A stretch of DNA of 64,000 nucleotides from Prevotella sp. Its GTDB lineage: Bacteria > Bacteroidota > Bacteroidia > Bacteroidales > Bacteroidaceae. The translations under genes and the position numbers were made by a program. The notes under the pieces are model-generated. The model ran no database searches and was not told the DNA's origin. It was given only the letters and a program-made list of their open reading frames with translations. Positions 1 to 64,000 of this stretch are shown in pieces; the first letter of the stretch is position 1; each line of letters begins with the position of its first letter. The stretch is taken from assembly GCA_017443345.1 (NCBI GenBank), contig JAFSNR010000018.1:49100-113099 (forward strand), given 5' to 3'.

Positions 1-1402
1 TACTGTCGCGGGCAGCGGGCTTCACTTTTTGCAGACTGTCACCTATGGGTTTCGCACGTTTGGGGATACCGCCAGTCTGGGTGAGGAACCTCAGGTAATT
101 GGAATAGGTATGGCTGGAGTAGGCCTTGAAGATGTTGTTGGCAAACAGGATGTCTGTAATCTGGTTCTCATGGACATAATCCACCATATTCTTTGTGAAG
201 TATCTGGAATCAACGACATGTACCTCTTCAAAGGAGTAGAAGAGATAGCCTGGCAGGGCATTGCCAAAGCTGTCCTTCAGTATCAGGAGCCTACGTCCGT
301 TCTGTGTTGACGTGCGGACACAGGTAATCTTGGTATCGCTGCCCATGAAGGTACAGTAAGCCCCACCACTGCCATCCTTAAAACGATAGAAGAACACACC
401 CTTATAAGGGCGCCCCATACCTATCACATGATAGTTCTCGTCAATGGTGTAGTTCGTATAAGTGGTGGTGTAACTCACACCTGTGGGTACATAATAGACA
501 AAGTCCTCAGGTGCCTTCTTGATGGCGATGTCCTGTGAATAGCCGTACATACTGCCCACATAGCCGTGTACCACCTTTCGTTCGTAGTCTGACAGTGGAC
601 GGAAGGGTACACCAGCCACCTCTGCGAACTTCTCGGCAGCATAATAGGCGCCTAATGGTGCCCAGTGGTGGTCTGTCCGCAGGAAGATGTCTTCATCGGC
701 ATGTTCACCTAAGGCTGCATAGATATCGACGGGCTTGACACCAGGCGAGAGATGGCTGATGACATTCTCGATGGTAGGCCGCTGAGGGCGCGTGCGATGG
801 CGCACCTTGTCTGGACAGTAATACTCCACTGCCGTGGGGATGACCATACAATAGACATTGACATCGGGGAAGGTGTCCTTATATTTATTGGCAGCCCTCG
901 CATAGCCAGTACAGCCCTTGGCAGTACCGCCATAGGCCATCAGGGCACGTACCTTCTCACCTGTGCCCACGATGATGATACCCGCATTGGCAATCTTGGC
1001 ATTCTCCTCAGCCGTGACATGGTTCTCATAGTTATAGGTGGAATCCTCCTTAGCCTCTTGAACCTCAGGGCTTTCCAAGGGGTTCGGACTCTCAGGCTCA
1101 GGATCGCTGGCAGCAGCGTGGAAGGTGATGTTCTCCTCGCCTGTCTGCATACGGATCAGGTCCTTGATCTCCATGCTGAGGGCCATGAAATAGTCGCGGA
1201 AAGGCTCACTGTCGCTGAACCAGGAAGACACCTCACTCGTAAACGAGCCGTCGATCAGCTTCTCAGGGCTGAAGACGGGGAACCGTTTCAGCTCGCGCTT
1301 CTCCAACTCGGAATAGCCACTCCGAGGGAAGGTGTTGAAGACCACTGCAAAGGCTGCGAACAACACCACGAAGAGGAAGATATAGGCCTTACTGAATCTC
1401 AT
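1..1402 (-). CDS. DHHW/AlgX-like surface polysaccharide acetylation protein, 3' end outside window
   Basis: An open frame begins with ATG at 1402 and stays open to the left edge (467 codons visible), so the C-terminus is missing. The N-terminus has one hydrophobic segment (about residues 7-20), giving a membrane-anchored periplasmic protein. A TDHHW motif followed by APLGAYYAA, and a later LLILKDSFGNALP block, are the hallmarks of the DHHW/AlgX/AlgJ SGNH-like family that works with MBOAT acyltransferases to O-acetylate exported polysaccharide. It is a paralogue of the next gene upstream in the operon: both share the VYCMVIP and DHHW regions. Its start overlaps that gene's stop by 14 nt, which suggests translational coupling. 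The exact polysaccharide is unknown. Confidence 0.85.
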   Translation of the reverse strand, partial: MRFSKAYIFLFVVLFAAFAVVFNTFPRSGYSELEKRELKRFPVFSPEKLIDGSFTSEVSSWFSDSEPFRDYFMALSMEIKDLIRMQTGEENITFHAAASDPEPESPNPLESPEVQEAKEDSTYNYENHVTAEENAKIANAGIIIVGTGEKVRALMAYGGTAKGCTGYARAANKYKDTFPDVNVYCMVIPTAVEYYCPDKVRHRTRPQRPTIENVISHLSPGVKPVDIYAALGEHADEDIFLRTDHHWAPLGAYYAAEKFAEVAGVPFRPLSDYERKVVHGYVGSMYGYSQDIAIKKAPEDFVYYVPTGVSYTTTYTNYTIDENYHVIGMGRPYKGVFFYRFKDGSGGAYCTFMGSDTKITCVRTSTQNGRRLLILKDSFGNALPGYLFYSFEEVHVVDSRYFTKNMVDYVHENQITDILFANNIFKAYSSHTYSNYLRFLTQTGGIPKRAKPIGDSLQKVKPAARDS

Positions 1403-2429
1403 GTCGCGTCGAGGATTTCTGGGTGAGATAACGTTCGTAGGCCTGCGAGGTCTTGGCCATCGAGGCGTGGATCAGGTTGTTGGCAAAGAGGATATCCGTA
1501 ATGGCGTGGCTGTTGACGAAGTCAACCATATTCTGCAGGAAATAGCGACAGTCCACGACATGGATCTCCTCAAACGACGAGAAGAGGTAGGGGGGCAGCG
1601 CATTGCCATAGCTGTCCTTGAGAATCAGCAGACGACGGTTGTTGCGGATGGCTGTCGTGACACTGGTGGTATTGGTATCACCCCCCATGAAGGTGCAATA
1701 GGCATTGCCGTCGCCATCCTCATAGTTGCGGAAGAAACTGAAGGGCTCAGGCTCACTGGCTGTCAGGAAACGTTTCCATCTTCTGCGCCCCACTTTCTTG
1801 GATTGTCGCTTGTAGGTGATATGTGTGGCCGTGAAGTCGGAGTCGCGTGGCACATAATAGACGAAGTCCTCTGGCGCATCCTTGACGGCCTTGTCGCGCG
1901 AGAAGGTATACATGCTGCCCACGTAGTTACGGATGGTGCGTGGCTCGTAGGCTGTCAGGTCCTTGAAATCCAAGCCTCCCACCTGGGCAAAATGTTTGGC
2001 AGCATAGTAGGCTCCTAGTGGCGCCCAGTGGTGGTCTGTACGCGAATAGATGGGTTCTGAGGCATGCGCCTGTAGGGTGTCGTAGATATCAACGGCATGG
2101 ACATCGGCTGAGAGTCGCGACAGGATATCATTGATGGCAGGGCGCTCTGCACACGTCCAACTCTGTACGGAGTCAGGACAGTAGAAGGCCACAGCATTGG
2201 GGATCACCATGCAGTAGACGTTCACATGGGGGAAGGTCTGCTTGTATCGATTGATGACGTCTGCATAGCCAATGCCGTTATCAGGATTGCCGCGATAGGG
2301 TTCTATGGCTCTGACGACCATCCCTGTATCAACGAGGATAATGCCACGACGGGCACGACGCACGTTCTGGGCTGTCATGAGACTGATCGTGGTTGTCAGC
2401 AGAAGGAATATGAGGAGCAGTCGTTTCAT
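1389..2429 (-). CDS. DHHW/AlgX-like protein, secreted
   Basis: I place the start at ATG 2429 because it opens a classic signal peptide (MKRLLLIFLLLTTTISLMTAQ region) and lies 10 nt after the MBOAT stop. A longer frame from 2477 would overlap the MBOAT gene and add a non-signal leader. The product is about 346 residues, with TDHHW at about residues 132-135 and a LILKDSYGNALP block further on. Both are family features of AlgX/AlgJ-type proteins thought to pass acetyl groups to polysaccharide in the periplasm. It lacks the long N-terminal spacer of its paralogue downstream, so the two may be a short and a long version produced by tandem duplication. The polysaccharide target is not visible. Confidence 0.85.
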   Translation of the reverse strand: MKRLLLIFLLLTTTISLMTAQNVRRARRGIILVDTGMVVRAIEPYRGNPDNGIGYADVINRYKQTFPHVNVYCMVIPNAVAFYCPDSVQSWTCAERPAINDILSRLSADVHAVDIYDTLQAHASEPIYSRTDHHWAPLGAYYAAKHFAQVGGLDFKDLTAYEPRTIRNYVGSMYTFSRDKAVKDAPEDFVYYVPRDSDFTATHITYKRQSKKVGRRRWKRFLTASEPEPFSFFRNYEDGDGNAYCTFMGGDTNTTSVTTAIRNNRRLLILKDSYGNALPPYLFSSFEEIHVVDCRYFLQNMVDFVNSHAITDILFANNLIHASMAKTSQAYERYLTQKSSTRHEIQ

Positions 2430-2439
2430 GGGCACATCG

Positions 2440-3891
2440 TTAGAATCGGGTGTAAATAAAAGCATTGTTGGTGGCACCCACTAACAGGGCGACACTGAGT
2501 ATCAGCAGGAAAGCTGAGATCGTCAGACGGGATACGAAGACAAGCGATCCATGCACCAGACTACCCTTGTGGGTGATGTAGAGCAGCAGATCGCCCATCC
2601 ACTGGCGCAGGGGCATGCAGAACAGCAGGCAAACCACCCAGAGCCAGCAATTGTCCATCAGACTGCTGATGGTTACAAAGTCGTGGAAGCTACCTGTCTG
2701 TCCGAAGCAGATCTCGAAGAAGCGGATCATCCTGCTGCTGTCGTCGAAATAGAAGATACCCCAGCCGATCACGACCAGTACCAGGCTGTAGAGGTGGAGC
2801 AGGGGAGAGGGAATATAGCGTTGTACGCGTAGGATGGTGTACTTCTCAAGGGTGACGATGAAGCCGAAGTAGACACCCCAGATGATGAAGTTCCACGAGG
2901 CGCCATGCCACATACCCGTGAGGAACCACACCACGAGGATGTTCAGCGCCTGATGGCTGCGGTTACCTCCCATGGGGATATAGACATAGTCGCGGAAGAA
3001 GCTGCCGAGTGAGATATGCCATCGTCGCCAGAAGTCCGTGATGGAGTTGCAGCAATAGGGATGGCGGAAGTTCTCGTTGAAGTGGAAGCCAAGACAACGT
3101 CCGAGACCTATCGCCATATCACTGTAACCTGAGAAGTCGAAGTAGATCTGCAGGGTGAAGGCCACGATACCTACCCACGAGCCCGTCGTCGTCAGGTCCT
3201 GAAGGTTATTGGCCAGGAACTGGTCTGAGATCTCTGACAACTGATTCGCCAGTATGACCTTCTTACCCAGACCAATCATAAAACGATAGATACCCTCAGC
3301 CACATCGCTGGAGGATACCTGGCGGTTGTGGATTTCACGGGCCACAGTGTTGTAGCGCACGATAGGACCCGCTATCAGCTGTGGGAACATCGAGATGTAG
3401 AGCAGCAGATTGCCGAAATGCCGTTGTACTGGGGCTTCACGATGATAGACATCGATCAGGTAGGAGATCGATTGGAACGTATAGAAGCTGATACCGATAG
3501 GCAGGGAGATTTTGGGGTCGGCCACCTCGATGCCAAGGGCATTCAGTTGTTGAGCGAAGAAACTCAGGTATTTGAAGGTGCTCAGAATCAGGATGTTCCC
3601 TATGAGACCTAAGGCCAATGCCCAGCGACGTGCACTTCCTGTCTGATGGTCGATACCAAGTCCTGCCAGATAGTTCACCAGCACACAGAACAGCATGAGG
3701 AACACATAGACGGGTTCGCCCCAGGCATAGAAGATCAGGGAGAAGATGACGAGTGTTGAGTTCTGGAACAGATGACAATGCTCTCCTGGCTCCTCCATGA
3801 GTATCTGGCTGTCAATCCAGGCAGCTGCCAGATAGGTCAAGGCAAATGCAGGGAGGAAGACGAACAGGAAGAACAAATCTGAAAATACCAT
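2440..3891 (-). CDS. MBOAT family O-acyltransferase (AlgI/PatA-like)
   Basis: This 483-residue polytopic membrane protein carries the MBOAT hallmarks: FWRRWHISLG, the FRDYVYIPMGGNR block, and MWHGASWNFIIWG, which contains the invariant His. In alginate-type systems this family moves acetyl groups from a cytoplasmic donor across the inner membrane to periplasmic AlgJ/AlgX-like partners. Two such partners follow directly and an SGNH hydrolase lies just upstream in the same operon (gap of about 11 nt). Length and motif order are normal for the family. The likely job is O-acetylation of an exported or capsular polysaccharide. Alanine loading as in DltB is unlikely, because no dltA/C/D is present. 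Confidence 0.92.
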   Translation of the reverse strand: MVFSDLFFLFVFLPAFALTYLAAAWIDSQILMEEPGEHCHLFQNSTLVIFSLIFYAWGEPVYVFLMLFCVLVNYLAGLGIDHQTGSARRWALALGLIGNILILSTFKYLSFFAQQLNALGIEVADPKISLPIGISFYTFQSISYLIDVYHREAPVQRHFGNLLLYISMFPQLIAGPIVRYNTVAREIHNRQVSSSDVAEGIYRFMIGLGKKVILANQLSEISDQFLANNLQDLTTTGSWVGIVAFTLQIYFDFSGYSDMAIGLGRCLGFHFNENFRHPYCCNSITDFWRRWHISLGSFFRDYVYIPMGGNRSHQALNILVVWFLTGMWHGASWNFIIWGVYFGFIVTLEKYTILRVQRYIPSPLLHLYSLVLVVIGWGIFYFDDSSRMIRFFEICFGQTGSFHDFVTISSLMDNCWLWVVCLLFCMPLRQWMGDLLLYITHKGSLVHGSLVFVSRLTISAFLLILSVALLVGATNNAFIYTRF

Positions 3892-3902
3892 GATCCCTGA
3901 CT

Positions 3903-4652
3903 TTATTGTTTTAATAATGTGGCAACCTCTTGGGCGATATAGGTGCCGATATGTTTTGCCCCAAGTTCTGTGGTGTGGGTACCGTCTTTTGTATCGACAG
4001 GCTCCTGGTCCAAACGGATCACACTGAGGTGAAGCAGTCTGCCACAGTCTTCTATCACATCACCAGCCCTAGTGATGTTGGCTCTACCTGCTGCCGCCGA
4101 CTGCATAGGGGTGAGCAGGATGATGCGTGCCTGAGGACAGACGGCTTGCAACAGTTCACAATCATAGCGAACCGACTCTGCCAGTGAGATGATCTGAGAT
4201 ATGGGGCGACATTTGAGATTGTCAATGGCGAAGGCCTCCTCTGCCGTGACGTCGAAGACCTTGGGCCTGTCCTTTTGGAACCAAGCATCGTTGGTGCCAG
4301 CCATCATCAGAATCAACTGGGGCTGAGGCTGCACACCGCTGTCAATGGCCTCTTTCAGCCGTTCTATCTGATTATAGATGACGTTGTCGTTACCCAAGAC
4401 ACCGATGTTCTCCAGCGTATTTCGCTTGGTGGCTGTCGTATTCGTCCAGGTGGCGCCACTACGGGCATAGCTCTTGATGGTGGCAGGAAGGAAAGCATCC
4501 TTGAACCATTTGTTCCACCCTCGGGGCTTGTCACAATTGTCTCCGCCAATCCAGGTGTTGGAGTCGCCGAGTATCGCCACGTCAATGGCCTGTTGCGCCC
4601 TCGTGGTGGGTGTTACGAACAATATCAGGAGTAGGATGATGAGCTGTTTCAT
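3903..4652 (-). CDS. SGNH/GDSL-type esterase, secreted
   Basis: This 249-residue protein has a signal peptide (residues 1-19). GDSNTW at residues 29-34 supplies the nucleophile Ser31. GTND at 119-122 is block III, and a DGTH motif near residue 227 supplies the Asp-His pair of block V. This is the SGNH hydrolase fold used by acetylxylan esterases, by polysaccharide O-acetyltransferase partners and by deacetylases. It is the first gene of the MBOAT-DHHW-DHHW operon, so it probably trims or transfers O-acetyl groups on the same polysaccharide. A standalone carbohydrate esterase role is possible but less likely given the context. Confidence 0.85.
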   Translation of the reverse strand: MKQLIILLLILFVTPTTRAQQAIDVAILGDSNTWIGGDNCDKPRGWNKWFKDAFLPATIKSYARSGATWTNTTATKRNTLENIGVLGNDNVIYNQIERLKEAIDSGVQPQPQLILMMAGTNDAWFQKDRPKVFDVTAEEAFAIDNLKCRPISQIISLAESVRYDCELLQAVCPQARIILLTPMQSAAAGRANITRAGDVIEDCGRLLHLSVIRLDQEPVDTKDGTHTTELGAKHIGTYIAQEVATLLKQ

Positions 4653-4666
4653 AGATAGTATGATCG

Positions 4667-6214
4667 TTATATGCCACGTTCTGCCCAGTCGCCACGATCC
4701 AAACTACGATAGCCAATGGCCTCGGCGATGTGGTAGGATTGTATCTGTGCTTGGCCTTCGAGGTCGGCAATGGTACGGGCCACCTTCAAGATACGGTTAT
4801 AGGCTCGTGCTGAGAGGGAGAGTCTTTCCATCGCCATACGGAGCATGTCCAGACTCTGGGTGTCAGGCTCTGCAAACTGGTGGATCATCTTTTCCGTCAT
4901 CTGTGCGTTGCAGTAGATACCTTTGAACGCCTTGTAACGTTCTTCTTGTATCTGACGGGCCTTGATAACGCGCTCACGGATGGCGGCACTGGGTTCGCCT
5001 GGCTGCATCTGTGAGAGTTGTGCAAAAGGAACGGCCTGAACCTCACAGTGGATGTCTATACGATCCATCAGCGGACCACTTATCTTCGAGAGATAACGGC
5101 TGATCTGTCCTGGGGTGCAGACGCAGTGGTGCGTGGGGTCCCCGTAGTAGCCGCAAGGGCAGGGATTCATCGAGGCCACGAACATAAACGAGCAGGGATA
5201 CTCCACCGTATACTTCGCCCTCGAGATAGTGATCTTTCGGTCTTCGAGCGGCTGACGAAGCACCTCAAGCGTCGACTTAGAAAATTCAGCTAATTCATCG
5301 AGAAAGAGCACTCCGTTATGGGCCATAGACACCTCCCCTGGAAGGGCTCTGTTGCCACCGCCTGTCATCGCCACCTGTGAGACGGTGTGGTGGGGACTGC
5401 GGAAGGGGCGCTGTGAGATCAGAGACGTGCCACTGCTGAGTTTGCCTGCCACGGAGTGTATCTGGGTGGTCTCCAGACTCTCTGCCAGCGATAGTGGGGG
5501 CAGGATGCTGGGCAGTCGTTTCGCCATCATCGACTTACCACTGCCAGGACTGCCGATCATAATCAGGTTGTGACCACCAGCAGCGGCCACCTCCAGGGCG
5601 CGCTTCACACTCTCCTGTCCTCTCACATCGGCAAAGTCGAGGTCGAAGCTGTATTGATGTTCGTAGAACTCCTTACGGGTATCGATGACGGTAGGCTCAT
5701 ACCGTTCTGCCCCGTTCATGAAACTGATGACGTCAGAGAGGTTCTCCATGCCATAGATGTCGAGATTGTTGACAACAGCCGCCTCGTTCACGTTCTCCAT
5801 GGGCACGATGAGGCCCTTGAACTTCTCCTGACGGGCACGGATAGCTACGGAGAGGGCACCGCTGACGGGTTTCAGCTTACCGTCGAGGCCCAGTTCGCCT
5901 ATCATCATATAGTCTGAGAGCATCGTCTCGCTCACCTTCCCATGAGCCGCCAGGATACCTACCGCCAGGGGCAGGTCGTAACTGCTGCCCTCCTTGCGGA
6001 TATCAGCAGGACTGAGGTTGATGGTCAGATCAGCGGTGGGAGGCTTGAAGCCGATGTTCGACATGGCAGCACGGATGCGGTCATAACTCTCCTTGACAGC
6101 GGTATCAGCCAGACCAGAAAGGTGGAACATGACGCCACGGGTCATGTTCACTTCAATGGTGATGGTCGTTGCCTCCAGCCCCATCACGGCTGCACAGAAT
6201 GTTTTGACCAGCAT
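4667..6214 (-). CDS. comM: YifB/ComM family Mg-chelatase-like AAA+ ATPase
   Basis: The 515-residue product has the full ComM layout. An N-terminal Lon-protease-like fold (about 1-170) is followed by a Mg-chelatase-type AAA+ module with Walker A GSPGSGKS at 221-228, LFLDELAEF as Walker B, and a Cys-rich NPCPCGYYG insert. A C-terminal Mg_chelatase_C region (ERLSLSARAYNRILKVARTI) completes it. ComM proteins are hexameric helicases that promote branch migration during natural transformation in several Gram-negative bacteria; the role in Bacteroidales is not established. It sits between the acetylation operon and a lipoprotein gene, with a 6-nt gap to the latter. Length is normal. Confidence 0.93.
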   Translation of the reverse strand: MLVKTFCAAVMGLEATTITIEVNMTRGVMFHLSGLADTAVKESYDRIRAAMSNIGFKPPTADLTINLSPADIRKEGSSYDLPLAVGILAAHGKVSETMLSDYMMIGELGLDGKLKPVSGALSVAIRARQEKFKGLIVPMENVNEAAVVNNLDIYGMENLSDVISFMNGAERYEPTVIDTRKEFYEHQYSFDLDFADVRGQESVKRALEVAAAGGHNLIMIGSPGSGKSMMAKRLPSILPPLSLAESLETTQIHSVAGKLSSGTSLISQRPFRSPHHTVSQVAMTGGGNRALPGEVSMAHNGVLFLDELAEFSKSTLEVLRQPLEDRKITISRAKYTVEYPCSFMFVASMNPCPCGYYGDPTHHCVCTPGQISRYLSKISGPLMDRIDIHCEVQAVPFAQLSQMQPGEPSAAIRERVIKARQIQEERYKAFKGIYCNAQMTEKMIHQFAEPDTQSLDMLRMAMERLSLSARAYNRILKVARTIADLEGQAQIQSYHIAEAIGYRSLDRGDWAERGI

Positions 6215-6220
6215 CTCGTA

Positions 6221-7231
6221 TTATTCAAGTAGCTCCTTGAGCTTATCAGTCATTTTCTGGTAGTTCAGTCTGCGGGCGATGATCTTTCCCTGTGCGTCAG
6301 CGACGATGTTGTCAGGCAGATAGGTCAGTCCTGTCTTCTGGAGGATAGGTGTCTCCCACATCTGTCCATCGCAGACGGTGCTCCACTTGATGGAGTCTCG
6401 CCCTATGATGCGCTGGCACTCCTTGAGGTTGGCATCCAGGCAGACGCTGATAATCTTCAGATCGTCGCCGTATTTGCTCTTCAGCCTGTTGAGCAGGTTC
6501 TGTATGGACATGCTTTCATAGTTGTAGGTGGCCCAGAGGGTGATGATGTTCACCTTACCGTTCAAATCTGACGACGACACACTGTTGCCGTTGACGTCCT
6601 TCGCTGAGAACGTGGGGATCTTCAGCCCTTTCTGGTTGATCTTGAGTCCCTCCACCTGTTTGCTCAGCTGTGCCAGCCCCTCGTCTTCAGGATTAGCCAG
6701 GCGTAGCACCTCTGTCATCTCGTGAGCCAACTGATAGTCAGCCTCTGGCGTGCGGATGAAATACCTGTCGAGGATATAGCGGCTGAGGGGCGATGTGGGG
6801 TTCTCCTTGATAAAGTCGCTGGCGACCTTGATGACCTCTGGTGGGGTCATCTGACTGGTCTGCAGTCTGAATGCCGTCATCTCCTTGTTCTCGGCCGTTC
6901 CCTTAATCTGTGTCTCTTTCAGGTGGGTGGCGTCACCCTCGATCGTGATGGTGGCACCAGGCATGGCGAAGACGGGCAGTTCCGAGAAGTTGGGGAATAC
7001 GAGGACGAAGGTCAGCGTATCTTCCAGAGGGATACGATATTCGAACTCACCTTTCTGCAGGCTGATGGTGTCCAGCTTGTGGCTTCCGTACGTACCATAG
7101 ATATACAGTTCGCCCTGGTTCATGCCTTTGAAGCTGCCCTGTATCCTGAAGACACCGCTTTTCTGACTGCATGACGCCATGAAAAGCAGACAGATGGATA
7201 AGGCGACGAATAAAGTTCTCCCTTTGATCAT
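6221..7231 (-). CDS. thioredoxin-fold lipoprotein (DUF4369 + TlpA-like) lacking the CxxC pair
   Basis: A 336-residue lipoprotein: the signal peptide ends in FMASC, so Cys21 would be lipidated. The N-terminal half (about 25-120) looks like the DUF4369 beta domain that precedes thioredoxin domains in many Bacteroidota proteins. The C-terminal part (about 200-336) follows the TlpA/redoxin pattern. Where the active site WCxxC is expected it reads WATYNYES (233-240), so both catalytic Cys are absent, although a cis-Pro-like TYLPD is kept. Disulfide exchange is therefore unlikely; a binding or structural role is possible. The next gene upstream ends immediately before this start, so they form one transcription unit. 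Confidence 0.8.
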   Translation of the reverse strand: MIKGRTLFVALSICLLFMASCSQKSGVFRIQGSFKGMNQGELYIYGTYGSHKLDTISLQKGEFEYRIPLEDTLTFVLVFPNFSELPVFAMPGATITIEGDATHLKETQIKGTAENKEMTAFRLQTSQMTPPEVIKVASDFIKENPTSPLSRYILDRYFIRTPEADYQLAHEMTEVLRLANPEDEGLAQLSKQVEGLKINQKGLKIPTFSAKDVNGNSVSSSDLNGKVNIITLWATYNYESMSIQNLLNRLKSKYGDDLKIISVCLDANLKECQRIIGRDSIKWSTVCDGQMWETPILQKTGLTYLPDNIVADAQGKIIARRLNYQKMTDKLKELLE

Positions 7232-8881
7232 TTACTTCTTCAGTTCGAGATCGTTCTCGGCATATTTGGCCAGTGAGGGATCCTTGCTGATAGCCTCTTT
7301 CAGGGCCTCGTTGGCATCTTTGGTGTTACCCATACGTGCACTGAGCAGCGCCTTCAGGTAGGCTGTCGTGGCATCCGGATTCTTCACGTACTTCAGCGTG
7401 GTGGCTGCGGTAGCGTAGTTCTTGTTCAGGATCTGAGCCAGGGCGGCACTGTTGCTGTAGATCTCTCCGAAGTCCTGTTCTGCCTGGGCATAGTTACCCT
7501 TGGCGAGGTTCAGGTTACCCATGATCTCTGCCAGACCGTTGGCACCTGTAGCACTGGCAATCAGCTGTTCAGCCTTGGCAATGTCACCATTCTTCAGAGC
7601 CAGCAGTCCCAGGTTGGCATTGGCCTCGGGCAGTCCTTGAGCCTTGTTGAAGCCATCCAGAAGGATCTCGGCACCCTTGACATAGCCGAGGGCGGCGATA
7701 TTGTTGTAGGCACGCTTGTCGTTGGGGTATACCGCAGTGGCGGTGTTATAGATCATCAACTTCTCGTCGAGATTGTCCTTGAGTGTAGCGGCATAGAGGA
7801 TCTCCTCGATGCTGAGCTGCTTGGGATCGGCTGCCAGCTGACTCAGGATCTGCTCGTCGCTGCGGCCAATGGTCTCGTAGTTGATGGTGAGGCGCGAACG
7901 GCGCAGCTGTGGCAGGATGCCGTCAGCCAGTTCACGGAAGGCTGAGCTGATATTTTTGATCTGCTGCTCACGCTCCTGGGGATCCTTGTACATCGAAAGC
8001 ACGCGCAGGATGATGTCCTTGTCCTGGATGTTGCTCGTCTTCACGAGTTCCTGGAAACCGTCCCAGTCCTGAGCCGTGTACTTGGCATCGACGGGGGCGT
8101 CCATCTTGATCTTCTTCAGCTCCTTGTTCACATACTGCTCCGACACCTTCTGACGCTCGTTGGCCAGCTTGTCGTTGATATTGAAGCCACCGTCTGGCGA
8201 TGCATAGGCTGACACCTCCACATTGTCGAGGGCCAGACGCTCGTGGTCGTCGTTGATCTGCTTCAACATCTTCACGAACTCCTGTACCGAGTTGTTCTTC
8301 AGCTCACTCTTGCGGAGGTTAGCCTGCTGGATGAGGAACTTGATGTTGGCCTCCTGCTTCTTCTTCGTGATGCGCTGGTAGGCATCCTGAGCGATGGCAG
8401 GCTGGGCAGAAGTGAGGGTACGCTTATAGAGTTCCGATGTGGCGATGACACCATCGGCCACCTTCACCTCGGGCACCTTCATCTGCTTCGAGCCGATACG
8501 TGCATCGAAGGTCAGGAACATCTCGGCCTTGTTGTCGTCGGCATAGGCGAAGTTGGTCTTCATCGTGTAGTTGCCACCCATCTTGTAGCTAATGGTCTGG
8601 TCGTTGCCCAGCACGCTCTCACCCTGGAAGGTGGCGGTATTGCCCTTGACGATGGTGCCGTTCGAATAGCGCAGTTCAGGAATGACGGTCACGACGGCCT
8701 TCTTTTTCATGTACTTCTCAGGGAAGTGGCCGTTGATGGTTGCGGGTACAGTCCCTGCCTGAGTCTCAAGCGGATTAGGGGTCACAGTGAAATTGTCTGC
8801 CGAGAGGGCTCCCAGTTTCGAACAGGAAGTGAAAAGCATCGCGGATGCCACTGACAGGAGGAGGTAGTTTCTTTTCTTCAT
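7232..8881 (-). CDS. TPR lipoprotein with OmpA-like segment
   Basis: I start at ATG 8881, where a lipoprotein signal peptide begins (MKKRNYLLLSVASAMLFTSC); the frame upstream of it is leader sequence reading towards the tRNA. The roughly 549-residue mature protein has a beta-rich N-terminal half. A segment around VSAYASPDGGFNINDKLANER resembles OmpA-type peptidoglycan-binding domains (a spaced Ala/Ser-rich strand followed by a LANER-like helix), and the C-terminal half is alpha-helical with TPR-like repeats (YAQAEQDFGEIY, ATAYLKALLSARMGN). It is probably an outer-membrane-associated scaffold. No catalytic motif is seen and no gene name can be given. Confidence 0.75.
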   Translation of the reverse strand: MKKRNYLLLSVASAMLFTSCSKLGALSADNFTVTPNPLETQAGTVPATINGHFPEKYMKKKAVVTVIPELRYSNGTIVKGNTATFQGESVLGNDQTISYKMGGNYTMKTNFAYADDNKAEMFLTFDARIGSKQMKVPEVKVADGVIATSELYKRTLTSAQPAIAQDAYQRITKKKQEANIKFLIQQANLRKSELKNNSVQEFVKMLKQINDDHERLALDNVEVSAYASPDGGFNINDKLANERQKVSEQYVNKELKKIKMDAPVDAKYTAQDWDGFQELVKTSNIQDKDIILRVLSMYKDPQEREQQIKNISSAFRELADGILPQLRRSRLTINYETIGRSDEQILSQLAADPKQLSIEEILYAATLKDNLDEKLMIYNTATAVYPNDKRAYNNIAALGYVKGAEILLDGFNKAQGLPEANANLGLLALKNGDIAKAEQLIASATGANGLAEIMGNLNLAKGNYAQAEQDFGEIYSNSAALAQILNKNYATAATTLKYVKNPDATTAYLKALLSARMGNTKDANEALKEAISKDPSLAKYAENDLELKK

Positions 8882-8953
8882 ATCTTGAGTCTTTAGTTTG
8901 TTTTTCTTCGTATATAAAACAATGAGCGGGCAGTCAGCCTCGCTCCATTGCTG

Positions 8954-9042
8954 TGGTGCCGCGAGCGGGACTCGAACCCGCACGACCGTTTCGGGTCAAG
9001 GGATTTTAAGTCCCTCGTGTCTACCAATTCCACCATTGCGGC
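8954..9042 (-). tRNA. tRNA-Leu (anticodon UAA), CCA encoded
   Basis: The minus strand folds as a class II tRNA. It has an acceptor stem from GCCGCAA, a D arm with GGAATTGGTAGAC, an anticodon loop ACTTAAAAT giving UAA, a long variable arm, a T arm GCGGG-TTCGAGT-CCCGC, discriminator A and an encoded CCA at 8954-8956. One acceptor pair (position 6-67) reads A-C, a mismatch that is tolerated in some tRNAs. Confidence 0.95.
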
Positions 9043-9078
9043 GCCCGATATGCTCGAGCTTTACGGCTTTTGCGAGTG

Positions 9079-9109
9079 CAAAGGTAGCAAGTTTTCTCCG
9101 AATAGCCAA
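9079..9109 (-). promoter_or_regulatory. promoter of tRNA-Leu
   Basis: On the minus strand TTG (9109-9107), a 20-nt spacer and TACCTTTG (9086-9079) match the Bacteroidota sigma-70 pattern. The box lies about 37 nt upstream of the mature tRNA 5' end. Confidence 0.75.
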
Positions 9110-9161
9110 ACTTTTTACACATTATTTAATAATATAATAAGCAAATTACGAAACATTGTTG

Positions 9162-9169
9162 TATCTTTG
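9162..9169 (+). promoter_or_regulatory. candidate -7 box reading into array A
   Basis: TATCTTTG followed by GCA is a good Bacteroidota -7 element facing right, 43 bp before the tandem array at 9212. No clear TTG lies at -33. If active, it would transcribe the array. It diverges from the tRNA-Leu promoter. Confidence 0.45.
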
Positions 9170-9211
9170 CAGCCAAAACAGGACAAATGCAGAAAGTAGA
9201 ACCCATGAGTT

Positions 9212-9321
9212 ACGAGCCGTAAGCTGAAGACCAGCCGTTGGGAAGCTGACTGCCAGCCGTAGCCGACCTCACCATCCTCGATGACGTCAGAAAACGATTA
9301 GGGTGACGAGAATGCAATAAT
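9212..9321 (+). repeat. array A: five 22-bp units
   Basis: Units start at 9212, 9234, 9256, 9278 and 9300, in strict 22-bp register. They open with words such as ACGAGCCGTAAGCTG, GCCGTTGGGAAGCTG and GCCGTAGCCGACCTC. Positions 9236-9320 match 12484-12568 of array B with about 5 mismatches in 85. The stretch from the tRNA (9043) to the ATPase gene (9432) otherwise holds promoters and an A-rich leader with repeated AGAATAAAAG at 9384-9425, and I see no coding sequence in it. Confidence 0.8.
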
Positions 9322-9340
9322 AAGAATTTGTGCAAAAAGT

Positions 9341-9371
9341 TTGGAGATTTAGAGATTAGTTTGTATCTTTG
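9341..9371 (+). promoter_or_regulatory. promoter of the AAA ATPase gene
   Basis: TTG at 9341-9343, a 20-nt spacer and TATCTTTG at 9364-9371. It gives a leader of about 55 nt made of A-rich AGAATAAAAG repeats. Confidence 0.75.
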
Positions 9372-9431
9372 CAGCAGTTCAAAGAATAAAAGAGAATAAA
9401 AAAGAATAAAAGAGAATAAAAGAAGATAAAG

Positions 9432-10544
9432 ATGGATAAAAAGGAAGATATCTATCGTCTGTTTCAACCCACTTTCGGTAACCGTCCTGAGAAATACCTC
9501 GGTCGAGATGGTGTGATTCAGCAGTTCATCGCAGGATTAAAGGAACCAGTCGGGTCGCGCAATCGTTGTACGCTGTTCCTTGGGCAACGTGGTATGGGCA
9601 AGACAGCTCTGTTGCTTGAGTTGAGCGATCATGCACAAAAGGCCGGGTATGTAGTGGCCCGTGTGACAGCTCACGAGGGGATGCCTCAAGCCATCATCGA
9701 GCAGTTTCAACTCAATGGCTCTAAGTTCTTCGACAACGATAAGCGGAAACTAACGGGCGTGACTGCAGGTGCAATGGGATTTTCGTTCGGTCTTACCTTT
9801 TCGGAGGCTGCAGAGCGCCAGTATGGTTTCCGTTCGAAGATGTCATTGTTGTGCGATAAATTGGCTGAGAAAGGCAAAGGGGCACTGATTCTGATTGACG
9901 AAGTGCGCACATCGGTTGCCATGCGAGAAGTGGCATCGGCGTATCAGGAACTGGTCGGCGACCAGAAGAATGTTGCGATTGCGATGGCAGGACTGCCGCA
10001 TGCTGTTTCTTCTGTATTGAATGACAGCGTGCTGACCTTCTTGAATCGTGCTGTCAAGGTTGAACTGGGAACGATTTCAACTCAACTGATAAGAGCATAC
10101 TACGAAAAGGCATTTCGGTTGGTCGGGATAACGATTTCTGATGAACTTCTTGACCGGGCTGCGCTGTCAACACGAGGCTTCCCTTATCTGATGCAGTTAA
10201 TCGGTTATTATGTGATTCAATATACGCCAGAGGAAGGTACGGTAACAGATGATGTTATGAACAAATCAGAGAAAGCGGCGATGAAGGATATGGAAGATAA
10301 TGTGTTTAAGCCGATCCTGACCCCTTTGTCTGACAACGACATAGTATTTCTGCGGGCAATGGCTCGCTGCAACGGTACTGTGACTACATCTAAGTTACAG
10401 GCGAAATTGGGTAAGAGAGGCCCCGCTATTCAACCATATCGCAAGCGCCTGATTGAAGCAGGGGTCATTGAAGCGCCCAGACGCGGTGAACTACTGTTTG
10501 CTGTGCCTTATTTGGCCGATTTCCTACTATCTGAAAGAGAATAG
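9432..10544 (+). CDS. orphan AAA ATPase, Orc1/Cdc6-like organisation
   Basis: A 370-residue soluble ATPase with Walker A GQRGMGKT (51-58), Walker B ALILIDEV (151-158) and a likely sensor segment VAIAMAGLP. The C-terminal 70-80 residues look like a winged helix (DNDIVFLRAMARCNGTVTTS...), ending in LADFL. This order is shared by archaeal-type Orc1/Cdc6-like and STAND-like ATPases found alone in many Bacteroidota genomes. No partner nuclease or toxin sits beside it. It lies between array A and the first VapE element, within a segment bounded by 85-bp direct repeats, so it may travel with them. Cellular function is unknown; DNA binding through the winged helix is plausible. Confidence 0.75.
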   Translation: MDKKEDIYRLFQPTFGNRPEKYLGRDGVIQQFIAGLKEPVGSRNRCTLFLGQRGMGKTALLLELSDHAQKAGYVVARVTAHEGMPQAIIEQFQLNGSKFFDNDKRKLTGVTAGAMGFSFGLTFSEAAERQYGFRSKMSLLCDKLAEKGKGALILIDEVRTSVAMREVASAYQELVGDQKNVAIAMAGLPHAVSSVLNDSVLTFLNRAVKVELGTISTQLIRAYYEKAFRLVGITISDELLDRAALSTRGFPYLMQLIGYYVIQYTPEEGTVTDDVMNKSEKAAMKDMEDNVFKPILTPLSDNDIVFLRAMARCNGTVTTSKLQAKLGKRGPAIQPYRKRLIEAGVIEAPRRGELLFAVPYLADFLLSERE

Positions 10545-10594
10545 AAGTATTTCCAATTGAGGACGATTGGACACGAGCTGTTTTATGTAAATCG

Positions 10595-10652
10595 ACTCAT
10601 GGGGGGCCAGTGGGTTAGCTCATTGTACCTGTCCTCATGAGTTATGAGTCAC
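10595..10652. repeat. dispersed ACTCATG hairpin element (copy at left of VapE element 1)
   Basis: Contains ACTCATGGGG at 10595, CCTGTCCTCATGAGTT around 10628-10643 and a second ATGAGTC. It is a diverged, compound copy of the hairpin family seen intact at 17261-17291, and lies directly outside the left inverted repeat of element 1. Confidence 0.5.
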
Positions 10653-10656
10653 TTTT

Positions 10657-10777
10657 GGCCATCCTCCCCCTAAATTATAGGAAAAGCCTTTAAATACTAG
10701 GGATTCGGATTGGGGGAGACCTCGCCATCCTCCCCCTATCCTCCCCCGTAGCTCCCCCTCAGGGTTCCCCTTTTCAG
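10657..10777 (+). repeat. element 1 left inverted repeat
   Basis: The order is: forward CCTCCCCC word, core GGAAAAGCCTTTAAATAC, reverse GGGGGAG word, then three forward words (CCTCCCCC, CCTCCCCC, CTCCCCCT). The reverse complement of 12203-12320 aligns along the whole length. Confidence 0.85.
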
Positions 10778-11988
10778 GCCACCTTCAAGGGAACGACTCG
10801 ATAGAACTTGACATGACCTCTTTCCTTGTACTCGAAGCCAAGTTCACCCATCGCTAATCCTACATCCACCTTCGACTTCATGCTGTTGGGGATGGAAGGA
10901 TACTCGTTGCGAATCACCTCCAGAATCTGGGTGCTCTTCATGCTTTTCCAACTCTCGCCCTCGAGAGGCTTGCGGAAACAGACGGGAATGGCTTCCGACA
11001 CATCCTTCTGCTCCATGTATTCGAGGTTAAGCTCCTGAATACGAGCCACTTCAGCATTGTTAAACCAATAGGGCGCCTTCAACTCACAGATCTCATAGAC
11101 CACCTGTGCATAGAGCTGCTCGTAATTGATGTCACCAGCATTGTCGATGTACATCCCCTCGGGAATCCTCAGGCAGATGTATCGACGACTGCCAGTTGCA
11201 TCCGTCAGCGGATGGGGATTGTTTGTGGTCGCCACAAACGAGGCATAGCGAGGACGATCCTCCTGGGCACAGCCATAGATGGGACGTCCATTCACCTTGC
11301 TCTTCGAGAGCGTCTGCTTCAGACTCGCATGCTGACTGGGACGGATGGCCTCGAGTTCATCAAGGTTTACCAGCAGATTGTTCGTCAGCGCCATGTCCTT
11401 GTCGAACTTGTTCGACAGGTTCAGATGGTCGAGATAATACTGGTGCAGACTCGGTGGCAGTAGTCGACGGAGGAAGGTCGTCTTGCCACAACCCTGAGCG
11501 CCAATAAGCGTAGGCACACACTCGTTGCCATGAAGCGTGTCCATCTGAAGCCAGTGAGCCACAGCCGAACGTAGCCAGATGGTCAGGTAGTTGAGCTGCT
11601 CCGTGCTGATGCCAGGCAGACGGCTGAAGAGCTGGGCCACATGGTTCTGCCCATCCCATTTCGGCAGTCCGCGAAGCATGTCGCCGATGGGGTCAAAGTA
11701 GGCAATCTCCTCTGAGTGGATATACTCCACGATGTCCGTCTTCGGACTGCCCTTCTCGCAGATCTGCTCGCGCTTCGCACGGATGATGATACTGTTCAAC
11801 GCCTCCTGTGTCAGCGGACGATAGACGGGCACCTCGTCCTCCGATTCAGGTTTCGTTGCAAATTCAACCTTTCCGTTGAGAATGTTTCGACGGAAAAGGT
11901 AACTCTCATTGAGAAACTGGTGAACCACCAGCGTCTCCTGCTGTGATGCTCCTTGAGCCTCAGCAGCAATTGCTAATGCTTTCTTCAA
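10774..11988 (-). CDS. VapE-like P-loop ATPase, copy 1
   Basis: A 404-residue protein aligned over its length with the copy at 20945-22216. Walker A GAQGCGKT is at 163-170, a Walker B-like LVNLDELEAI at about 206-215, and FVATTNN near 251-257 would be sensor 1. This is the virulence-associated E/SF3-helicase-like P-loop family common in phages and islands. The last ~70 residues look like a small DNA-binding domain, as in the Bacteroidota DUF3874 proteins (from memory). The frame has no ATG: the start aligned with copy 2 is TTG at 11988, so translation may be weak or the start may be decaying. It stands alone between inverted repeats. A replication or DNA-remodelling role is inferred. Confidence 0.8.
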   Translation of the reverse strand: MKKALAIAAEAQGASQQETLVVHQFLNESYLFRRNILNGKVEFATKPESEDEVPVYRPLTQEALNSIIIRAKREQICEKGSPKTDIVEYIHSEEIAYFDPIGDMLRGLPKWDGQNHVAQLFSRLPGISTEQLNYLTIWLRSAVAHWLQMDTLHGNECVPTLIGAQGCGKTTFLRRLLPPSLHQYYLDHLNLSNKFDKDMALTNNLLVNLDELEAIRPSQHASLKQTLSKSKVNGRPIYGCAQEDRPRYASFVATTNNPHPLTDATGSRRYICLRIPEGMYIDNAGDINYEQLYAQVVYEICELKAPYWFNNAEVARIQELNLEYMEQKDVSEAIPVCFRKPLEGESWKSMKSTQILEVIRNEYPSIPNSMKSKVDVGLAMGELGFEYKERGHVKFYRVVPLKVA

Positions 11989-12063
11989 TTCTTTAATTGT
12001 ACAAATGTTAATACTAATGTTTCAGCTAGTAGTGCATTTTCATAGCACTGTGCTTTCGAGGTG

Positions 12064-12094
12064 CAAAGATACAAAAAAAAATTGAGGTTTACAA
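12064..12094 (-). promoter_or_regulatory. promoter of vapE copy 1 (conserved block)
   Basis: On the minus strand TTG (12094-12092), a 20-nt spacer with an A/T run and TATCTTTG (12071-12064). About 65 bp around it, including AATAATTGAGATAAAAC, is nearly identical to the region before vapE copy 2, whereas the rest of the upstream regions differ. Confidence 0.8.
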
Positions 12095-12202
12095 GTTTTA
12101 TCTCAATTATTGGCCAAAAACCGTCCAAATTAACACTTAAATCGCATAAAAATAATAAGGTGTGGATGAAAATGAAGAATTGTGTTTGTTTTGGGGGTGA
12201 AT

Positions 12203-12320
12203 CTGAAGGGGGACCCTGAGGGGGAGCTATGGGGGAGGATTGGTGGAGGATAGCGAGGACTCCCCCTCTCCGAATCCACAGTGTTTAAAGGCCTTTCCAA
12301 AGATGTAGGGGGAGGATGCC
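12203..12320 (-). repeat. element 1 right inverted repeat
   Basis: Inverted partner of 10657-10777. With the bases just before it, its plus strand has four runs of five G (12193-12197, 12208-12212, 12220-12224, 12231-12235), a good G-quadruplex candidate. Confidence 0.85.
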
Positions 12321-12349
12321 CATGAATAACCCGTTCTTATCAAAAAATA

Positions 12350-12569
12350 AGCGCCGCTTACTGATCAATACTCGTCGCTTATTGCTAAAAAATATTCCCA
12401 CGCTGGGACTGAAACATTCCCACCTTGGGAATAATCGACGAGCCGTAAGCTCGTCTACTGTCGTAGCCGACCTGATCGATGATCGTTGGGAAGCTGATCG
12501 CCAGTCGTAGCCGACCTCACCATCCTCGAAGACGTCAGAAAACGATTAGGATGACGAGAATGCAATAAC
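12350..12569. repeat. array B: about ten ~22-bp units of differing palindromes
   Basis: Units start at 12394, 12416, 12438, 12460, 12482, 12504, 12526 and 12548 (exact 22-bp steps), with two slightly off-register units before 12394. Many units hold a short inverted repeat: ATTCCCA-CCT-TGGGAAT (12416), GACGAGC-CGTAA-GCTCGTC, GTCG-TAGC-CGAC (12460 and again 12504), TCCCA-CGC-TGGGA. It lies just outside the right arm of VapE element 1. There are no spacers of CRISPR type and no cas genes. Confidence 0.8.
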
Positions 12570-12573
12570 ATCG

Positions 12574-12599
12574 ACTCATGGGGACAGGTCCGGTGGGTT
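12574..12599. repeat. dispersed ACTCATG hairpin element
   Basis: ACTCATGGGGACAGGTCC followed by GGTGGGTT. Its loop GGACAGGTCC matches the intact copy at 17261-17291. It closes the outer edge of array B. Confidence 0.6.
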
Positions 12600-12926
12600 C
12601 ACTCACGAAGTTCACTCCGAACACAAGCGGAATCCAATCTTAACACTCACGAAATCCGTTATTAACTAGAAAAATCAAAATTCTTAACACGCAACGCAGC
12701 GAACCTTAGCACAGAGGAAAAAAACACTTAACTAGAAAATTAAATTCTCTTAACTAAAAATTCGAAAACACTTAACTAAAAAAATTTTTTTTCTTAACTG
12801 AAAATTTTGTATCGGTAAAGAATTGCCTTAAAGGATGTTAAGAGAAGAACAAAAACCAGTAATGGCTATTTATTTACTCAAGTAAGGAAAATATCTAACG
12901 AAAGCAACTTAAGACTATTTTCTCAA
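12600..12926. repeat. AT-rich non-coding stretch with repeated CTTAACTA words
   Basis: No gene is seen. CTTAACTA(A/G)AAA recurs at about 12727, 12750, 12770 and 12793. About 38 bp (TCTCTTAACTAAAAATTC onward) match 37330-37368 with two differences, so this is a dispersed intergenic repeat. The function is not evident. Confidence 0.6.
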
Positions 12927-13026
12927 GTTGAAATTGGTCATTCCTACAATGATGCCGATACTGTTGCTGGCTCCCAGGACACAGGCAGTGCGCTTTTCGA
13001 TTTCCGTATCGATCACGTTGTCCTCA
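12927..13026 (-). pseudogene. fragment of the 13927-14517 lipoprotein gene
   Basis: About 100 bp is homologous to 14134-14233: the translated fragment keeps EDNVIDTEIEKR and CVLGASNSIGIIVGMTNFN, matching the intact gene closely. It has no start, no signal peptide and no zinc-ribbon end. Homology stops at TCCTCATGAGTT, half of the dispersed ACTCATG hairpin, so the break coincides with that repeat. The toxin-antitoxin pair lies between fragment and parent. Confidence 0.8.
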
Positions 13027-13215
13027 TGAGTTATGATGCCGAAGTGGATACCGTCGACTAAGCATTTTGCTAAGACAAAATGATTAAGAAATCGTATCGT
13101 TTTGCTTATTATTTCCACTTATAATCCACAAATACTTATTATTTTTGTTTTTTTCTTTTATTATTGGAAGTTTTTTCTTATATTTGCAACGTGTTTATTA
13201 CAAAAAAGAACAAAT

Positions 13216-13530
13216 ATGAATGCGATATCACTTAACAACCTGTGGAGCTACCTGCAAGGACTTTCGCTTTCGGCAAGCAACCAACGCTGGCTGGCCGAAC
13301 GCCTTATAGAAGCGTCAACAGCAGCGAAGGGCAAGTCTGCCAGTACGACTCTTAGCCGTCGTGCCCACAAACATAAAAAGGCATTAAGTGACGAAGAGCT
13401 TGCTAAGTGTCTTGCTCAGTATGCACCGCTTACCGACGCTGACTTCCCAGAGGTGAGTAAAGAGGAGTATGCTTCCTTTGCCAAGGAACATAGTGGCCAA
13501 ATCACCAAAGGTTTGGAGAAATGGCTGTAG
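13216..13530 (+). CDS. probable antitoxin of a MazF/PemK-type module
   Basis: A 104-residue protein starting at ATG 13216; the frame extends upstream into AT-rich promoter sequence, so the later Met is preferred. It is helical and charged (LWSYLQGLSLSASNQRWLAERLIE near the N-terminus) with a basic middle (SRRAHKHKK). The C-terminus carries an acidic segment as expected for toxin binding. I recognise no named antitoxin fold. The assignment rests on size, position directly before a PemK/MazF-like gene and a 10-nt overlap with it, the usual antitoxin-toxin order. A box reading TATTTGC at 13181-13187 may serve as the promoter. Autoregulation is typical of such pairs but is not shown here. Confidence 0.6.
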   Translation: MNAISLNNLWSYLQGLSLSASNQRWLAERLIEASTAAKGKSASTTLSRRAHKHKKALSDEELAKCLAQYAPLTDADFPEVSKEEYASFAKEHSGQITKGLEKWL

Positions 13531-13886
13531 CACAAGTTCATCAGCGTGAGATAGTGGAAGTGCCATTTACACTTCCTGACGGACAGATACTCCCGCATCC
13601 AGCCCTTGTTCTTTCGTGTGACGACTTGCAGAATGTGGAGCCAGGCATGTTCTATGCTGTTCTTATATCATCAAAGAACAATTATCCACAGTTGACCATA
13701 CCCATTCAGAGCGAATGGTTGTCAACGCCATTGACAAAAGCATCCTATTTCGTAACCCACATAGTGAGCATGTTCAATGTGGAAGATGTCATTGCCCATC
13801 ACAATTGCTTCCTGCGCCAACCCTTTTTTGATGATGTAGTTGATTGCATCATTGCCAATATTGTTGATGGGGATTGGGAGAAATAG
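13521..13886 (+). CDS. MazF/PemK-like toxin
   Basis: A 121-residue protein. The N-terminal strand IVEVPFTLPDGQ, then HPALVLSCDD, and the later FYAVLISSKN follow the pattern of the PemK/MazF ribonuclease fold (a beta-barrel with a conserved R/HPALVLS strand). The usual basic residue just before PALVL is His here. The start ATG lies inside the last codons of the antitoxin gene (10-nt overlap). Family members cut mRNA at short sequences when the antitoxin is lost; the target is unknown here. The pair is inserted between a lipoprotein gene and a fragment of that same gene. Confidence 0.65.
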   Translation: MAVAQVHQREIVEVPFTLPDGQILPHPALVLSCDDLQNVEPGMFYAVLISSKNNYPQLTIPIQSEWLSTPLTKASYFVTHIVSMFNVEDVIAHHNCFLRQPFFDDVVDCIIANIVDGDWEK

Positions 13887-13926
13887 TAAGCTCGTCGCCA
13901 GTCATCCCCATGAGTTATATTCCTTT

Positions 13927-14517
13927 TCAGTTCCAGGCGTGGAGAATAGTGCCGTCGAAGGAACAGAAGTAGCGCAGGAGGGCGTCACCAGCCTCACCGT
14001 CGATGATGTTGCCTGTCTCCAGATCGTAAATGCGCTTGCATTTGGGACAGGCTACTTGCTGGCGATTGCCAGTCCAGTCCATCGCCTGCAGACTGGCACA
14101 ATTGGGACAGCTGCGATCGTAAGCCCAAAGCCCATTGAAGTTGGTCATACCCACAATGATACCGATGCTGTTGCTGGCACCCAGGATACAGGCAGCGCGC
14201 TTCTCGATCTCCGTACTGATCACGTTGTCCTCACGAGGCGTCTTGCCGTCGTTGCTGGTTACGTAAATATGACGGAAGGAGGAAGATCCGTCGCCTGAAC
14301 TCGTCACGTAGACATAAGCTCCAGCACTCCTCGCTGCCGCAAACAGCAGACTGGTAGGGTGCTGGTCATAATAGAACACAAGCTGACAGTTGTATTTTCT
14401 GCTGACAGGCGCCTCTGCCTGACAAGAAGTGAAAAGTGAAAAGTGAAAAGTGAAAAGAAGTGACACCATTAGGAGCCACCCCTTTCTCACCACAAAAATA
14501 TATTGTTTCCTATTCAC
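13927..14517 (-). CDS. uncharacterised lipoprotein with C-terminal zinc-ribbon-like motif
   Basis: Two starts are possible: GTG at 14517, which shares a base with the argH stop and gives a signal peptide with basic residues, or ATG at 14469, whose peptide starts MVSLLFTFHF. Both reach the lipobox LFTSC. The middle region holds an ILGASNSIGIIVGMTNFN stretch. The C-terminus has CPNC and CPKC pairs 16-18 residues apart, followed by KRIYDLETG, resembling a zinc ribbon or Rieske-like ligand set. The signal peptide is encoded by a run of AAGTGAAAAGTG repeats (14425-14462), a simple repeat found elsewhere in the window. No function is recognised. Confidence 0.7.
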   Translation of the reverse strand: MNRKQYIFVVRKGWLLMVSLLFTFHFSLFTSCQAEAPVSRKYNCQLVFYYDQHPTSLLFAAARSAGAYVYVTSSGDGSSSFRHIYVTSNDGKTPREDNVISTEIEKRAACILGASNSIGIIVGMTNFNGLWAYDRSCPNCASLQAMDWTGNRQQVACPKCKRIYDLETGNIIDGEAGDALLRYFCSFDGTILHAWN

Positions 14518-15851
14518 TATTCACTAATCAAAGCTTGTTCTGCTGTCGTCATTCGCTCAAAGTGGAATCCGTCGAGCGTCTGCTGCATCAGGGCCTGTAT
14601 CTGGTCGTTACAGAGGTTGCCGATAGAGCCTTCGTGCGTATGGTGGATGTGCTTGTCGGCCTTGAAATTGCCTGCCTCGATGTCGAGGCCCACCTTCTTG
14701 TAGGCATCGCGGAAAGGCATGCCGTTGGCTGCCAGGCGGTTAACCTCTTCAACGCTGAACATCGGGTCGTACATCGGATTGTCGAGGATGTGCTCGTTTA
14801 CCTCTATCTTGTTGATGATATAGGCTGCCATCTGCAGACAGTCCTTCAGCTCGCCAAAGGCTGGCAAAAAGACTTCCTTGATGATCTGCAGGTCGCGGAA
14901 GTAGCCCACGGGCAGGTTGTTCATGATGAGCGTCACCTGCTGAGGCAGACTCTGTAGTTTGTTACACTTGGCACGGATGAGCTCGAAGACATCTGGATTC
15001 TTCTTGTGGGGCATGATGCTCGAACCCGTCGTACACTCCTTGGGCAGCTTCACAAACGAGAAGTTCTGCGAGTTGAACAGACAGGCGTCGAAGGCCATCT
15101 TGGCGACGGTGCCAGCGATGGTGGCGATGGCGAAGCTTACGTTGCGCTCCATCTTGCCTCGTCCCATCTGGGCATACACCACGTTATAGTCCATCGAGTC
15201 GAAGCCGAGCAGCTCTGTAGTCATCGTGCGGTTCAGGGGGAAGCTTGAGCCATAGCCAGCAGCCGATCCGAGAGGATTGCGGTTGGTCATCTTGTAGGCC
15301 GCCTGCAAGAAGAGCATATCGTCGCAGAGACTCTCCGCATAGGCACCAAACCAAAGTCCGAAGCTCGACGGCATCGCGATCTGCAGGTGCGTATAGCCAG
15401 GCATCAGCACGTCCTTATACTGGTTGCTCTTCTGGATGAGCTCGTCGAAGAGGCTCTTCACCTCGTCGGCAATCTCCTTCAGCTCGTGACGTGTAAAGAG
15501 CTTGAGGTCCACGAGCACCTGGTCGTTGCGCGAACGGCCTGAATGAATCTTCTTGCCCATGTCGCCCAGTTTGCGAGTGAGCAACATCTCTACCTGTGAG
15601 TGCACATCCTCCACATCGTCCTCGATCACGAACTCACCACGCTCTGCCAGATGGTAGATGTTCTTCAACTCAGCCAGCAGCTGTGTTAGTTCATCTTTCT
15701 CGAGCAGTCCGATGCTCTCCAGCATGGTGATATGGGCCATCGAACCCAACACGTCGTATTTCGCCAGATAGAGATCCATCTCGCGGTCCCGTCCCACCGT
15801 AAACCGCTCAATCTCCTTATTGATCTCAAAGTTCTTCTCCCAGAGTTTCAT
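14517..15851 (-). CDS. argH: argininosuccinate lyase
   Basis: A 444-residue member of the fumarase/aspartase superfamily that splits argininosuccinate into arginine and fumarate, the last step of arginine synthesis. SGRSRNDQ (104-111) and the family signature GSSIMPHKKNPD (276-287), with the flexible loop catalytic Ser, are intact. Length is normal for Bacteroidota ArgH. The gene overlaps the SRPBCC gene upstream by 4 nt and touches the lipoprotein gene downstream, so the three are probably co-transcribed. No other arg genes are adjacent. Confidence 0.96.
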   Translation of the reverse strand: MKLWEKNFEINKEIERFTVGRDREMDLYLAKYDVLGSMAHITMLESIGLLEKDELTQLLAELKNIYHLAERGEFVIEDDVEDVHSQVEMLLTRKLGDMGKKIHSGRSRNDQVLVDLKLFTRHELKEIADEVKSLFDELIQKSNQYKDVLMPGYTHLQIAMPSSFGLWFGAYAESLCDDMLFLQAAYKMTNRNPLGSAAGYGSSFPLNRTMTTELLGFDSMDYNVVYAQMGRGKMERNVSFAIATIAGTVAKMAFDACLFNSQNFSFVKLPKECTTGSSIMPHKKNPDVFELIRAKCNKLQSLPQQVTLIMNNLPVGYFRDLQIIKEVFLPAFGELKDCLQMAAYIINKIEVNEHILDNPMYDPMFSVEEVNRLAANGMPFRDAYKKVGLDIEAGNFKADKHIHHTHEGSIGNLCNDQIQALMQQTLDGFHFERMTTAEQALISE

Positions 15852-16279
15852 ACATAATGCACTTGTGCCAGGGCATCGGCGATCTTCTCAACGCCGTCCT
15901 GCAGCGGTTTCTCCACCATACTCTTGATAAACGGGTTCAACTCAGCCTTCACCGTCACCTTCATCTTCGCGTTATTCTCGTCGACGGGCAACACCTGAAC
16001 CCACACGTTGAAAGGAACGGGCGACTGCACCGTCTCGAACTTCACACACTTAGGCTCCTCACGGTCGCAGATGCGCAGCTTCAACTCACCCACAGGGTCG
16101 ACGTGCAGGCTCACTGTGTCCTGATCGAAACTGAAGTCCTGTACCTTATCCTCAGGGATGCGGTCGCGCACCTTCTCCAGATTACTTAGGTCACTGATAT
16201 TGTTATAGACAGCCTGCTGAGAGTAAGGCACGAACTTCACGCTACTCTCGAATTTCGATTCACTTCCAAATAGTCCCAT
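15848..16279 (-). CDS. SRPBCC/polyketide-cyclase-like protein
   Basis: A 143-residue soluble protein with an SRPBCC (START-like) pattern: an N-terminal strand and helix with SQQAVYNNISDLSNLEKV, several beta strands, and a long C-terminal helix (MVEKPLQDGVEKIADALAQ). Close relatives occur next to argH or pyrE in Bacteroidota genomes (from memory). The ligand is unknown. It overlaps argH by 4 nt and shares its transcript. No signal peptide, so cytoplasmic. Confidence 0.75.
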   Translation of the reverse strand: MGLFGSESKFESSVKFVPYSQQAVYNNISDLSNLEKVRDRIPEDKVQDFSFDQDTVSLHVDPVGELKLRICDREEPKCVKFETVQSPVPFNVWVQVLPVDENNAKMKVTVKAELNPFIKSMVEKPLQDGVEKIADALAQVHYV

Positions 16280-16379
16280 ACATATTATTAATTATAGACA
16301 TAGTAATATATTAACAATAATTTATCAGTGTTTCCGAAATAATATGTTATTCTGTTACTCTGTCTTAAGATTACTCTGT

Positions 16380-17009
16380 CTATTGTTTCCACGTCTCGGG
16401 GCTCTTGCGCCATTCGGCGAGCACGGCCTTGTCCTCCTCCTTGATATAGCCAGTCTTCGCAGCCTCCTCGATCACGGCCTCGTAGTTGCTCAGCGTGATC
16501 AGCTTCACGCCAGCCTCTTTGAAAGCCTCCTCAGCCACAGGGAATCCATAAGAAAACGAAGCTACCATGCCAATCACCTCCACACCATAGTCGCGCAGTG
16601 CCTGCACAGCCTTCAGCGACGAGCCGCCAGTAGAGATCAAATCCTCCACTACGACCACCTTCGCTCCCTGCTTGATCTCACCTTCCACCTGGTTACCCAT
16701 ACCGTGGTCCTTCGGCTTCGGACGCACATAGCTGTAGGGCAGTCCCAGCTCCTCAGCCACCAGCGCACCCTGGGCGATGGCACCTGTAGCCACACCAGCC
16801 ACAGCCTCTGCCTCAGGGAAGTTCTCCTGAATGGCGTGACAGAGTTCCAGCTTCACAAACGAGCGCAGACGTGGGAACGACAACGTCTTACGGTTATCAG
16901 TATAGATAGGCGATTTCCAGCCCGAAGCCCATGTAAATGGCTCATTCGGCTGCAACTTGATGGCCTGAATCTCCATCAGTTTCTGAGCAAATTGATTCTT
17001 GATTTCCAT
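16380..17009 (-). CDS. pyrE: orotate phosphoribosyltransferase
   Basis: A 209-residue enzyme that makes orotidine 5'-phosphate from orotate and PRPP in pyrimidine synthesis. The PRPP-binding motif VVVVEDLISTGGSS (118-131) is complete, and the flexible-loop region YVRPKPKDHGMG carries the expected Arg/Lys residues. Start ATG 17009 follows a strong promoter by about 20 nt. The gene is followed by the SRPBCC-argH group after a 100-bp AT-rich gap. Length and motifs are standard. Confidence 0.96.
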   Translation of the reverse strand: MEIKNQFAQKLMEIQAIKLQPNEPFTWASGWKSPIYTDNRKTLSFPRLRSFVKLELCHAIQENFPEAEAVAGVATGAIAQGALVAEELGLPYSYVRPKPKDHGMGNQVEGEIKQGAKVVVVEDLISTGGSSLKAVQALRDYGVEVIGMVASFSYGFPVAEEAFKEAGVKLITLSNYEAVIEEAAKTGYIKEEDKAVLAEWRKSPETWKQ

Positions 17010-17030
17010 ATTCCTTAATTAATTTGGGTG

Positions 17031-17061
17031 CAAAGATACGAATAAGCGAGCGAAATACCAA
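17031..17061 (-). promoter_or_regulatory. promoter of pyrE
   Basis: On the minus strand TTG (17061-17059), a 20-nt spacer and TATCTTTG (17038-17031). The spacer TTTCGCTCGCTTATTCG is nearly the same as in the argS promoter at 33286. Confidence 0.8.
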
Positions 17062-17092
17062 ATTTTATTTGGATATTTCCCTAAAATCCTCT

Positions 17093-17236
17093 ACCTTTGC
17101 AGTTATCGATGATGTAACAACCAGTGGCTCTACATTAAACGAAGTCCTGCGCACGCTTCGTATTCTCAACGAAGATAATAATATTTCCATCTTTAGCCTC
17201 ATTGGGCGTAAAGACTTAATGGCGGAATCGGTGTAA
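17093..17236 (+). pseudogene. remnant of a phosphoribosyltransferase gene
   Basis: This 48-codon stretch keeps a PRPP-binding motif, VIDDVTTSGSTLNEVLR, and the following strand FSLIGRKD, then stops. The rest of a ComF-like or amidophosphoribosyltransferase-like protein is missing and the frame upstream is not protein-like. It is unrelated to neighbouring pyrE in sequence detail. I treat it as a decayed 3' end. Confidence 0.6.
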
Positions 17237-17260
17237 TCACAGTTCCCTATTCATATAAAG

Positions 17261-17291
17261 TCAACTCACGAGAACAGGTCCCGTGAGTTGA
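17261..17291. repeat. intact dispersed hairpin element
   Basis: TCAACTCACG, an 11-nt loop AGAACAGGTCC, then CGTGAGTTGA: a perfect 10-bp stem. It lies 20 bp past the stop of the minus-strand lipoprotein gene (17311), where it could act as terminator, and after the phosphoribosyltransferase remnant. Related copies lie near 10595, 12574 and 20171. Confidence 0.75.
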
Positions 17292-17310
17292 TACGCTTTA
17301 CCTCTATGTA

Positions 17311-17715
17311 TTACTGTTTAGTATATTTCTGGCCGTCGAGTGTCAGAGTATTACCACTAACAGAGTACTTATGATCGTATCCGTCAATGATTAGAACTCC
17401 CCCTGCAGCAACGTAACTAAAATCATTTTCTTCTGTATAAGATGCTGCCAGATCGTTATTGCCATTGTTCACCCAAACCTCTTTAAAATGTCCTTTTCCG
17501 TTACTATAAAAGGTATAGGTTCTTTCATCACTGTAACCAGTTCCAGTCTCCTTGTAGGCCCATGTGCCCACGAGATCACTATTTGAACTGATTCCACTGT
17601 CGTCATCACCATCTATAGCGTATTCTGCCGTGCCGTTTAAAAGACAGGAGGAAACTGTTATGCCCAGCATCGCAGTTATCAGGATGCTCAGCATCATATA
17701 GATCATTCTTTTCAT
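17311..17715 (-). CDS. small lipoprotein, lipocalin-like
   Basis: A 134-residue lipoprotein with lipobox VSSC after a hydrophobic signal. The mature part opens with an acidic linker (DGDDDSGISSNSD) followed by LVGTWAYKETGTGYSDERTYTFYSNGKGHF. This GTW...YTF..NG pattern is typical of lipocalin-like domains in Bacteroidota lipoproteins. It is predicted to be a beta-barrel of unknown ligand. It is the last of three minus-strand envelope genes (17311-19659) with short gaps, probably one operon. Confidence 0.65.
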   Translation of the reverse strand: MKRMIYMMLSILITAMLGITVSSCLLNGTAEYAIDGDDDSGISSNSDLVGTWAYKETGTGYSDERTYTFYSNGKGHFKEVWVNNGNNDLAASYTEENDFSYVAAGGVLIIDGYDHKYSVSGNTLTLDGQKYTKQ

Positions 17716-17737
17716 ATCAGTCTAATTAGTCGAGTCA

Positions 17738-18355
17738 TTAAAAACAATAAGCTAATCCAAAGTGGAATACTGGCTTGTCAGTATATGCCTTAGTGAAATG
17801 TAGTTCTTTAAACCTGAGCTGCGTACCTAAAGTTACAAGTATTTTATTGGCGCGGATGACAATACGAGGATCTGCTACAATGTCAACCTTGCCTTCTGTC
17901 TTGTCTCCGTCAGTCTTGTAAATCCTGTAAGAGGGGCCTAAGGCAAATGTCAGCATACCCATGCTACTGCCTGTCCTCCACAGGCCAAGCGAATAATTAC
18001 CGCTTAGGTTAAAATCCTGTAGTGCCTTGAACTCCACGTCGAAAGCCCAGTTGAAGTCGCCTCCGAAACCATTCCACTTCAAATAGCCTGCGTTTAGGCC
18101 AAACACATTGACCGACTTGTTATTGTACCACGAAAGACCAGCATAGAAGAAAGAGTCGTTATAGTCGTAATCGTCTTCATAGATATTGCTAAGACCAGGA
18201 CGGTGATAATCATCGTTCCAAGACCAATTTACATCAGAGTTCAGATCGTCTGCACTACCTACTGGTTTCCCGAAGTCATTTGAAATCACTACCTGGGCAT
18301 TTACATTTAAACCCAATGTTACAGCCAAGGCTGTCGAGATAATCAACTTTTTCAT
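17738..18355 (-). CDS. outer-membrane beta-barrel protein
   Basis: A 205-residue protein with a cleavable signal peptide (MKKLIISTALAVTLGLNVNAQ). The remainder has alternating aromatic and polar strands (FFYAGLSWYNN, FGLNAGYLKWNGF, FNWAFDVEFKALQ) and ends in FHFGLAYCF; the terminal Phe is the usual outer-membrane insertion signal. An eight-stranded porin-like barrel is likely. It lies between a lipocalin-like lipoprotein gene and a larger secreted protein gene. Confidence 0.7.
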   Translation of the reverse strand: MKKLIISTALAVTLGLNVNAQVVISNDFGKPVGSADDLNSDVNWSWNDDYHRPGLSNIYEDDYDYNDSFFYAGLSWYNNKSVNVFGLNAGYLKWNGFGGDFNWAFDVEFKALQDFNLSGNYSLGLWRTGSSMGMLTFALGPSYRIYKTDGDKTEGKVDIVADPRIVIRANKILVTLGTQLRFKELHFTKAYTDKPVFHFGLAYCF

Positions 18356-18369
18356 ATTTTTTATCGTTT

Positions 18370-19659
18370 TTATTTGTTATACTTCTTTTTTGTATTGTCC
18401 TGTATACGTGTCAGAGACATGGTCAGGGGAACTTCCGACTTCCCGTCAAGAGGAAGCGAGTCATAGCAGATAATGCCAAGTCCCTTGGCCATATAGCATG
18501 CCACTTTATAAACTGTAGGCTTTTTGCCGTTCATACTTTCGTAGATCAATCCGCGTATTTTCATACATTCGAAGTTACCTGCCTGGGTAGCAAGGGTGAC
18601 TTCACCTGCTACATGCCACTCTTTGAATGTTGACTGAATGGTCATTTTCTTCCCCGAGAAAGACTTTCCTGTACTGGTTATTGAACTGCATGATAACCGC
18701 TGGCCTGGTTTCAAATCTCCGGGAATGAGGACACCATAACCTTTTCGGCTATCAATCTGCATCAAGTCCTGAACGATATTATGTGACAAATAGTAGTTGC
18801 CATTGGCATCAATCTCTACAGGGAACATATACTCATAATATTCAGACGGTACGCCTTTGACCTTTCCGTGATTGTCGTTATATATCATTTGCATCACGTA
18901 TGGAACAATCATTCCCTTGTTTGCCCTTACGTCGGCAACCTGTTGTTTGATATATGATACATTGCTGACATCATCAACATAATCCATTCTCTGGATCTCA
19001 TACTCCATCAGGATACCTCGCTTGTAGAGCGTATAAGGATTGACGCGACAGACAGAGTCATATAAAACATCAGCATCCTGCTGGGTGTTGGGTTTGAAAA
19101 TACTTTCATGGATGTCCTGCCGGGGTGCAGGCTCATACTTCTCTTCTAATGGGTATATGACAGCATTTGGAGCATGGCCGTACTTATTAGTAAAGAGAGT
19201 TACGTGCTTATCCTCATGTTTCACCATAAAGACATTCTCACGTTCTTGTTTGTAGTAGTTTGAATGATTGTTGTTGTCAATCCTATAGAACAGGCCTTCG
19301 CTGTTGATTCTCAGATCATAGACACGGAAGAACTGATTGTTGTTGAGAAATAGTATCGTACCCTCTAAGTCGTTATTGCTTGCAGGTATGATTCGCTGTC
19401 TGCCGTTCTCGTCGAAGAATATGTTTGATCCTTTCCCATCAAGAACTGCATAGACCAGTTTCGTGTCAACTTTAATCTTGCCTTGTGCTTTGTGACGGTT
19501 ATTGAAGAAGATGACCTGATATCGGCTGATCTTCTTGATGGTCACATCATAGAATGCTCCGTCGCGAGTCAGCAACAATGTACTGTTTCGTGCATGAGAC
19601 GGCATGGATATGCTTATGCACAATAATGATAGGGCCAAAAGGCGTATAATCCTTTTCAT
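18370..19659 (-). CDS. secreted protein with DUF3108/TapB-like C-terminal domain
   Basis: I start at ATG 19659; the frame has an upstream TTG at 19665 but the Met fits a signal peptide (MKRIIRLLALSLLCISISMPSHA). The protein is 429 residues. The C-terminal ~130 residues (PGQRLSCSSITSTGKS... to VPLTMSLTRIQ) resemble the DUF3108-like fold seen in TapB-type surface-layer-associated proteins of Bacteroidota. The N-terminal part is unassigned. It is first of the three-gene envelope operon, about 400 nt downstream of the promoter at 20066, with a structured RNA in between. Confidence 0.55.
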   Translation of the reverse strand: MKRIIRLLALSLLCISISMPSHARNSTLLLTRDGAFYDVTIKKISRYQVIFFNNRHKAQGKIKVDTKLVYAVLDGKGSNIFFDENGRQRIIPASNNDLEGTILFLNNNQFFRVYDLRINSEGLFYRIDNNNHSNYYKQERENVFMVKHEDKHVTLFTNKYGHAPNAVIYPLEEKYEPAPRQDIHESIFKPNTQQDADVLYDSVCRVNPYTLYKRGILMEYEIQRMDYVDDVSNVSYIKQQVADVRANKGMIVPYVMQMIYNDNHGKVKGVPSEYYEYMFPVEIDANGNYYLSHNIVQDLMQIDSRKGYGVLIPGDLKPGQRLSCSSITSTGKSFSGKKMTIQSTFKEWHVAGEVTLATQAGNFECMKIRGLIYESMNGKKPTVYKVACYMAKGLGIICYDSLPLDGKSEVPLTMSLTRIQDNTKKKYNK

Positions 19660-19740
19660 TTCCAAAAAGTCTTTGTCCTTTCAGCAGCCCCAGAAATCAG
19701 GACGGATTAGTCAAACCAAAATTATTTGCTTAGTACATAA

Positions 19741-19839
19741 TATAAAAAGGTGTGGGTTGCTGTACCAGTTACTCGTCCCACGGTCTTGGCGTCTCGCATT
19801 GCCCATCCTTGTCGAAACGAGCAACGCAGAAGCCCACAC
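19741..19839 (-). ncRNA. candidate structured RNA with terminator-like end
   Basis: On the minus strand GTGTGGG (19839-19833) pairs with CCCACAC (19756-19750), and inside it GTTGCTCGT pairs with ACGAGTAAC, leaving a further stem-loop-forming core. A CTTTTTATA tail follows at 19749-19741. I cannot match it to tmRNA, RNase P or SRP RNA by their conserved motifs; a 6S-like RNA is possible but unproven. It may be a separate RNA of up to ~325 nt from the promoter at 20066 or a leader of the 19659 gene. Short open frames here look random. Confidence 0.45.
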
Positions 19840-20065
19840 TTGTATGTTAATGTCTCCATGTACCTTCCACTAAAGAAAGCTAATACATGGCATGCATTAT
19901 ACATACCCATGAGCATCTACAATTGCTTTGTTTTTGACAAGGGTTCAGAGTTTGCGAGACTTCAGACCGTCAAAGAACAAAGCGCCTTAGTAGACACTTT
20001 TTCATATATGTATCCCCACCTCTCCGCTTCTGCATTTCTGCATGAGTATTGATATGAAGACGGTG

Positions 20066-20096
20066 CAAAGATACATATTTATATGCAAATATCCAA
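20066..20096 (-). promoter_or_regulatory. promoter reading into the structured RNA and envelope operon
   Basis: On the minus strand TTG (20096-20094), a 20-nt spacer and TATCTTTG (20073-20066). The first gene start is ~400 nt downstream, an unusually long leader. Confidence 0.7.
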
Positions 20097-20170
20097 ACTT
20101 TATCAAAAAAAAATAAAAACTATCGTTACTTTTATATCAAGTTATACGAATCGGATACAAAGAGAGGCGT

Positions 20171-20200
20171 TTACTCATGGAGAATGGTCCCATAAGTTAA
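20171..20200. repeat. dispersed ACTCATG hairpin element
   Basis: TTACTCATGG, a 9-nt loop and CCATAAGTTA form an imperfect stem. It is followed at 20206-20217 by CATCTCATGAGATG. It marks the outer edge of array C. Confidence 0.55.
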
Positions 20201-20231
20201 TAGATCATCTCATGAGATGGCACTTGTTGAG

Positions 20232-20473
20232 AAATAAGTGCCGAGTATTGGGAGATAAGATGGGCTTATCGGAGAGGCGGCGAGGTCGGCTACGATCGAT
20301 GGTCAGGTCGGCTACGATTGATGATCAGGTCGGCTATGACTGGCGATCAGCTTACGGTAAGCAGGCTGCTTGCTACGACTAAGCAGTATTCTCGCATCAG
20401 GATTGCAGTATTCTCACTATGGGATTGCAGTATTCTCTTGTTTGGATTGCAGTATTCATTGATGAGAACAAAG
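20232..20473 (+). repeat. array C: eleven units in exact 22-bp register
   Basis: Units start at 20232 and every 22 bp to 20452. Neighbouring units resemble each other and the type changes along the array: AGGTCGGCTACGAT three times (20276, 20298, 20320; one substitution pair in the last), then CTTAC-G-GTAAG (20342), then GTATTCTC...GATTGCA three and a half times (20386-20473). GATAAG-ATGGG-CTTATC (20254) is a clear palindrome. The GTCGGCTACGA and AATAAG.G.CGAGTATTG words are shared with array B in inverted orientation. It adjoins the left arm of VapE element 2. Confidence 0.85.
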
Positions 20474-20474
20474 A

Positions 20475-20592
20475 AAATCCCTCATCTCTCCCATTTTCTC
20501 TGGAAACGCCTTTATATAAAGGGGAAAGAGCACGGGAGAGATGTTTTTAATCCCTCCCATATCTCTCCCGTCATCCCTCCCATAGACTCTCT
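20475..20592 (+). repeat. element 2 left inverted repeat
   Basis: Forward TCTCTCCC word, core GGAAACGCCTTTATATAAA, reverse GGGAGAGAT word, then three forward words (TCCCTCCCA, TCTCTCCCG, TCCCTCCCA). It is the inverted partner of 22215-22332, about 85% identical by eye. The arrangement is the same as in element 1 but the repeated word differs. Confidence 0.85.
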
Positions 20593-20652
20593 CGTCATCA
20601 TTTCTGGATATTTGATATTTTTCGTACAAAATGGCAGATGCTCATAAGAGCT

Positions 20653-20726
20653 GTTTTTGCTACTATACTATGAAAAAATTGCTGGATAGTTAGGAAAAAA
20701 GTTTTTGATAGTATAGTAGCAAAAAC
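20653..20726. repeat. 19-bp perfect inverted repeat upstream of vapE copy 2
   Basis: GTTTTTGCTACTATACTAT (20653-20671) and its exact reverse complement (20708-20726) are separated by 36 nt. It is long enough to form a stable hairpin in RNA or an operator pair in DNA. No equivalent is seen in element 1. Confidence 0.85.
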
Positions 20727-20819
20727 TGGGTCATAACACCTTTTTTGAAATGCACTTACAAAAATTGATGCGGAAAAGTGTTAATTTCTGCACTTTTTGG
20801 GGAATAATTGGGATAAAAC

Positions 20820-20850
20820 TTGTAAACCTCAAATTTTTTTTGTATCTTTG
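20820..20850 (+). promoter_or_regulatory. promoter of vapE copy 2 (conserved block)
   Basis: TTG at 20820-20822, a 20-nt spacer TAAACCTCAAATTTTTTTTG and TATCTTTG at 20843-20850, followed by CAC. It matches the copy 1 promoter almost base for base. Leader of about 90 nt. Confidence 0.85.
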
Positions 20851-20944
20851 CACTCTGAAAAGCACGCTGTGGAAAGCGCGCCCATATTACTACGAAGGAA
20901 AAGGCCCTAAGGAGTAAGTTAAACTTTTGATATTAGATATAAGA

Positions 20945-22216
20945 ATGGAGAAGAGTAATCTTTTGCCTGTAGAGACTCTAGGAGCCTCTCAGGAAGGAAC
21001 GCTTGTCATCGAGCAGTTCCTCATGGCGAACTACCGTTTCCGTCGAAACATCCTCAATGGGAAGGTGGAGTTTGCGGTTCTGCCAAAGGCTGACAATAAG
21101 GCTGAAGGCAACACTGTCGACAAGTTCGACAGTCTCTCGAGCGCCTCTGATGAGGCAGATTTGCAGTACCGTCCTCTGACGTCGGCAGCCCTCAACAGTA
21201 TCATCATTCGTGCCAAGCGCGAACAGATTCTGGAGAAGGGAAGTCCGAAGACGGAGATAACGGAGTATGTGGGGGCGGAAGAGATTCCTGAGCACAATCC
21301 TGTACAGGCGTTCTTCAAGGATCTGCCTGAGTGGGATGGTCAGAACCATGTGGCCAAAGTCTTCGGACGCATCCCTGGCATCACTTCTGAGCAGCTGAAC
21401 TATCTCACGATCTGGCTGCGATCCTCTGTGGCTCACTGGCTTCAGATGGATATGCTGCATGGAAACGAGTGTGTACCAACGTTCATTGGAGCACAGGGTT
21501 GTGGAAAGACCACTTTCGTGCGTCGACTGCTGCCTCTGAGTCTGCGTGAGTACTATCTCGACCACCTGAACCTGTCGAACAAGTTTGATAAGGAGATGGC
21601 TCTCACGAACAATCTCTTCGTCAATCTCGACGAGTTGGAGGCCATCCGTCCTTCCCAACAGTCTTCGCTGAAGCAGACTCTGTCCGTCAGCAAGGTGAAT
21701 GGGCGTCCTATCTTTGGACGAACTCAGGAGGATCGTCCTCGATTCGCATCGTTTGTGGCTACCACCAACAATCGTCACCCTTTGAAGGATGCGACTGGTA
21801 GCCGTCGATACATCTGCCTTCTGATCCCAGACGGGCAGTTGATTGACAATACTGGCGAGATCGACTACGGGCAGCTTTATGCGCAGGTGATCTATGAAGT
21901 GAAGGAACAGCATGCTCCGTATTGGTTTAACAACGACGAGGTGGCCCGTATTCAGCAGTTGAATCAGGACTTCATGGAGAAGAAAGACCTTGGCGAAATG
22001 TTCATTGCCTGTTTCCGTCAGCCAAACGAAGGTGAGGTCGTTAAGACGCTGAATTGTGGTCAGATGATTGACATCATGCAGAAAGACTATCCTACCCTTC
22101 AGAACACGGTTGGCAATAGGGTTAAGCTAGGCAAGGCTATTTCTGCTCTGGGTTTTGAACACAAAGAGCATTCCCACGTAGCCTATTACAAAGTGGTACC
22201 ACTGAGAGCTGCATGA
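20945..22216 (+). CDS. VapE-like P-loop ATPase, copy 2
   Basis: The start is ATG 20945 because the N-terminus then aligns residue for residue with copy 1 (GAS at 13-15 in both); an in-frame TTG lies 18 nt upstream. It has 423 residues, Walker A GAQGCGKT, LVNLDELEAI-type Walker B (FVNLDELEAI), and FVATTNN. Compared with copy 1 it has an acidic insert of about 20 residues after residue 50. The ATPase core is very similar and the C-terminal ~70 residues are more diverged, as expected if that part recognises different DNA. It stands alone inside the inverted repeats. Family relatives are primase/helicase-like proteins of phages and islands; the actual activity here is unknown. Confidence 0.82.
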   Translation: MEKSNLLPVETLGASQEGTLVIEQFLMANYRFRRNILNGKVEFAVLPKADNKAEGNTVDKFDSLSSASDEADLQYRPLTSAALNSIIIRAKREQILEKGSPKTEITEYVGAEEIPEHNPVQAFFKDLPEWDGQNHVAKVFGRIPGITSEQLNYLTIWLRSSVAHWLQMDMLHGNECVPTFIGAQGCGKTTFVRRLLPLSLREYYLDHLNLSNKFDKEMALTNNLFVNLDELEAIRPSQQSSLKQTLSVSKVNGRPIFGRTQEDRPRFASFVATTNNRHPLKDATGSRRYICLLIPDGQLIDNTGEIDYGQLYAQVIYEVKEQHAPYWFNNDEVARIQQLNQDFMEKKDLGEMFIACFRQPNEGEVVKTLNCGQMIDIMQKDYPTLQNTVGNRVKLGKAISALGFEHKEHSHVAYYKVVPLRAA

Positions 22217-22332
22217 GCCAGACGGGAGAGATGACGGGAGAGATTTGGGAGGGATCAGAAACATCCCTCCCGTGCTCTTTCCCCTTTGTATAAAGGCGTT
22301 TCCGGAGATTACGGGAGGGATGAGAGGATTTG
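22215..22332 (-). repeat. element 2 right inverted repeat
   Basis: Inverted partner of 20475-20592. The plus strand has four GGG runs at 22223-22255 (ACGGGAG, ACGGGAG, TTGGGAGGG), a weaker G-quadruplex candidate than in element 1. Confidence 0.85.
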
Positions 22333-22334
22333 CT

Positions 22335-23993
22335 TTATTTCTTCCTGTAGAATTTCTCGAGGGTGCGGTAGGCGTTTTCCTTTTCGGGGGAGATGACCTC
22401 AGCGGATTCTACGTCGATCTTCATGTAGGGGGCTTTGTTGACATTCGACTTGGTGATGGGGCTCCACTTGGGAAGGCCCTTGCCGTTGGGATTGCCCGTC
22501 TTGCAGAAGTTGACATAGTAGGAGAGGAAGAGTTTGGAGATGGCGTAGTCCTCCTCCTGCCAATCGTAGTAGACGTTGGTGTCGAGGGTTCCCATGGCGT
22601 ACTCGATATCGGCTGAGTGAACGGCTCCAGGAGCGATGGCGGGCTGCTGGGCCTCGGCCTTCTTCTCTTCTTCAGTCTTATCGCGGACGCCTCCTGCCAA
22701 GGCACCTGTCTTGTCGCCCATCTTAGCTGATACGCGTGGACGCGGGTGCATGTAATGATAGCGGTAGACGTGCTTGCCTGAGGTCTTGGCGTGGTAATCG
22801 CAGGCCTTCCAGGTGGGGAAGCCAGTGAAGAGGTCAGAGGCGAGGTCAAGGCCTTTCTGGCTCAGGACGTCGGCGTCTGTGGCGATGCCATAGGCATTGA
22901 AGATCTCGTCAGTCATACTGCCAAACACGGGCTTCATGGCGTTCTTGTAGTTATGGAGGGTGGGAGCCTGACCCTGAAGGGCCTGTGCGGGGTGACCTTC
23001 GAGGGAGTTCCAGCCTGCAAGCAGCGGCACGTGGGCCTGCTGGCCTTTCTCGAACACGGCATCGGGGCTCTCCTTCATGAAGTAGCCATCGAGGACGACG
23101 CTGGCCATGCCCTTGGGAGGTAGAAGCTTCTGGAGAGAGTCGGCATCGATTTCCCTGGCGTCAGCCAAACTTTCGATACCAGCCTGTTTGAGAAGCGCCA
23201 TACCCAGGGAATCTGCAACGTCCTGCGTCTGAGGCTTGTACGGCAGTACCTCGGCACCCGAGGAGAGCATAGCGCCTGCAATGAGATCCTTGGAGAGGGG
23301 CGAGCACATGAGGAGCGAGACGGAGAAGGAGCCTGCCGACTCTCCCACGATGGTGATGCGTTTAGGATCGCCACCAAAGGCGGCGATATTCTCTTTCACC
23401 CACTGGATGGCTGCCACCTGGTCGAGGAAGCCGTAGTTGCCGCTGGTTTTATGTTCGCCCTCTTTGGTGAGTTCTTGATGGGCGAAAAAACCGAAAATAC
23501 CCTCACGGTAGTTGGCCGTTACGCCAATGACGCCTTCCTTGGCGATGGCAGAGCCGTCGTAACGGGGCTCGCTACCAGAGCCGGCCATCAGTCCGCCACC
23601 ATTAAAATAGATGAGTACGGGCAGGGCATCGGTTGTGGTCTTGGCGGTAGTCCAGACATTGAGGTAGAGGCAGTCCTCGCTGCGGGCAGGGCCACGGAAA
23701 GACATGTCGCCGAAGATATTGGGCTGCATGGGGTCGTTACCAAACTGCTTGGCCTCGCGTATGCCTTCCCAGGGCAGGGGAGGAGTCGGCGCCTTCCAGC
23801 GGAGATCGCCTACAGGGGCCTGAGCGAAGGGAATGCCCAGGAATTTCTTCACGCCATTCTCTTCAAAGCCTTCAAGGATGCCATACTCGGTTTTAACCTG
23901 AAGGGAAACTTCTTGGCTCTTCTGTGTGCAAGCACTCAGGAGAACGAGACTGGCAAAGGCCAGCATTGCTAGTGTTCTGATCTTTTGAGTCAT
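22335..23993 (-). CDS. type B carboxylesterase/lipase family lipoprotein
   Basis: Start ATG 23993 opens a lipoprotein signal (MTQKIRTLAMLAFASLVLLSAC). The 552-residue protein has the para-nitrobenzyl esterase layout: GIPFAQAPVGDLRW near residue 53, SEDCLYLNVW near 105, the oxyanion NGGG (131-134) and GESAGS with nucleophile Ser219. The catalytic His region near the C-terminus (HYMHPRP at about 420-430) carries an added charged loop. The substrate is unknown; such surface or periplasmic esterases in gut Bacteroidota often release acyl or feruloyl groups. It converges on VapE element 2 with a 3-bp gap. A promoter with TATCTTTG lies at 24019-24026. Confidence 0.88.
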   Translation of the reverse strand: MTQKIRTLAMLAFASLVLLSACTQKSQEVSLQVKTEYGILEGFEENGVKKFLGIPFAQAPVGDLRWKAPTPPLPWEGIREAKQFGNDPMQPNIFGDMSFRGPARSEDCLYLNVWTTAKTTTDALPVLIYFNGGGLMAGSGSEPRYDGSAIAKEGVIGVTANYREGIFGFFAHQELTKEGEHKTSGNYGFLDQVAAIQWVKENIAAFGGDPKRITIVGESAGSFSVSLLMCSPLSKDLIAGAMLSSGAEVLPYKPQTQDVADSLGMALLKQAGIESLADAREIDADSLQKLLPPKGMASVVLDGYFMKESPDAVFEKGQQAHVPLLAGWNSLEGHPAQALQGQAPTLHNYKNAMKPVFGSMTDEIFNAYGIATDADVLSQKGLDLASDLFTGFPTWKACDYHAKTSGKHVYRYHYMHPRPRVSAKMGDKTGALAGGVRDKTEEEKKAEAQQPAIAPGAVHSADIEYAMGTLDTNVYYDWQEEDYAISKLFLSYYVNFCKTGNPNGKGLPKWSPITKSNVNKAPYMKIDVESAEVISPEKENAYRTLEKFYRKK

Positions 23994-24070
23994 GTTGATA
24001 TACGTTGATTTTGCGCCACAAAGATACGGACTTTCTGTCAAACAGCCAAAGAAAAGGGGAAAAATTTGTA

Positions 24071-24772
24071 TCAGCTCTTGGTATAGCCGAGGGCGAGGAC
24101 GCTGAGACGGACATCGGGGGCCTTGAGGAGCTGCTTGGCGCAGGCGAGAATGGTGGCGCCTGTGGTCACGACATCGTCGACGATGAGCAGGTGCTGGCCC
24201 TTGATGGCCTCAGGGTCGACGAGTTCGAAGACGTGCTCGACGTTCTCATTGCGCTCCCAACGGCCTTTGCTCGTCTGGCTGCCCTGAAACACCTTGCGGC
24301 AGACAACCTGTTGGCAGACGGGCAGGCCCGTGACCTCACTGACACCTCGGGCGATCTCCTCACTCTGGTTGTAGCCGCGCTGGCGGAGGCGCTTCCTAGC
24401 CAACGGAACAGGCACAATTCCATCGATTCCATCGAAGAATCCAGCGGACTGCAGTTCCTTGGCCATCAGTCGGCCCATGACCTCGCCAATCTCTGGGTGG
24501 TTCTTGTATTTCAGGTGGTAGATGATGTTGGCGCTCTCGGCATGGGCTTCGTAATAGAAGAGGGCGGAGGCTTTCTCGATAGGTATCTGCCCCCAGAAGA
24601 GACGGGCCATCTCGTTGTCATAAGCATCGCGATGGAAGTCGGTTCGCGGCAGGTGGAAGTTGCACTTCGCACAGATGACCTCTTCCGTCACCGTCAGACG
24701 ACGACCACAGACCACACAGAGACGTGGGGCAATCAGATCGAGCAAGCGGTGCCAAAAGCTAATCGGTTTCAT
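24071..24772 (-). CDS. ComF family phosphoribosyltransferase
   Basis: I start at ATG 24772, inside the last codons of recX (14-nt overlap); the longer frame upstream lies wholly in recX. The 233-residue product has a zinc-binding CxxC pair near the N-terminus (Cys19/22 and Cys35/38) and a type I PRTase domain with the PRPP motif LLIVDDVVTTGATI. ComF proteins are linked to DNA uptake in naturally competent bacteria, and a comM homologue lies in this window. The biochemical reaction is unknown. Part of the prmC-recX-comF unit. Confidence 0.9.
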   Translation of the reverse strand: MKPISFWHRLLDLIAPRLCVVCGRRLTVTEEVICAKCNFHLPRTDFHRDAYDNEMARLFWGQIPIEKASALFYYEAHAESANIIYHLKYKNHPEIGEVMGRLMAKELQSAGFFDGIDGIVPVPLARKRLRQRGYNQSEEIARGVSEVTGLPVCQQVVCRKVFQGSQTSKGRWERNENVEHVFELVDPEAIKGQHLLIVDDVVTTGATILACAKQLLKAPDVRLSVLALGYTKS

Positions 24773-25250
24773 CGTATTCTTCCATGTCATCGTCGACATC
24801 GAGACACTGACGGATGATGTCGAAGGTAAAGCCACGACTTAGGGCAAAGCGCACGAGTTTCTGGGTTTCTTCATAGGTGCTCGCTGCACGGATACTCTTC
24901 CGCTTCTGTTTCAACAGGGGACGGAGGACTGCGAGATACTCATTTTCGTCGATTTCATCAAGAACTCGTTGCTGGATGTCGTTGTCGATACGTTTCTGCC
25001 AAAGGGCCTGCTGCACCTTGCGACGCCCCCACTTGTTGTAGCGGATCTTGTCGTTGACGAAGGCGCGTGCATAACGTTCCTCATCGATGTAACGTTCGTT
25101 AACGAGACGTTCGATAATGCGATTTTGTACGGTTTCATCGAGTTCCCAGCGCTTCATCTTGTCGCGCATCTCCTGTTCGCAGTGCTCTGCCTGAGCACAG
25201 ACAGCAGCGAGCTGTAGATAGGCTTCCTGTTCGGTCATTTCTTTTTTCAT
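24759..25250 (-). CDS. recX: regulatory protein RecX
   Basis: A 163-residue helical protein with the three-helix RecX repeats (ERLVNERYIDEERYARAFVNDKIRYNKWGRRKVQQAL is the family core; quoted in part). RecX binds RecA filaments and limits recombination. It is normally next to recA; here it overlaps prmC by 4 nt upstream and comF by 14 nt downstream, a common order in Bacteroidota. The tail is acidic (DVDDDMEEYDETD). Length is normal. Confidence 0.88.
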   Translation of the reverse strand: MKKEMTEQEAYLQLAAVCAQAEHCEQEMRDKMKRWELDETVQNRIIERLVNERYIDEERYARAFVNDKIRYNKWGRRKVQQALWQKRIDNDIQQRVLDEIDENEYLAVLRPLLKQKRKSIRAASTYEETQKLVRFALSRGFTFDIIRQCLDVDDDMEEYDETD

Positions 25251-26089
25251 ATCTTCTTAGCTTTAAGGAATCGTTGTTTGCCAAACTGGTCCTGGCGTAT
25301 GTCTATATCCTGGAATCCGATGCTTTTCAGATAGCTTTCGACGGCATCGGCTGTCAGGGGATTGAGTTCGAAGTAGAGCAGTCCGCCTGAGTTGAGGCTC
25401 TTGATGGCATAGTCGCCTATGCGCTCGTAAAAGATGATGGGGTTGTCTTCAGAGGCGAAGAGGGCTGTCTCAGGCTCGTAATCGAGGACATTTTTGCCCA
25501 TTTCATCGCGTTCTTGGGGTGCAATATAGGGGGGATTGCTGACGATGAGGTCCCATGAAAATGAAGAATTAAACATGAAGAATGAAGAATCTAATGCGTC
25601 GCGTTGCTCGAATTGGACGGGTGCGTTGAGGCGCTTGGCGTTGTCAGAGGCGATGCGGAGGGCAGTGTCGGAGATGTCCCAGGCCGTCACTTTTGCTCCT
25701 GGAATCTCCAAGGCCAGGGTGATGGCGATACAGCCGCTGCCTGTGCCGATGTCAAGGATGTTTCCTTCTTCAGGGCGGTCAGAGAGGATCAGCTCGCAGA
25801 GTTCGGCCGTCTCGGGGCGTGGGATGAGGACACCTGGGGCTACCTGGAACTGGCGTCCGCAGAACTCAGCTGTGCCCAGAACATACTGCACAGGCTCGGC
25901 TTTCTCGAGCCGGACCATCATTTTTTCCAGTTCCGTTTGGTCATTTGAAGATAATTCCGTAACTTTGCCACAGAGAATGTCAGTCATCGACAGTGAGAAG
26001 CGTGCATCGAGCACCCAGCGGACAATCGCTTTTGCCTCGCCTGCATCGTAAAGTGGGGTCAGTCTGTGCCAGAGTTGTTCGTATGTCAT
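25247..26089 (-). CDS. prmC: peptide chain release factor N5-glutamine methyltransferase
   Basis: A 280-residue SAM-dependent enzyme that methylates the GGQ glutamine of release factors. DIGTGSGC (113-120) binds SAM and NPPYI (185-189) is the catalytic motif. Just before NPPY there is a low-complexity insert, SSFFMFNSSFSW (168-179), encoded by a GAAGAATTAAACATGAAGAA-type simple repeat (25554-25591) that also occurs between genes in related genomes. The frame is intact, so the insert seems tolerated. The -7 box ends 4 nt before the ATG, so the mRNA should be leaderless. Confidence 0.94.
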   Translation of the reverse strand: MTYEQLWHRLTPLYDAGEAKAIVRWVLDARFSLSMTDILCGKVTELSSNDQTELEKMMVRLEKAEPVQYVLGTAEFCGRQFQVAPGVLIPRPETAELCELILSDRPEEGNILDIGTGSGCIAITLALEIPGAKVTAWDISDTALRIASDNAKRLNAPVQFEQRDALDSSFFMFNSSFSWDLIVSNPPYIAPQERDEMGKNVLDYEPETALFASEDNPIIFYERIGDYAIKSLNSGGLLYFELNPLTADAVESYLKSIGFQDIDIRQDQFGKQRFLKAKKI

Positions 26090-26093
26090 GGTG

Positions 26094-26101
26094 CAAAGAT
26101 A
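26094..26101 (-). promoter_or_regulatory. -7 box of prmC, leaderless arrangement
   Basis: TATCTTTG on the minus strand with only CACC between box and ATG (26089). Upstream are tandem TAAGAAT repeats and no clear TTG. Confidence 0.6.
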
Positions 26102-26143
26102 CTAAATAATTAAGAATTAAGAATTAAGAATTAAGATTTTTAT

Positions 26144-27058
26144 ATGATAGACGACGAAAAATTCATGCGGAGGTGTATTCAGTTGGCTAAGAACGGTCAG
26201 CAGAATGCGAAGCCTAATCCTATGGTGGGGGCAGTAATTGTGAGTGCTGATGGCAGGATCATCGGCGAGGGTTATCATGTGCGCTGTGGCGAGGGTCATG
26301 CGGAGGTGAATGCCTTTGCTGCTGTCAGTCCTGAGGATGAGAAACTGTTGCCTGAGGCCACCATCTACGTCAGTCTGGAGCCTTGTTCGCATTACGGCAA
26401 GACACCGCCTTGTGCCGATCTGATTATTAAGAAAGGTGTGAAACGGGTGGTTGTAGGCTGTATCGATGAGTTTGCTGAGGTGCAGGGACGTGGTATCAAG
26501 AAGCTACGCGAGGCTGGCATTGAGGTGGAAGTGGGTGTGCTCGAGGCTGAGTGTCAGGCTCTGAACCGCAGATTCTTCACTTACCATCGTGAGCAGCGCC
26601 CTTATATCATTCTGAAATGGGCCCAGACGGCCAATGGCTTTATCGATGACCATTTCCAGCCAGTGCAGATATCCAACGATTTCACGAAGATGCTGTCTCA
26701 CAAGTTGCGTGCTGAGGAGGATGCCATCCTCGTGGGGCGAGTGACGGAGGAAAGGGACCGTCCGCAACTGAACGTGCGCGACTGGCGTGGGCCAGCACCC
26801 AAAAGGCTCGTCATCGACCATGCCCACCCTCTGAATCTGGAGAGCCTCTATGCCCATCATATCCAGTCGCTCATCGTGGAGGGTGGTGCCAAGACGCTGA
26901 CCTCTTTTATCGAACAGGACCTGTGGGACGAGATCCGTGTGGAGACCTCGGATATGACCGTCACTGATGGTACGCGCGCGCCTCAGCTGCCTTCAGATGC
27001 CAAGGTGGTCAGTTCTGACGTGTACGATGGAAACAGGATTGTGACCTACAGGCGATAA
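26144..27058 (+). CDS. ribD: riboflavin biosynthesis deaminase/reductase
   Basis: A 304-residue bifunctional enzyme. The N-terminal deaminase has the zinc motif HAEVNAF (52-58) and PCSHYGKTPPC (about 80-90). The C-terminal reductase domain includes GRVTEERDRPQLNVR and a VEGGAKTLTSF motif. It catalyses two steps from the GTP-derived pyrimidine towards ribityllumazine. It is somewhat shorter than the ~360 residues of many RibD, within the range seen in Bacteroidota. Transcribed divergently from prmC; no FMN riboswitch is visible in the 54-bp gap. Confidence 0.94.
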   Translation: MIDDEKFMRRCIQLAKNGQQNAKPNPMVGAVIVSADGRIIGEGYHVRCGEGHAEVNAFAAVSPEDEKLLPEATIYVSLEPCSHYGKTPPCADLIIKKGVKRVVVGCIDEFAEVQGRGIKKLREAGIEVEVGVLEAECQALNRRFFTYHREQRPYIILKWAQTANGFIDDHFQPVQISNDFTKMLSHKLRAEEDAILVGRVTEERDRPQLNVRDWRGPAPKRLVIDHAHPLNLESLYAHHIQSLIVEGGAKTLTSFIEQDLWDEIRVETSDMTVTDGTRAPQLPSDAKVVSSDVYDGNRIVTYRR

Positions 27059-27076
27059 GCACCTGACACCATGAAA

Positions 27077-27111
27077 ATAGCCCTCGGAGGATTTGCTCTT
27101 CCGAGGGCTAT
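27077..27111. terminator. bidirectional terminator between ribD and 27133-27936
   Basis: ATAGCCCTCGGA and TCCGAGGGCTAT form a perfect 12-bp stem with an 11-nt loop. It sits between converging genes, with A/T-rich flanks. Confidence 0.85.
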
Positions 27112-27132
27112 ATATATAATAAGGTGTAATCC

Positions 27133-27936
27133 TTACTTCACGAGAGCCTGACGAGCAGCGATGATCTTGTCCTTTGCCTCTGCGAGCTGAGCCTTCAGTT
27201 CGGCAACAGTTGTAGCGTTCAGGACATCCAGAGGAGCGAGAGCGTCAGCAACGGGCTTGATGTCAGAATCGTACTCAGACAGACGATCCAGAGCATCGAG
27301 GATCAGCACGATACGGAAGGTAGAGTTGGCAGCTGTCTCATCGTCGAAAGCAGCGAGGAACTTATCCTGGTTCTGGTTAGCCAGATAGAGCTGCTCAACG
27401 AGAGAAGCAGCGGCAATCTGCCAGAAGTAGTTGATGCGGCCATTCTCGTTCATAGCATTGTAGAGGGCCTCAGTGGTCTCAGAAACAGGAGCATCCTCCT
27501 CAATAGCCTTGAAAGAAGGATCGTTGATGTCGGCAGCCAGTTTGGCAATAGCCTTGTCGTACTCATCGATAGGCATTTCATAGAGCTTAGCGGTCTCCTT
27601 GTCAACCTGGAGGGCAGACAGCAGGCGATACTTCTCAGCGAGTGTAGCAGCGTTCTCTGCAGCAGCAGGATTGATGAGGTAATCGGGCTTAACCTGCAGT
27701 TCCTCTTTCGTCAGTTTGATGGTACCATTGCTGGCCTGGATAACAGGGAGCTGCTTCAGCTTGCCCATCTCTGATGCGAGACTGTCGACGTGCATCTTGA
27801 TAGCGGCCTCGATCTGTGCCTGCTCAAAACTCTTGATAGAATCATTAGTTTCTACAGTGTTACCACTTTTTTTTCCTCCGCATGCTGCGAAAACCATTGC
27901 TGCAAATGCTACAGCGAAAATTGATAATTTCTTCAT
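27133..27936 (-). CDS. helical lipoprotein of unknown function
   Basis: A 267-residue lipoprotein: signal MKKLSIFAVAFAAMVFAAC followed by a GGKKSGN linker. The mature part is almost wholly alpha-helical and Ala/Asp/Glu-rich, with repeated ADALAPLD and ALDRLSE segments, and lacks any motif I recognise. Similar lipoproteins occur in Prevotella-type genomes (from memory). It is 35 nt downstream of the large ABC transporter gene on the same strand, so it may share its transcript and act with it at the envelope. No enzymatic role can be proposed. Confidence 0.65.
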   Translation of the reverse strand: MKKLSIFAVAFAAMVFAACGGKKSGNTVETNDSIKSFEQAQIEAAIKMHVDSLASEMGKLKQLPVIQASNGTIKLTKEELQVKPDYLINPAAAENAATLAEKYRLLSALQVDKETAKLYEMPIDEYDKAIAKLAADINDPSFKAIEEDAPVSETTEALYNAMNENGRINYFWQIAAASLVEQLYLANQNQDKFLAAFDDETAANSTFRIVLILDALDRLSEYDSDIKPVADALAPLDVLNATTVAELKAQLAEAKDKIIAARQALVK

Positions 27937-27970
27937 TGTTTTAAAATTTAGTTATTAAATAAAAATTGAA

Positions 27971-30871
27971 TTATTGTTCACCTTTTCTTATATATCTGCC
28001 AGGGCAGTCCGTAAATAGCAGAATCGCCACCAGAATACTCATGAGCAGCATGACGCCCATGTTGAACCAGAGGGTCTTGATGTGGTATGAACCCACAATC
28101 TTCTCACTGCTGTAGAAGGGGGCACAGCCCATCGTGCTGTGAGGCGTCAGGAAGATCAGACCTGCACGAGGAACGAGGGACTGTTCGACGACTTCGAGCA
28201 TACGGGCTTGATCGGCACCTACCACGAATTCCTCCAATTTGATGTTATAATTGCTGCGCTTCAGGTCGAGGACAGCGTCCTTACCCATCTGGCGGATCAT
28301 ATCAGACATCACGCCATCGGCCTTCAGCGTGGCCTTGTTGCTGCGTTTGGATAGGATATCCTCGCACTTGGCAAAGAAGTCCTTAAGAGAAGGATAGGAG
28401 AAATCTCCCTGATAAGGCTCAATACCACAGAATTCGGCCAGGATTGGCAGGTTCTCCTCGATGACTCTGGCGTGGTTCAAATCCACCGTCTTGCCATGAT
28501 CACCCTCGTTCTTCATGGTCTCCAACTGAGACTCCAGCTCGTAGAGGAATCCTCTGTTATAATACATCGTCTCATATTTCTCCTTATCGAGTTCAAAGAA
28601 CGGCTTCTCGAATTTGTTGTCAGTATAGGATGTGACAGCCAGCGCCTCGTAGGCCCATCGCGAAGGAATGAGGTTGCCAATGAAGGGTACATTACCCGTC
28701 GTGCTCTTCGGCGTCAGGTCAGAGAAGCTCACCACGAGTCCGCATAAGAGGATCTGCGGAATCAGCAACAGAGGGATGCTGATATAGATGGCTACCACTG
28801 AACTGAGACATTGTGAGAGGAGCAGACCTGTCAGGCTGGCGAGGAACGAGGTGACAAACAAGATAATCCACCACGTCCAGAAGAGTCCCTGCAGACCCAT
28901 AATCAAGTTACCAATCACGATAAACAGGAAGGTCTGCAGCAAGGAGACACCAGCCATATAGACAATCTTCGACCAGATATAGCTGCTATAAGAGAGTCGC
29001 AGGAACTTCTCGCGCTTCAGCAGGGCACGGTCTTTGATAATCTCCTCGGCACTGCCGCTCATACCAATGAAGGTGGCGACGATGACTGCCATGAAGAAAT
29101 AGCTGACGAGATTCTTATTATTCATCACGCTGTAGCCTTCAGGAGGCGCGAAGCGTGTCAGGAGCGAACAGATGATGGCCAGCAGCGGGGCTTCGAGCAG
29201 GGTGATGCACAGATACTGCACATTCGTAATCTTCGTACGGAAGTTTCTTCGCAGGAAGATGAAGAACTGTTTGAGGGCATTGGGCTTCTTCTGGTCTGAA
29301 GCGGGAACGTCGCTGACGCTGGGTGCTGGCAGCTCGGCCCTGTTCTTCAAGTAGAGCTCATGCCACTCCTGAGGCGACATCTTACGGGCGTCGGATACCT
29401 CACCGCTGTTGTTAAGGGCCTTTTCATCGATGATATTCAGCACAATCTCAGGGTTGACATTACCACAGGTAGGACAGGCACTGGTCTCTGCATCGGCATA
29501 GTTGGCTGCGTCCTTGAAATAGGTAATGGCGTCGATGGGGTTGCCGTCGAACACAGGGTAGCCGCCTTTATCGAGCAGCCACAGACGGTCGAAGAGCTTA
29601 TAAACGTCGCTGGAAGGCTGGTGGATGTTCACCACGATGAGCTTGCCTTTATATGTCTGCTCCTTCAGGAGGTTGATGACCTTCTCCGTATCTGCAGAGG
29701 AAAGTCCTGAGGTGGGCTCGTCGAGGAAGAGCACCGCTGGTTCGCGGATCAGCTCGAGGGCGATGTTCAGACGCTTGCGCTGTCCGCCAGAGATATACTT
29801 ATTGATGGCAGAACCCACCTTGAGATCCTTGGCGGCATCGAGGCCGAGATCCCTGAGGGTCTTCATCACACGCTTGTCGATCTCCTCGTCGCTCATGCCT
29901 TCGAAGCAGAGCTTGGCGGTAAAGTAGAGATTCTGATAGACGGTCAGTTCCTCGATCAGCAAGTCGTCTTGCGGCACGAATCCAATCAGGTTCTTGGCGG
30001 CTGGCTCAGAAATACTGTGGCCGTTGATGGTGATGGTGCCTTCCTGTGGTGTCAGCGAACCATTGAGGATGGAAAGGAGGGTAGACTTACCCGTACCTGA
30101 GCCACCCATGATGGCGAGCAGGATGCCGTTGTGCAGGTCGAAGCTGAGGTCGTGCATGCCGTTGTCGCTGTTGGGGAAACGGAAGTTGATGTTGCGCCCG
30201 CAGAAGTCCACACGCTCTGTCTTCTGGAGAATCTCGCCCAAGGCAGGGGCATATTTCCTGAAGATGGTCGAATAGTAGATGGGCTTGCCACTTTTTCCTT
30301 TTAGCACACTGCTCTGCAGCCATACTTGGAAGGCGCCCGAGAGCACTGGGACATCGTTGAGCGTCACGGTATCCTTACCAGAATAGGTAAAGATGAGCAT
30401 GGATAATGTAGGATTCAGCAGGGTCTTCAACTGTCCCTCAGTATCCTCCAGTGTGTGAATCATCACATGGTCCGTCGGATGGTTGAAGACGAAATCGGTA
30501 AAGTCCTGATATATCTCATTAGAAATACCAAAGACGTCAGCTATCGTATGGAACATCAGGTCGGAGAGCTCTCCGTCGCCACCACAGAACTCCATCAGAC
30601 GGAGCAGCAGTAGTGCTTCCTCTTTAGCTGTAATCTTTCCATGCAGACTGGTACAGATTGATTGAACGGTTTCCTTGGTATCCATGTCGACAGTCTCGTA
30701 GGCCGCACGCATGTCCATGTACAAATCGAGGTACATGTCAACGTTCCTGATACCGAAGTGTCGACGTAGATAGTTGGTAAGCATGGTCTTTGCCCATGCT
30801 TCATCTACTTGTTCTTCCTTGCCAAACAAAGCAAACAAGCTCAAAAAACTCGACAAGATGAGGTCATTCAT
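27971..30871 (-). CDS. ABCG-type ABC transporter (ATPase + permease) with N-terminal TerB-like domain
   Basis: A 966-residue fusion. Residues 1-130 are helical and acidic (LLLLRLMEFCGGDGELSD), resembling TerB-like domains. An ABC ATPase follows with Walker A GGSGTGKST (256-264), signature VSGGQRKRL and LFLDEPTSGLS. About six transmembrane segments fill 560-800 and 930-955, with a large soluble loop between the last two. A CPTCG sequence lies in the linker. The ABCG-type ATPase-first order suggests an exporter; the substrate is unknown. A TATATTTG box at 30918-30925 may be the promoter. Confidence 0.85.
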   Translation of the reverse strand: MNDLILSSFLSLFALFGKEEQVDEAWAKTMLTNYLRRHFGIRNVDMYLDLYMDMRAAYETVDMDTKETVQSICTSLHGKITAKEEALLLLRLMEFCGGDGELSDLMFHTIADVFGISNEIYQDFTDFVFNHPTDHVMIHTLEDTEGQLKTLLNPTLSMLIFTYSGKDTVTLNDVPVLSGAFQVWLQSSVLKGKSGKPIYYSTIFRKYAPALGEILQKTERVDFCGRNINFRFPNSDNGMHDLSFDLHNGILLAIMGGSGTGKSTLLSILNGSLTPQEGTITINGHSISEPAAKNLIGFVPQDDLLIEELTVYQNLYFTAKLCFEGMSDEEIDKRVMKTLRDLGLDAAKDLKVGSAINKYISGGQRKRLNIALELIREPAVLFLDEPTSGLSSADTEKVINLLKEQTYKGKLIVVNIHQPSSDVYKLFDRLWLLDKGGYPVFDGNPIDAITYFKDAANYADAETSACPTCGNVNPEIVLNIIDEKALNNSGEVSDARKMSPQEWHELYLKNRAELPAPSVSDVPASDQKKPNALKQFFIFLRRNFRTKITNVQYLCITLLEAPLLAIICSLLTRFAPPEGYSVMNNKNLVSYFFMAVIVATFIGMSGSAEEIIKDRALLKREKFLRLSYSSYIWSKIVYMAGVSLLQTFLFIVIGNLIMGLQGLFWTWWIILFVTSFLASLTGLLLSQCLSSVVAIYISIPLLLIPQILLCGLVVSFSDLTPKSTTGNVPFIGNLIPSRWAYEALAVTSYTDNKFEKPFFELDKEKYETMYYNRGFLYELESQLETMKNEGDHGKTVDLNHARVIEENLPILAEFCGIEPYQGDFSYPSLKDFFAKCEDILSKRSNKATLKADGVMSDMIRQMGKDAVLDLKRSNYNIKLEEFVVGADQARMLEVVEQSLVPRAGLIFLTPHSTMGCAPFYSSEKIVGSYHIKTLWFNMGVMLLMSILVAILLFTDCPGRYIRKGEQ

Positions 30872-30979
30872 CTTACTCTCCGCATTACGATTTTAGTTCG
30901 AACTTAAATTTTGCTTGCAAATATATGAAAAAAAAGGGACTAAGAACTCGTAATACAAGTTAAAAAGAATTAAAGTGGG

Positions 30980-31444
30980 CTATTTACGTCCGAAATCAGC
31001 CGGAACCTCGCCCCATTTTGATGTTTCCCATTTGATAATGGGGTTTCGGAAGTTGTGCGTCTGGAGCCAATTCTCTGCTCTGAGAATGATCTGAAAGAGT
31101 TGTTCAGTCTTAGGGGTTCGCTCCAGTTTGGTCTTGCATTTGCGCTTCTGAACCCAGAGGATGGCATTGTAGGAGTCGGAGTAGATGGTCTTGTCGTGAA
31201 GTCCCTGTTGCCAAGCCAATGCCAGAGCGTGGACAATAGCCAGGAATTCACCTATGTTATTCGTTCCGTGGACTGGTCCATAGTGGAAGACTCTCGCCCC
31301 TGTAGCCAGGTCGATGGCCTGATACTCCATAGGACCAGGATTGCCTGAGCAGGCAGCATCCACGGCCCACGCGTCTGCCCTTACCTCTGGGGGCAAGGGC
31401 AGCACGGTGTCGTGTCTATAATCAGGAGGATTCTGAGCAATCAT
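30980..31444 (-). CDS. ribonuclease HI-like protein
   Basis: A 154-residue protein with an RNase H fold. The four acidic catalytic residues are visible: Asp in AWAVDAACSGNPG (about 29), Glu in NNIGEFLAIVHAL (66), Asp in IYSDSYNAI (90) and the final Asp in VPADFGRK (about 150). It cuts RNA in RNA:DNA hybrids. No N-terminal hybrid-binding (Cauli_VI) domain is present. It lies between the ABC transporter and argS genes on the same strand, 36 nt after argS, so read-through from argS is likely. Confidence 0.88.
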   Translation of the reverse strand: MIAQNPPDYRHDTVLPLPPEVRADAWAVDAACSGNPGPMEYQAIDLATGARVFHYGPVHGTNNIGEFLAIVHALALAWQQGLHDKTIYSDSYNAILWVQKRKCKTKLERTPKTEQLFQIILRAENWLQTHNFRNPIIKWETSKWGEVPADFGRK

Positions 31445-31479
31445 CTATAAACTATAAACTTTAAACTCTCAACTAGAAA

Positions 31480-33267
31480 TCACATACGCTCAGGCACCTC
31501 GATGCCGAGGAGAGCCATACCATTCTTGATAATCTTGGCGACGTTCTTGGCCAGCATCAGACGGACGGCCTTCTTCTGCTCATCAGCCTCGTTGAGGATC
31601 GAGTAATCGTGGTAGAACTGGTTGAAGACCTTCGTCAACTCGTAGCAGTAGTTTGCGATACCGCTTGGAGAGTAATCCTTACCAGCCTGCTCTACGGCAG
31701 CACCAAACTCGTTCATCTTCTGGATGAGCTCGACTTCTTTCTCGGAGAGGCTAGTTATACTAGTAATACTAGATAGACTGGTCATACTTGCCGCCTTGCG
31801 CAGGATGCTGCGGATACGAGCATAGGTATACTGGATAAAGGGGCCTGTATTACCGTTGAAATCGATACTTTCTTCAGGATTGAAGAGCATATTCTTGCGG
31901 GCATCGACCTTCAGGATGAAGTACTTCAGGGCACCCATACCCACGATACGGGCAATCTCGCGACGCTCTTCTTCCGTCATATCGTCAAATTTCCCCAATT
32001 CCATCGAGGTTTTATAGGCATCTTCCACCATCAGTGCCATCAGATCGTCGGCATCAACGACAGTTCCCTCGCGGCTCTTCATCTTACCATTTGGCAGTTC
32101 CACCATACCGTAAGAGAAGTGTGTCAGTTCCTTGCCCCACTTGAAGCCCAGACGATCCAACAGAATCGAGAGCACCTGGAAGTGATAGTTCTGCTCATTA
32201 CCTACGACATAGATCATCTTATCGATAGGATAATCCTGGAAGCGCATCTCAGCCGTACCAATGTCTTGCGTCATATAAACGCTGGTTCCATCGCTACGCA
32301 GAAGCAGTTTCTGGTCGAGTCCCTCGTTGGTGAGATCAGCCCAAACGGAGTTGTCCTCATGACGCTCGAAGAGTCCCTTGGCGAGTCCTTCCTCCACCTT
32401 AGCCTTACCCTTCAGATAGGTCTGGCTCTCGTAGTAGATCTTATCAAACGATACACCCATCTTCTTGTAGGTCTCGTCGAAGCCGGCATATACCCAGTTG
32501 TTCATCTTTTCCCACAGGGCACGCACCTCAGGATCATTCTGCTCCCATTTCACCAGCATCTCGTGGGCCTCCTTGATGAGTGGCGCCTCCTGCTTGGCCT
32601 TCTCTTCGTCCATGCCCTGGGCCACTAAATCCTTGATTTCATCGCGATAATGCTTGTCGAAAGCTACATAATAGTCGCCAATCAGGTGGTCGCCCTTCTT
32701 GCCTGATGACTCTGGTGTCTCACCATTGCCATACTTTAGCCAGGCGAGCATTGACTTACAGATGTGGATACCACGATCGTTCACGATATTGGTCTTTACC
32801 ACCTTGTTGCCGTTGGCCTCCATGATCTGTGCCAAAGACCAACCTAAGAGGTTATTGCGCACATGACCCAGATGGAGGGGCTTATTCGTATTGGGAGAGG
32901 AATATTCAATCATGACGAGCGGACTATTCTCCGTCGCCTGCTTCATGCCGAAATTATCGTCTTTGTCGATGGCTTCCAACAACTGCAACCAGGCACCGTC
33001 ACCCACACTGAGGTTCAAGAAACCCTTTACTACGTTGAACTTCTCTACAGCGCCACAATGCTGCTGCAGATATTCGCCAATCTCCTGGGCTGTCTGCTCA
33101 GGGCTCTTCTTGGCGGCCTTCACGAAAGGGAAAACCACCAATGTCAGGTTTCCCTCAAACTCACTTCTTGTCTTCTGTAGCTGCAGCATCTTCTCTGTGG
33201 CATCCATGCCATAGAGCGCCTTCACGGCCTCACCTGCAGCCTTACTAATCAATGCTTCAATGTTCAT
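31480..33267 (-). CDS. argS: arginyl-tRNA synthetase
   Basis: A 595-residue class I synthetase. The N-terminal Add-1 domain (1-110) is followed by SSPNTNKPLHLGH (HIGH-type motif at 132-135), and the C-terminal helical anticodon-binding domain ends in GIEVPERM. The KMSKS region reads NGKMKSREG. Length is normal. A short low-complexity stretch, SLSSITSITSLSEKE, lies in the anticodon-binding domain and is encoded by near-repeats of ACTAGTAATACTAG-like sequence. Its promoter overlaps the terminator of the upstream fructokinase operon. Confidence 0.96.
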   Translation of the reverse strand: MNIEALISKAAGEAVKALYGMDATEKMLQLQKTRSEFEGNLTLVVFPFVKAAKKSPEQTAQEIGEYLQQHCGAVEKFNVVKGFLNLSVGDGAWLQLLEAIDKDDNFGMKQATENSPLVMIEYSSPNTNKPLHLGHVRNNLLGWSLAQIMEANGNKVVKTNIVNDRGIHICKSMLAWLKYGNGETPESSGKKGDHLIGDYYVAFDKHYRDEIKDLVAQGMDEEKAKQEAPLIKEAHEMLVKWEQNDPEVRALWEKMNNWVYAGFDETYKKMGVSFDKIYYESQTYLKGKAKVEEGLAKGLFERHEDNSVWADLTNEGLDQKLLLRSDGTSVYMTQDIGTAEMRFQDYPIDKMIYVVGNEQNYHFQVLSILLDRLGFKWGKELTHFSYGMVELPNGKMKSREGTVVDADDLMALMVEDAYKTSMELGKFDDMTEEERREIARIVGMGALKYFILKVDARKNMLFNPEESIDFNGNTGPFIQYTYARIRSILRKAASMTSLSSITSITSLSEKEVELIQKMNEFGAAVEQAGKDYSPSGIANYCYELTKVFNQFYHDYSILNEADEQKKAVRLMLAKNVAKIIKNGMALLGIEVPERM

Positions 33268-33285
33268 AATCTAGAATTTTGGGTG

Positions 33286-33315
33286 CAAAGGTACGAATAA
33301 GGAAGCGAAATGCAA
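33286..33315 (-). promoter_or_regulatory. promoter of argS
   Basis: On the minus strand TTG (33315-33313), a 19-nt spacer and TACCTTTG (33293-33286). The -33 part lies within the terminator stem of the preceding operon. The spacer closely resembles the pyrE promoter. Confidence 0.75.
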
Positions 33316-33344
33316 AATAAAACACGATTTATTTTGCATTTCGC
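33305..33344 (-). terminator. terminator of the GH32-MFS-fructokinase operon
   Basis: GCGAAATGCAAAATAAA and TTTATTTTGCATTTCGC form a perfect 17-bp stem with a 6-nt loop, 11 bp after the fructokinase stop. Confidence 0.8.
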
Positions 33345-33354
33345 ATTTCATAGA

Positions 33355-34236
33355 TTATGCCTTCAGCTCAGCAGGAACGACAGGCATAGCTCCATTCTGG
33401 GTGCAGACAAAGGCACTTACCTGAACGGCAATCTTATGGGCTTCCTGTACGGGTTTGCCTTTGATGATGGAGCCGCAGAAAGAACCTGTGAAAGAGTCAC
33501 CAGCACCTACGGTATCAGCAACCTCCACCTTTGGTGTGTCCTGGAAAGAGGTCAGACCATCGTCAGTAAACACATACGAGCCATTAGTACCACAGGTCAG
33601 CACGAGCATCTTCAGATGATAGTCCTGTACGATCTTCTCGCAAGTCTGACGCATGTCGAGACTATCGTAGCCAAACATACGGCTGACGACAACCAGTTCT
33701 TCGTCGTTGATCTTCAGGATGTTACAGATGCAGAATGAGTCTTCGAGAATCTCCTTCGAATAGAACTGCTGGCGCAGGTTGATGTCGCAGATGCGCAGAC
33801 AGTCCTCTGGGGTGCTGTCGAGGAACTTACGGATATTTTCGCGTGATACGACATTACGCTGTGCCAGAGAGCCGAAGCACACGGCGCGGGCATTCTTGGC
33901 AATCTCCTCGATCTCAGGTGTGAAGGGAATATTATCCCAAGCCACGTTCTCCTTGATCTCGTATGTGGGGATACCGTTGCCTGTCAGCGTCACCTGTACT
34001 GTTCCTGTGGGGTAGGGAACACGTGGCATCAGGTAGTTCAGATTGTGCTCCTTCAGTGCCTCAATGGTCTCATCGGCGAGGGGATCCTCACCCAGTGCAC
34101 TGATGGCGATTGTGTTGTCGCTACCCAGAAACTGTCCTGCATGATAAGCGAAGTTAGCTGGTGCGCCACCTAATTTCTTTCCTTCGGGAAGTACATCCCA
34201 CAATGCCTCTCCGAGGCCTACTACATATCTTTTCAT
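33355..34236 (-). CDS. PfkB family carbohydrate kinase, probable fructokinase
   Basis: A 293-residue ribokinase-fold enzyme. The N-terminal glycine-rich GEALWDVLPEGKKLGGAPANFAYH region binds sugar, and the C-terminal signature DTVGAGDSFTGSF carries the catalytic Asp. The GGAPANFA form is typical of fructokinases. It is third in an operon after a GH32 enzyme and a sugar transporter, which supports fructose phosphorylation as the last step of fructan use. 2-Keto-3-deoxygluconate or ribose kinase activity is less likely in this context. Confidence 0.88.
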   Translation of the reverse strand: MKRYVVGLGEALWDVLPEGKKLGGAPANFAYHAGQFLGSDNTIAISALGEDPLADETIEALKEHNLNYLMPRVPYPTGTVQVTLTGNGIPTYEIKENVAWDNIPFTPEIEEIAKNARAVCFGSLAQRNVVSRENIRKFLDSTPEDCLRICDINLRQQFYSKEILEDSFCICNILKINDEELVVVSRMFGYDSLDMRQTCEKIVQDYHLKMLVLTCGTNGSYVFTDDGLTSFQDTPKVEVADTVGAGDSFTGSFCGSIIKGKPVQEAHKIAVQVSAFVCTQNGAMPVVPAELKA

Positions 34237-34266
34237 AACTATAAACTCTAAACTTTAAACTATAAA

Positions 34267-35424
34267 CTAAGATTTTACGCGGTTAATATAGGTAAAGAGG
34301 TAAATTACACCTATTGCCATAACTGCAACGGCACCAGCCTGTCCCATAGCATCGCTTGCGAAGCCCATAAACAAAGGGAAGATCGTACCTCCAAAGAGAC
34401 CCATGATCATCAGACCACTGACCTCGTTCTGTTTCTGTGGCATGGCTGTGAGCGCCTGGGCAAAGCAGATGGAGAAGATGTTGGAGTTGCCATAGCCTAC
34501 GAGGGCGATAGCGGTATAGAGCATCCATTTCTCAGTGCCGATGAAGAGTCCGCACATCGAGAGGGCCATCATGACCACGCTGATGATGAAGAACAGACGG
34601 TTAGGCAGTACACGGAGGAAGAACGAGCCCGTCAGACAGCCGATAGTACGGAAGATGAAGTAAAGACTGGTGGCGAAGGCTGCATCGTTGAGCGTCATAC
34701 CTAAGCGCTCCATCAGGATCTTAGGTGCTGTGGTATTGGTACCTACGTCGATACCTACGTGACACATGATACCAAAGAACGAGAGCAGTACGATTGGTGT
34801 ACCAAGAAGTTTCAGACACTCTGCAAACGTCGAAGCCTTTCCCTCGATTCTCTCTTCCTCAATCGGCGTTATAGCCAACAGGGCAGCAGCGAGGATACCT
34901 ACGACGAAATAGATGGCAAAGAGTACGCGCCAGTCGTAGCCGAAGGAAGGGATCACCTGTGTTGCGCCCCACATGGCCAGATAAGGTGCGAGGAACGAGG
35001 CGATGGCCTTGATGAACTGTCCGAAGGTCAGTGTCGATGCGAGGTTTCCACCACCCATCACCGTTGATACCAGCGGGTTTAGTGAGGTCTGCATCAGGGC
35101 ATTGCCAATGCCTAACAGCGAGAAGGCACAGAGCATGATGGGGAAGGTCTCACCAAAGAGAGGCAACAGCAGCGACACGATGGTCACTATGAGCGAGAGG
35201 AGTACGGTGTTCTTACGTCCGATCTTGTTCATCAGCATACCTGTAGGCACACTGAAGATGAGGAACCAGAAGAACACGAGCGAGGGGAAGATGTTGGCTG
35301 TAGAATCGTTCAGCGCCAAGTCTTCTTTCACGTAGTTGGATGCAATGCCCACCAGGTCCACAAAGCCCATGGCGAAGAAGCAGAACATCACAGGGATGAG
35401 AGCGAGTTTGTTGACTTTACCCAT
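34267..35424 (-). CDS. MFS sugar transporter (FucP-like)
   Basis: A 385-residue membrane protein with about 12 transmembrane helices. It has a FucP-family look: an N-terminal FCFFAMGFVDLVGIASNYVK, the loop MNKIGRKNT after helix 2, and a central LLAITPIEEERIEGKAST linker between the two halves. Family members carry fucose, glucose/galactose or fructose with protons. Placed between GH32 and fructokinase genes, it is probably the inner-membrane fructose importer. Gaps to neighbours are short (12 and 30 nt), so the three genes are one operon. Confidence 0.88.
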   Translation of the reverse strand: MGKVNKLALIPVMFCFFAMGFVDLVGIASNYVKEDLALNDSTANIFPSLVFFWFLIFSVPTGMLMNKIGRKNTVLLSLIVTIVSLLLPLFGETFPIMLCAFSLLGIGNALMQTSLNPLVSTVMGGGNLASTLTFGQFIKAIASFLAPYLAMWGATQVIPSFGYDWRVLFAIYFVVGILAAALLAITPIEEERIEGKASTFAECLKLLGTPIVLLSFFGIMCHVGIDVGTNTTAPKILMERLGMTLNDAAFATSLYFIFRTIGCLTGSFFLRVLPNRLFFIISVVMMALSMCGLFIGTEKWMLYTAIALVGYGNSNIFSICFAQALTAMPQKQNEVSGLMIMGLFGGTIFPLFMGFASDAMGQAGAVAVMAIGVIYLFTYINRVKS

Positions 35425-35436
35425 ATTGTTTGTTTT

Positions 35437-37116
35437 TTATTTAATTTCATAGATCGTTGCTTTTCCGCCCGTCACCTTCAGGTTCTGATAAGGCTCGTTG
35501 GGGAATACGAGGTTCGTCATCGCCATCTTGCCCTCAGCGTCGAAGGCCTCGATGCTGCAGTTGTCGATGAAGATACGGAGCTGTTTGATATCGCCATAGG
35601 TAGGTGCAACAGTCACGACTGGGAAGGCCTCGCTGAAGCTGGCGTAGCTACGAGTGCGATCCATAGAGAAGGTTTGCTTGGCGGCATCGTACTTCATCAC
35701 CACCTGCTCACCTATAGAGTTGGAGAGCACCATTTCAGTTGAGCCTTTCACATCAACCACGATCTCACAGGTCTTTGGCAGTTTGCTGACAGCTTTTCCA
35801 CGCAGTGCGTTCAGTTCCTTAGAAGGAGTCACACCGCAGTAGGTCTGTCCGTTGTGCTCGAAGAGATCCAGGTCGCGAGGCACGCTGTTGGCAGAACGGA
35901 ACTGCTTCGTGGGCACCTGGTTGGCATATTGCCAGTTTGACATCCATGCGAGGGCAATCTTACGGCCATCAGGCGCATTGTCGAATGTTACGGTAGCATA
36001 GTGATCCTTGCCATAGTCCATCCAACGGGTATCTTTGTGTTCGCAGGTGAACTTATGACCATCGAACTCACCAATAAAGTACTGTGTAGCCGAGCCGCCG
36101 AAAGGTCCACCAGGATTGATGTTACAGATCAGCATCCACTTCTGTTTGTCAGTACCGCGAATAGGCATCTTCATCAAGTCTGGGCATTCCCACACACCAT
36201 CGTGGCAGCCGTATCCCTGTCCGAAACTGCTCTCATAGGTCCAGTCCTTCAGGTTCGACGAGCTATAGAAACGCATCTCTTGTCCCACAGCCAGCACGAG
36301 ATTCCACTTCTGGATGTCTGGATTCCAGAAAGCCTTTGGATCGCGGAAATCCTCTTCTGTGCTTACCAACACAGGATTGCCGGCATATTTCTCAAACGTG
36401 GCGCCGTTATCCTTCGAGATAGCCATCGACTGCACCTGCGCTTTTCCTGCTGAGGTATAGAAGGCAACCACTTGGTCGTTCTTCTTATCGACCACACACG
36501 AGCCGCTGAAGATAGCGCCTAAGGCATCGGGCTCGATAGCCAGCGGCTGAGCCTCCCAGTGGATGAGGTCCTTCGATGTGCTATGGCCCCAGGTCATGTT
36601 CTCCCACATAGAGCCGTAAGGATTATACTGATAATATAAATGGTACACGCCATCCTTATAGAACATACCGTTGGGGTCGTTCATCCATCCGTAGGCGGGT
36701 GTATGGTGATAAGCTGGGCGGAACTTCTCACGATTGGTCGTGTCGAAGGTGTCGCCTTGCTTCATATCCTTCCAGCAGAGGAAGTCCTTCATGGCACCAG
36801 TAAATCTGCGATCACCATAGAACGTAATATCGAGCAACAGTTCTTTCTTGCCGAAACGGTTGATGTCCAGGGGTACATAGTAGTCCACCTTATCTACTGC
36901 GAGGCGCACGTTCAGCGACTGCACCTCCTTACCGTCAGCCAGTACGCGGATGTTAGCATTGTCCTCACGCTCCTGAACGGGCAGTAGCAGATACTTGCTC
37001 TTCACTTCCACGCGCTGCATGGCATGACTCTTACCCAACACTTGTGGCTTTTCCTGTGCTGAGACGCCTGTGAGCGCCAGCATCAGAGTCATCATTGTCA
37101 CGATTAGTCTCTTCAT
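35437..37116 (-). CDS. GH32 fructan beta-fructosidase/levanase, periplasmic
   Basis: A 559-residue secreted enzyme with a cleavable signal peptide (no lipobox Cys), so probably periplasmic. An N-terminal ~100-residue beta domain (DUF4980-like) precedes the five-bladed propeller. WMNDPNG (144-150) gives the nucleophile Asp147, FRDPKAF (RDP at 258-260) stabilises the transition state and WECPD (Glu310) is the acid/base. The C-terminal beta-sandwich contains NSIGEQVVMKYDAAKQTFSMDR. It would release fructose from levan, inulin or sucrose. It leads the operon and has the regulon operator in its promoter. Confidence 0.94.
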   Translation of the reverse strand: MKRLIVTMMTLMLALTGVSAQEKPQVLGKSHAMQRVEVKSKYLLLPVQEREDNANIRVLADGKEVQSLNVRLAVDKVDYYVPLDINRFGKKELLLDITFYGDRRFTGAMKDFLCWKDMKQGDTFDTTNREKFRPAYHHTPAYGWMNDPNGMFYKDGVYHLYYQYNPYGSMWENMTWGHSTSKDLIHWEAQPLAIEPDALGAIFSGSCVVDKKNDQVVAFYTSAGKAQVQSMAISKDNGATFEKYAGNPVLVSTEEDFRDPKAFWNPDIQKWNLVLAVGQEMRFYSSSNLKDWTYESSFGQGYGCHDGVWECPDLMKMPIRGTDKQKWMLICNINPGGPFGGSATQYFIGEFDGHKFTCEHKDTRWMDYGKDHYATVTFDNAPDGRKIALAWMSNWQYANQVPTKQFRSANSVPRDLDLFEHNGQTYCGVTPSKELNALRGKAVSKLPKTCEIVVDVKGSTEMVLSNSIGEQVVMKYDAAKQTFSMDRTRSYASFSEAFPVVTVAPTYGDIKQLRIFIDNCSIEAFDAEGKMAMTNLVFPNEPYQNLKVTGGKATIYEIK

Positions 37117-37157
37117 TTTCTTTTCCGATTTTTAAATTATTCATTGAAATTCTGCTG

Positions 37158-37165
37158 CAAAAGTA
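37158..37165 (-). promoter_or_regulatory. -7 box of the GH32 operon
   Basis: TACTTTTG followed by CAGCA on the minus strand, the same GTACTTTTGCRGCA context as at both susC promoters. No TTG lies at -33, as expected for an activator-dependent promoter. Confidence 0.7.
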
Positions 37166-37211
37166 CTATAAAAAGACTATATACAGTATAAATTATGTTT
37201 CAATTACTAAG

Positions 37212-37256
37212 AAAAATCGTTCATTGTAACAATAATATAAGCAATGAACGATTTTT
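37212..37256 (-). promoter_or_regulatory. operator region of the GH32 operon
   Basis: TCGTTCATTGTAACA (37217-37231) matches the susC1 dyad TGTTTCAATGTAACA at 12 of 15 positions and is centred 62.5 bp from the -7 box centre. It is embedded in a 15-bp perfect inverted repeat AAAAATCGTTCATTG / CAATGAACGATTTTT (37212-37226, 37242-37256). The same ATCGTTCATT/AATGAACGAT arms flank the susC1 dyad. Confidence 0.7.
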
Positions 37257-37325
37257 TTATATCGGGCTATCCTTACTGAAATTTTTTACTACGCTATATT
37301 TACAGAATCTCTTAACTGGAAATCA

Positions 37326-37372
37326 AAATTCTCTTAACTAAAAATTCAAAAACTCTTAACTAAAAAATATTT
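37326..37372. repeat. dispersed CTTAACTA repeat
   Basis: TCTCTTAACTAAAAATTC and the following ~20 bp match the stretch at 12747-12785 with two differences. It is part of the 37117-37799 non-coding region, which also holds operator, array D and a 22-bp direct repeat. No gene is seen in it. Confidence 0.65.
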
Positions 37373-37479
37373 CGACCAGTACTGTTGAAAAGAGGAAACT
37401 TAAGTGCTTTTTACAAAATTCAGGCTAATGAATTTGGTGGCATCGAAGATAAAATGTGATTTTGCTTCGTTATATTTTT

Positions 37480-37563
37480 CGTTTCCGCACGGGAAACGTA
37501 CATTTCTCGACGTGAAATGTGTGTTTCAGGACGAGAAATGTACGTTTCAGGACGGGAAATGAA
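37480..37563. repeat. array D: four 21-bp palindromic units
   Basis: Units at 37480, 37501, 37522 and 37543, each of the form xxTTTC-N7-GAAAxx: CGTTTCC-GCACG-GGAAACG, ACATTTC-TCGACGT-GAAATGT, TGTTTC-AGGACGA-GAAATG, CGTTTC-AGGACGG-GAAATG. It has the same design as arrays B and C but no VapE gene beside it. Confidence 0.85.
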
Positions 37564-37660
37564 AAAACTGACGAAGGAAATAAACTTTTGTAGCGCAGTC
37601 TGGAGACAAAAGCAGGACTGAGCGGAAAGAAAAGTGGTGAAGCGAATGATTAAAGGTTGG

Positions 37661-37704
37661 ATAGTAAAAAAACAAAAGCAGAATAGTAAAAAAACAAAAG
37701 TAGA
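37661..37704 (+). repeat. 22-bp direct repeat, two copies
   Basis: ATAGTAAAAAAACAAAAG followed by (C/T)AGA occurs at 37661 and 37683, directly adjacent, 96 bp before the cupin gene. One substitution. Confidence 0.85.
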
Positions 37705-37799
37705 ACAGAAATTACGTTAAACTTGAACTGTTTGATAGTTATTTTCTAAAAAAGTTGTAATTTTGCAAGCAAAATTTTAATTTATAGAACAACAAAACA

Positions 37800-38285
37800 A
37801 TGAACAAGATGATTAAATGGGTGTTCGCCGCCACCCTCGTTTGCGGCACAACAGCCTTCATGACAGGCTGCAAGAAAGCTAACGTACAGGAAGCTACAGT
37901 ACAGGAGGATAATGCCGTTCAAACGGTAACGAGTGAAGAACTGATCCGTACCACGCAGAGTTGGGACGGCGTGGAACTGCCCGACTATTTCCAGGGCCGA
38001 CCTGAGCTGGTAGCCGTGAAGTACGTGTTCCCCGCAGGCCAGAAGCTGGGCTGGCACCACCATCCCGTGATGAACTACGGTATCCTGGTGCAGGGCGAGT
38101 TGACCATCATCGGCCAGGACGGCAAGGAGAAGGTGGTACATGAGGGCGAGGCTGTCGTCGAGATGGTGAACACCATCCACCACGGCGAGAACCGCGGCTC
38201 GAAGCCCGTCATCCTCTACATGTTCTACCTCTCGCAGAAGGACCTGCCGCTCGCTGTGCAGCATCCGGAGATTCCGCTGGAGTAG
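37800..38285 (+). CDS. cupin-domain lipoprotein
   Basis: A 161-residue protein with a lipoprotein signal ending FMTGC. The cupin core is clear: KYVFPAGQKLGWHHHPVMNYGILVQGE (motif 1 with three His, quoted in part) and GEAVVEMVNTIHHGENRG (motif 2). It is predicted to be a metal-binding beta-barrel in the envelope. Its substrate is unknown; small secreted cupins are often sugar-binding or oxidoreductase-like. It starts a plus-strand run of unrelated genes up to 45.3 kb. Confidence 0.8.
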   Translation: MNKMIKWVFAATLVCGTTAFMTGCKKANVQEATVQEDNAVQTVTSEELIRTTQSWDGVELPDYFQGRPELVAVKYVFPAGQKLGWHHHPVMNYGILVQGELTIIGQDGKEKVVHEGEAVVEMVNTIHHGENRGSKPVILYMFYLSQKDLPLAVQHPEIPLE

Positions 38286-38298
38286 CCTGACGGGCTGT

Positions 38299-38424
38299 AT
38301 GCAAGAAGAGACCATCGTATTAACGCCACTGACCGACGCACAACGCGGCGCGCTATCTAATGAATGCCGTCAGGTTATAGAGGAACCCACTAAGCGCGGC
38401 TTCCGCGTGAAACTGATTATATAA
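38299..38424 (+). CDS. possible small protein (41 aa)
   Basis: ATG at 38299 opens 41 codons (MQEETIVLTPLTDAQRGALS...) ending 2 nt before the next gene's ATG. Composition is protein-like and charged, without a signal peptide. It could be a small gene or an accident; I recognise no family. Confidence 0.35.
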   Translation: MQEETIVLTPLTDAQRGALSNECRQVIEEPTKRGFRVKLII

Positions 38425-38426
38425 GT

Positions 38427-39455
38427 ATGAAACAGAAAAGACTTTGGATGATAGCCGCCATCCTTGCTATTATCTGCGGCGTATGTGTCATCACCTTTTA
38501 TAGTAGCAACGACGATAAACCGTCAGACAGCAGTAAGAAGGAAGTGCGGATCGCCATCGCCTGGCGGGCCGACACCGACAATGAGTTCTGCACTAACGTA
38601 GTGGAAGCCTTCCGTGAGGCTGGTGTCACGGTGACGGTGCTGCCACAGGTAAAAGCGCAGTATCTTAATTATGACGGGAGTGCTGTGGCGACTAGTGACC
38701 TCGATGCAGAAGGCATCGGCTATCTGAGCAATGCCAGCGGTACGCTGGTGCGCTCGCAGGGCTATGCACAATCAAATGCTGTCGATGTGCTGAAGAACGT
38801 GGATGGTGTGTTATTTACTGGTGGCGAGGACATTGCCCCATCGCTCTACGCCGTGCAGCAGGACTGGCATCGCATTGAAGCAGAGATTGACTACAACGCT
38901 GCCCGCGACGTGTCGGACTTCCTCACCATGACCTACTGCCTCGACCACGACATCCCGCTCTTGGGATTCTGTCGTGGGGCGCAGATGCTGGGCGTGGTCT
39001 CCGGGGCAACCGTCATCCAGGACATTCCCACATGGTTTGCCTCCCAGGGACTGCCCTACAACTATGAGCACCGGCGCGAGAAGGCTGAAGGCGAGACCTA
39101 TCGCGACTATACGCCTCACGACGTCACCCTCAGCAGCGGCTCCATTTTGGCCCGCTATTTCGGCACGACGACGCTCACCGGTTGTCCCTCTTGGCATCAT
39201 CAGGCCGTGCTTAGTACGAAGGGAACACCGCTCAGCGTCACCGCCACGACCAACGTTTCGGGCGTCGACATGGTAGAAGGCGTGGAGCGCACCGACAAGC
39301 GCTGTGCAATCGGCGTACAGTTCCACCCTGAGGCTGCCATCGTGAAGCATATAGGCAAAGGCGTTAATAATGCCAACGCCAGCCAGTTTATGACATACGA
39401 TGCAGCCATGCCCCTGCTGCGTGCCTTCATTGAAGAGTGCAAGAAAAGTAAGTAA
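38427..39455 (+). CDS. membrane-anchored class I glutamine-amidotransferase-like hydrolase (peptidase C26)
   Basis: A 342-residue protein with an N-terminal hydrophobic anchor (8-25), so outward-facing. The domain resembles gamma-glutamyl-GABA hydrolases of the C26 family: GVLFTGGEDIAPSLY, the nucleophile elbow GFCRGAQM with Cys182, and the HPE of QFHPEAAI near residue 298. Such enzymes cut gamma-glutamyl bonds. The periplasmic location is unusual for PuuD-like members. It may process gamma-glutamyl peptides or cell-wall fragments. No puu genes are nearby. Confidence 0.82.
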   Translation: MKQKRLWMIAAILAIICGVCVITFYSSNDDKPSDSSKKEVRIAIAWRADTDNEFCTNVVEAFREAGVTVTVLPQVKAQYLNYDGSAVATSDLDAEGIGYLSNASGTLVRSQGYAQSNAVDVLKNVDGVLFTGGEDIAPSLYAVQQDWHRIEAEIDYNAARDVSDFLTMTYCLDHDIPLLGFCRGAQMLGVVSGATVIQDIPTWFASQGLPYNYEHRREKAEGETYRDYTPHDVTLSSGSILARYFGTTTLTGCPSWHHQAVLSTKGTPLSVTATTNVSGVDMVEGVERTDKRCAIGVQFHPEAAIVKHIGKGVNNANASQFMTYDAAMPLLRAFIEECKKSK

Positions 39456-39508
39456 GGTAAATGAACAATATGATTAAGATAATGGAAACTTACTAGGGAA
39501 GGGATGAT

Positions 39509-39637
39509 ATGGAGAAACTATTCTTTTTTGATGAGACATTCAAAAAATCGTATGTATGGGTGCTTGCTGACATATATTTCACGGAGGAGGCCATCGATGC
39601 CTTCGTGGCTGAATTATGTAATTCAACAAATATTTAA
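39509..39637 (+). CDS. possible small protein (42 aa)
   Basis: ATG at 39509 opens 42 codons (MEKLFFFDETFKKSYVWVLA...) filling the gap between the C26 hydrolase and the kinase-like gene. A purine-rich AGGGAAGGGATGA precedes it. Plausible but unsupported by family knowledge. Confidence 0.35.
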   Translation: MEKLFFFDETFKKSYVWVLADIYFTEEAIDAFVAELCNSTNI

Positions 39638-39648
39638 ATAATACGAAA

Positions 39649-40287
39649 ATGAATAAGAACGAGCAATTTGTTATCACGATTAACCGTGAGTTAGGAAGCG
39701 GCGGACGCACCGTTGGCCGCCTGTTGGCAGAGAAGTTAGGCGTGCCTTTCTACGACAAGGCCGTCATCAAGGCCCTGCAGGAGAAGTATAACCTCACCAC
39801 TGCAGAGATTGAGCGACTGAAGGGCCGCAAGCACAGTTGGTGGGCCGACGTGGAGCGCATCCTGAAGATTGATGGAGGCATGAGCATGAACTACTACCTG
39901 CCACAGAAGGGCGACACCCCCGATCTGGTAACTACCGACGAGATGTTCAAGACCGAGACGCAGATATTGCAGAACCTCGCCGCTGAGAAATCGTGCATCG
40001 TAGCCGGTCGCAGTGGCTTCCACGTGTTCCGCGACCACCCCAACCACCTGAGCATCCTCATCCAGGCCTCGATGAACTACCGCGTGGAGCGCGTGGCCCG
40101 CAAACAGAATATCACTGAGGACGAGGCTCGCAAGATCATTGAACGAGTGGACAAGATGCGCGAGAACTATGTGAAGAAGTACACTGGCACCTCGCGCTAC
40201 GACACTCGCAATTATCAACTCGTCATCGCTGCCGACGGTAAGACCGAGAAGGAAATCGCCGATATCATCATGCAGTACATAGGATAA
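39649..40287 (+). CDS. cytidylate kinase-like protein
   Basis: A 212-residue P-loop protein of the cytidylate-kinase-like family. The N-terminal ITINRELGSGGRTVGRLLAEKLGVPFYDKAV (quoted in part: RELGSGGRTVGRLLAEK) is the nucleotide-binding loop with GSGG in place of a classic GKS. A later CIVAGRSGFHVFRDHP and RKQNITEDEARKIIERVDKMR are typical. These proteins are widespread in Bacteroidota and Firmicutes; the true substrate is uncertain and a separate cmk normally exists. It is 21 nt upstream of a phosphotransferase gene, probably the same operon. Confidence 0.82.
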   Translation: MNKNEQFVITINRELGSGGRTVGRLLAEKLGVPFYDKAVIKALQEKYNLTTAEIERLKGRKHSWWADVERILKIDGGMSMNYYLPQKGDTPDLVTTDEMFKTETQILQNLAAEKSCIVAGRSGFHVFRDHPNHLSILIQASMNYRVERVARKQNITEDEARKIIERVDKMRENYVKKYTGTSRYDTRNYQLVIAADGKTEKEIADIIMQYIG

Positions 40288-40308
40288 GGTTAAGAAGTAA
40301 GCCTTATT

Positions 40309-41157
40309 ATGAACACTTACGAAACTATTGACCTGAACGACTACGTTCAGACCGGCGAGGGAGGGACATCCCTCACCTACACACATCAGACGCGCCACAC
40401 GATGGCCAAACTCTTCAATCTTGTCAACGAAGCTGAGTTGGCAGAAAAGGAATTCCTGACTGCCCGTGCCGTGTTCGAGATGGGCATACCAACGCCTGAG
40501 CCGTTACAGTTGATTACCGACGGTGAGCGCAGGGGCGTGGAGTACGAACTCATCAGCAACAAGCGCTCCTTTACGCGCATCATCTCGCAGGAGCCGGAAA
40601 GACTGGAGGAGATTTCGCTGGCTTTCGCCCGCATGGTGCGGGAACTGCACACCCAGAAGGCTGATACGTCGCGCTTCACGTCCGTCAAGGAGAGGCTCCG
40701 CCGCTTCTATCAGGAGAAAGGAGACTTGGTGACGGAAGAATACAAGGAGAACGCGCTGAACTTTATCGACAAGTCGCCCGATGCCGACACCTGTCTGCAT
40801 GGCGACCTGCATATCGGCAATATTATCACCGACGGACAGCGCAATCTCTGGATCGACCTGGGACAGTTCAGTTATGGTGAGCCGGAGTGGGACTTAGGGT
40901 GGATGTGGACCATCTGCAACCAGATCGACGGCCAGCGCAGCGACTTCATCCTCCACGTCACCCCCGAGACTCTCAAAGCCCACTGGAACATCTTTATCGC
41001 TGCCTACTTGGGAACGCACGACCAGGAGGCTATTGGCCAATACACCAGACGGCTCATGGCGTACTATGCTGTCAGGCTGCCTTATATGTTAGACATGCAG
41101 GTGCAGGGCCGACTGCCCGAAGATGCCCTGCAGCAACTGCCGAAGGTCATCGGATAA
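40309..41157 (+). CDS. aminoglycoside-phosphotransferase-like kinase (TIGR02172 type)
   Basis: A 282-residue protein-kinase-like fold. CLHGDLHIGNII holds the catalytic Asp and Asn, and LWIDLGQFSYGEPEWDLGWM holds the metal-binding Asp. The N-terminal half has KEFLTARAVFEMGIPTPEPL, typical of the TIGR02172 putative phosphotransferases found with cytidylate-kinase-like genes. The substrate is unknown. Despite the fold there is no reason to expect drug resistance. Confidence 0.82.
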   Translation: MNTYETIDLNDYVQTGEGGTSLTYTHQTRHTMAKLFNLVNEAELAEKEFLTARAVFEMGIPTPEPLQLITDGERRGVEYELISNKRSFTRIISQEPERLEEISLAFARMVRELHTQKADTSRFTSVKERLRRFYQEKGDLVTEEYKENALNFIDKSPDADTCLHGDLHIGNIITDGQRNLWIDLGQFSYGEPEWDLGWMWTICNQIDGQRSDFILHVTPETLKAHWNIFIAAYLGTHDQEAIGQYTRRLMAYYAVRLPYMLDMQVQGRLPEDALQQLPKVIG

Positions 41158-41187
41158 ACAACAAGAATAAGGTATATAATGAAACAA

Positions 41188-41217
41188 TTGTTCAAGATGA
41201 AAGAATGATTATCTTTG
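41188..41217 (+). promoter_or_regulatory. promoter of the GH115-GH29 pair, leaderless arrangement
   Basis: TTG at 41188-41190, a 19-nt spacer, TATCTTTG at 41210-41217, then only CTGC before the ATG at 41222. Confidence 0.7.
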
Positions 41218-41221
41218 CTGC

Positions 41222-43720
41222 ATGAAACAGAAATTATTAGCATTAATCGTTTGCTTGAGCCTGACAACGGCTATGGCAGCAAACCAGCGTTTTAGGATTG
41301 CGGGACAGGGAAAGGCCACCCCGATCATAGTGGATGACAAGGATTGGCAGAGCGTTATCCGGGCTGCCCAAGACCTAGGCGATGACATACGCAAAGTATC
41401 TGGTACGCCTGCCACTTTGCTGAATGATAAAAGGAAAATGATGAATGACAAGCCCTCTATCATCGTTGGCACTATTGGCAAAAGTACTATCATCGATAAA
41501 CTCATCAAACAACGGAAGCTCGACGTGAGCGGGATTCGCGAGAAGTGGGAGTCGTTCGTGATTGATGTGGTGGACGGAAATCTTGTGGTGGCAGGCAGCG
41601 ATAGGCGAGGAACCATCTATGGTATCTATGAAATCTCACAGCGCATCGGCGTGTCGCCCTGGTACTGGTGGGCTGACGTTCCTGTGAAGCACCAGGACGA
41701 AGTGTACTGGGATGCAGGACGTTACGTGAGCCAGGAGCCTACGGTGAAGTACCGTGGTATCTTCATCAACGATGAGGACTGGGGACTGAAGCCTTGGGCT
41801 TCGAAGAACTACGAGAAGGAACTGGGCGATATTGGACCGAAGACCTATGCGCGTGTCTGTGAGCTGCTGCTGCGTCTGAAAGCGAATATGCTGGCACCAG
41901 CCATGCACAGTTGTACAGGAGCCTTCTACAGTCATCCGGAGAGTAAGGTGGTGTGCGATTCGTTTGGTATCATCATCACCACTTCGCATTGCGAACCGCT
42001 GTTGTTGAACAATGCCGCCAAGAGTGAGTGGGACTCGAAGCGCGACGGCGAATGGAACTACAAGACCAATCCCCAGACCATCTGGAAGAAATGGGATGAC
42101 CGTCTGTCGGAGGCCTCCCAGTATGAGAATATCTACACGGTAGCCATGCGTGGCGTGCATGATGAAGGTCTGAAAGGCAATCTGCCCATGGAGGAGCGAG
42201 TGCCACTGATTCAACAGGTGATCAGCGATCAGCGACAGTTGCTCGAGAAGCATATCGGAAAGAAAGCGAAAAATATCCCCCAGATCTTCGTGCCCTACAA
42301 GGAGACCATGGATATCTACGAAAATGGACTGAAGGTACCCGATGACATCACACTCGTCTGGGTGGATGACAACTACGGCTACATGAAACGAGTAGCGAGT
42401 CCAGAGGAACAGAGGCGCAGCGGTGGTTCCGGCGTATATTACCACCTTTCTTATTTAGGGGCTCCCCACGACTACCTATGGATTAACACTACCCCACCCG
42501 TACTGATGTATGAGGAACTGAAGAAAGCCTATGATCATGGGGCCGACCGCTACTGGCTACTCAATGTGGGCGACATCAAGCCGATGGAACTGGGTATGCA
42601 AACCTTTTTCGATATGGCGTGGGACATCAACAGTTTCACCATTGAGAACGTCAATCAACATCAGGCGAAAATGCTGGCAAAGATCTTCGGCAGTCAGTAT
42701 GAAAACCAATTTCAACAGATGCTTGACGAATACTATCGTCTGGCATGGAGTCGTAAACCAGAGTTTATGGGTTGGGAGTACGAATGGGATGACAAGGCAC
42801 ATACAGGACTGAAACCCACGGAGTTCTCGTTCTTCAACTACGATGATTTCCAGCAGCGTCTGGCCGACTATCGGCAGATTAGCGATGAAGCCGAGCGGAT
42901 CAGTGAAGAATTAAAAGTGAAAAGTGAAAAGTGGGGTGCCACTTGGTATGAATTGGTACAGTTCCCCATACAGGGCGCCTACCAGATGAACCGCAAATTC
43001 ATGATGGCCCAACTGAGCAACCAGCAGCTAAACTATGGAGAGCCTGCCCGTGCCCATTGGGCTGCCCTCGAAATGGAAGCCGCCTACGACAGCATCAACA
43101 CCCTGAATCGTCGATATAATGAACAGTTAGATGGTAAATGGCGCGGGATGATGGATCTGGCACCCGCCTTCTGCGCCCTCTTCCATCTAAAACCCGAGGT
43201 GTCTAATCTTACGGGGACTGGCATCCAAGCTGTTGACCTGCGACCGAAGCATGAGCCCCTTCAAGGTTGCTGTGTCCTCAATCTTGCCAGCTATGACAGC
43301 AAGAGCACTGATGCACAGTTAGTAAAAGGCTTAGGTTATGACTGGCAAGTGATGCAACTGGGAGAAGCATCGTATAGTTTCCCCGCCGTTACTCGTGACT
43401 CGATAGAGGTCACCATCTACACGGTACCTTTCTGGCCGCTCTATAAGGACAAGACCAACGCCATTAACATCAGCGTAGACGGTGGAGAAGAACAGGTGTT
43501 TGATAACAAGTTCGCAGAATACTCCCGTAGCTGGAAAGACCAGGTGATGCGTAATGGTGCTGTTTGCCATCTGCGATTTGCCGTTGACAAGACCAAGCCG
43601 CAGCACATCATCCGTTTCAAGGCCGTTGACTATGGTCAGATGCTCCAGCGTGTCATCATCGATTGGGGTGGTCTGAAACCCACCTACGTAGGACCACATC
43701 AACAAAAACAACAAATATGA
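41222..43720 (+). CDS. GH115 xylan alpha-glucuronidase
   Basis: An 832-residue secreted enzyme with a signal peptide (residues 1-19). The GH115 pattern is clear: the N-terminal beta domain (PSIIVGTIGKS), RGTIYGIYEISQRIGVSPWYWWADVPV, and the barrel with YRGIFINDEDWGLKPWA, LRLKANMLAPAMH and VWVDDNYGYMKR. It removes methyl-glucuronic acid from xylan. A short EELKVKSEKW stretch near residue 565 is encoded by AAGTGAAAAGTGAAAAGTG, a simple repeat also seen in non-coding DNA. It overlaps the GH29 gene by ATGA. Confidence 0.9.
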   Translation: MKQKLLALIVCLSLTTAMAANQRFRIAGQGKATPIIVDDKDWQSVIRAAQDLGDDIRKVSGTPATLLNDKRKMMNDKPSIIVGTIGKSTIIDKLIKQRKLDVSGIREKWESFVIDVVDGNLVVAGSDRRGTIYGIYEISQRIGVSPWYWWADVPVKHQDEVYWDAGRYVSQEPTVKYRGIFINDEDWGLKPWASKNYEKELGDIGPKTYARVCELLLRLKANMLAPAMHSCTGAFYSHPESKVVCDSFGIIITTSHCEPLLLNNAAKSEWDSKRDGEWNYKTNPQTIWKKWDDRLSEASQYENIYTVAMRGVHDEGLKGNLPMEERVPLIQQVISDQRQLLEKHIGKKAKNIPQIFVPYKETMDIYENGLKVPDDITLVWVDDNYGYMKRVASPEEQRRSGGSGVYYHLSYLGAPHDYLWINTTPPVLMYEELKKAYDHGADRYWLLNVGDIKPMELGMQTFFDMAWDINSFTIENVNQHQAKMLAKIFGSQYENQFQQMLDEYYRLAWSRKPEFMGWEYEWDDKAHTGLKPTEFSFFNYDDFQQRLADYRQISDEAERISEELKVKSEKWGATWYELVQFPIQGAYQMNRKFMMAQLSNQQLNYGEPARAHWAALEMEAAYDSINTLNRRYNEQLDGKWRGMMDLAPAFCALFHLKPEVSNLTGTGIQAVDLRPKHEPLQGCCVLNLASYDSKSTDAQLVKGLGYDWQVMQLGEASYSFPAVTRDSIEVTIYTVPFWPLYKDKTNAINISVDGGEEQVFDNKFAEYSRSWKDQVMRNGAVCHLRFAVDKTKPQHIIRFKAVDYGQMLQRVIIDWGGLKPTYVGPHQQKQQI

Positions 43721-45333
43721 ATAGACTATTGACAATCACCGCCTGCCTGTTGGGTATGATGACAGCACAGGCACAAGAGTATCAGATTCCCGTCAGCGAG
43801 CAGCATGAGACAATGCAGACGGGTAAGTATCAATCAACATGGGAGTCACTCGAGACCCACCAGACACCTGAGTGGTTCCGTGATGCCAAGTTTGGTATCT
43901 GGGCCCATTGGGGTCCACAGTGTGTGGAGGGCTCAGGCGACTGGATGGCCCGCTCCATGTATATGGAAGGTTCACGTGAGTACAAATGGCATGTGGAGCA
44001 CTATGGTCACCCGTCAGAGGTGGGCTTCAAGGATATCCTACCGCTGTTCAAAGCAGAGAAATGGGATCCTGAGGCATTGGTGGAACGTTATAAGCGCTGT
44101 GGGGCTCAGTATTTCTTTGTGCTGGGCAATCATCACGACAACTACGACCTATGGGACTCACAGTACCAGCCTTGGAACTCGAAGAACATCGGCCCCAAAC
44201 GTGATATCCTCGACGGTTGGGCTAAGGCTGCCAAAAAGGCCGGGCTGCCGCTGGGTATCTCGTTCCATGCGGATCATGCGTGGACGTGGTATGAGCCTGC
44301 TCAGCGTTACGACATGAACGGCAAGAAGGCTGGCGTATATTACGACGGAAAGCTGACGAAGGAAGACGGAAAAGGCAAATGGTGGGAAGGCTATGATCCG
44401 CAGATGCTGTACCAGCAGAACCACCCCATGAGTGACCGATCGTGGGCGAACAACAGCATTCACGGCCAGTGGGACTGGAGTCATGGGGCATGTCCGCCAT
44501 CGCAGGATTTTGTCACTAACTTCTATGATCGTACGCTGGATGCCATCAACCGCTATAATCCTGACCTCATCTATTTCGATGTGACTGTATTGCCGTTCTA
44601 TCCCTTGAGCGACTGCGGACTGAAGATTGCCACACACTTGTACAACAAGAATCCGCGTGGGGTCGTATTCGGCAAGATACTGAGCGATGCACAGAAAAAG
44701 GCTCTGACGTGGGACGTGGAGCGTGGTGCACCCAATGAGATTATCCCTGAGCCTTGGCAGACATGCAACTGTATCGGCGATTGGCACTACAATACCGGCA
44801 TCTACGAGAACGGACATTACAAGAGTGCTGCACAGGTGGTGAAGCAGCTGGTGGACATCGTATCGAAGAACGGTAATCTTTTGCTGTCGATTCCCTTGCG
44901 GGCTGATGGTACCTACGATGAGAAGGAGGCAGCCATACTTGATGACCTTGAGGCCTGGATGACTGTGAACAAGGAGAGCATCTTCGGCACGCGTCCGTGG
45001 GTGAAGTTCGGCGAGGGTCCTGTGGCCGAGAAGGACATCAAGATCAATGCCCAGGGATTCAACGACGGACAGTTTGCTAACATGGACTATCGCGATATCC
45101 GCTTTAATCAGACGAAAAAATACCTCTATGTTACGGCTATGGGTTGGCCCGTGGATGGTCGTCTTGTTGTGAAATCCTTGGCAAAGGGGAATACTGCATT
45201 GAAGAAAAGCATCAGTAGCGTCACGCTGTTGGGCTATGGTGAATTGAAGGCTCAACAGACTGCTGAAGGTCTTGTGGTCACCCTGCCCAAACCAACGAAT
45301 AACATCGCTCCAGTACTGAAAATAGCAAAATAA
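43717..45333 (+). CDS. GH29 alpha-L-fucosidase, secreted
   Basis: I start at ATG 43717, which overlaps the GH115 stop (ATGA) and opens a signal peptide MNRLLTITACLLGMMTAQAQ; the longer frame lies within GH115. The 538-residue protein shows the GH29 barrel: WFRDAKFGIWAHWGPQ, YFFVLGNHHDNYDLW, HADHAWTWYEP and DLIYFDVTVLPFY, the last holding the nucleophile Asp. A C-terminal beta-sandwich ends at VLKIAK. With GH115 it may act on fucose-bearing xylan or other plant cell-wall side chains, or on host fucosides. Confidence 0.9.
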   Translation: MNRLLTITACLLGMMTAQAQEYQIPVSEQHETMQTGKYQSTWESLETHQTPEWFRDAKFGIWAHWGPQCVEGSGDWMARSMYMEGSREYKWHVEHYGHPSEVGFKDILPLFKAEKWDPEALVERYKRCGAQYFFVLGNHHDNYDLWDSQYQPWNSKNIGPKRDILDGWAKAAKKAGLPLGISFHADHAWTWYEPAQRYDMNGKKAGVYYDGKLTKEDGKGKWWEGYDPQMLYQQNHPMSDRSWANNSIHGQWDWSHGACPPSQDFVTNFYDRTLDAINRYNPDLIYFDVTVLPFYPLSDCGLKIATHLYNKNPRGVVFGKILSDAQKKALTWDVERGAPNEIIPEPWQTCNCIGDWHYNTGIYENGHYKSAAQVVKQLVDIVSKNGNLLLSIPLRADGTYDEKEAAILDDLEAWMTVNKESIFGTRPWVKFGEGPVAEKDIKINAQGFNDGQFANMDYRDIRFNQTKKYLYVTAMGWPVDGRLVVKSLAKGNTALKKSISSVTLLGYGELKAQQTAEGLVVTLPKPTNNIAPVLKIAK

Positions 45334-45372
45334 GTTGAAAAAGGTGGTACCCTAAACTAAGCAGGCAACTAG

Positions 45373-45403
45373 AGAGGCGCGACTCATAACGAGCCGCGCC
45401 TCT
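45373..45403. terminator. bidirectional terminator between GH29 and the DUF4960 gene
   Basis: AGAGGCGCG and CGCGCCTCT form a 9-bp GC-rich stem, extended by CTC/GAG after one mismatch, between converging genes. Confidence 0.8.
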
Positions 45404-45438
45404 TCAATGATAGTCTTCACAAGACTGATATCTGTTTC

Positions 45439-46983
45439 TTAGATAGACATCAGGTATTCAACGCTGTTCTTAGCCAGCTTCAGGATGTTGTCCTGACAAG
45501 AGTTGTTCTTGGGGTTAGCACTCTTGTCGGGTGTACCGTCTTCGTTCTTCATAGAGAACTCGCAACCACCGTTACCGATGCAGAGTACGGTGCCAGCACC
45601 CTTCTGGAATCCCTCAGGAGCCTTGTCGGCACCCTTAGCCTCCCAGATGTTGAGCTGAGAAACCCAATTTACCTGTGAATCCCATGTACCCAGTGGATAG
45701 ATGCCGTATTCAGTAGTCAGGACGTTATAGCACTCCTCTGTGGTGTTGTCGAGACCTGTCAGCTTGGTTGGGATGTCGAAGAAGAGGCAGTTGTGGTCCT
45801 CAGTCCAGCCTGCACCCTTCATGGCGATGGCCTTGAAGCAGTTGTCGTTCAGTTTCTCAGTGGGTATGCCTGCATAGATGGCATGTGTGCTGAGATCCTT
45901 AGAGAATGCGCCAGTATTGAGGCATACACCCATCTTCCAAACGTCACCGTTCATGCCGCCAGTACCACAGCCGAAAGCATTGCTCACACCACGAAGTATA
46001 GAGGTTGAGAGGCGGTTGATGGTGCCGATATAAGGAACGGCATGCGACCAAAGCAGCAGGTTTCCACCATTCTTCACATACTGTTCGATGCAAGGAGCTG
46101 CGTTCTTGGCGATGTCTGAGAAGTTCCAGATGTCATCCACATTACCAGTCTCGATGTCGCGCAGCCAGAAGAGCATGCGATAGTCCTCGATGTCCTCAAC
46201 GGTGTTGACGTTGCCGAAGTATACATACTCGCCCTTTGGATAGTTCTCGTGGAACCACAGCCAAGCGCTGGCCTCGTCGTCGTCACCATTGGCAACGAGC
46301 TCCTCAGGTGTAGCATATTCTGAGAGGAAGGCAGGAATCTTACCGCCGACCTTTCCAGAACCTGTAATAGGCAGTGCCTTTCCTTCTGCGTTCTGGGCAA
46401 TCAGAGTAGCCTCCCAGCGCTCCTTCATGGCAACATTCTTCAGCAGATAAGAAGTGCCGCTGACGGTTTCTTCAATCACCTTACTGCCATCGCCGTTCAC
46501 CAGTTTCAGGATGTAAGAGGTTGCATCGGCACTAGCCTTCCAGGTGATCTGCATGTCGTGCTCATCGTCGCTGATGTCGATCTGCTCGAACTTCAGGTCG
46601 CTGGCTGCTGTAGCACCTGGACGGGTGTAAGATGTCATCACACCGTTAGAGAGTGCCTCTGAGGTAGAGTACTTGAAGAGGAACTCATAGAGCTGATTGG
46701 TCTCCAGGTTCTTCAGTGTGAACGAACCAGAAGGACAAGGAGTGAGACCCTGCATCTGGGTGCCGTTCTTATAGACGGCCACCTGCATCACGGCTCCATT
46801 GTTGCTGGCTGGCCATGTGAGGGTATAGTCGTAATTATTGTCTCCGCTTGGAGAACCAGTTATCTGTGACACTTCTGGGCTGTTTAACTGCATAGCGCCA
46901 GAACCAGGAAGATCTCTATCCTGACAAGCTGTGAAACCACAGATAACGCAGATGGCGCAGATGATATTATATAATGATTTCAT
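45439..46983 (-). CDS. DUF4960-type surface glycan-binding lipoprotein (left set)
   Basis: A 514-residue lipoprotein with signal MKSLYNIICAICVICGFTAC. Two fibronectin-like beta domains (about 30-210) precede a C-terminal ~280-residue domain resembling DUF4960, which occurs in the surface glycan-binding protein of levan loci such as Bacteroides thetaiotaomicron BT1761 (established family; assignment from memory). It is third in the susC-susD operon, the usual place of a SusE/F-like binding protein, and probably holds fructan at the cell surface. Aromatic patches such as WLWFHENYPKGEY are candidate binding sites. Confidence 0.78.
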   Translation of the reverse strand: MKSLYNIICAICVICGFTACQDRDLPGSGAMQLNSPEVSQITGSPSGDNNYDYTLTWPASNNGAVMQVAVYKNGTQMQGLTPCPSGSFTLKNLETNQLYEFLFKYSTSEALSNGVMTSYTRPGATAASDLKFEQIDISDDEHDMQITWKASADATSYILKLVNGDGSKVIEETVSGTSYLLKNVAMKERWEATLIAQNAEGKALPITGSGKVGGKIPAFLSEYATPEELVANGDDDEASAWLWFHENYPKGEYVYFGNVNTVEDIEDYRMLFWLRDIETGNVDDIWNFSDIAKNAAPCIEQYVKNGGNLLLWSHAVPYIGTINRLSTSILRGVSNAFGCGTGGMNGDVWKMGVCLNTGAFSKDLSTHAIYAGIPTEKLNDNCFKAIAMKGAGWTEDHNCLFFDIPTKLTGLDNTTEECYNVLTTEYGIYPLGTWDSQVNWVSQLNIWEAKGADKAPEGFQKGAGTVLCIGNGGCEFSMKNEDGTPDKSANPKNNSCQDNILKLAKNSVEYLMSI

Positions 46984-47036
46984 AACTATTTAATCTTTAA
47001 ACTTAAATCTTTAAACTTTAAACTCTCAACTCAAAA

Positions 47037-48746
47037 TTAGTATCCCTTATTCTGATGATAGAGTCCCTGTACATAGTTCATCTGGTTAGATGCGATGGGG
47101 AAGTACTCGTTCTTGCCAGCGGTGAAGAAGGCATCCTTATAATACAGTCCGTAGGTCTGTCCGTCGTACTCGTCGGTCACCTCTGTCTCAAAGTACTTGT
47201 TGAGGGTGGTAGAGAGCAGGCCCCAGCGACGAAGGTCGAAGAAGCGGTGTCCCTCCATAGCGAGTTCTACGCGGCGCTCCCAGCGCAGGGCCTTGCGGGC
47301 ATCATCCTTTGAAGCGAACGAGCCGTAGAGGGCGATGTCGCACTGATCCTTAGCATACTTGATGAGCGATGTACCGCTGATGTCGCGCTTAGCACGGCTG
47401 CGGATGTCGTTGATAATCTGCAGGGCCTCACCGTTAAAGTCACCCTTCTCAATCAGAGCTTCAGCACGCATCAGCATCACGTCGGTATAGCGGAGCACGT
47501 AGTCGTTCTGACCGAATGCCTGCCAGGGGTTGTCGTAATCCTCACCCTTAGAGCGCTGCGGAATCTCCTTCATCGAACAGTAGTAGCCATAGGTGTTCGG
47601 CGTACGGCTGTTGGCCTTTGTCAGCGTATACTGCTCCTCATATTTATAGGGGTAGGTTGGCATACCAACCGTGTGGAACAGGCGGGGATCATACTTGTAC
47701 TTCGTGTCGGCACCGTTGACGACAATCGCATTGTGATCCTCGTCGAAGTCGTCCATAGGCAGACCGTTGCGGGTCTTGAAGGCATTCACTAAGTTCTGTG
47801 AGGGCTTGTGGAAGTCCCATCCGCATGACCAGATACCCCATACACCATTCAGCATGTTCGACCAGTTGGCGCGACCATAACTGGTACCGTCGTCGGCCTT
47901 GTTAGAGTGCTGTACAGCGAAGATGCTCTCTACAGAGTTGGCATAGTCCTGCAGGAATATGTGTCCGTAGGTGTCCAGATAGTTGTAAGGAGAATTCTTA
48001 ACCACCTCTGTATAGTCGATCACCTTCTGGATCTTTGCCTGATCTACATGAGCGTAGCCTGTTGTAGCCTCATAGCCGTCACCGTATGCCCAGTTCAGGT
48101 AGCACTTGGCCAAGTAGGCAGCAGCGGCAACCTTATGTGCACGGCCTGTAGAGCTGGGACCTGCCTCTGGCAGATTCTCGTAAGCATACTGGAAATCGTC
48201 GATGATCTGCTGCATGAGCTGGTCGTGTGAGCTCTGAGCACAAGCCTCGATGGCTGTGTTGTCCATACCCTCAGTGATGAATGGTACTTCGTACCACATC
48301 TGCTGCAGCTTGTAATAGAAGTGTGCACGGAGGAAACGAACCTCGGCCATCCACTGTGCGTTGGGCGACTCCATTTGGTTGATGGACTCGATGGCACGAT
48401 TACAGCGTGAAACGGCTGTGTAGAGATGATACCACAACTCGTCGAACTCACCGCGGTCGGGCTGCAGGGTAGAGAAGATCTCCATGGGGTGATAACCCGT
48501 GTCGTTCTCACCAGAGCCACCCTTGAGGCAGTCATCGGCACTCATGTCGCCATAAGGCCAGAGATTAAACGGATAGGAATACCAGTCGTTGCCCAGCATA
48601 GCATAGGCCGCAGTAACCAGTTTATCGGGGCTTGAAGCCGCTGTCTCTTGATCCAGCACACCCTGTGGCTTCACATCATCAACACTACAAGATACTGCAA
48701 AGACTGAAAGCAGCAAGGTTGCGATATATATTTTAATCTTTTTCAT
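47037..48746 (-). CDS. susD: SusD/RagB family lipoprotein (left set)
   Basis: A 569-residue outer-membrane lipoprotein with lipobox FAVSC. The SusD pattern is intact: an N-terminal LDQETAASSPDKLVTAAYAMLGN, TPR-like helices including AEVRFLRAHFYYKL, and a C-terminal RWERRVELAMEGHRFFDLRRWG with NEYFPIASNQM near the end. SusD proteins form the lid on SusC and deliver glycan to it. It lies 79 nt after its susC across a run of TCACTTTTCACT simple repeats. The presumed substrate is fructan, from context. Confidence 0.92.
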   Translation of the reverse strand: MKKIKIYIATLLLSVFAVSCSVDDVKPQGVLDQETAASSPDKLVTAAYAMLGNDWYSYPFNLWPYGDMSADDCLKGGSGENDTGYHPMEIFSTLQPDRGEFDELWYHLYTAVSRCNRAIESINQMESPNAQWMAEVRFLRAHFYYKLQQMWYEVPFITEGMDNTAIEACAQSSHDQLMQQIIDDFQYAYENLPEAGPSSTGRAHKVAAAAYLAKCYLNWAYGDGYEATTGYAHVDQAKIQKVIDYTEVVKNSPYNYLDTYGHIFLQDYANSVESIFAVQHSNKADDGTSYGRANWSNMLNGVWGIWSCGWDFHKPSQNLVNAFKTRNGLPMDDFDEDHNAIVVNGADTKYKYDPRLFHTVGMPTYPYKYEEQYTLTKANSRTPNTYGYYCSMKEIPQRSKGEDYDNPWQAFGQNDYVLRYTDVMLMRAEALIEKGDFNGEALQIINDIRSRAKRDISGTSLIKYAKDQCDIALYGSFASKDDARKALRWERRVELAMEGHRFFDLRRWGLLSTTLNKYFETEVTDEYDGQTYGLYYKDAFFTAGKNEYFPIASNQMNYVQGLYHQNKGY

Positions 48747-48825
48747 ATTTGTTCTTTTTTAGCGGTGCAAATTATTCACTTTTCACTTATCACTTCTCAC
48801 TTTTCACTTCTCACTTCTCACTTCT

Positions 48826-51800
48826 TTAGAATCCCACCTGAATACCAAATGTGAAGGAAGCAGTGTGCGGATAGTTCCATGCAGTATTCTCTGGGTCCGA
48901 GCAGGTTAGTGAACTTGACTTGATAGTTGCGAGATTATCGCCAGAGAGGTAGATGCGGGCTTTTGACAGCAACAGCTTCGAGGCCAGTGATGTCGGCAGT
49001 GTATAACCCAACTGCAGCGTGCGCATTTTGATATAAGAACCGTTCTCTACGAAGTAGGAAGACATACGACCCTCGTCAGCACCGTTCGAGGTGGTCAGAG
49101 CCGGGATGTCCGAACCGCTGTTAGCAGGTGTCCAGGCGTCAATCAGGCGCTCACCCTTGTTAGAACCGGCATCGGTAATGCTCCAGAAGTCGGTCTGGTA
49201 TTTCTGACTGTTGATCACGTCAACACCAGAAACGCCCTGCCAGAACATCGTGAAGTCGAAATTCTTGTAAGCTAAGTTGACGTTGATACCGTAAGAGAAG
49301 TTGGGTACTGGATTGTAGACCCAAGTACGGTCAGCCTCGTTGATACGGCCGTCGCCGTTGAGGTCGGCATACTTCAGACCACCGACACGAGCACCAGCCT
49401 GTCCGTGAGCAAGTACATCCTCGCGACTCTGATACAGACCCTCTACAACATAGCCGATGAGTGAGCCGTAAGCCTTCTCGTCCTGAGCCAGGTTGTGATA
49501 GTCGTTGTGCTCGTATGAGTTCTTTGACTTCTCAGGCAGATAGGTCACCTTAGAACGATAGAAGTCAATGTTACCGGTGATGTCATAAGAAAGACCGTAA
49601 GATGTCGTATGGCGGTAGCCTAAGTTGAGCTCCATACCCCAGTTCTTCAGTGTAGGACCGTTGATCCAAGTCTGACCACCAAATCCGATGGCTCCGAGGA
49701 AGGCAGGCTGTACAAGCATATCCTTGGTCTCCTTGAAGAAGAGGTCGTATGATCCGTAGAATGCACCGTTGAAGAGCGAGAAGTCGGTACCGAAGTTCCA
49801 CTGTGAAGAAGACTCCCACTTCAGGTCTTCATTGGCCGACTGCGACTTGTAGTAACCGCTGGGCAGTGTACCTGAACCCTGCAGGTTGAGGTCGTAGGCG
49901 GTTGAGTTCTCACGGTCTGAACCATAGTTGGCTACGTAGAGTCCGTAGTGAGCGATATTCGAATTCATACCCTGATTACCAGTCACACCATAGCTGGCGC
50001 GGATCTTCCAGTCGCGCAGCCAGTCTGCATTGATATGCTTGGAGAGGCGGTAACCGAGAGATACTGATGGGAAGGTACCGTACTGGTTGTTCTTACCAAA
50101 GCGGCTTGAACCGTCGTGACGCAGTGTGAACGAGGCCAGCAGCAGGTCGTTCCAGTTGTAGTCGATCTTGCCGAAGTATGACATCAGCTTGTAGCTGTCG
50201 CCTGCACCTGTAACGGTCTGGATGCCAGTACCGGCATTGGGCCACATATAGTCGATGGTCTCTAATGGATAGTCCGTACGGCGTGAAGAGAAGTCGATGC
50301 CGTAGTCCTGATGGGCCTCGATACCGAGGAGGACATTCAGGTTGTGGCTCTCGGCGATGTCAAAGTTATACTGAATGGTGTTCGACCAGGTCCACTTCGT
50401 GCTGTGGGTCTGCGACATCGTGCTGGCATTGGTGCTATTCTTGACGACGTCCGAGTCCCAGGTGTGCTGCAGGCTGCGGATATAGCTGTTGGTGTAGTCG
50501 ATACCGAAGTTCGAGCGGAAGAGCAAGCCCTTCAGTGGGGTGATGTCAACATAGGCGTTGGCAAAGATGCGCCACTTCTTCAGGCGGTTGTCCTTGTTGT
50601 GATATAGCTCGCGCATAGGGTTCTGACGGTCGCTCATACCACCTACAGGACCTGAGAAGGTCTCACCGTCAATCTCGTATACGGGCAGTGTCGGGGCAAT
50701 CTTCAGGGCGTTCTCCAATGGGGCACAGTCCACATTATTAGAATAAGAGAAGGTTGCATTCTCACCTACGCTGATGATTTTGTTGATCTTGTAGACGCTG
50801 TTGAGGCGGGCTGCAAAGTTCTCGAAATCTGTATATTTCAATACTCCGGTAGCCTTCTTATAGTTGAAGGAGAAGAGCGATGAGCCCTTGTCTGTGGCCT
50901 TCGAGAGCGAGAGGTCGTAGTTCTGGGTAACACCAGTACGTCCGATTTCGTTCACCCAGTCTGTATCGCTGAATGGCATCGTCTGCTTGGCATTCATAAA
51001 GCCGTTGTAGTAGCCACCGACGGTGTACGACTCCGTTGCACCTGTTGCAGGGTTGTAGACAGAAATGGGAGTGCCACCAGCTGCGTCCAGTGCCAGACCG
51101 TAGTTATGAGCATAGTCTGTTGGGTTCTTGCCGTCGTTGAGGGCAGCCTGAACTAGAGCTGTTGCATACTGCTGTGTATTGAGGAGCTTCATCTTCTGAG
51201 TCATCCAAGCTACAGACAGCGAAGCGTTGAAGTCGATATTGATCTTGTCGCCCTTCTTACCTTTCTTGGTCGTGATGACGATCACACCGTTGGCAGCGCG
51301 CGATCCGTAGATAGATGCAGAGGCGGCATCCTTCAGAACCTGCATCGACTCGATATCCGAAGCGTTCAGGCTGTTCAGCGAACCGCTATATGGCATACCG
51401 TCGACGATGTAAAGAGGAGCAGTGCTTGATCCACCCATTGAGCCGATACCACGAATCTGGACGTTGGCTTCGCCTGAAGGTGAACCGTTCGAGGTGATCG
51501 TCATGCCTGGCACCTTACCTTGTAGCGAGGCCATCGGGTCGGTGTTGCTCGTCTTGAAATCCTTTGTTTCAACGACACTTACCGAACCAGTCAAGTCGGC
51601 CTTACGCTGAACCTGGTAACCTGTAACCACCACTTCGCTCAGGGTCTGGGCGTCGTCCTTCAGAGTAACCTGCATACCATCCAGGGCAGGCAATTCCTGT
51701 GTCTGATAACCGATATAGGTGAACACGAGGGTCTTGCCTGGTTCCACCTTCATCTTGAAGTTACCATCGAAATCGGTCACAGTACCGTTCGTGGTACCTT

Positions 51801-51936
51801 TCTCCATAACCGTAGCTCCGATGACAGGCTCACCTGTACCATCAACTACGGTTCCTGTGATCTCACTTTGCGCGTACATTATAGTACTCGTAAGCAAGAG
51901 TGCAAAACTCAGAAACAGTTTCTTTAGTTTTTCCAT
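48826..51936 (-). CDS. susC: SusC/RagA TonB-dependent transporter (left set)
   Basis: Start ATG 51936 opens a signal peptide (MEKLKKLFLSFALLLTSTIMYAQ) that aligns with the start of the second SusC; the frame extends ten codons further without a signal. The 1036-residue protein has a carboxypeptidase-D-like N-terminal domain (ITGTVVDGTGEPVIGATV), a TonB-box-like SEVVVTGYQVQRK, the plug (DLTGSVSV ... ASASIYGSRAANGVIVITTKKG) and a 22-strand barrel ending in FGIQVGF. It imports oligosaccharide with SusD. Regulated through the dyad at 52048. Confidence 0.93.
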   Translation of the reverse strand: MEKLKKLFLSFALLLTSTIMYAQSEITGTVVDGTGEPVIGATVMEKGTTNGTVTDFDGNFKMKVEPGKTLVFTYIGYQTQELPALDGMQVTLKDDAQTLSEVVVTGYQVQRKADLTGSVSVVETKDFKTSNTDPMASLQGKVPGMTITSNGSPSGEANVQIRGIGSMGGSSTAPLYIVDGMPYSGSLNSLNASDIESMQVLKDAASASIYGSRAANGVIVITTKKGKKGDKINIDFNASLSVAWMTQKMKLLNTQQYATALVQAALNDGKNPTDYAHNYGLALDAAGGTPISVYNPATGATESYTVGGYYNGFMNAKQTMPFSDTDWVNEIGRTGVTQNYDLSLSKATDKGSSLFSFNYKKATGVLKYTDFENFAARLNSVYKINKIISVGENATFSYSNNVDCAPLENALKIAPTLPVYEIDGETFSGPVGGMSDRQNPMRELYHNKDNRLKKWRIFANAYVDITPLKGLLFRSNFGIDYTNSYIRSLQHTWDSDVVKNSTNASTMSQTHSTKWTWSNTIQYNFDIAESHNLNVLLGIEAHQDYGIDFSSRRTDYPLETIDYMWPNAGTGIQTVTGAGDSYKLMSYFGKIDYNWNDLLLASFTLRHDGSSRFGKNNQYGTFPSVSLGYRLSKHINADWLRDWKIRASYGVTGNQGMNSNIAHYGLYVANYGSDRENSTAYDLNLQGSGTLPSGYYKSQSANEDLKWESSSQWNFGTDFSLFNGAFYGSYDLFFKETKDMLVQPAFLGAIGFGGQTWINGPTLKNWGMELNLGYRHTTSYGLSYDITGNIDFYRSKVTYLPEKSKNSYEHNDYHNLAQDEKAYGSLIGYVVEGLYQSREDVLAHGQAGARVGGLKYADLNGDGRINEADRTWVYNPVPNFSYGINVNLAYKNFDFTMFWQGVSGVDVINSQKYQTDFWSITDAGSNKGERLIDAWTPANSGSDIPALTTSNGADEGRMSSYFVENGSYIKMRTLQLGYTLPTSLASKLLLSKARIYLSGDNLATIKSSSLTCSDPENTAWNYPHTASFTFGIQVGF

Positions 51937-51988
51937 TGTTGACTTGTTTAAATTGTTAGTACTCATTTTGAATTAGAAATTTATGCTG

Positions 51989-51996
51989 CAAAAGTA
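51989..51996 (-). promoter_or_regulatory. -7 box of the left susC operon
   Basis: TACTTTTG followed by CAGCA on the minus strand, 52 nt before the susC start. No TTG at -33. Confidence 0.7.
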
Positions 51997-52025
51997 CTAA
52001 CTAATAATACATAGGCATATAAAAT

Positions 52026-52084
52026 ATCGTTCATTCCGTGCAAGATTTGTTTCAATGTAACAAATTTACTACGAAATGAACGAT
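52026..52084 (-). promoter_or_regulatory. nested palindromic operator of the left susC operon
   Basis: An inner dyad TGTTTCAATGTAACA (52048-52062) lies within TTTGTT...AACAAA, and outer arms ATCGTTCATT (52026-52035) and AATGAACGAT (52075-52084) share the same centre, 52055. That centre is 62.5 bp from the centre of the -7 box. Confidence 0.75.
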
Positions 52085-52118
52085 TTTTGCTATTTTATCT
52101 TCTGACCTTTTTACTTTT

Positions 52119-53681
52119 TTACCTTTGTAAGTCGGATGGACTGACGCCAAATTCCTCTTTAAAGCACTTGGTAAAGTAGCTTGGAGCCGTGAATCCTACG
52201 TCGTAAGCCACCTCTGAAACGTTCTTCCCGGTGGTGAGCAACAGCTGGTATCCGCGGTTGAGACGGGCGGTGCGAAGCAGTTCAATGGGCGACGAGCCTG
52301 AGATGCTCTTCACCTTACGATAAAGCTGTACACGACTGAGGTTCATCGCTGCTGCCAGATCGTCGACACTGAGGTCGCTGTCGGCTAACCGTGCTTCTAC
52401 CACTTTCTTGAAATGGACGATAAAGAGAGGCTCCTTTTCGTCTTCGGCTGACTCTGGTTCTTTCTCGTCTGCTGAGTCCTCTAGGGTTGCTTCCTTTGTT
52501 TCCTCCACCTTTTCTGGTTGGCTCTCCTGTTTCTGGTCGGCAGGTATCTCCAGATTCCAGAGGTTATTGACCACGCGCTCACGTTGGGCCGACACCTTAC
52601 TGCGATGATACAGATAGAAGAGTACCATCACCAATAGCAGCAGTGCCAGCAGGATCAGTGCCAGCAGGGTGATGGTGCGCTGAGTGGCCAGTTGCTGCAG
52701 ATAACCGCTGGCTTGCTCTTGGAGCGCCTCCAGATTGGTGGCCTGTCGCAGTACTTCATTGCTCTCAAGCTCTAGCACCTTGGCGTTGTCGCGTGTCACG
52801 ATGGCCGATGTCAGCAAGATCTCCTTCTGATAAGGCTTTCCATCCAGGATATCTATCGCCAGCTTCAGCAGCTGGTCTCCACGCGTAGGGTAGATATAGG
52901 AAGCCTCGAGCAGGGAGTCGCGCACCTGACGGATACCGCCATCTTCACCAGGCAGACCGTCGATACCACAGAACAACGGCAGTTTCGCACCTCGCTCTTC
53001 GAATGCCTTACGGGCTCCGATGGCCGAACGGTCGTTCTGACCAAACACCAGGTCGATGCTGTTCAGGTCGCCCTGATAGTCTTTCACTACTTGGTAGGCC
53101 ATCTCCTCCGTCCAGTCGCCTTGAAGGTCGGCTACAATCTTAATGTCCGTATCCTTGAGGGCACCGGCAAAGCCGTTATGGCGCTCCTCCGCAGGCGAGG
53201 AGCCTTTCAGACCGTGTATCTCCATCACCAGTCCCTTGCCTCCAAGTCGCGATACCACATATTCGCCCATCAGTCGCCCCATCTCGTAGTTGTCGGCACT
53301 GACGAAAGCCGTATATTTCTGCGTGTCCGTCTTACGCTCGAACACAATCACGGGGATTCCCTTGTCGTAAGCACGGTCGATGGCCTGAGATACGGACGAG
53401 CGTTGGTTTGGAGCAACGATCAACAGGTCGATCCCGCTTTCCACGAGACTGTCGATCTGCTGTTTCTGACGTTCGGAGTTGTCGTGAGCGGTGGCAAACC
53501 GCAGTTCCACGCCCTCATGGAAATTGGTCTCCATCTTCATCTCGCGGTTCTGCCAGCTGCGCCAGATGTCCTCAGAACATTGCGAAACGCCGATCACGTA
53601 TTTTGGCTCGTTGCTGTTACAGCCCGTCAGTAACAGCAATACCAGCCCCAGTAGTAGCGTAGTTTTAGTATAGGTTCTCAT
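52119..53681 (-). CDS. membrane-spanning sugar-binding/AraC transcription regulator (left)
   Basis: Start ATG 53681 opens a signal/lipobox (MRTYTKTTLLLGLVLLLLTGC); the longer frame upstream crosses the promoter. Domains of the 520-residue protein: a periplasmic binding protein fold (about 28-310; VIGVSQCSEDIW, VIVFERKT, GIDGLPGEDGG), one transmembrane helix (336-358), an acidic linker, and an AraC-type DNA-binding domain (about 420-520; LAAAMNLSRVQLYRKVK, VAYDVGFTAPSYFTKCFKEEFG). There is no histidine kinase or receiver, so the signal must pass directly through the membrane. The sensor resembles that of fructose-sensing BT1754-type regulators. Confidence 0.85.
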   Translation of the reverse strand: MRTYTKTTLLLGLVLLLLTGCNSNEPKYVIGVSQCSEDIWRSWQNREMKMETNFHEGVELRFATAHDNSERQKQQIDSLVESGIDLLIVAPNQRSSVSQAIDRAYDKGIPVIVFERKTDTQKYTAFVSADNYEMGRLMGEYVVSRLGGKGLVMEIHGLKGSSPAEERHNGFAGALKDTDIKIVADLQGDWTEEMAYQVVKDYQGDLNSIDLVFGQNDRSAIGARKAFEERGAKLPLFCGIDGLPGEDGGIRQVRDSLLEASYIYPTRGDQLLKLAIDILDGKPYQKEILLTSAIVTRDNAKVLELESNEVLRQATNLEALQEQASGYLQQLATQRTITLLALILLALLLLVMVLFYLYHRSKVSAQRERVVNNLWNLEIPADQKQESQPEKVEETKEATLEDSADEKEPESAEDEKEPLFIVHFKKVVEARLADSDLSVDDLAAAMNLSRVQLYRKVKSISGSSPIELLRTARLNRGYQLLLTTGKNVSEVAYDVGFTAPSYFTKCFKEEFGVSPSDLQR

Positions 53682-53704
53682 ACTGATAACAGTTGATTTG
53701 AGTG

Positions 53705-53734
53705 CAAATTTACGAAAAAAAGCTGAATAAACAA
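53705..53734 (-). promoter_or_regulatory. promoter of the left regulator
   Basis: On the minus strand TTG (53734-53732), a 19-nt spacer and TAAATTTG (53712-53705). The right regulator's box at 53756 places its -33 region on the same bases, so the two promoters overlap back to back. Confidence 0.65.
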
Positions 53735-53755
53735 GCGAATGAAGCAAAAAATTAG

Positions 53756-53763
53756 TATCTTTG
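53756..53763 (+). promoter_or_regulatory. -7 box of the right regulator
   Basis: TATCTTTG followed by CA, 23 nt before the ATG at 53787. Confidence 0.65.
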
Positions 53764-53786
53764 CAAAATCATATTATATATAAGGT

Positions 53787-55346
53787 ATGCGAAAGATAGC
53801 AATTATCATAATTCTGATGGCTGTTCTAACATCTTGTATGGACAATGCAAAGGTTTATAAAATAGGTGTGGCGCAGTGTTCTAAGGGACCTTGGCGCGAG
53901 AAGGTGAACCAGGAAATGCTGGCAGCCCAGCATCTTTATGAGCATGATGTCAAGGTGAACATAGCCAATTCGGTGGACGATCCGGAATTGCAGGCTCGCC
54001 AGATAGATAGTCTTGCACAGACAGGTCTCGACCTGATGGTGGTTGCCCCCTATGAGGATATACAAATTATAAACGATGCCATTGCACGAGTACTGAAAGC
54101 AGGTATCCCTGTCGTTAGTTTTGATCGGAAGACCAGCGCCGACTATACTGCCTTTATTGGCGGCAACAATGTCGAGGCAGGCTTTATAGTTGGTCAATAT
54201 ATAGCCTCGCTTGTTAAAGGTGAGAAGGAAGGGGAGAAGCCTCTGATAATGGAAATCACCGGATTATTGAGCAGTACACCAGCGTTGGAGCGTCATATAG
54301 GTTTCGAAGAAGCGATGAAAGCGCTTCCTGAAGTGGAGTATATTTGCAGGAAAAGTGATTGGTCGAGTGACAGTTCCTGCTATTATGCTACTCAATTGAT
54401 AGATTCTCTACGCAGGTGTGATATGAAGCGATTAGACAGAACCTTTATATTCTGTCATAACGACGGTATGGCGACAGGTGTGTATAAAGCTGTGGTAGAG
54501 CAGAATGTTGAGGGTTGCATCAAGATTCTAGGTATTGACGGTATGCCTCATGAGGGTCTGGAATACGTGAAGTTGGGTCATCAGATAGGCACATACCACT
54601 ATCCTACTCATGGCGAAAAGATCATCAGACTGGCTCTTGATATTCTGACGGGTCAGCCTTATGAGCGCGAAAATCCCTTATTGGGCTTTGTTGTCACCCC
54701 CGACAATGTTGATCTTGTAACGACAGAATCGGTAGAATTGATGAGGCAGAATGACTACATGGTGACAATACATGACAAGTTGGAAGCTTATTTCGGACTT
54801 TACAACACGCAGCATAAGGTGTTGATAGGTAGTTTTGTCGCCATTATCTTGTTATTACTGGCATTTGCCATGATGTGGCGAGCTTATGTACAAACTCGTA
54901 AAGCCATCAAACAACGACAAGACCTGAATATGGAGGAGACGCTCTTCTATACCAATCCAGACAGTCGCCGACTACGCCAGGTATTTGAGACGCCACAAGA
55001 AGAAATTCCAACACCCCGTTCGCAGGACACCATCTTCGCCGAGACTCTCAATGAGACCATCCGCAAAAACATGTCTAACCCTAATCTAAAGATGGAAGAC
55101 TTGGGCGAAGAGATGGGACTTAGTCGTGTTCAATTATATAGAAAGGTAAAGGCCATTACTGGGCTGACGCCTGTAGAATTGTTACGGCAGATGCGTCTGC
55201 AACGTGGTTATGTTTTGCTAACAACAACCACAAAAACTGTCAATGAGATAGCCTATGAGGTGGGATTTGGCACACCAGGCTACTTCTCCAACTGTTTCAA
55301 GAAGCAATTCGGCAAATATCCGACAGATGTAAGGGCAGATCTTTGA
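53787..55346 (+). CDS. membrane-spanning sugar-binding/AraC transcription regulator (right)
   Basis: A 519-residue paralogue of the left regulator, transcribed divergently from it. The lipobox-like signal MRKIAIIIILMAVLTSC is followed by a periplasmic binding protein domain (YKIGVAQCSKGPW, VVSFDRKTSADYTAFIGGNN, IKILGIDGMPHEG), one transmembrane helix (about 349-372) and an AraC domain (LGEEMGLSRVQLYRKVKAI, IAYEVGFGTPGYFSNCFKKQFG). Again no kinase or receiver. The recognition helices of the two regulators are close, so they may bind the same operator with different sugar specificity. Confidence 0.85.
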   Translation: MRKIAIIIILMAVLTSCMDNAKVYKIGVAQCSKGPWREKVNQEMLAAQHLYEHDVKVNIANSVDDPELQARQIDSLAQTGLDLMVVAPYEDIQIINDAIARVLKAGIPVVSFDRKTSADYTAFIGGNNVEAGFIVGQYIASLVKGEKEGEKPLIMEITGLLSSTPALERHIGFEEAMKALPEVEYICRKSDWSSDSSCYYATQLIDSLRRCDMKRLDRTFIFCHNDGMATGVYKAVVEQNVEGCIKILGIDGMPHEGLEYVKLGHQIGTYHYPTHGEKIIRLALDILTGQPYERENPLLGFVVTPDNVDLVTTESVELMRQNDYMVTIHDKLEAYFGLYNTQHKVLIGSFVAIILLLLAFAMMWRAYVQTRKAIKQRQDLNMEETLFYTNPDSRRLRQVFETPQEEIPTPRSQDTIFAETLNETIRKNMSNPNLKMEDLGEEMGLSRVQLYRKVKAITGLTPVELLRQMRLQRGYVLLTTTTKTVNEIAYEVGFGTPGYFSNCFKKQFGKYPTDVRADL

Positions 55347-55399
55347 TTTGCCCTTTATTTAATGATATTGTCGATAAAATGAACATAATAGTTGAAGAT

Positions 55400-55413
55400 T
55401 GTTTCATGTAACA
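55400..55413 (+). promoter_or_regulatory. operator dyad of the right susC operon
   Basis: TGTTTCATGTAACA is the left dyad minus one central A, centred 62 bp upstream of the centre of the -7 box at 55465. AAATGAACA (55377-55385) and GAGAACGATTA on either side resemble the outer arms loosely. Confidence 0.7.
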
Positions 55414-55464
55414 TTTTTGCTTAATAGAGAACGATTATTTATAGCCTAAGGCCTTTTTACTTTG

Positions 55465-55472
55465 TACTTTTG
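55465..55472 (+). promoter_or_regulatory. -7 box of the right susC operon
   Basis: TACTTTTG followed by CGGCA, 46 nt before the susC ATG. No TTG at -33. Confidence 0.7.
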
Positions 55473-55518
55473 CGGCAGATTTATGCAACAATAGTATGAA
55501 CTAAAAAGTTTTAAGCAA

Positions 55519-58500
55519 ATGAAACAAATGAAAAGAATGCTACTGAGCCTAATGCTCATTCTTGTGAGTACAATGATGTACGCGCAAGCTGAGATCAGTG
55601 GTACCGTTGTCGACCCAAATGGTGAGACGGTCATTGGTGCCACGGTCATGGAGAAAGGTACTTCGAACGGTACAGTTACCGATTTCGATGGAAACTTCAA
55701 GTTAAAGGTTGAGGTAGGAAAGACACTGGTAATTTCCTACATCGGCTTTCTTACGCAAGAGGTTGCTGCACAAGATGGGATGCAGGTAACCCTAAAGGAC
55801 GATGCCCTCATGGTAGAGGAAGTGGTTGTGACAGGTTATACTACCCAGCGTAAGGCAGACTTGACTGGTGCCGTTTCAACGGTTAGTGTCGATGAGATGG
55901 CTAAACAGAATGAGAACAACCCCATGAAGGCTCTGCAGGGACGCGTGCCGGGCATGAACATTACTGCTGACGGTAACCCTTCTGGTGCCGCCACAGTGCG
56001 CATTCGTGGTGTAGGAACACTGAATGACAATGACCCTCTCTACATCATCGATGGTGTACCTACTAAGGCTGGTATGCACGAATTAAATGGCAACGATATA
56101 GAGAGCATCCAGGTACTGAAGGATGCTGCGTCGGCAAGTATCTATGGTTCGCGTGCTGCTAACGGTGTGATTATTATCACTACCAAGAAGGGTAAGGATG
56201 GTAAGGTAAAGATAAACTTCGATGGTAGTATCGCTACCTCTTTCTATACGAATAAGATCGAGACGATGAATGCCAGCGAGTGGGGACGTGCCTATTGGCA
56301 GGCAAGTGTTAATGACGGCATGAATCCCAACAACAACAATCTGGGCTACAATTATGGCTGGGGTTATGACGCCAATGGCAATCCGGTTTTGAATAGCATG
56401 ACAATGAATATGTTCCTCGATGAAAATGCTTCAGTACGTGCAGGTGATACCGATTGGTTTAATGAAATTACACGCACAGGTGTAGTACAGCAATATAATG
56501 TATCTGTTAGCAATGGTTCTGAAAAGGGTAGCGCTTTCTTCTCTCTTGGCTATTACGACAATAAGGGTACTATCAAAGACACTTGGTTCAATCGTCTTTC
56601 TGGTCGTGCTAATGCAGATTATAAACTTTTCGATGGTAATGTAGTCATTGGTGAGAACTTCACCATCAACCGCACGAAAGGTGTAGATGCTCCTGGTGGT
56701 GTGCTTGAGCACGCTCTGGAGTTCAATCCTAACTTCCCTATCTATGCTGAGAATGGAAAGTATGCTCAGGCGCTTGGTGCTTACTCTGAGCGTGAGAATC
56801 CATTGAGCATGATCGATAATGCGAAAGACAACGAATATACACAGTGGCGTATGTTTGGTGATGTCCACCTGAGTGTCACTCCATTCAAGAACTTCATGAT
56901 CCGCACGACCTTGGGTATGGATTATACTCAGAAAGAGCAACGCTTTTTTACCTATCCTATTGCCAATGGAAAGGTGATGCGTACCGACTCTGCAGTAGAA
57001 GGAAAGCAGGAGCATACCATGCGATGGATGTGGAACGCCATCGCCACTTATAACCTTGAGATTGGCAAGCATCGTGGTGATGCCATGATTGGTACTGAGG
57101 TTAACCGCTCAGATTATAAGATGTACAGTTCCAAGCGTTATGAGCTGGCGATCCTAAATACTGACTATATGTGGCCATCAGCTGGTGCTGGCCGTCAGTT
57201 GGCTGACGGTTTTGGCGAAGGATTCAGCCTTGTTTCTTTCTTTGGTAAGGTGAATTACACCTATGATGACAAGTATCTGGCATCGCTTACAATCCGTCGC
57301 GACGGTTCAAGCCGTTTCGGTACAAGTAACCAGTATGGTACGTTCCCTTCTGTATCTGCAGGATGGCGTATTTCTCAGGAAAAGTTCATGGAGTCAACAA
57401 AGGGCTGGCTCGATAACTTGAAGCTGCGTTACTCTTGGGGACAAACTGGTAACCAGGAGATTTCTAACACAGCTCGTTATACGCTCTATAGGTCGGTTGT
57501 TTCTACAGGCCTTTGGGGTAGCGGACAAGCAGGTTCCTCATATGACATCTCTGGTACGAATGGTGGTTACGACCTTCTGAACGGATATGTTCGCAGCCAA
57601 CGAGGGAACGATGATATCAAGTGGGAGACAACGACTCAGCACAACATCGGTGTGGACTTCGCAATTTTGGGGAATGAGGTGTACGGTAGCTTCGACTGGT
57701 TCAACAAGAAGACCACTGATATTCTTCTCTTCATGGAAGGTATCGCTGCTATGGGTGAGGGCTCGGGCCAGTGGATTAATGCTGGTGAGATCAAGAACAA
57801 TGGATGGGAATTGACCGTAGGCTATCGTCATCGTCTGGCAAATGATTTCTCATGGGATATCAGTGGAAACATCAGCAAATACGTGAACGAGATTACCAAG
57901 TTGCCTGAGACGGTAGCTGCCAACGGTAAGTATGGTGGTAATGGAGTTAAGAGCGTAGTTGGTCATCCTATGTTTTCACAGGTTGGTTATATCTACGATG
58001 GTATTTTCAAGAGTCAGGATGAGATCGATAATCACGCTATTCAAGAAGGAGCAGGTTTGGGCCGCATCCGTTATAAGGATCTGAATGGTGATGGTCGTAT
58101 CACGGAGGAAGATCAGGACTGGATATATGATCCGACGCCCGCCTTTACGTGGGGTCTGAACATCTACCTACAGTACAAGAATTGGGATCTGACTATGTTC
58201 TGGCAAGGTGTGCAGGGCGTAGACGTAGATTGTCGCGGCTATAAGTCACAGACTGATTTTTGGGCAAACTCTGCCATCAATGTGCCTTATCTGAACAAGG
58301 GTGTCCGTTTGCTCGATGCGTGGAGTCCAGCTAACCCTGGTAGTGATATTCCAGCACTCACCACTTCGGATACAAATAATGAGGGTCGTGTATCTTCTTA
58401 TTATATCGAGAATGGCTCATACGCTAAGTTGCGCACCATACAGCTGGGCTACAATATCCCTAAGAGCGTTACCGACAAGCTTCGTCTTGACCGTATCCGT

Positions 58501-58629
58501 CTCTACGCTTCGGCTCAGAACCTGCTGACCATCAAGAGCAGTAAGTTTACAGGCGCAGACCCAGAGAACCCAGGATTCAACTATCCTATCCCCCTCAATC
58601 TTACATTCGGACTCAATGTCTCTTTTTAA
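55519..58629 (+). CDS. susC: SusC/RagA TonB-dependent transporter (right set)
   Basis: A 1036-residue transporter, the same length as the left SusC. The signal peptide MKQMKRMLLSLMLILVSTMMYAQ is followed by the N-terminal AEISGTVVDPNGETVIGATV domain, EEVVVTGYTTQRKADLTGAVS at the plug, YGSRAANGVIIITTKKG, and a barrel ending TFGLNVSF. The N-terminal domain and plug are nearly identical to the left copy while barrel loops differ. This suggests duplication followed by divergence in substrate handling, for example levan versus inulin-type chains (inference). Confidence 0.93.
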   Translation: MKQMKRMLLSLMLILVSTMMYAQAEISGTVVDPNGETVIGATVMEKGTSNGTVTDFDGNFKLKVEVGKTLVISYIGFLTQEVAAQDGMQVTLKDDALMVEEVVVTGYTTQRKADLTGAVSTVSVDEMAKQNENNPMKALQGRVPGMNITADGNPSGAATVRIRGVGTLNDNDPLYIIDGVPTKAGMHELNGNDIESIQVLKDAASASIYGSRAANGVIIITTKKGKDGKVKINFDGSIATSFYTNKIETMNASEWGRAYWQASVNDGMNPNNNNLGYNYGWGYDANGNPVLNSMTMNMFLDENASVRAGDTDWFNEITRTGVVQQYNVSVSNGSEKGSAFFSLGYYDNKGTIKDTWFNRLSGRANADYKLFDGNVVIGENFTINRTKGVDAPGGVLEHALEFNPNFPIYAENGKYAQALGAYSERENPLSMIDNAKDNEYTQWRMFGDVHLSVTPFKNFMIRTTLGMDYTQKEQRFFTYPIANGKVMRTDSAVEGKQEHTMRWMWNAIATYNLEIGKHRGDAMIGTEVNRSDYKMYSSKRYELAILNTDYMWPSAGAGRQLADGFGEGFSLVSFFGKVNYTYDDKYLASLTIRRDGSSRFGTSNQYGTFPSVSAGWRISQEKFMESTKGWLDNLKLRYSWGQTGNQEISNTARYTLYRSVVSTGLWGSGQAGSSYDISGTNGGYDLLNGYVRSQRGNDDIKWETTTQHNIGVDFAILGNEVYGSFDWFNKKTTDILLFMEGIAAMGEGSGQWINAGEIKNNGWELTVGYRHRLANDFSWDISGNISKYVNEITKLPETVAANGKYGGNGVKSVVGHPMFSQVGYIYDGIFKSQDEIDNHAIQEGAGLGRIRYKDLNGDGRITEEDQDWIYDPTPAFTWGLNIYLQYKNWDLTMFWQGVQGVDVDCRGYKSQTDFWANSAINVPYLNKGVRLLDAWSPANPGSDIPALTTSDTNNEGRVSSYYIENGSYAKLRTIQLGYNIPKSVTDKLRLDRIRLYASAQNLLTIKSSKFTGADPENPGFNYPIPLNLTFGLNVSF

Positions 58630-58671
58630 AGGTAAAAAAGTAAGAACGTAAAAAAGTAAAAAATTATAGTT

Positions 58672-60444
58672 ATGAAAACAAATATATTCAATAAGGTAAG
58701 GAACATGGCGAAAGCGGTTTTACCCTTTTACCTTTTTACCCTTTTACCTTTATTCGTGAGCTGCTCTAATTTTTTGGAGGAGCAGGTGCCACAGGCTACG
58801 CTGACCCAGGATGAGGTAAAAAATCCTGAGTATATCGACAATGTGCTGATTTCAGCATATGCTGGTCTGCTTTCGATTGAAGATATGAATGCTTCATTCT
58901 CACTTTGGAACTATGATACTCGCTCGGACGACGCCTATGTTGGCGGTTCTGATTTCTCTGATGGTGAACCTTTCCACCGTCTGGAGAGAAGTACAGGTGT
59001 GATGACTACTGACTGGCCCTTCAGTTCTATCTGGAACAGATTCTATAATTACCTCTCACGTGTGAGTCTGTCACTCGATATTCTGGCCAGTGCTGATCAG
59101 GACAACGCTACCATTCAGCAGCGTACTGCCGAGATGAAGTTCCTTCGTGCCTACGGCCACTTTCAGCTGAAGCGCCTGTTCAAGAAGATCCCGTTTGTGA
59201 ACAAACCCAATATGGAAGAAGAGGATTACAATAATCTCTCTAATACGGAATACACCAACGATGAAGGTTGGCAGCAGATTATCAATGACTTGGAGGATGC
59301 CTATGCAGTCCTTCCTGCCGTGCAAACCGAGAAGGGTCGTCCCACAAAGGCCGCCTGTGCAGCATTCCTTGCAAAGGTATATCTTTATAAAGCCTATCGT
59401 CAGGATGATGCCAGCTCTAATCAGGTGACTGCAATTAACGCTGAGGATCTCCAAAAGGTCGTTGACTATACAACCCCAGCTCTTTATAATGGTTATGGTT
59501 TGGAGCCAGACATGCACAATAACTTCCGTCCAGAGGAACAATATGAGAATGGCAAAGAAAGTCTTTGGGCCATTCAATATTCCAAAAACGATGGTACGGT
59601 CTATGGGAACCTGAATTTCTCATATCGTCTGATAGTACCTTGTATACCTAAGGTTCACGACTCTGGTTGTGATTTCTATAAGCCGTCACATAACCTTGTG
59701 AGCGCTTATCGTACTAATAGTGATGGTCTGCCCCTGCTCGATGACTTTGCGTCTGTGGAATACAAGGTTGGTAGCAATCAGACAGTCGATCCTCGTCTGT
59801 TTGTTACAGTTGGCGTACCAGGCACTCCCTACATGTTCAATCCCAGTTTTATGATGGCTGAGAGCAATGCCTGGAGTCGTTCTGGTGGTACTTTCGGATA
59901 CTTCGTATCACTGAAGCAGAATGTGGATCCCTCATTGACAGATAATTATCTCTTCCTGTGTGATTCACAGTGGGCCAGTTCGATGAACCGCATCGTATTC
60001 CGCTATGCCGACGTTCTGCTTATGCGTGCTGAGGCGATGGCTCAATTGGGACAGACCGCCGATGCAGTAGCGCTAGTCAATCAAGTTCGCAGTCGTGCAA
60101 ATGGCATGATAACTGGTAGTGTCGTTTCTAACTATCCTACCAAATATGGTGTACACTATGCTGTGGGTAAGTACAATGGCTCATACTCCAAGGAAGAAGC
60201 CATGAAGATCATCAAGATGGAACGCCGTCTGGAACTGGCTATGGAGAGTGAGCGCTTCTTCGATCTGGTACGCTGGGGCGACGCAGCTACCGTACTGAAC
60301 AAGTTCTATAGCAGCGAAAGCGAGAAGATGAACTTCCTCAGTGGCTCGCAGTTTACTCCTAATAAGAATGAGTACCTGCCAGTACCATTCGAGCAGATGG
60401 CAGCATCTAATGGACACTATACTCAGAATTGTGGACAGTGGTAA
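58672..60444 (+). CDS. susD: SusD/RagB family lipoprotein (right set)
   Basis: A 590-residue lipoprotein with a long signal region ending LFVSC; the signal is encoded by TTTTACCCTTTTACC-type repeats. SusD features: LTQDEVKNPEYIDNVLISAYAGL, AEMKFLRAYGHFQLKRL, and the C-terminal MERRLELAMESERFFDLVRWGDA with NEYLPVPFEQM. It lies 42 nt after its susC. Together they form the second outer-membrane importer of the locus. Confidence 0.92.
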   Translation: MKTNIFNKVRNMAKAVLPFYLFTLLPLFVSCSNFLEEQVPQATLTQDEVKNPEYIDNVLISAYAGLLSIEDMNASFSLWNYDTRSDDAYVGGSDFSDGEPFHRLERSTGVMTTDWPFSSIWNRFYNYLSRVSLSLDILASADQDNATIQQRTAEMKFLRAYGHFQLKRLFKKIPFVNKPNMEEEDYNNLSNTEYTNDEGWQQIINDLEDAYAVLPAVQTEKGRPTKAACAAFLAKVYLYKAYRQDDASSNQVTAINAEDLQKVVDYTTPALYNGYGLEPDMHNNFRPEEQYENGKESLWAIQYSKNDGTVYGNLNFSYRLIVPCIPKVHDSGCDFYKPSHNLVSAYRTNSDGLPLLDDFASVEYKVGSNQTVDPRLFVTVGVPGTPYMFNPSFMMAESNAWSRSGGTFGYFVSLKQNVDPSLTDNYLFLCDSQWASSMNRIVFRYADVLLMRAEAMAQLGQTADAVALVNQVRSRANGMITGSVVSNYPTKYGVHYAVGKYNGSYSKEEAMKIIKMERRLELAMESERFFDLVRWGDAATVLNKFYSSESEKMNFLSGSQFTPNKNEYLPVPFEQMAASNGHYTQNCGQW

Positions 60445-60473
60445 AAAGGTAAAAAAGTAAAAAGGTAAAGGAT

Positions 60474-61865
60474 ATGAAAACAAAGATATTTAGCATCATC
60501 TGCGCAATCTGCGTAATCTGCGGTTTTTCTGCTTGCAGCGATGATCATACGGGCAGTCTGGATGTGAGCGGTTCATGCCTTGTTGAGAAGTTTGTGCTCA
60601 ATGGTCAGTATGAAGGTACCATAAGCACAGAGAAACGTCTGGTGAAGGTAAAGGTTCCTGCTGACTTCAATCAGAAGGGCAATATGGAAATAACCAGTCT
60701 TGAAGTATCGTCAGGCGCTAAGACCAATATGAAAGTCGGTGATCACATTAATTTTGACGGAGACCGCACCTTGCAGATTTCTAATGGCGATCTCGTCATG
60801 AACTATCAGGTAAGTGTACGTAATGACGAAGCCCTGATGTCACTCTTTATCCTCGAAGGTGTCAAAGGTGCCATCAACCAGCAGGACAAGACGGTCACCG
60901 TGAGCGTGATGGCCAATAGCGGTATCGACCTCAGCAATGCTACGTTCGAGGTAGTGTGCAGCGAGGACGCAATTTGTAGCCCGGCCAGTGGTACGAAAGG
61001 TAACTTCACTGAGCCTTTCCAGATCACCTTGAACGACAATACGGCAACTACCGTCTATACCGTATATGTCACCCTGATCGCTGATCCTATAGCCCTGTTT
61101 GTTGGTGAGGCAGAGAATATCGAGTTGCTGAATGACGAGGAGAAGGCCGCTGCCAAGTGGCTGACAGGTAACATCGCCAGAGCAGCTTACGCATCCTGGA
61201 GCGATGTGGCCAGTGGTAATATCTCGTTAGAGAAGTGTCAGCTGATATTCTTCCATCGTCATTGTTCTTCATATGGCAACTATAACGGTTTCGCTGAGGC
61301 TGAGAGTGGTGCTATGACGGCTCTTCCGAAGATGAAGGAACTCTGGCAGCGTGGTGTGGGCTTTGTATTAGGACGTTCGGCTGTAAACTATGCTATAGCA
61401 CTTGGAGCTATGCCTGAGGACGCTTATCCCAACAATGTCTGGGGTGGCGGAGGCGGCGAAGGTTCCGATCTGATGGGTGACGATCCTTGGCACTTCTATG
61501 CCTACGATATCACGCACCCATTGTGGAAGAACCTCAAGACTTATCCAGGTGCAGCCGATAATGCAGTTTATACACTCGACAAGGACTATACCATCTGTAA
61601 TACCACATCACAGTATGGATTCTGGGATACTTACGGTGGTGGTAAGGATGCTATGGAGGCAAAGACTGGTGCTCGTGCTCTCGGTGGCGACAACAGCGTA
61701 TCGTCTTGGGAACTGAAAGGTGCAAACGGCGAGTTTGGTAAGGGTGGAATCATCTGCCTCGGTTCTGGACTTTTCGACTGGAACTCACCAACTCCTTACA
61801 CGTCGAACTATCACGATAATATGGGCACTATCTTGCTCAACGCATTCGATTATCTAACCAAATAA
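60474..61865 (+). CDS. DUF4960-type surface glycan-binding lipoprotein (right set)
   Basis: A 463-residue lipoprotein with signal MKTKIFSIICAICVICGFSAC, almost the same as in the left DUF4960 protein. Two beta-sandwich domains (about 30-215) precede the C-terminal DUF4960-like domain (about 220-463), which has a glycine-rich WGGGGGEGSDLMGDD loop and several exposed Trp. It holds the SusE/F position. The shared signal and C-terminal domain with different middle domains fit a duplicated locus with altered specificity. Confidence 0.78.
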   Translation: MKTKIFSIICAICVICGFSACSDDHTGSLDVSGSCLVEKFVLNGQYEGTISTEKRLVKVKVPADFNQKGNMEITSLEVSSGAKTNMKVGDHINFDGDRTLQISNGDLVMNYQVSVRNDEALMSLFILEGVKGAINQQDKTVTVSVMANSGIDLSNATFEVVCSEDAICSPASGTKGNFTEPFQITLNDNTATTVYTVYVTLIADPIALFVGEAENIELLNDEEKAAAKWLTGNIARAAYASWSDVASGNISLEKCQLIFFHRHCSSYGNYNGFAEAESGAMTALPKMKELWQRGVGFVLGRSAVNYAIALGAMPEDAYPNNVWGGGGGEGSDLMGDDPWHFYAYDITHPLWKNLKTYPGAADNAVYTLDKDYTICNTTSQYGFWDTYGGGKDAMEAKTGARALGGDNSVSSWELKGANGEFGKGGIICLGSGLFDWNSPTPYTSNYHDNMGTILLNAFDYLTK

Positions 61866-61877
61866 ATAAGAACGATT

Positions 61878-63476
61878 ATGAAGACAATGATATATTCAGT
61901 ATTCGCATTCATGCTGTCAGCCTCTGTGCTGACGGCGTGCAGCGACGATGAGTTCAGCGGCGATCCCGCTAAGGACTGGAGCGGTACCACCACATTTTTT
62001 TCTCCTACAGATGCTCAGGGCTTTGCCACATACTATAAGCCGGCTGTAGGACGTGTAGGCGATCCCATGCCTTTCTATGATCAGAAGGCTGGCGACTTCA
62101 AGGTACTCTATCTTCAGGAGTTCGACAATAATATGACGTATCGTTTCCATCCCATCTGGGGTGTATCAACTAAAGATGGTGCCAACTACGAGTCTCTTGG
62201 CGAGATCCTGCCATATGGCGGTAACGACTATCAGCAGGATGCTGCTTTAGGAACAGGTTGTGCCTATGAGAAAGACGGTACCTATTATATATATTATACA
62301 GGACATAATGGTAACTGCAAGAACCGTGAGGTAGTGATGCGTGCAACATCGACAGACTTCAAGACTTGGACAAAGGATGAACTCTGGACACTCAATGGTC
62401 CTGACTTCGGTTACTCTGGTAATGATTTCCGCGACCCGCAGATCTTCGTAGCAGATGACAATCTCTACCACATGGTTATTTCTACCTATCCGGTAAATGG
62501 CGGTGATCCCGTGTTCGCTGAGTTCAAGTCAAATGACTTGAAGAGCTGGGAGCACGTAGGTCGTATTCGTATGATCTGGGATCGTATGCTGGAGTGTCCT
62601 GATATCTTCAAGATGGGTAATTACTGGTATCTTGTTTATAGCGAGAGTTTCCGTGCCAGCTGGAGCCGTAAGGTGAAGTATATGGTTGCTCCGACTTATG
62701 AAGAACTTAAGAACTGCTTGAACGATGGACCAAAGTGGCCAAATGATGGACATGAGGGTGTACTCGACAGCCGTGCATTCTATGCTGGTAAGACCGCGTC
62801 CAATGGTACAGACCGTTTTATCTGGGGATGGTGCCCATTCCGTTCGGGTGCTGATATTCACGAGAAGAACATTAACGTAGGTGCTGGCGATGGCAACGAG
62901 CCAAATTGGAGTGGTGCGCTGGTATGTCACAAACTTATCCAGCATGCTGATGGAACGCTTACGCTTGGTGCTGTGCCTGCTATGGCTGGAAAGTATAACA
63001 CTGCGGCTAGTTCAGAAGTTATGGCATCTAATGGGTTTAACGGTGGTACACTGAGTGGCGATGGTGCTTATGTGCTCTACAGCCGTTTGGGCAGCTGTAA
63101 CCACATTTCGCTGACTGTGAAGACTTCCAACAACTGGGATAAGTTCGGCATCTCGCTGGTTCGCGGCACAGACTCCAGGAAGTATTATACGATGGTTGTT
63201 AATCCAGAGTGGGAGGATGGACGTAAAGTTAACTTCGAACAGGAAGGTGAGGAAGGCAAGGGCTTTGTTGAGGGTGCTGATGGCTACAACTTCCAGCGTC
63301 CGTCGGACAATGTGTATCACATCGACATTTATACCGACAACTCTGTTATGGTGATGTATATCAATGATGTCTGTGCTTATACCAATCGCATTTATGGCAT
63401 CCAGAAGAATTGCTGGAGCATTAATAATTATGGCGGCAACATCACCGTCAGCGATGTGAAAGTAAGCCAATATTGA
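61878..63476 (+). CDS. GH32-like surface lipoprotein, probable endo-acting fructanase
   Basis: A 532-residue lipoprotein (lipobox LTAC; Cys21) expected on the cell surface. A five-bladed propeller is indicated by GDPMPF (nucleophile candidate Asp62), FRDPQIF (RDP at 185-187) and LECPDIF (Glu239 acid/base). The usual WMNDPNG is replaced by RVGDPMPFY, as in the divergent lipoprotein GH32 enzymes. The C-terminal ~150 residues form a beta-sandwich (DUF4975-like). It lies 12 nt after DUF4960. By analogy with surface endo-levanases it would cut long fructans for SusCD. Confidence 0.85.
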   Translation: MKTMIYSVFAFMLSASVLTACSDDEFSGDPAKDWSGTTTFFSPTDAQGFATYYKPAVGRVGDPMPFYDQKAGDFKVLYLQEFDNNMTYRFHPIWGVSTKDGANYESLGEILPYGGNDYQQDAALGTGCAYEKDGTYYIYYTGHNGNCKNREVVMRATSTDFKTWTKDELWTLNGPDFGYSGNDFRDPQIFVADDNLYHMVISTYPVNGGDPVFAEFKSNDLKSWEHVGRIRMIWDRMLECPDIFKMGNYWYLVYSESFRASWSRKVKYMVAPTYEELKNCLNDGPKWPNDGHEGVLDSRAFYAGKTASNGTDRFIWGWCPFRSGADIHEKNINVGAGDGNEPNWSGALVCHKLIQHADGTLTLGAVPAMAGKYNTAASSEVMASNGFNGGTLSGDGAYVLYSRLGSCNHISLTVKTSNNWDKFGISLVRGTDSRKYYTMVVNPEWEDGRKVNFEQEGEEGKGFVEGADGYNFQRPSDNVYHIDIYTDNSVMVMYINDVCAYTNRIYGIQKNCWSINNYGGNITVSDVKVSQY

Positions 63477-63500
63477 TATTGTATACTTATAATAGCTTTT

Positions 63501-63551
63501 ATTGCGACAGATTTTTGGCCTATGAGCCAAGTCTGTCGCAATATTTTTTTT
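63501..63551 (+). terminator. rho-independent terminator of the right PUL operon
   Basis: ATTGCGACAGA and TCTGTCGCAAT form a perfect 11-bp stem, with an inner TTGGC/GCCAA stem, followed by eight T. It lies 25 bp after the GH32-like stop. Confidence 0.92.
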
Positions 63552-63588
63552 GTGTCGCTACAACTTGCAATGAAATCATGAAAAAAAC

Positions 63589-63619
63589 TTGGATTGAGCC
63601 AAAAATCGTCTTACCTTTG
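63589..63619 (+). promoter_or_regulatory. promoter of tssD
   Basis: TTG at 63589-63591, a 20-nt spacer and TACCTTTG at 63612-63619, giving a leader of about 95 nt rich in AATTAAAGAAAG repeats. Confidence 0.75.
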
Positions 63620-63719
63620 CATCGTCGAAAGGAACAAAATACTTCCTCAGACAACAAAAAGAGAATTTAAAAATTAAAGAAAGTATTAACAATTAAAAAT
63701 TAAAGAAAGGAAAAGAATT

Positions 63720-64000
63720 ATGGCAAAGACTCCAGTTTTGATGAAGGTTGCAGATTACAAGGATCGTGAAGTACTCCAGGTATCCTACGAGTTTGATCAG
63801 GAGACTGATCGTGAGGGACAGATGACAGGTATTCCCCGTTTCCAGATGCTCCGCGTTCGTGTAAAGGCGCTTAACGACGGTACCCCTGAGCTGATGGCTT
63901 GGATGTGCGACCGCTTCCTGAAGAAGGATGGCTCCATCCAGTTCCTCGAGACCAAGACCCTGAAGGTGATGAAGGAGATTAAGTTCAGCGGCGCATACTG
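63720..64000 (+). CDS. tssD: type VI secretion tube protein TssD/Hcp (Bacteroidota type), 3' end outside window
   Basis: ATG at 63720 opens 93 visible codons running off the right edge. The sequence VLQVSYEFDQETDREGQMTGIPR, with the later LMAWMCDRFLKKDGSIQF, is the pattern of the Bacteroidota Hcp/TssD family: a short beta barrel that stacks into the T6SS inner tube. The typical length is about 130 residues, so some 40 are missing. It has its own promoter and is separated from the fructan locus by a strong terminator, so they are not co-regulated. Isolated tssD copies also occur, so a complete T6SS cannot be assumed. Confidence 0.8.
   Translation, partial: MAKTPVLMKVADYKDREVLQVSYEFDQETDREGQMTGIPRFQMLRVRVKALNDGTPELMAWMCDRFLKKDGSIQFLETKTLKVMKEIKFSGAY

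Follow-up and report, generated by a model that had tools for sequence, protein, structure and literature searches.

A lone VapE-type helicase gene between inverted iteron arms: a candidate minimal transposon-like replicon in Prevotella

The rayt genes are flanked by inverted REPs, and RAYT is a Y1 HUH transposase. To our knowledge, no described family consists of mobile units with an initiator helicase as their sole protein, and we found no description of a VapE element with inverted arms in the open-library literature searched. In the SaPI/PICI islands, iterons are located directly downstream of the rep gene, according to the available part of PMC7581432. The same part of that source describes the SCCmec helicase Cch2, whose C-terminal domain binds short direct repeats downstream of its own gene and which belongs to a large cassette that also carries a pair of primase genes; terminal inverted arms are not described in the available text (PMC7581432), unlike the VapE units reported here. 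PINSR, a 188-bp repeat of Prevotella intermedia, resembles these units as a highly amplified repeat in Prevotella and is without terminal inverted repeats in the available part of PMC4755523.

We analyzed a 64,000-nt stretch of Prevotella sp. DNA (the window), which contains two units of 1.7–1.9 kb each, located in a 113-kb contig amid ordinary genes. The original prediction described inverted repeats of ~118 bp enclosing one vapE gene at 10657–12320, with the left repeat abutting the stop codon, and a second unit of like plan at 20475–22332. Both units are real, with measured ends within a few bases of the predicted ones in element 1 and within about 15 nt in element 2, and the gap between vapE and the adjacent arm is 1 nt from the stop codon in element 1 and 7 nt from the gene end in element 2. 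The features are:

10656..10772, + strand: element 1 stop-side arm, an inverted repeat (repeat search); iterons at 10662, 10710 (minus), 10728, 10739, 10750 and 10762
10774..11988, - strand: element 1 vapE, encoding a stand-alone ring helicase of VapE-like type that ends in a winged helix; 404-aa ORF from TTG
12064..12071, - strand: element 1 promoter-like -7 box TATCTTTG (read from sequence)
12206..12322, - strand: element 1 promoter-side arm (repeat search); iterons at 12306, 12258 (opposite), 12240, 12229, 12218 and 12206
20461..20581, + strand: element 2 promoter-side arm (repeat search); iterons at 20484, 20532 (minus), 20550, 20561 and 20573
20653..20726, no strand: element 2 palindrome with 28-nt arms, between arm and promoter (repeat search)
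20843..20850, + strand: element 2 promoter-like -7 box TATCTTTG (read from sequence)
20927..22216, + strand: element 2 vapE; 429-aa ORF from TTG, or 423 aa from the ATG at 20945, the version modeled
22224..22344, - strand: element 2 stop-side arm (repeat search); iterons at 22311, 22263 (opposite), 22245, 22234 and 22222

The arms are 117 nt long and 85% complementary in element 1 and 121 nt long and 83% complementary in element 2 (repeat search). One box inside each unit matches TAnnTTTG, which we take to be the promoter consensus. All ORFs of at least 80 aa between the arms of both units are vapE or overlap vapE in other frames, and vapE itself matches no integrase family. Compared to SaPIs and PICIs, the window units differ in having no integrase, primase, packaging or interference genes and in being bounded by two inverted origin-like arms.

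To place these units in a wider context, we considered 150 genomes of the genus, 103 of which had VapE matches at E ≤ 1e-20; lone copies of ~400 aa form a group distinct from primase-helicases of ~700 aa. With 71 vapE copies fetched with their flanks and the two window copies, the dataset comprised 73 loci, of which 69 were scored for inverted repeats (the remainder had short flanks). An upstream/downstream inverted repeat with a score of at least 40 was found at 54 of the 69 vapE loci, compared to only 1 of 120 control ORFs from the same loci (49 versus 0 at a score of 50); two of the 54, L121 and L090, owe their score to a repeat other than the arm. The repeat starts −7 to +22 nt from the stop codon in 52 of 72 aligned loci. 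The 15 loci that scored below 40 include L079, L093, L095, L097, L099 and L100, in which iterons are present all the same, and divergent copies such as L119, L120 and L122–L124, in which they are absent; the arm plan is missing from all six of L119–L124. Among 247 genomes from 174 genera of the order, no match at E ≤ 1e-60 was found outside the window's own genome. Named relatives are labeled Prevotella, Prevotellaceae, Bacteroidaceae, Bacteroidales or Xylanibacter ruminicola, and the stated sources are ruminants; carriers include Prevotella ruminicola KHT3, Xylanibacter ruminicola Ga6B6 and Prevotella sp. ne3005 (loci L298, L299 and L293).

The arms follow a common plan of 11-bp iterons (plus, ~49 bp, minus, 16–18 bp, plus, 11–12 bp, plus, 11–12 bp, plus), with individual sites missing from some arms and a palindromic AT core, for example CCTTTATATAAAGG, between the first two iterons. 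We obtained 42 iteron consensus strings among 60 elements after hand editing for register, notably in L062, L067, L089 and W1; the search left out 13 of the 73 loci (L087, L106–L108, L114, L116 and L118–L124). As a rule, the two arms of one element carry the same iteron, even with diverged cores (L075, L078). In the loci compared for this feature, the promoter-like box has the promoter-side arm on its upstream side, except in L109–L111, where that arm sits between box and start. A role at the DNA level is therefore favored, and the differing position of the arm relative to the box points the same way. Transcribed RNA structure was considered and set aside: no Rfam family was found in 9000–24000, where two rows fell under the gathering scores, and the stem covariation between M1 and M- is a pattern that two inverted protein sites would also yield.

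The window vapE genes matched the Pfam family VapE-like_dom (1.3e-34 for element 1 and 6.3e-33 for element 2), DUF5906 and, weakly, the C-terminal DUF3874, while their PHROGs matches were phage DNA helicases and primases. For the same two genes NCBIfam gave no meaningful family and PADLOC none, and no transposase or nuclease family was among the matches from any of the four collections. The element 1 protein has a Walker A motif (GAQGCGKT), LLVNLDE and TTNN, and the ATPase residues K188, D229, E230 and N275 are invariant in an alignment of 67 VapE proteins (without L106 and L114–L118). A structure model of the element 2 protein from ATG (423 aa; pLDDT 83.7) had initiator and replicative helicases as its top fold matches, and the closest solved structure was 7pds, PriRep1 with dsDNA. 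PriRep1 is presumably a SaPI-type initiator helicase, and VapE shares with the SaPI/PICI Rep proteins (PriRep1, SaPI5 Rep) the initiator helicase fold, a ring helicase combined with a C-terminal DNA-binding domain.

The fold shared with PriRep1 might also mean that the units are decayed replication modules left behind by phage satellites or integrative elements, inactive and fixed in the chromosome, with the arms as old origins, and one vapE copy of the window's own genome (C196) is indeed split into separate frames. We nonetheless consider decay of this kind very unlikely. The invariant ATPase residues speak against it, as do the single internal stop among the listed lone vapE copies (in G130), the continuing co-change of specificity residue and iteron described below, and the presence of gene-less copies that are 90–95% identical at several sites. 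The relatives found in a viral scan were only 24–33% identical; this one scan, with two peptide patterns and 14 loci, also led us to reject a viral origin.

Next to this structural likeness, iteron sequence was found to co-vary with one part of the protein. Iteron distances tracked protein distances best in the last domain (residues 398–417; ρ = 0.52, partial 0.37). Residue 411 was paired with iteron position 7 as His-C in 29 of 29 and as Asn-A in 23 of 24 cases, the other five of the 58 proteins having other residues. On a tree made without the C-terminal domain, residue 411 and position 7 each changed 10 times, and in 7 independent pairs on supported branches they were concordant in 6–7 and opposed in none (p = 0.016); for residue 408 and position 8 the tree offered only 3 such pairs. 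We repeated the comparison with automatic motifs, whose seeds favor A, C or T at position 7, on 53 further loci (27 of 80 were dropped as near-duplicates). Among these, 42 of the 43 proteins with His at 411 went with C and all 5 with Asn went with A, while four had another residue or a gap and one (L266) yielded no motif; for residue 408 and position 8, E was paired with C in 28 of 35 loci and D with A in all 11. In the structure model, residues 408 and 411 are both located in the wing of the C-terminal winged helix, and helix 389–402 holds residues associated with iteron positions 2–3 (structure model and association).

Natural recombinants agree with this protein–iteron code. L084 and L086, from one genome, are 97% identical over aa 1–377 and 65% identical in the last part, and their iterons differ; L090 (G136) is a chimera with a C-terminal part 91% like that of L103, an L103 iteron downstream and an L098-like upstream arm. 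Based on these comparisons, it is well supported that the VapE C-terminal winged helix seems to recognize the iterons of its own element, in the manner of Rep-type iteron recognition in SaPIs and PICIs, which lends weight to the earlier proposal of an ATPase linked to its own flanking repeats. Selection for differing motifs within one genome (incompatibility) was not supported: of 33 pairs, 2 had the same motif or differed by a single change, compared to 2.4 expected.

Because the protein–iteron match implies binding, at least as judged by co-variation, the iterons could instead be operators by which VapE autoregulates or controls host genes, with gene-less arm pairs as regulatory sites or decoys and the units moving only by rare recombination. 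In many units the promoter-side arm precedes the start by a few hundred bases, as this would predict, and in L204 vapE is reduced to 106 aa in which an N-terminal segment is joined directly to the DNA-binding domain. Still, most units have a second complete arm at the stop codon, where an operator would be superfluous, and the arm of L109–L111 lies between promoter and start. Both arms are in inverted order in many gene-less units, and the ATPase residues are retained, so a purely regulatory role appears quite unlikely to us.

Arms also occur without vapE. In the window's own genome, a covariance model of the arm recovered the eight arms that belong to its four vapE copies, and vapE-free arm pairs were present on C185, C52 and C43, with a weak one on C123 (E about 0.5) and two more, on C69 and C1, paired by eye. 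C52 and C43 have the iteron of element 2 plus remnants of its leader (by eye) and therefore look like internal deletions; the palindrome at 20653..20726 recurs in both (by eye). Across 40 genomes, arms (E ≤ 0.001) were detected in 15, comprising all 13 genomes that have a lone vapE (E < 1e-90) and 2 of the 27 that do not (Fisher 9e-9), the latter being G027, which has a 438-aa frame of 35% identity, and G032. The original prediction tied the repeats to vapE, which does not hold strictly, as arms free of vapE do occur; these are often paired in gene-less units, however, and mostly found in lone-vapE genomes. Given this co-occurrence, gene-less arms look like non-autonomous derivatives and not like independent repeats.

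Arm matches per genome, vapE units included, reached 35 in G035, 28 in G008 and 22 in G007. For genomes with known VapE motifs (89 of 107 arm matches used, from 60 chosen regions), 43 of the 81 arms outside vapE units best matched a VapE motif of their own genome compared to 3.0 expected. Agreement was high in G035 (19 of 23), G008 (9 of 10) and G037 (8 of 8) and low in G033 (0 of 5), G014 (0 of 4), G020 (2 of 6) and G007 (5 of 15). As in MITEs, short gene-less units thus share their ends with an autonomous element, G025 (0 of 10) being an exception. In G008, four other copies of one unit are 90–95% identical; those on C8 and C26 end near the arms, and those on C19 and C2 share a stretch of ~290 nt beyond the left arm. 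Such gene-less derivatives, dispersed in the genome, are a further difference from SaPIs and PICIs.

Several gene-less loci had individual features. In L223 (786–2297), an arm pair encloses an AbiEii-type toxin gene and a DUF6922 ORF in place of vapE, which suggests that arms can carry cargo. The 106-aa ORF of L204 (1062–1379) is an in-frame vapE deletion between two arms. L167 (C147:84716 of the window's own genome) is a solitary hairpin with the outer and inverted iterons only. The gene-less L174 and L178 (C69 and C1) have the iteron ATGCCTACATA, which is absent from all four lone VapE copies of that genome, and contain GAGAATTC-type palindromes.

We compared 12 copy pairs to locate element bounds. 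Homology ended at the arms on both sides in 2 pairs (L079/L082 and L059/L060, from different genomes) and on one side in 2 (L084/L086 and L061/L062, each within one genome), and extended beyond at least one arm in the other 8. L109/L110 and probably L070/L071 represent one locus in two species, and L074/L077, L065/L080, L059/L115, L095/L097, L090/L098 and L090/L103 also match beyond the arms, over at most some hundreds of bases. The genome comparison suggested earlier did yield an empty site: at the orthologous L079 locus, the flanks are separated by 274 bp in G136 and by 652 bp in G006, whereas the corresponding distances in the occupied genome are 1994 and 2383 bp, a difference near the 1736-bp element length. 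G136, empty at this locus, holds other vapE copies elsewhere. The idea of a discrete one-gene element is backed by this locus and by the four pairs that end at one or both arms, yet the eight extended pairs and the ~290 nt shared in G008 indicate that the moving unit is not always bounded by the arms.

A clean empty site beside element 2 was considered and rejected: 15 relatives keep the neighboring esterase and have no homology to the element beside it, but the other neighbor differs. A ~123-bp piece resembling the 3' end of this esterase occurs near another VapE copy (G031:C105:1781–1903). Inspection by eye of 30 vapE-free units, one of them with a cut flank, showed no target-site duplication, with the exact ends uncertain by ~10–25 nt. 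A word like TTTCCTGATTTGGGTTGACT recurs just outside the arms in several genomes (L205, L209, L224, L232 and L234) and may be a target or a neighboring repeat. L090 has an inverted repeat of ~310 nt outside its arms.

Inverted arms at the ends, derivatives with internal deletions and copies at dispersed sites are typical of transposons, and together with high copy number and intergenic sites they are shared with MITEs and autonomous IS elements. The units could accordingly be ordinary DNA transposons whose ends are cut by an unlinked transposase, with VapE in a supporting role, as an end-binding ATPase or regulator, much as transposases are aided by ATPases of the TnsC or IstB type. Neither window gene matches a nuclease family, which fits this reading. 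We rate this as rather unlikely, since VapE resembles initiator and replicative helicases, neither window gene matches a transposase and no target-site duplication was seen. Moreover, 6 of the 15 genomes with arms, all drafts (the window's own genome, G020, G027, G032 and the arm-rich G035 and G008), have no match to Y1, the transposase family surveyed, and Y1/RAYT-type mobilization is not supported on the same grounds. REP/RAYT systems also have one gene between inverted hairpin repeats and many gene-less repeats elsewhere, but the gene here encodes a VapE helicase. MITEs and IS elements differ in that the sole autonomous protein of the present units is of the initiator-helicase type and that their ends are iteron arrays with element-specific sequence; both-side bounding as in DNA transposons was limited to 2 of the 12 copy pairs.

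Our preferred reading, which we hold to be probable though well short of certain, is a minimal transposon-like replicon composed of an initiator helicase gene and a pair of iteron origins in inverted orientation, and lacking a transposase, an integrase and a primase. The architecture, specificity co-variation, dispersed copies, empty site and gene-less derivatives are read directly from sequence, and the element concept holds, with self-sufficiency putative. VapE would use its winged helix to assemble at each arm, with helix 389–402 reading positions 2–3, wing residue 408 position 8 and wing residue 411 position 7, and would then melt the AT core and unwind the DNA. Host enzymes would copy the unit, copies might enter further intergenic sites with the help of some factor from the host or elsewhere, and gene-less arm pairs would be bound and multiplied in trans. 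In this sequence of events we infer binding, origin firing and transposition or helicase-driven spread. Several results count against such a replicon: the absence of a nuclease or transposase and of any visible target-site duplication leaves insertion unexplained, homology extends past an arm in 8 of the 12 copy pairs (which lowered our confidence slightly), only 43 of the 81 arms match an own-genome motif, arms occur in G027 and G032 without a lone vapE at E < 1e-90, copies within a genome show no selection for differing motifs, and six copies (L119–L124) lack the arm plan. A bolder version, a transposable-element class moved by an initiator helicase that would fire both end origins, with insertion by host repair and gene-less copies multiplied in trans according to the protein–DNA specificity code, is put forward tentatively, as possible but short of probable.

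Lacking the integrase of PICIs, the transposase of transposons and the Y1 enzyme of REP/RAYT, the units are rated as new in kind, with a putative mechanism. A replicon of this type would link satellite replication modules to transposons and would account for many repeated intergenic sequences in rumen-type Prevotella. It would also give a rare, naturally evolving protein–DNA code, with two wing residues set against two bases in dozens of natural pairs, and is a candidate genetic tool for Prevotella.

The window contains other repeats as well. Intergenic-looking arrays with a 22-bp period and differing sequences are found at 20383–20457, 20283–20350, 12721–12806, 37306–37366 and 37661–37705, and similar arrays (by eye) lie beside VapE units of other genomes at L065, L069, L080, L088 and L091. 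A 22-bp array precedes a two-gene pair at 13102–13886, the second gene of which is PemK/MazF-like (Pfam). A 114-nt direct repeat (84% identical) is present at 12928–13041 and 14135–14248, and an 85-nt direct repeat (94% identical) at 9236–9320 and 12484–12568 encloses an AAA ATPase gene (9432–10544) together with element 1.
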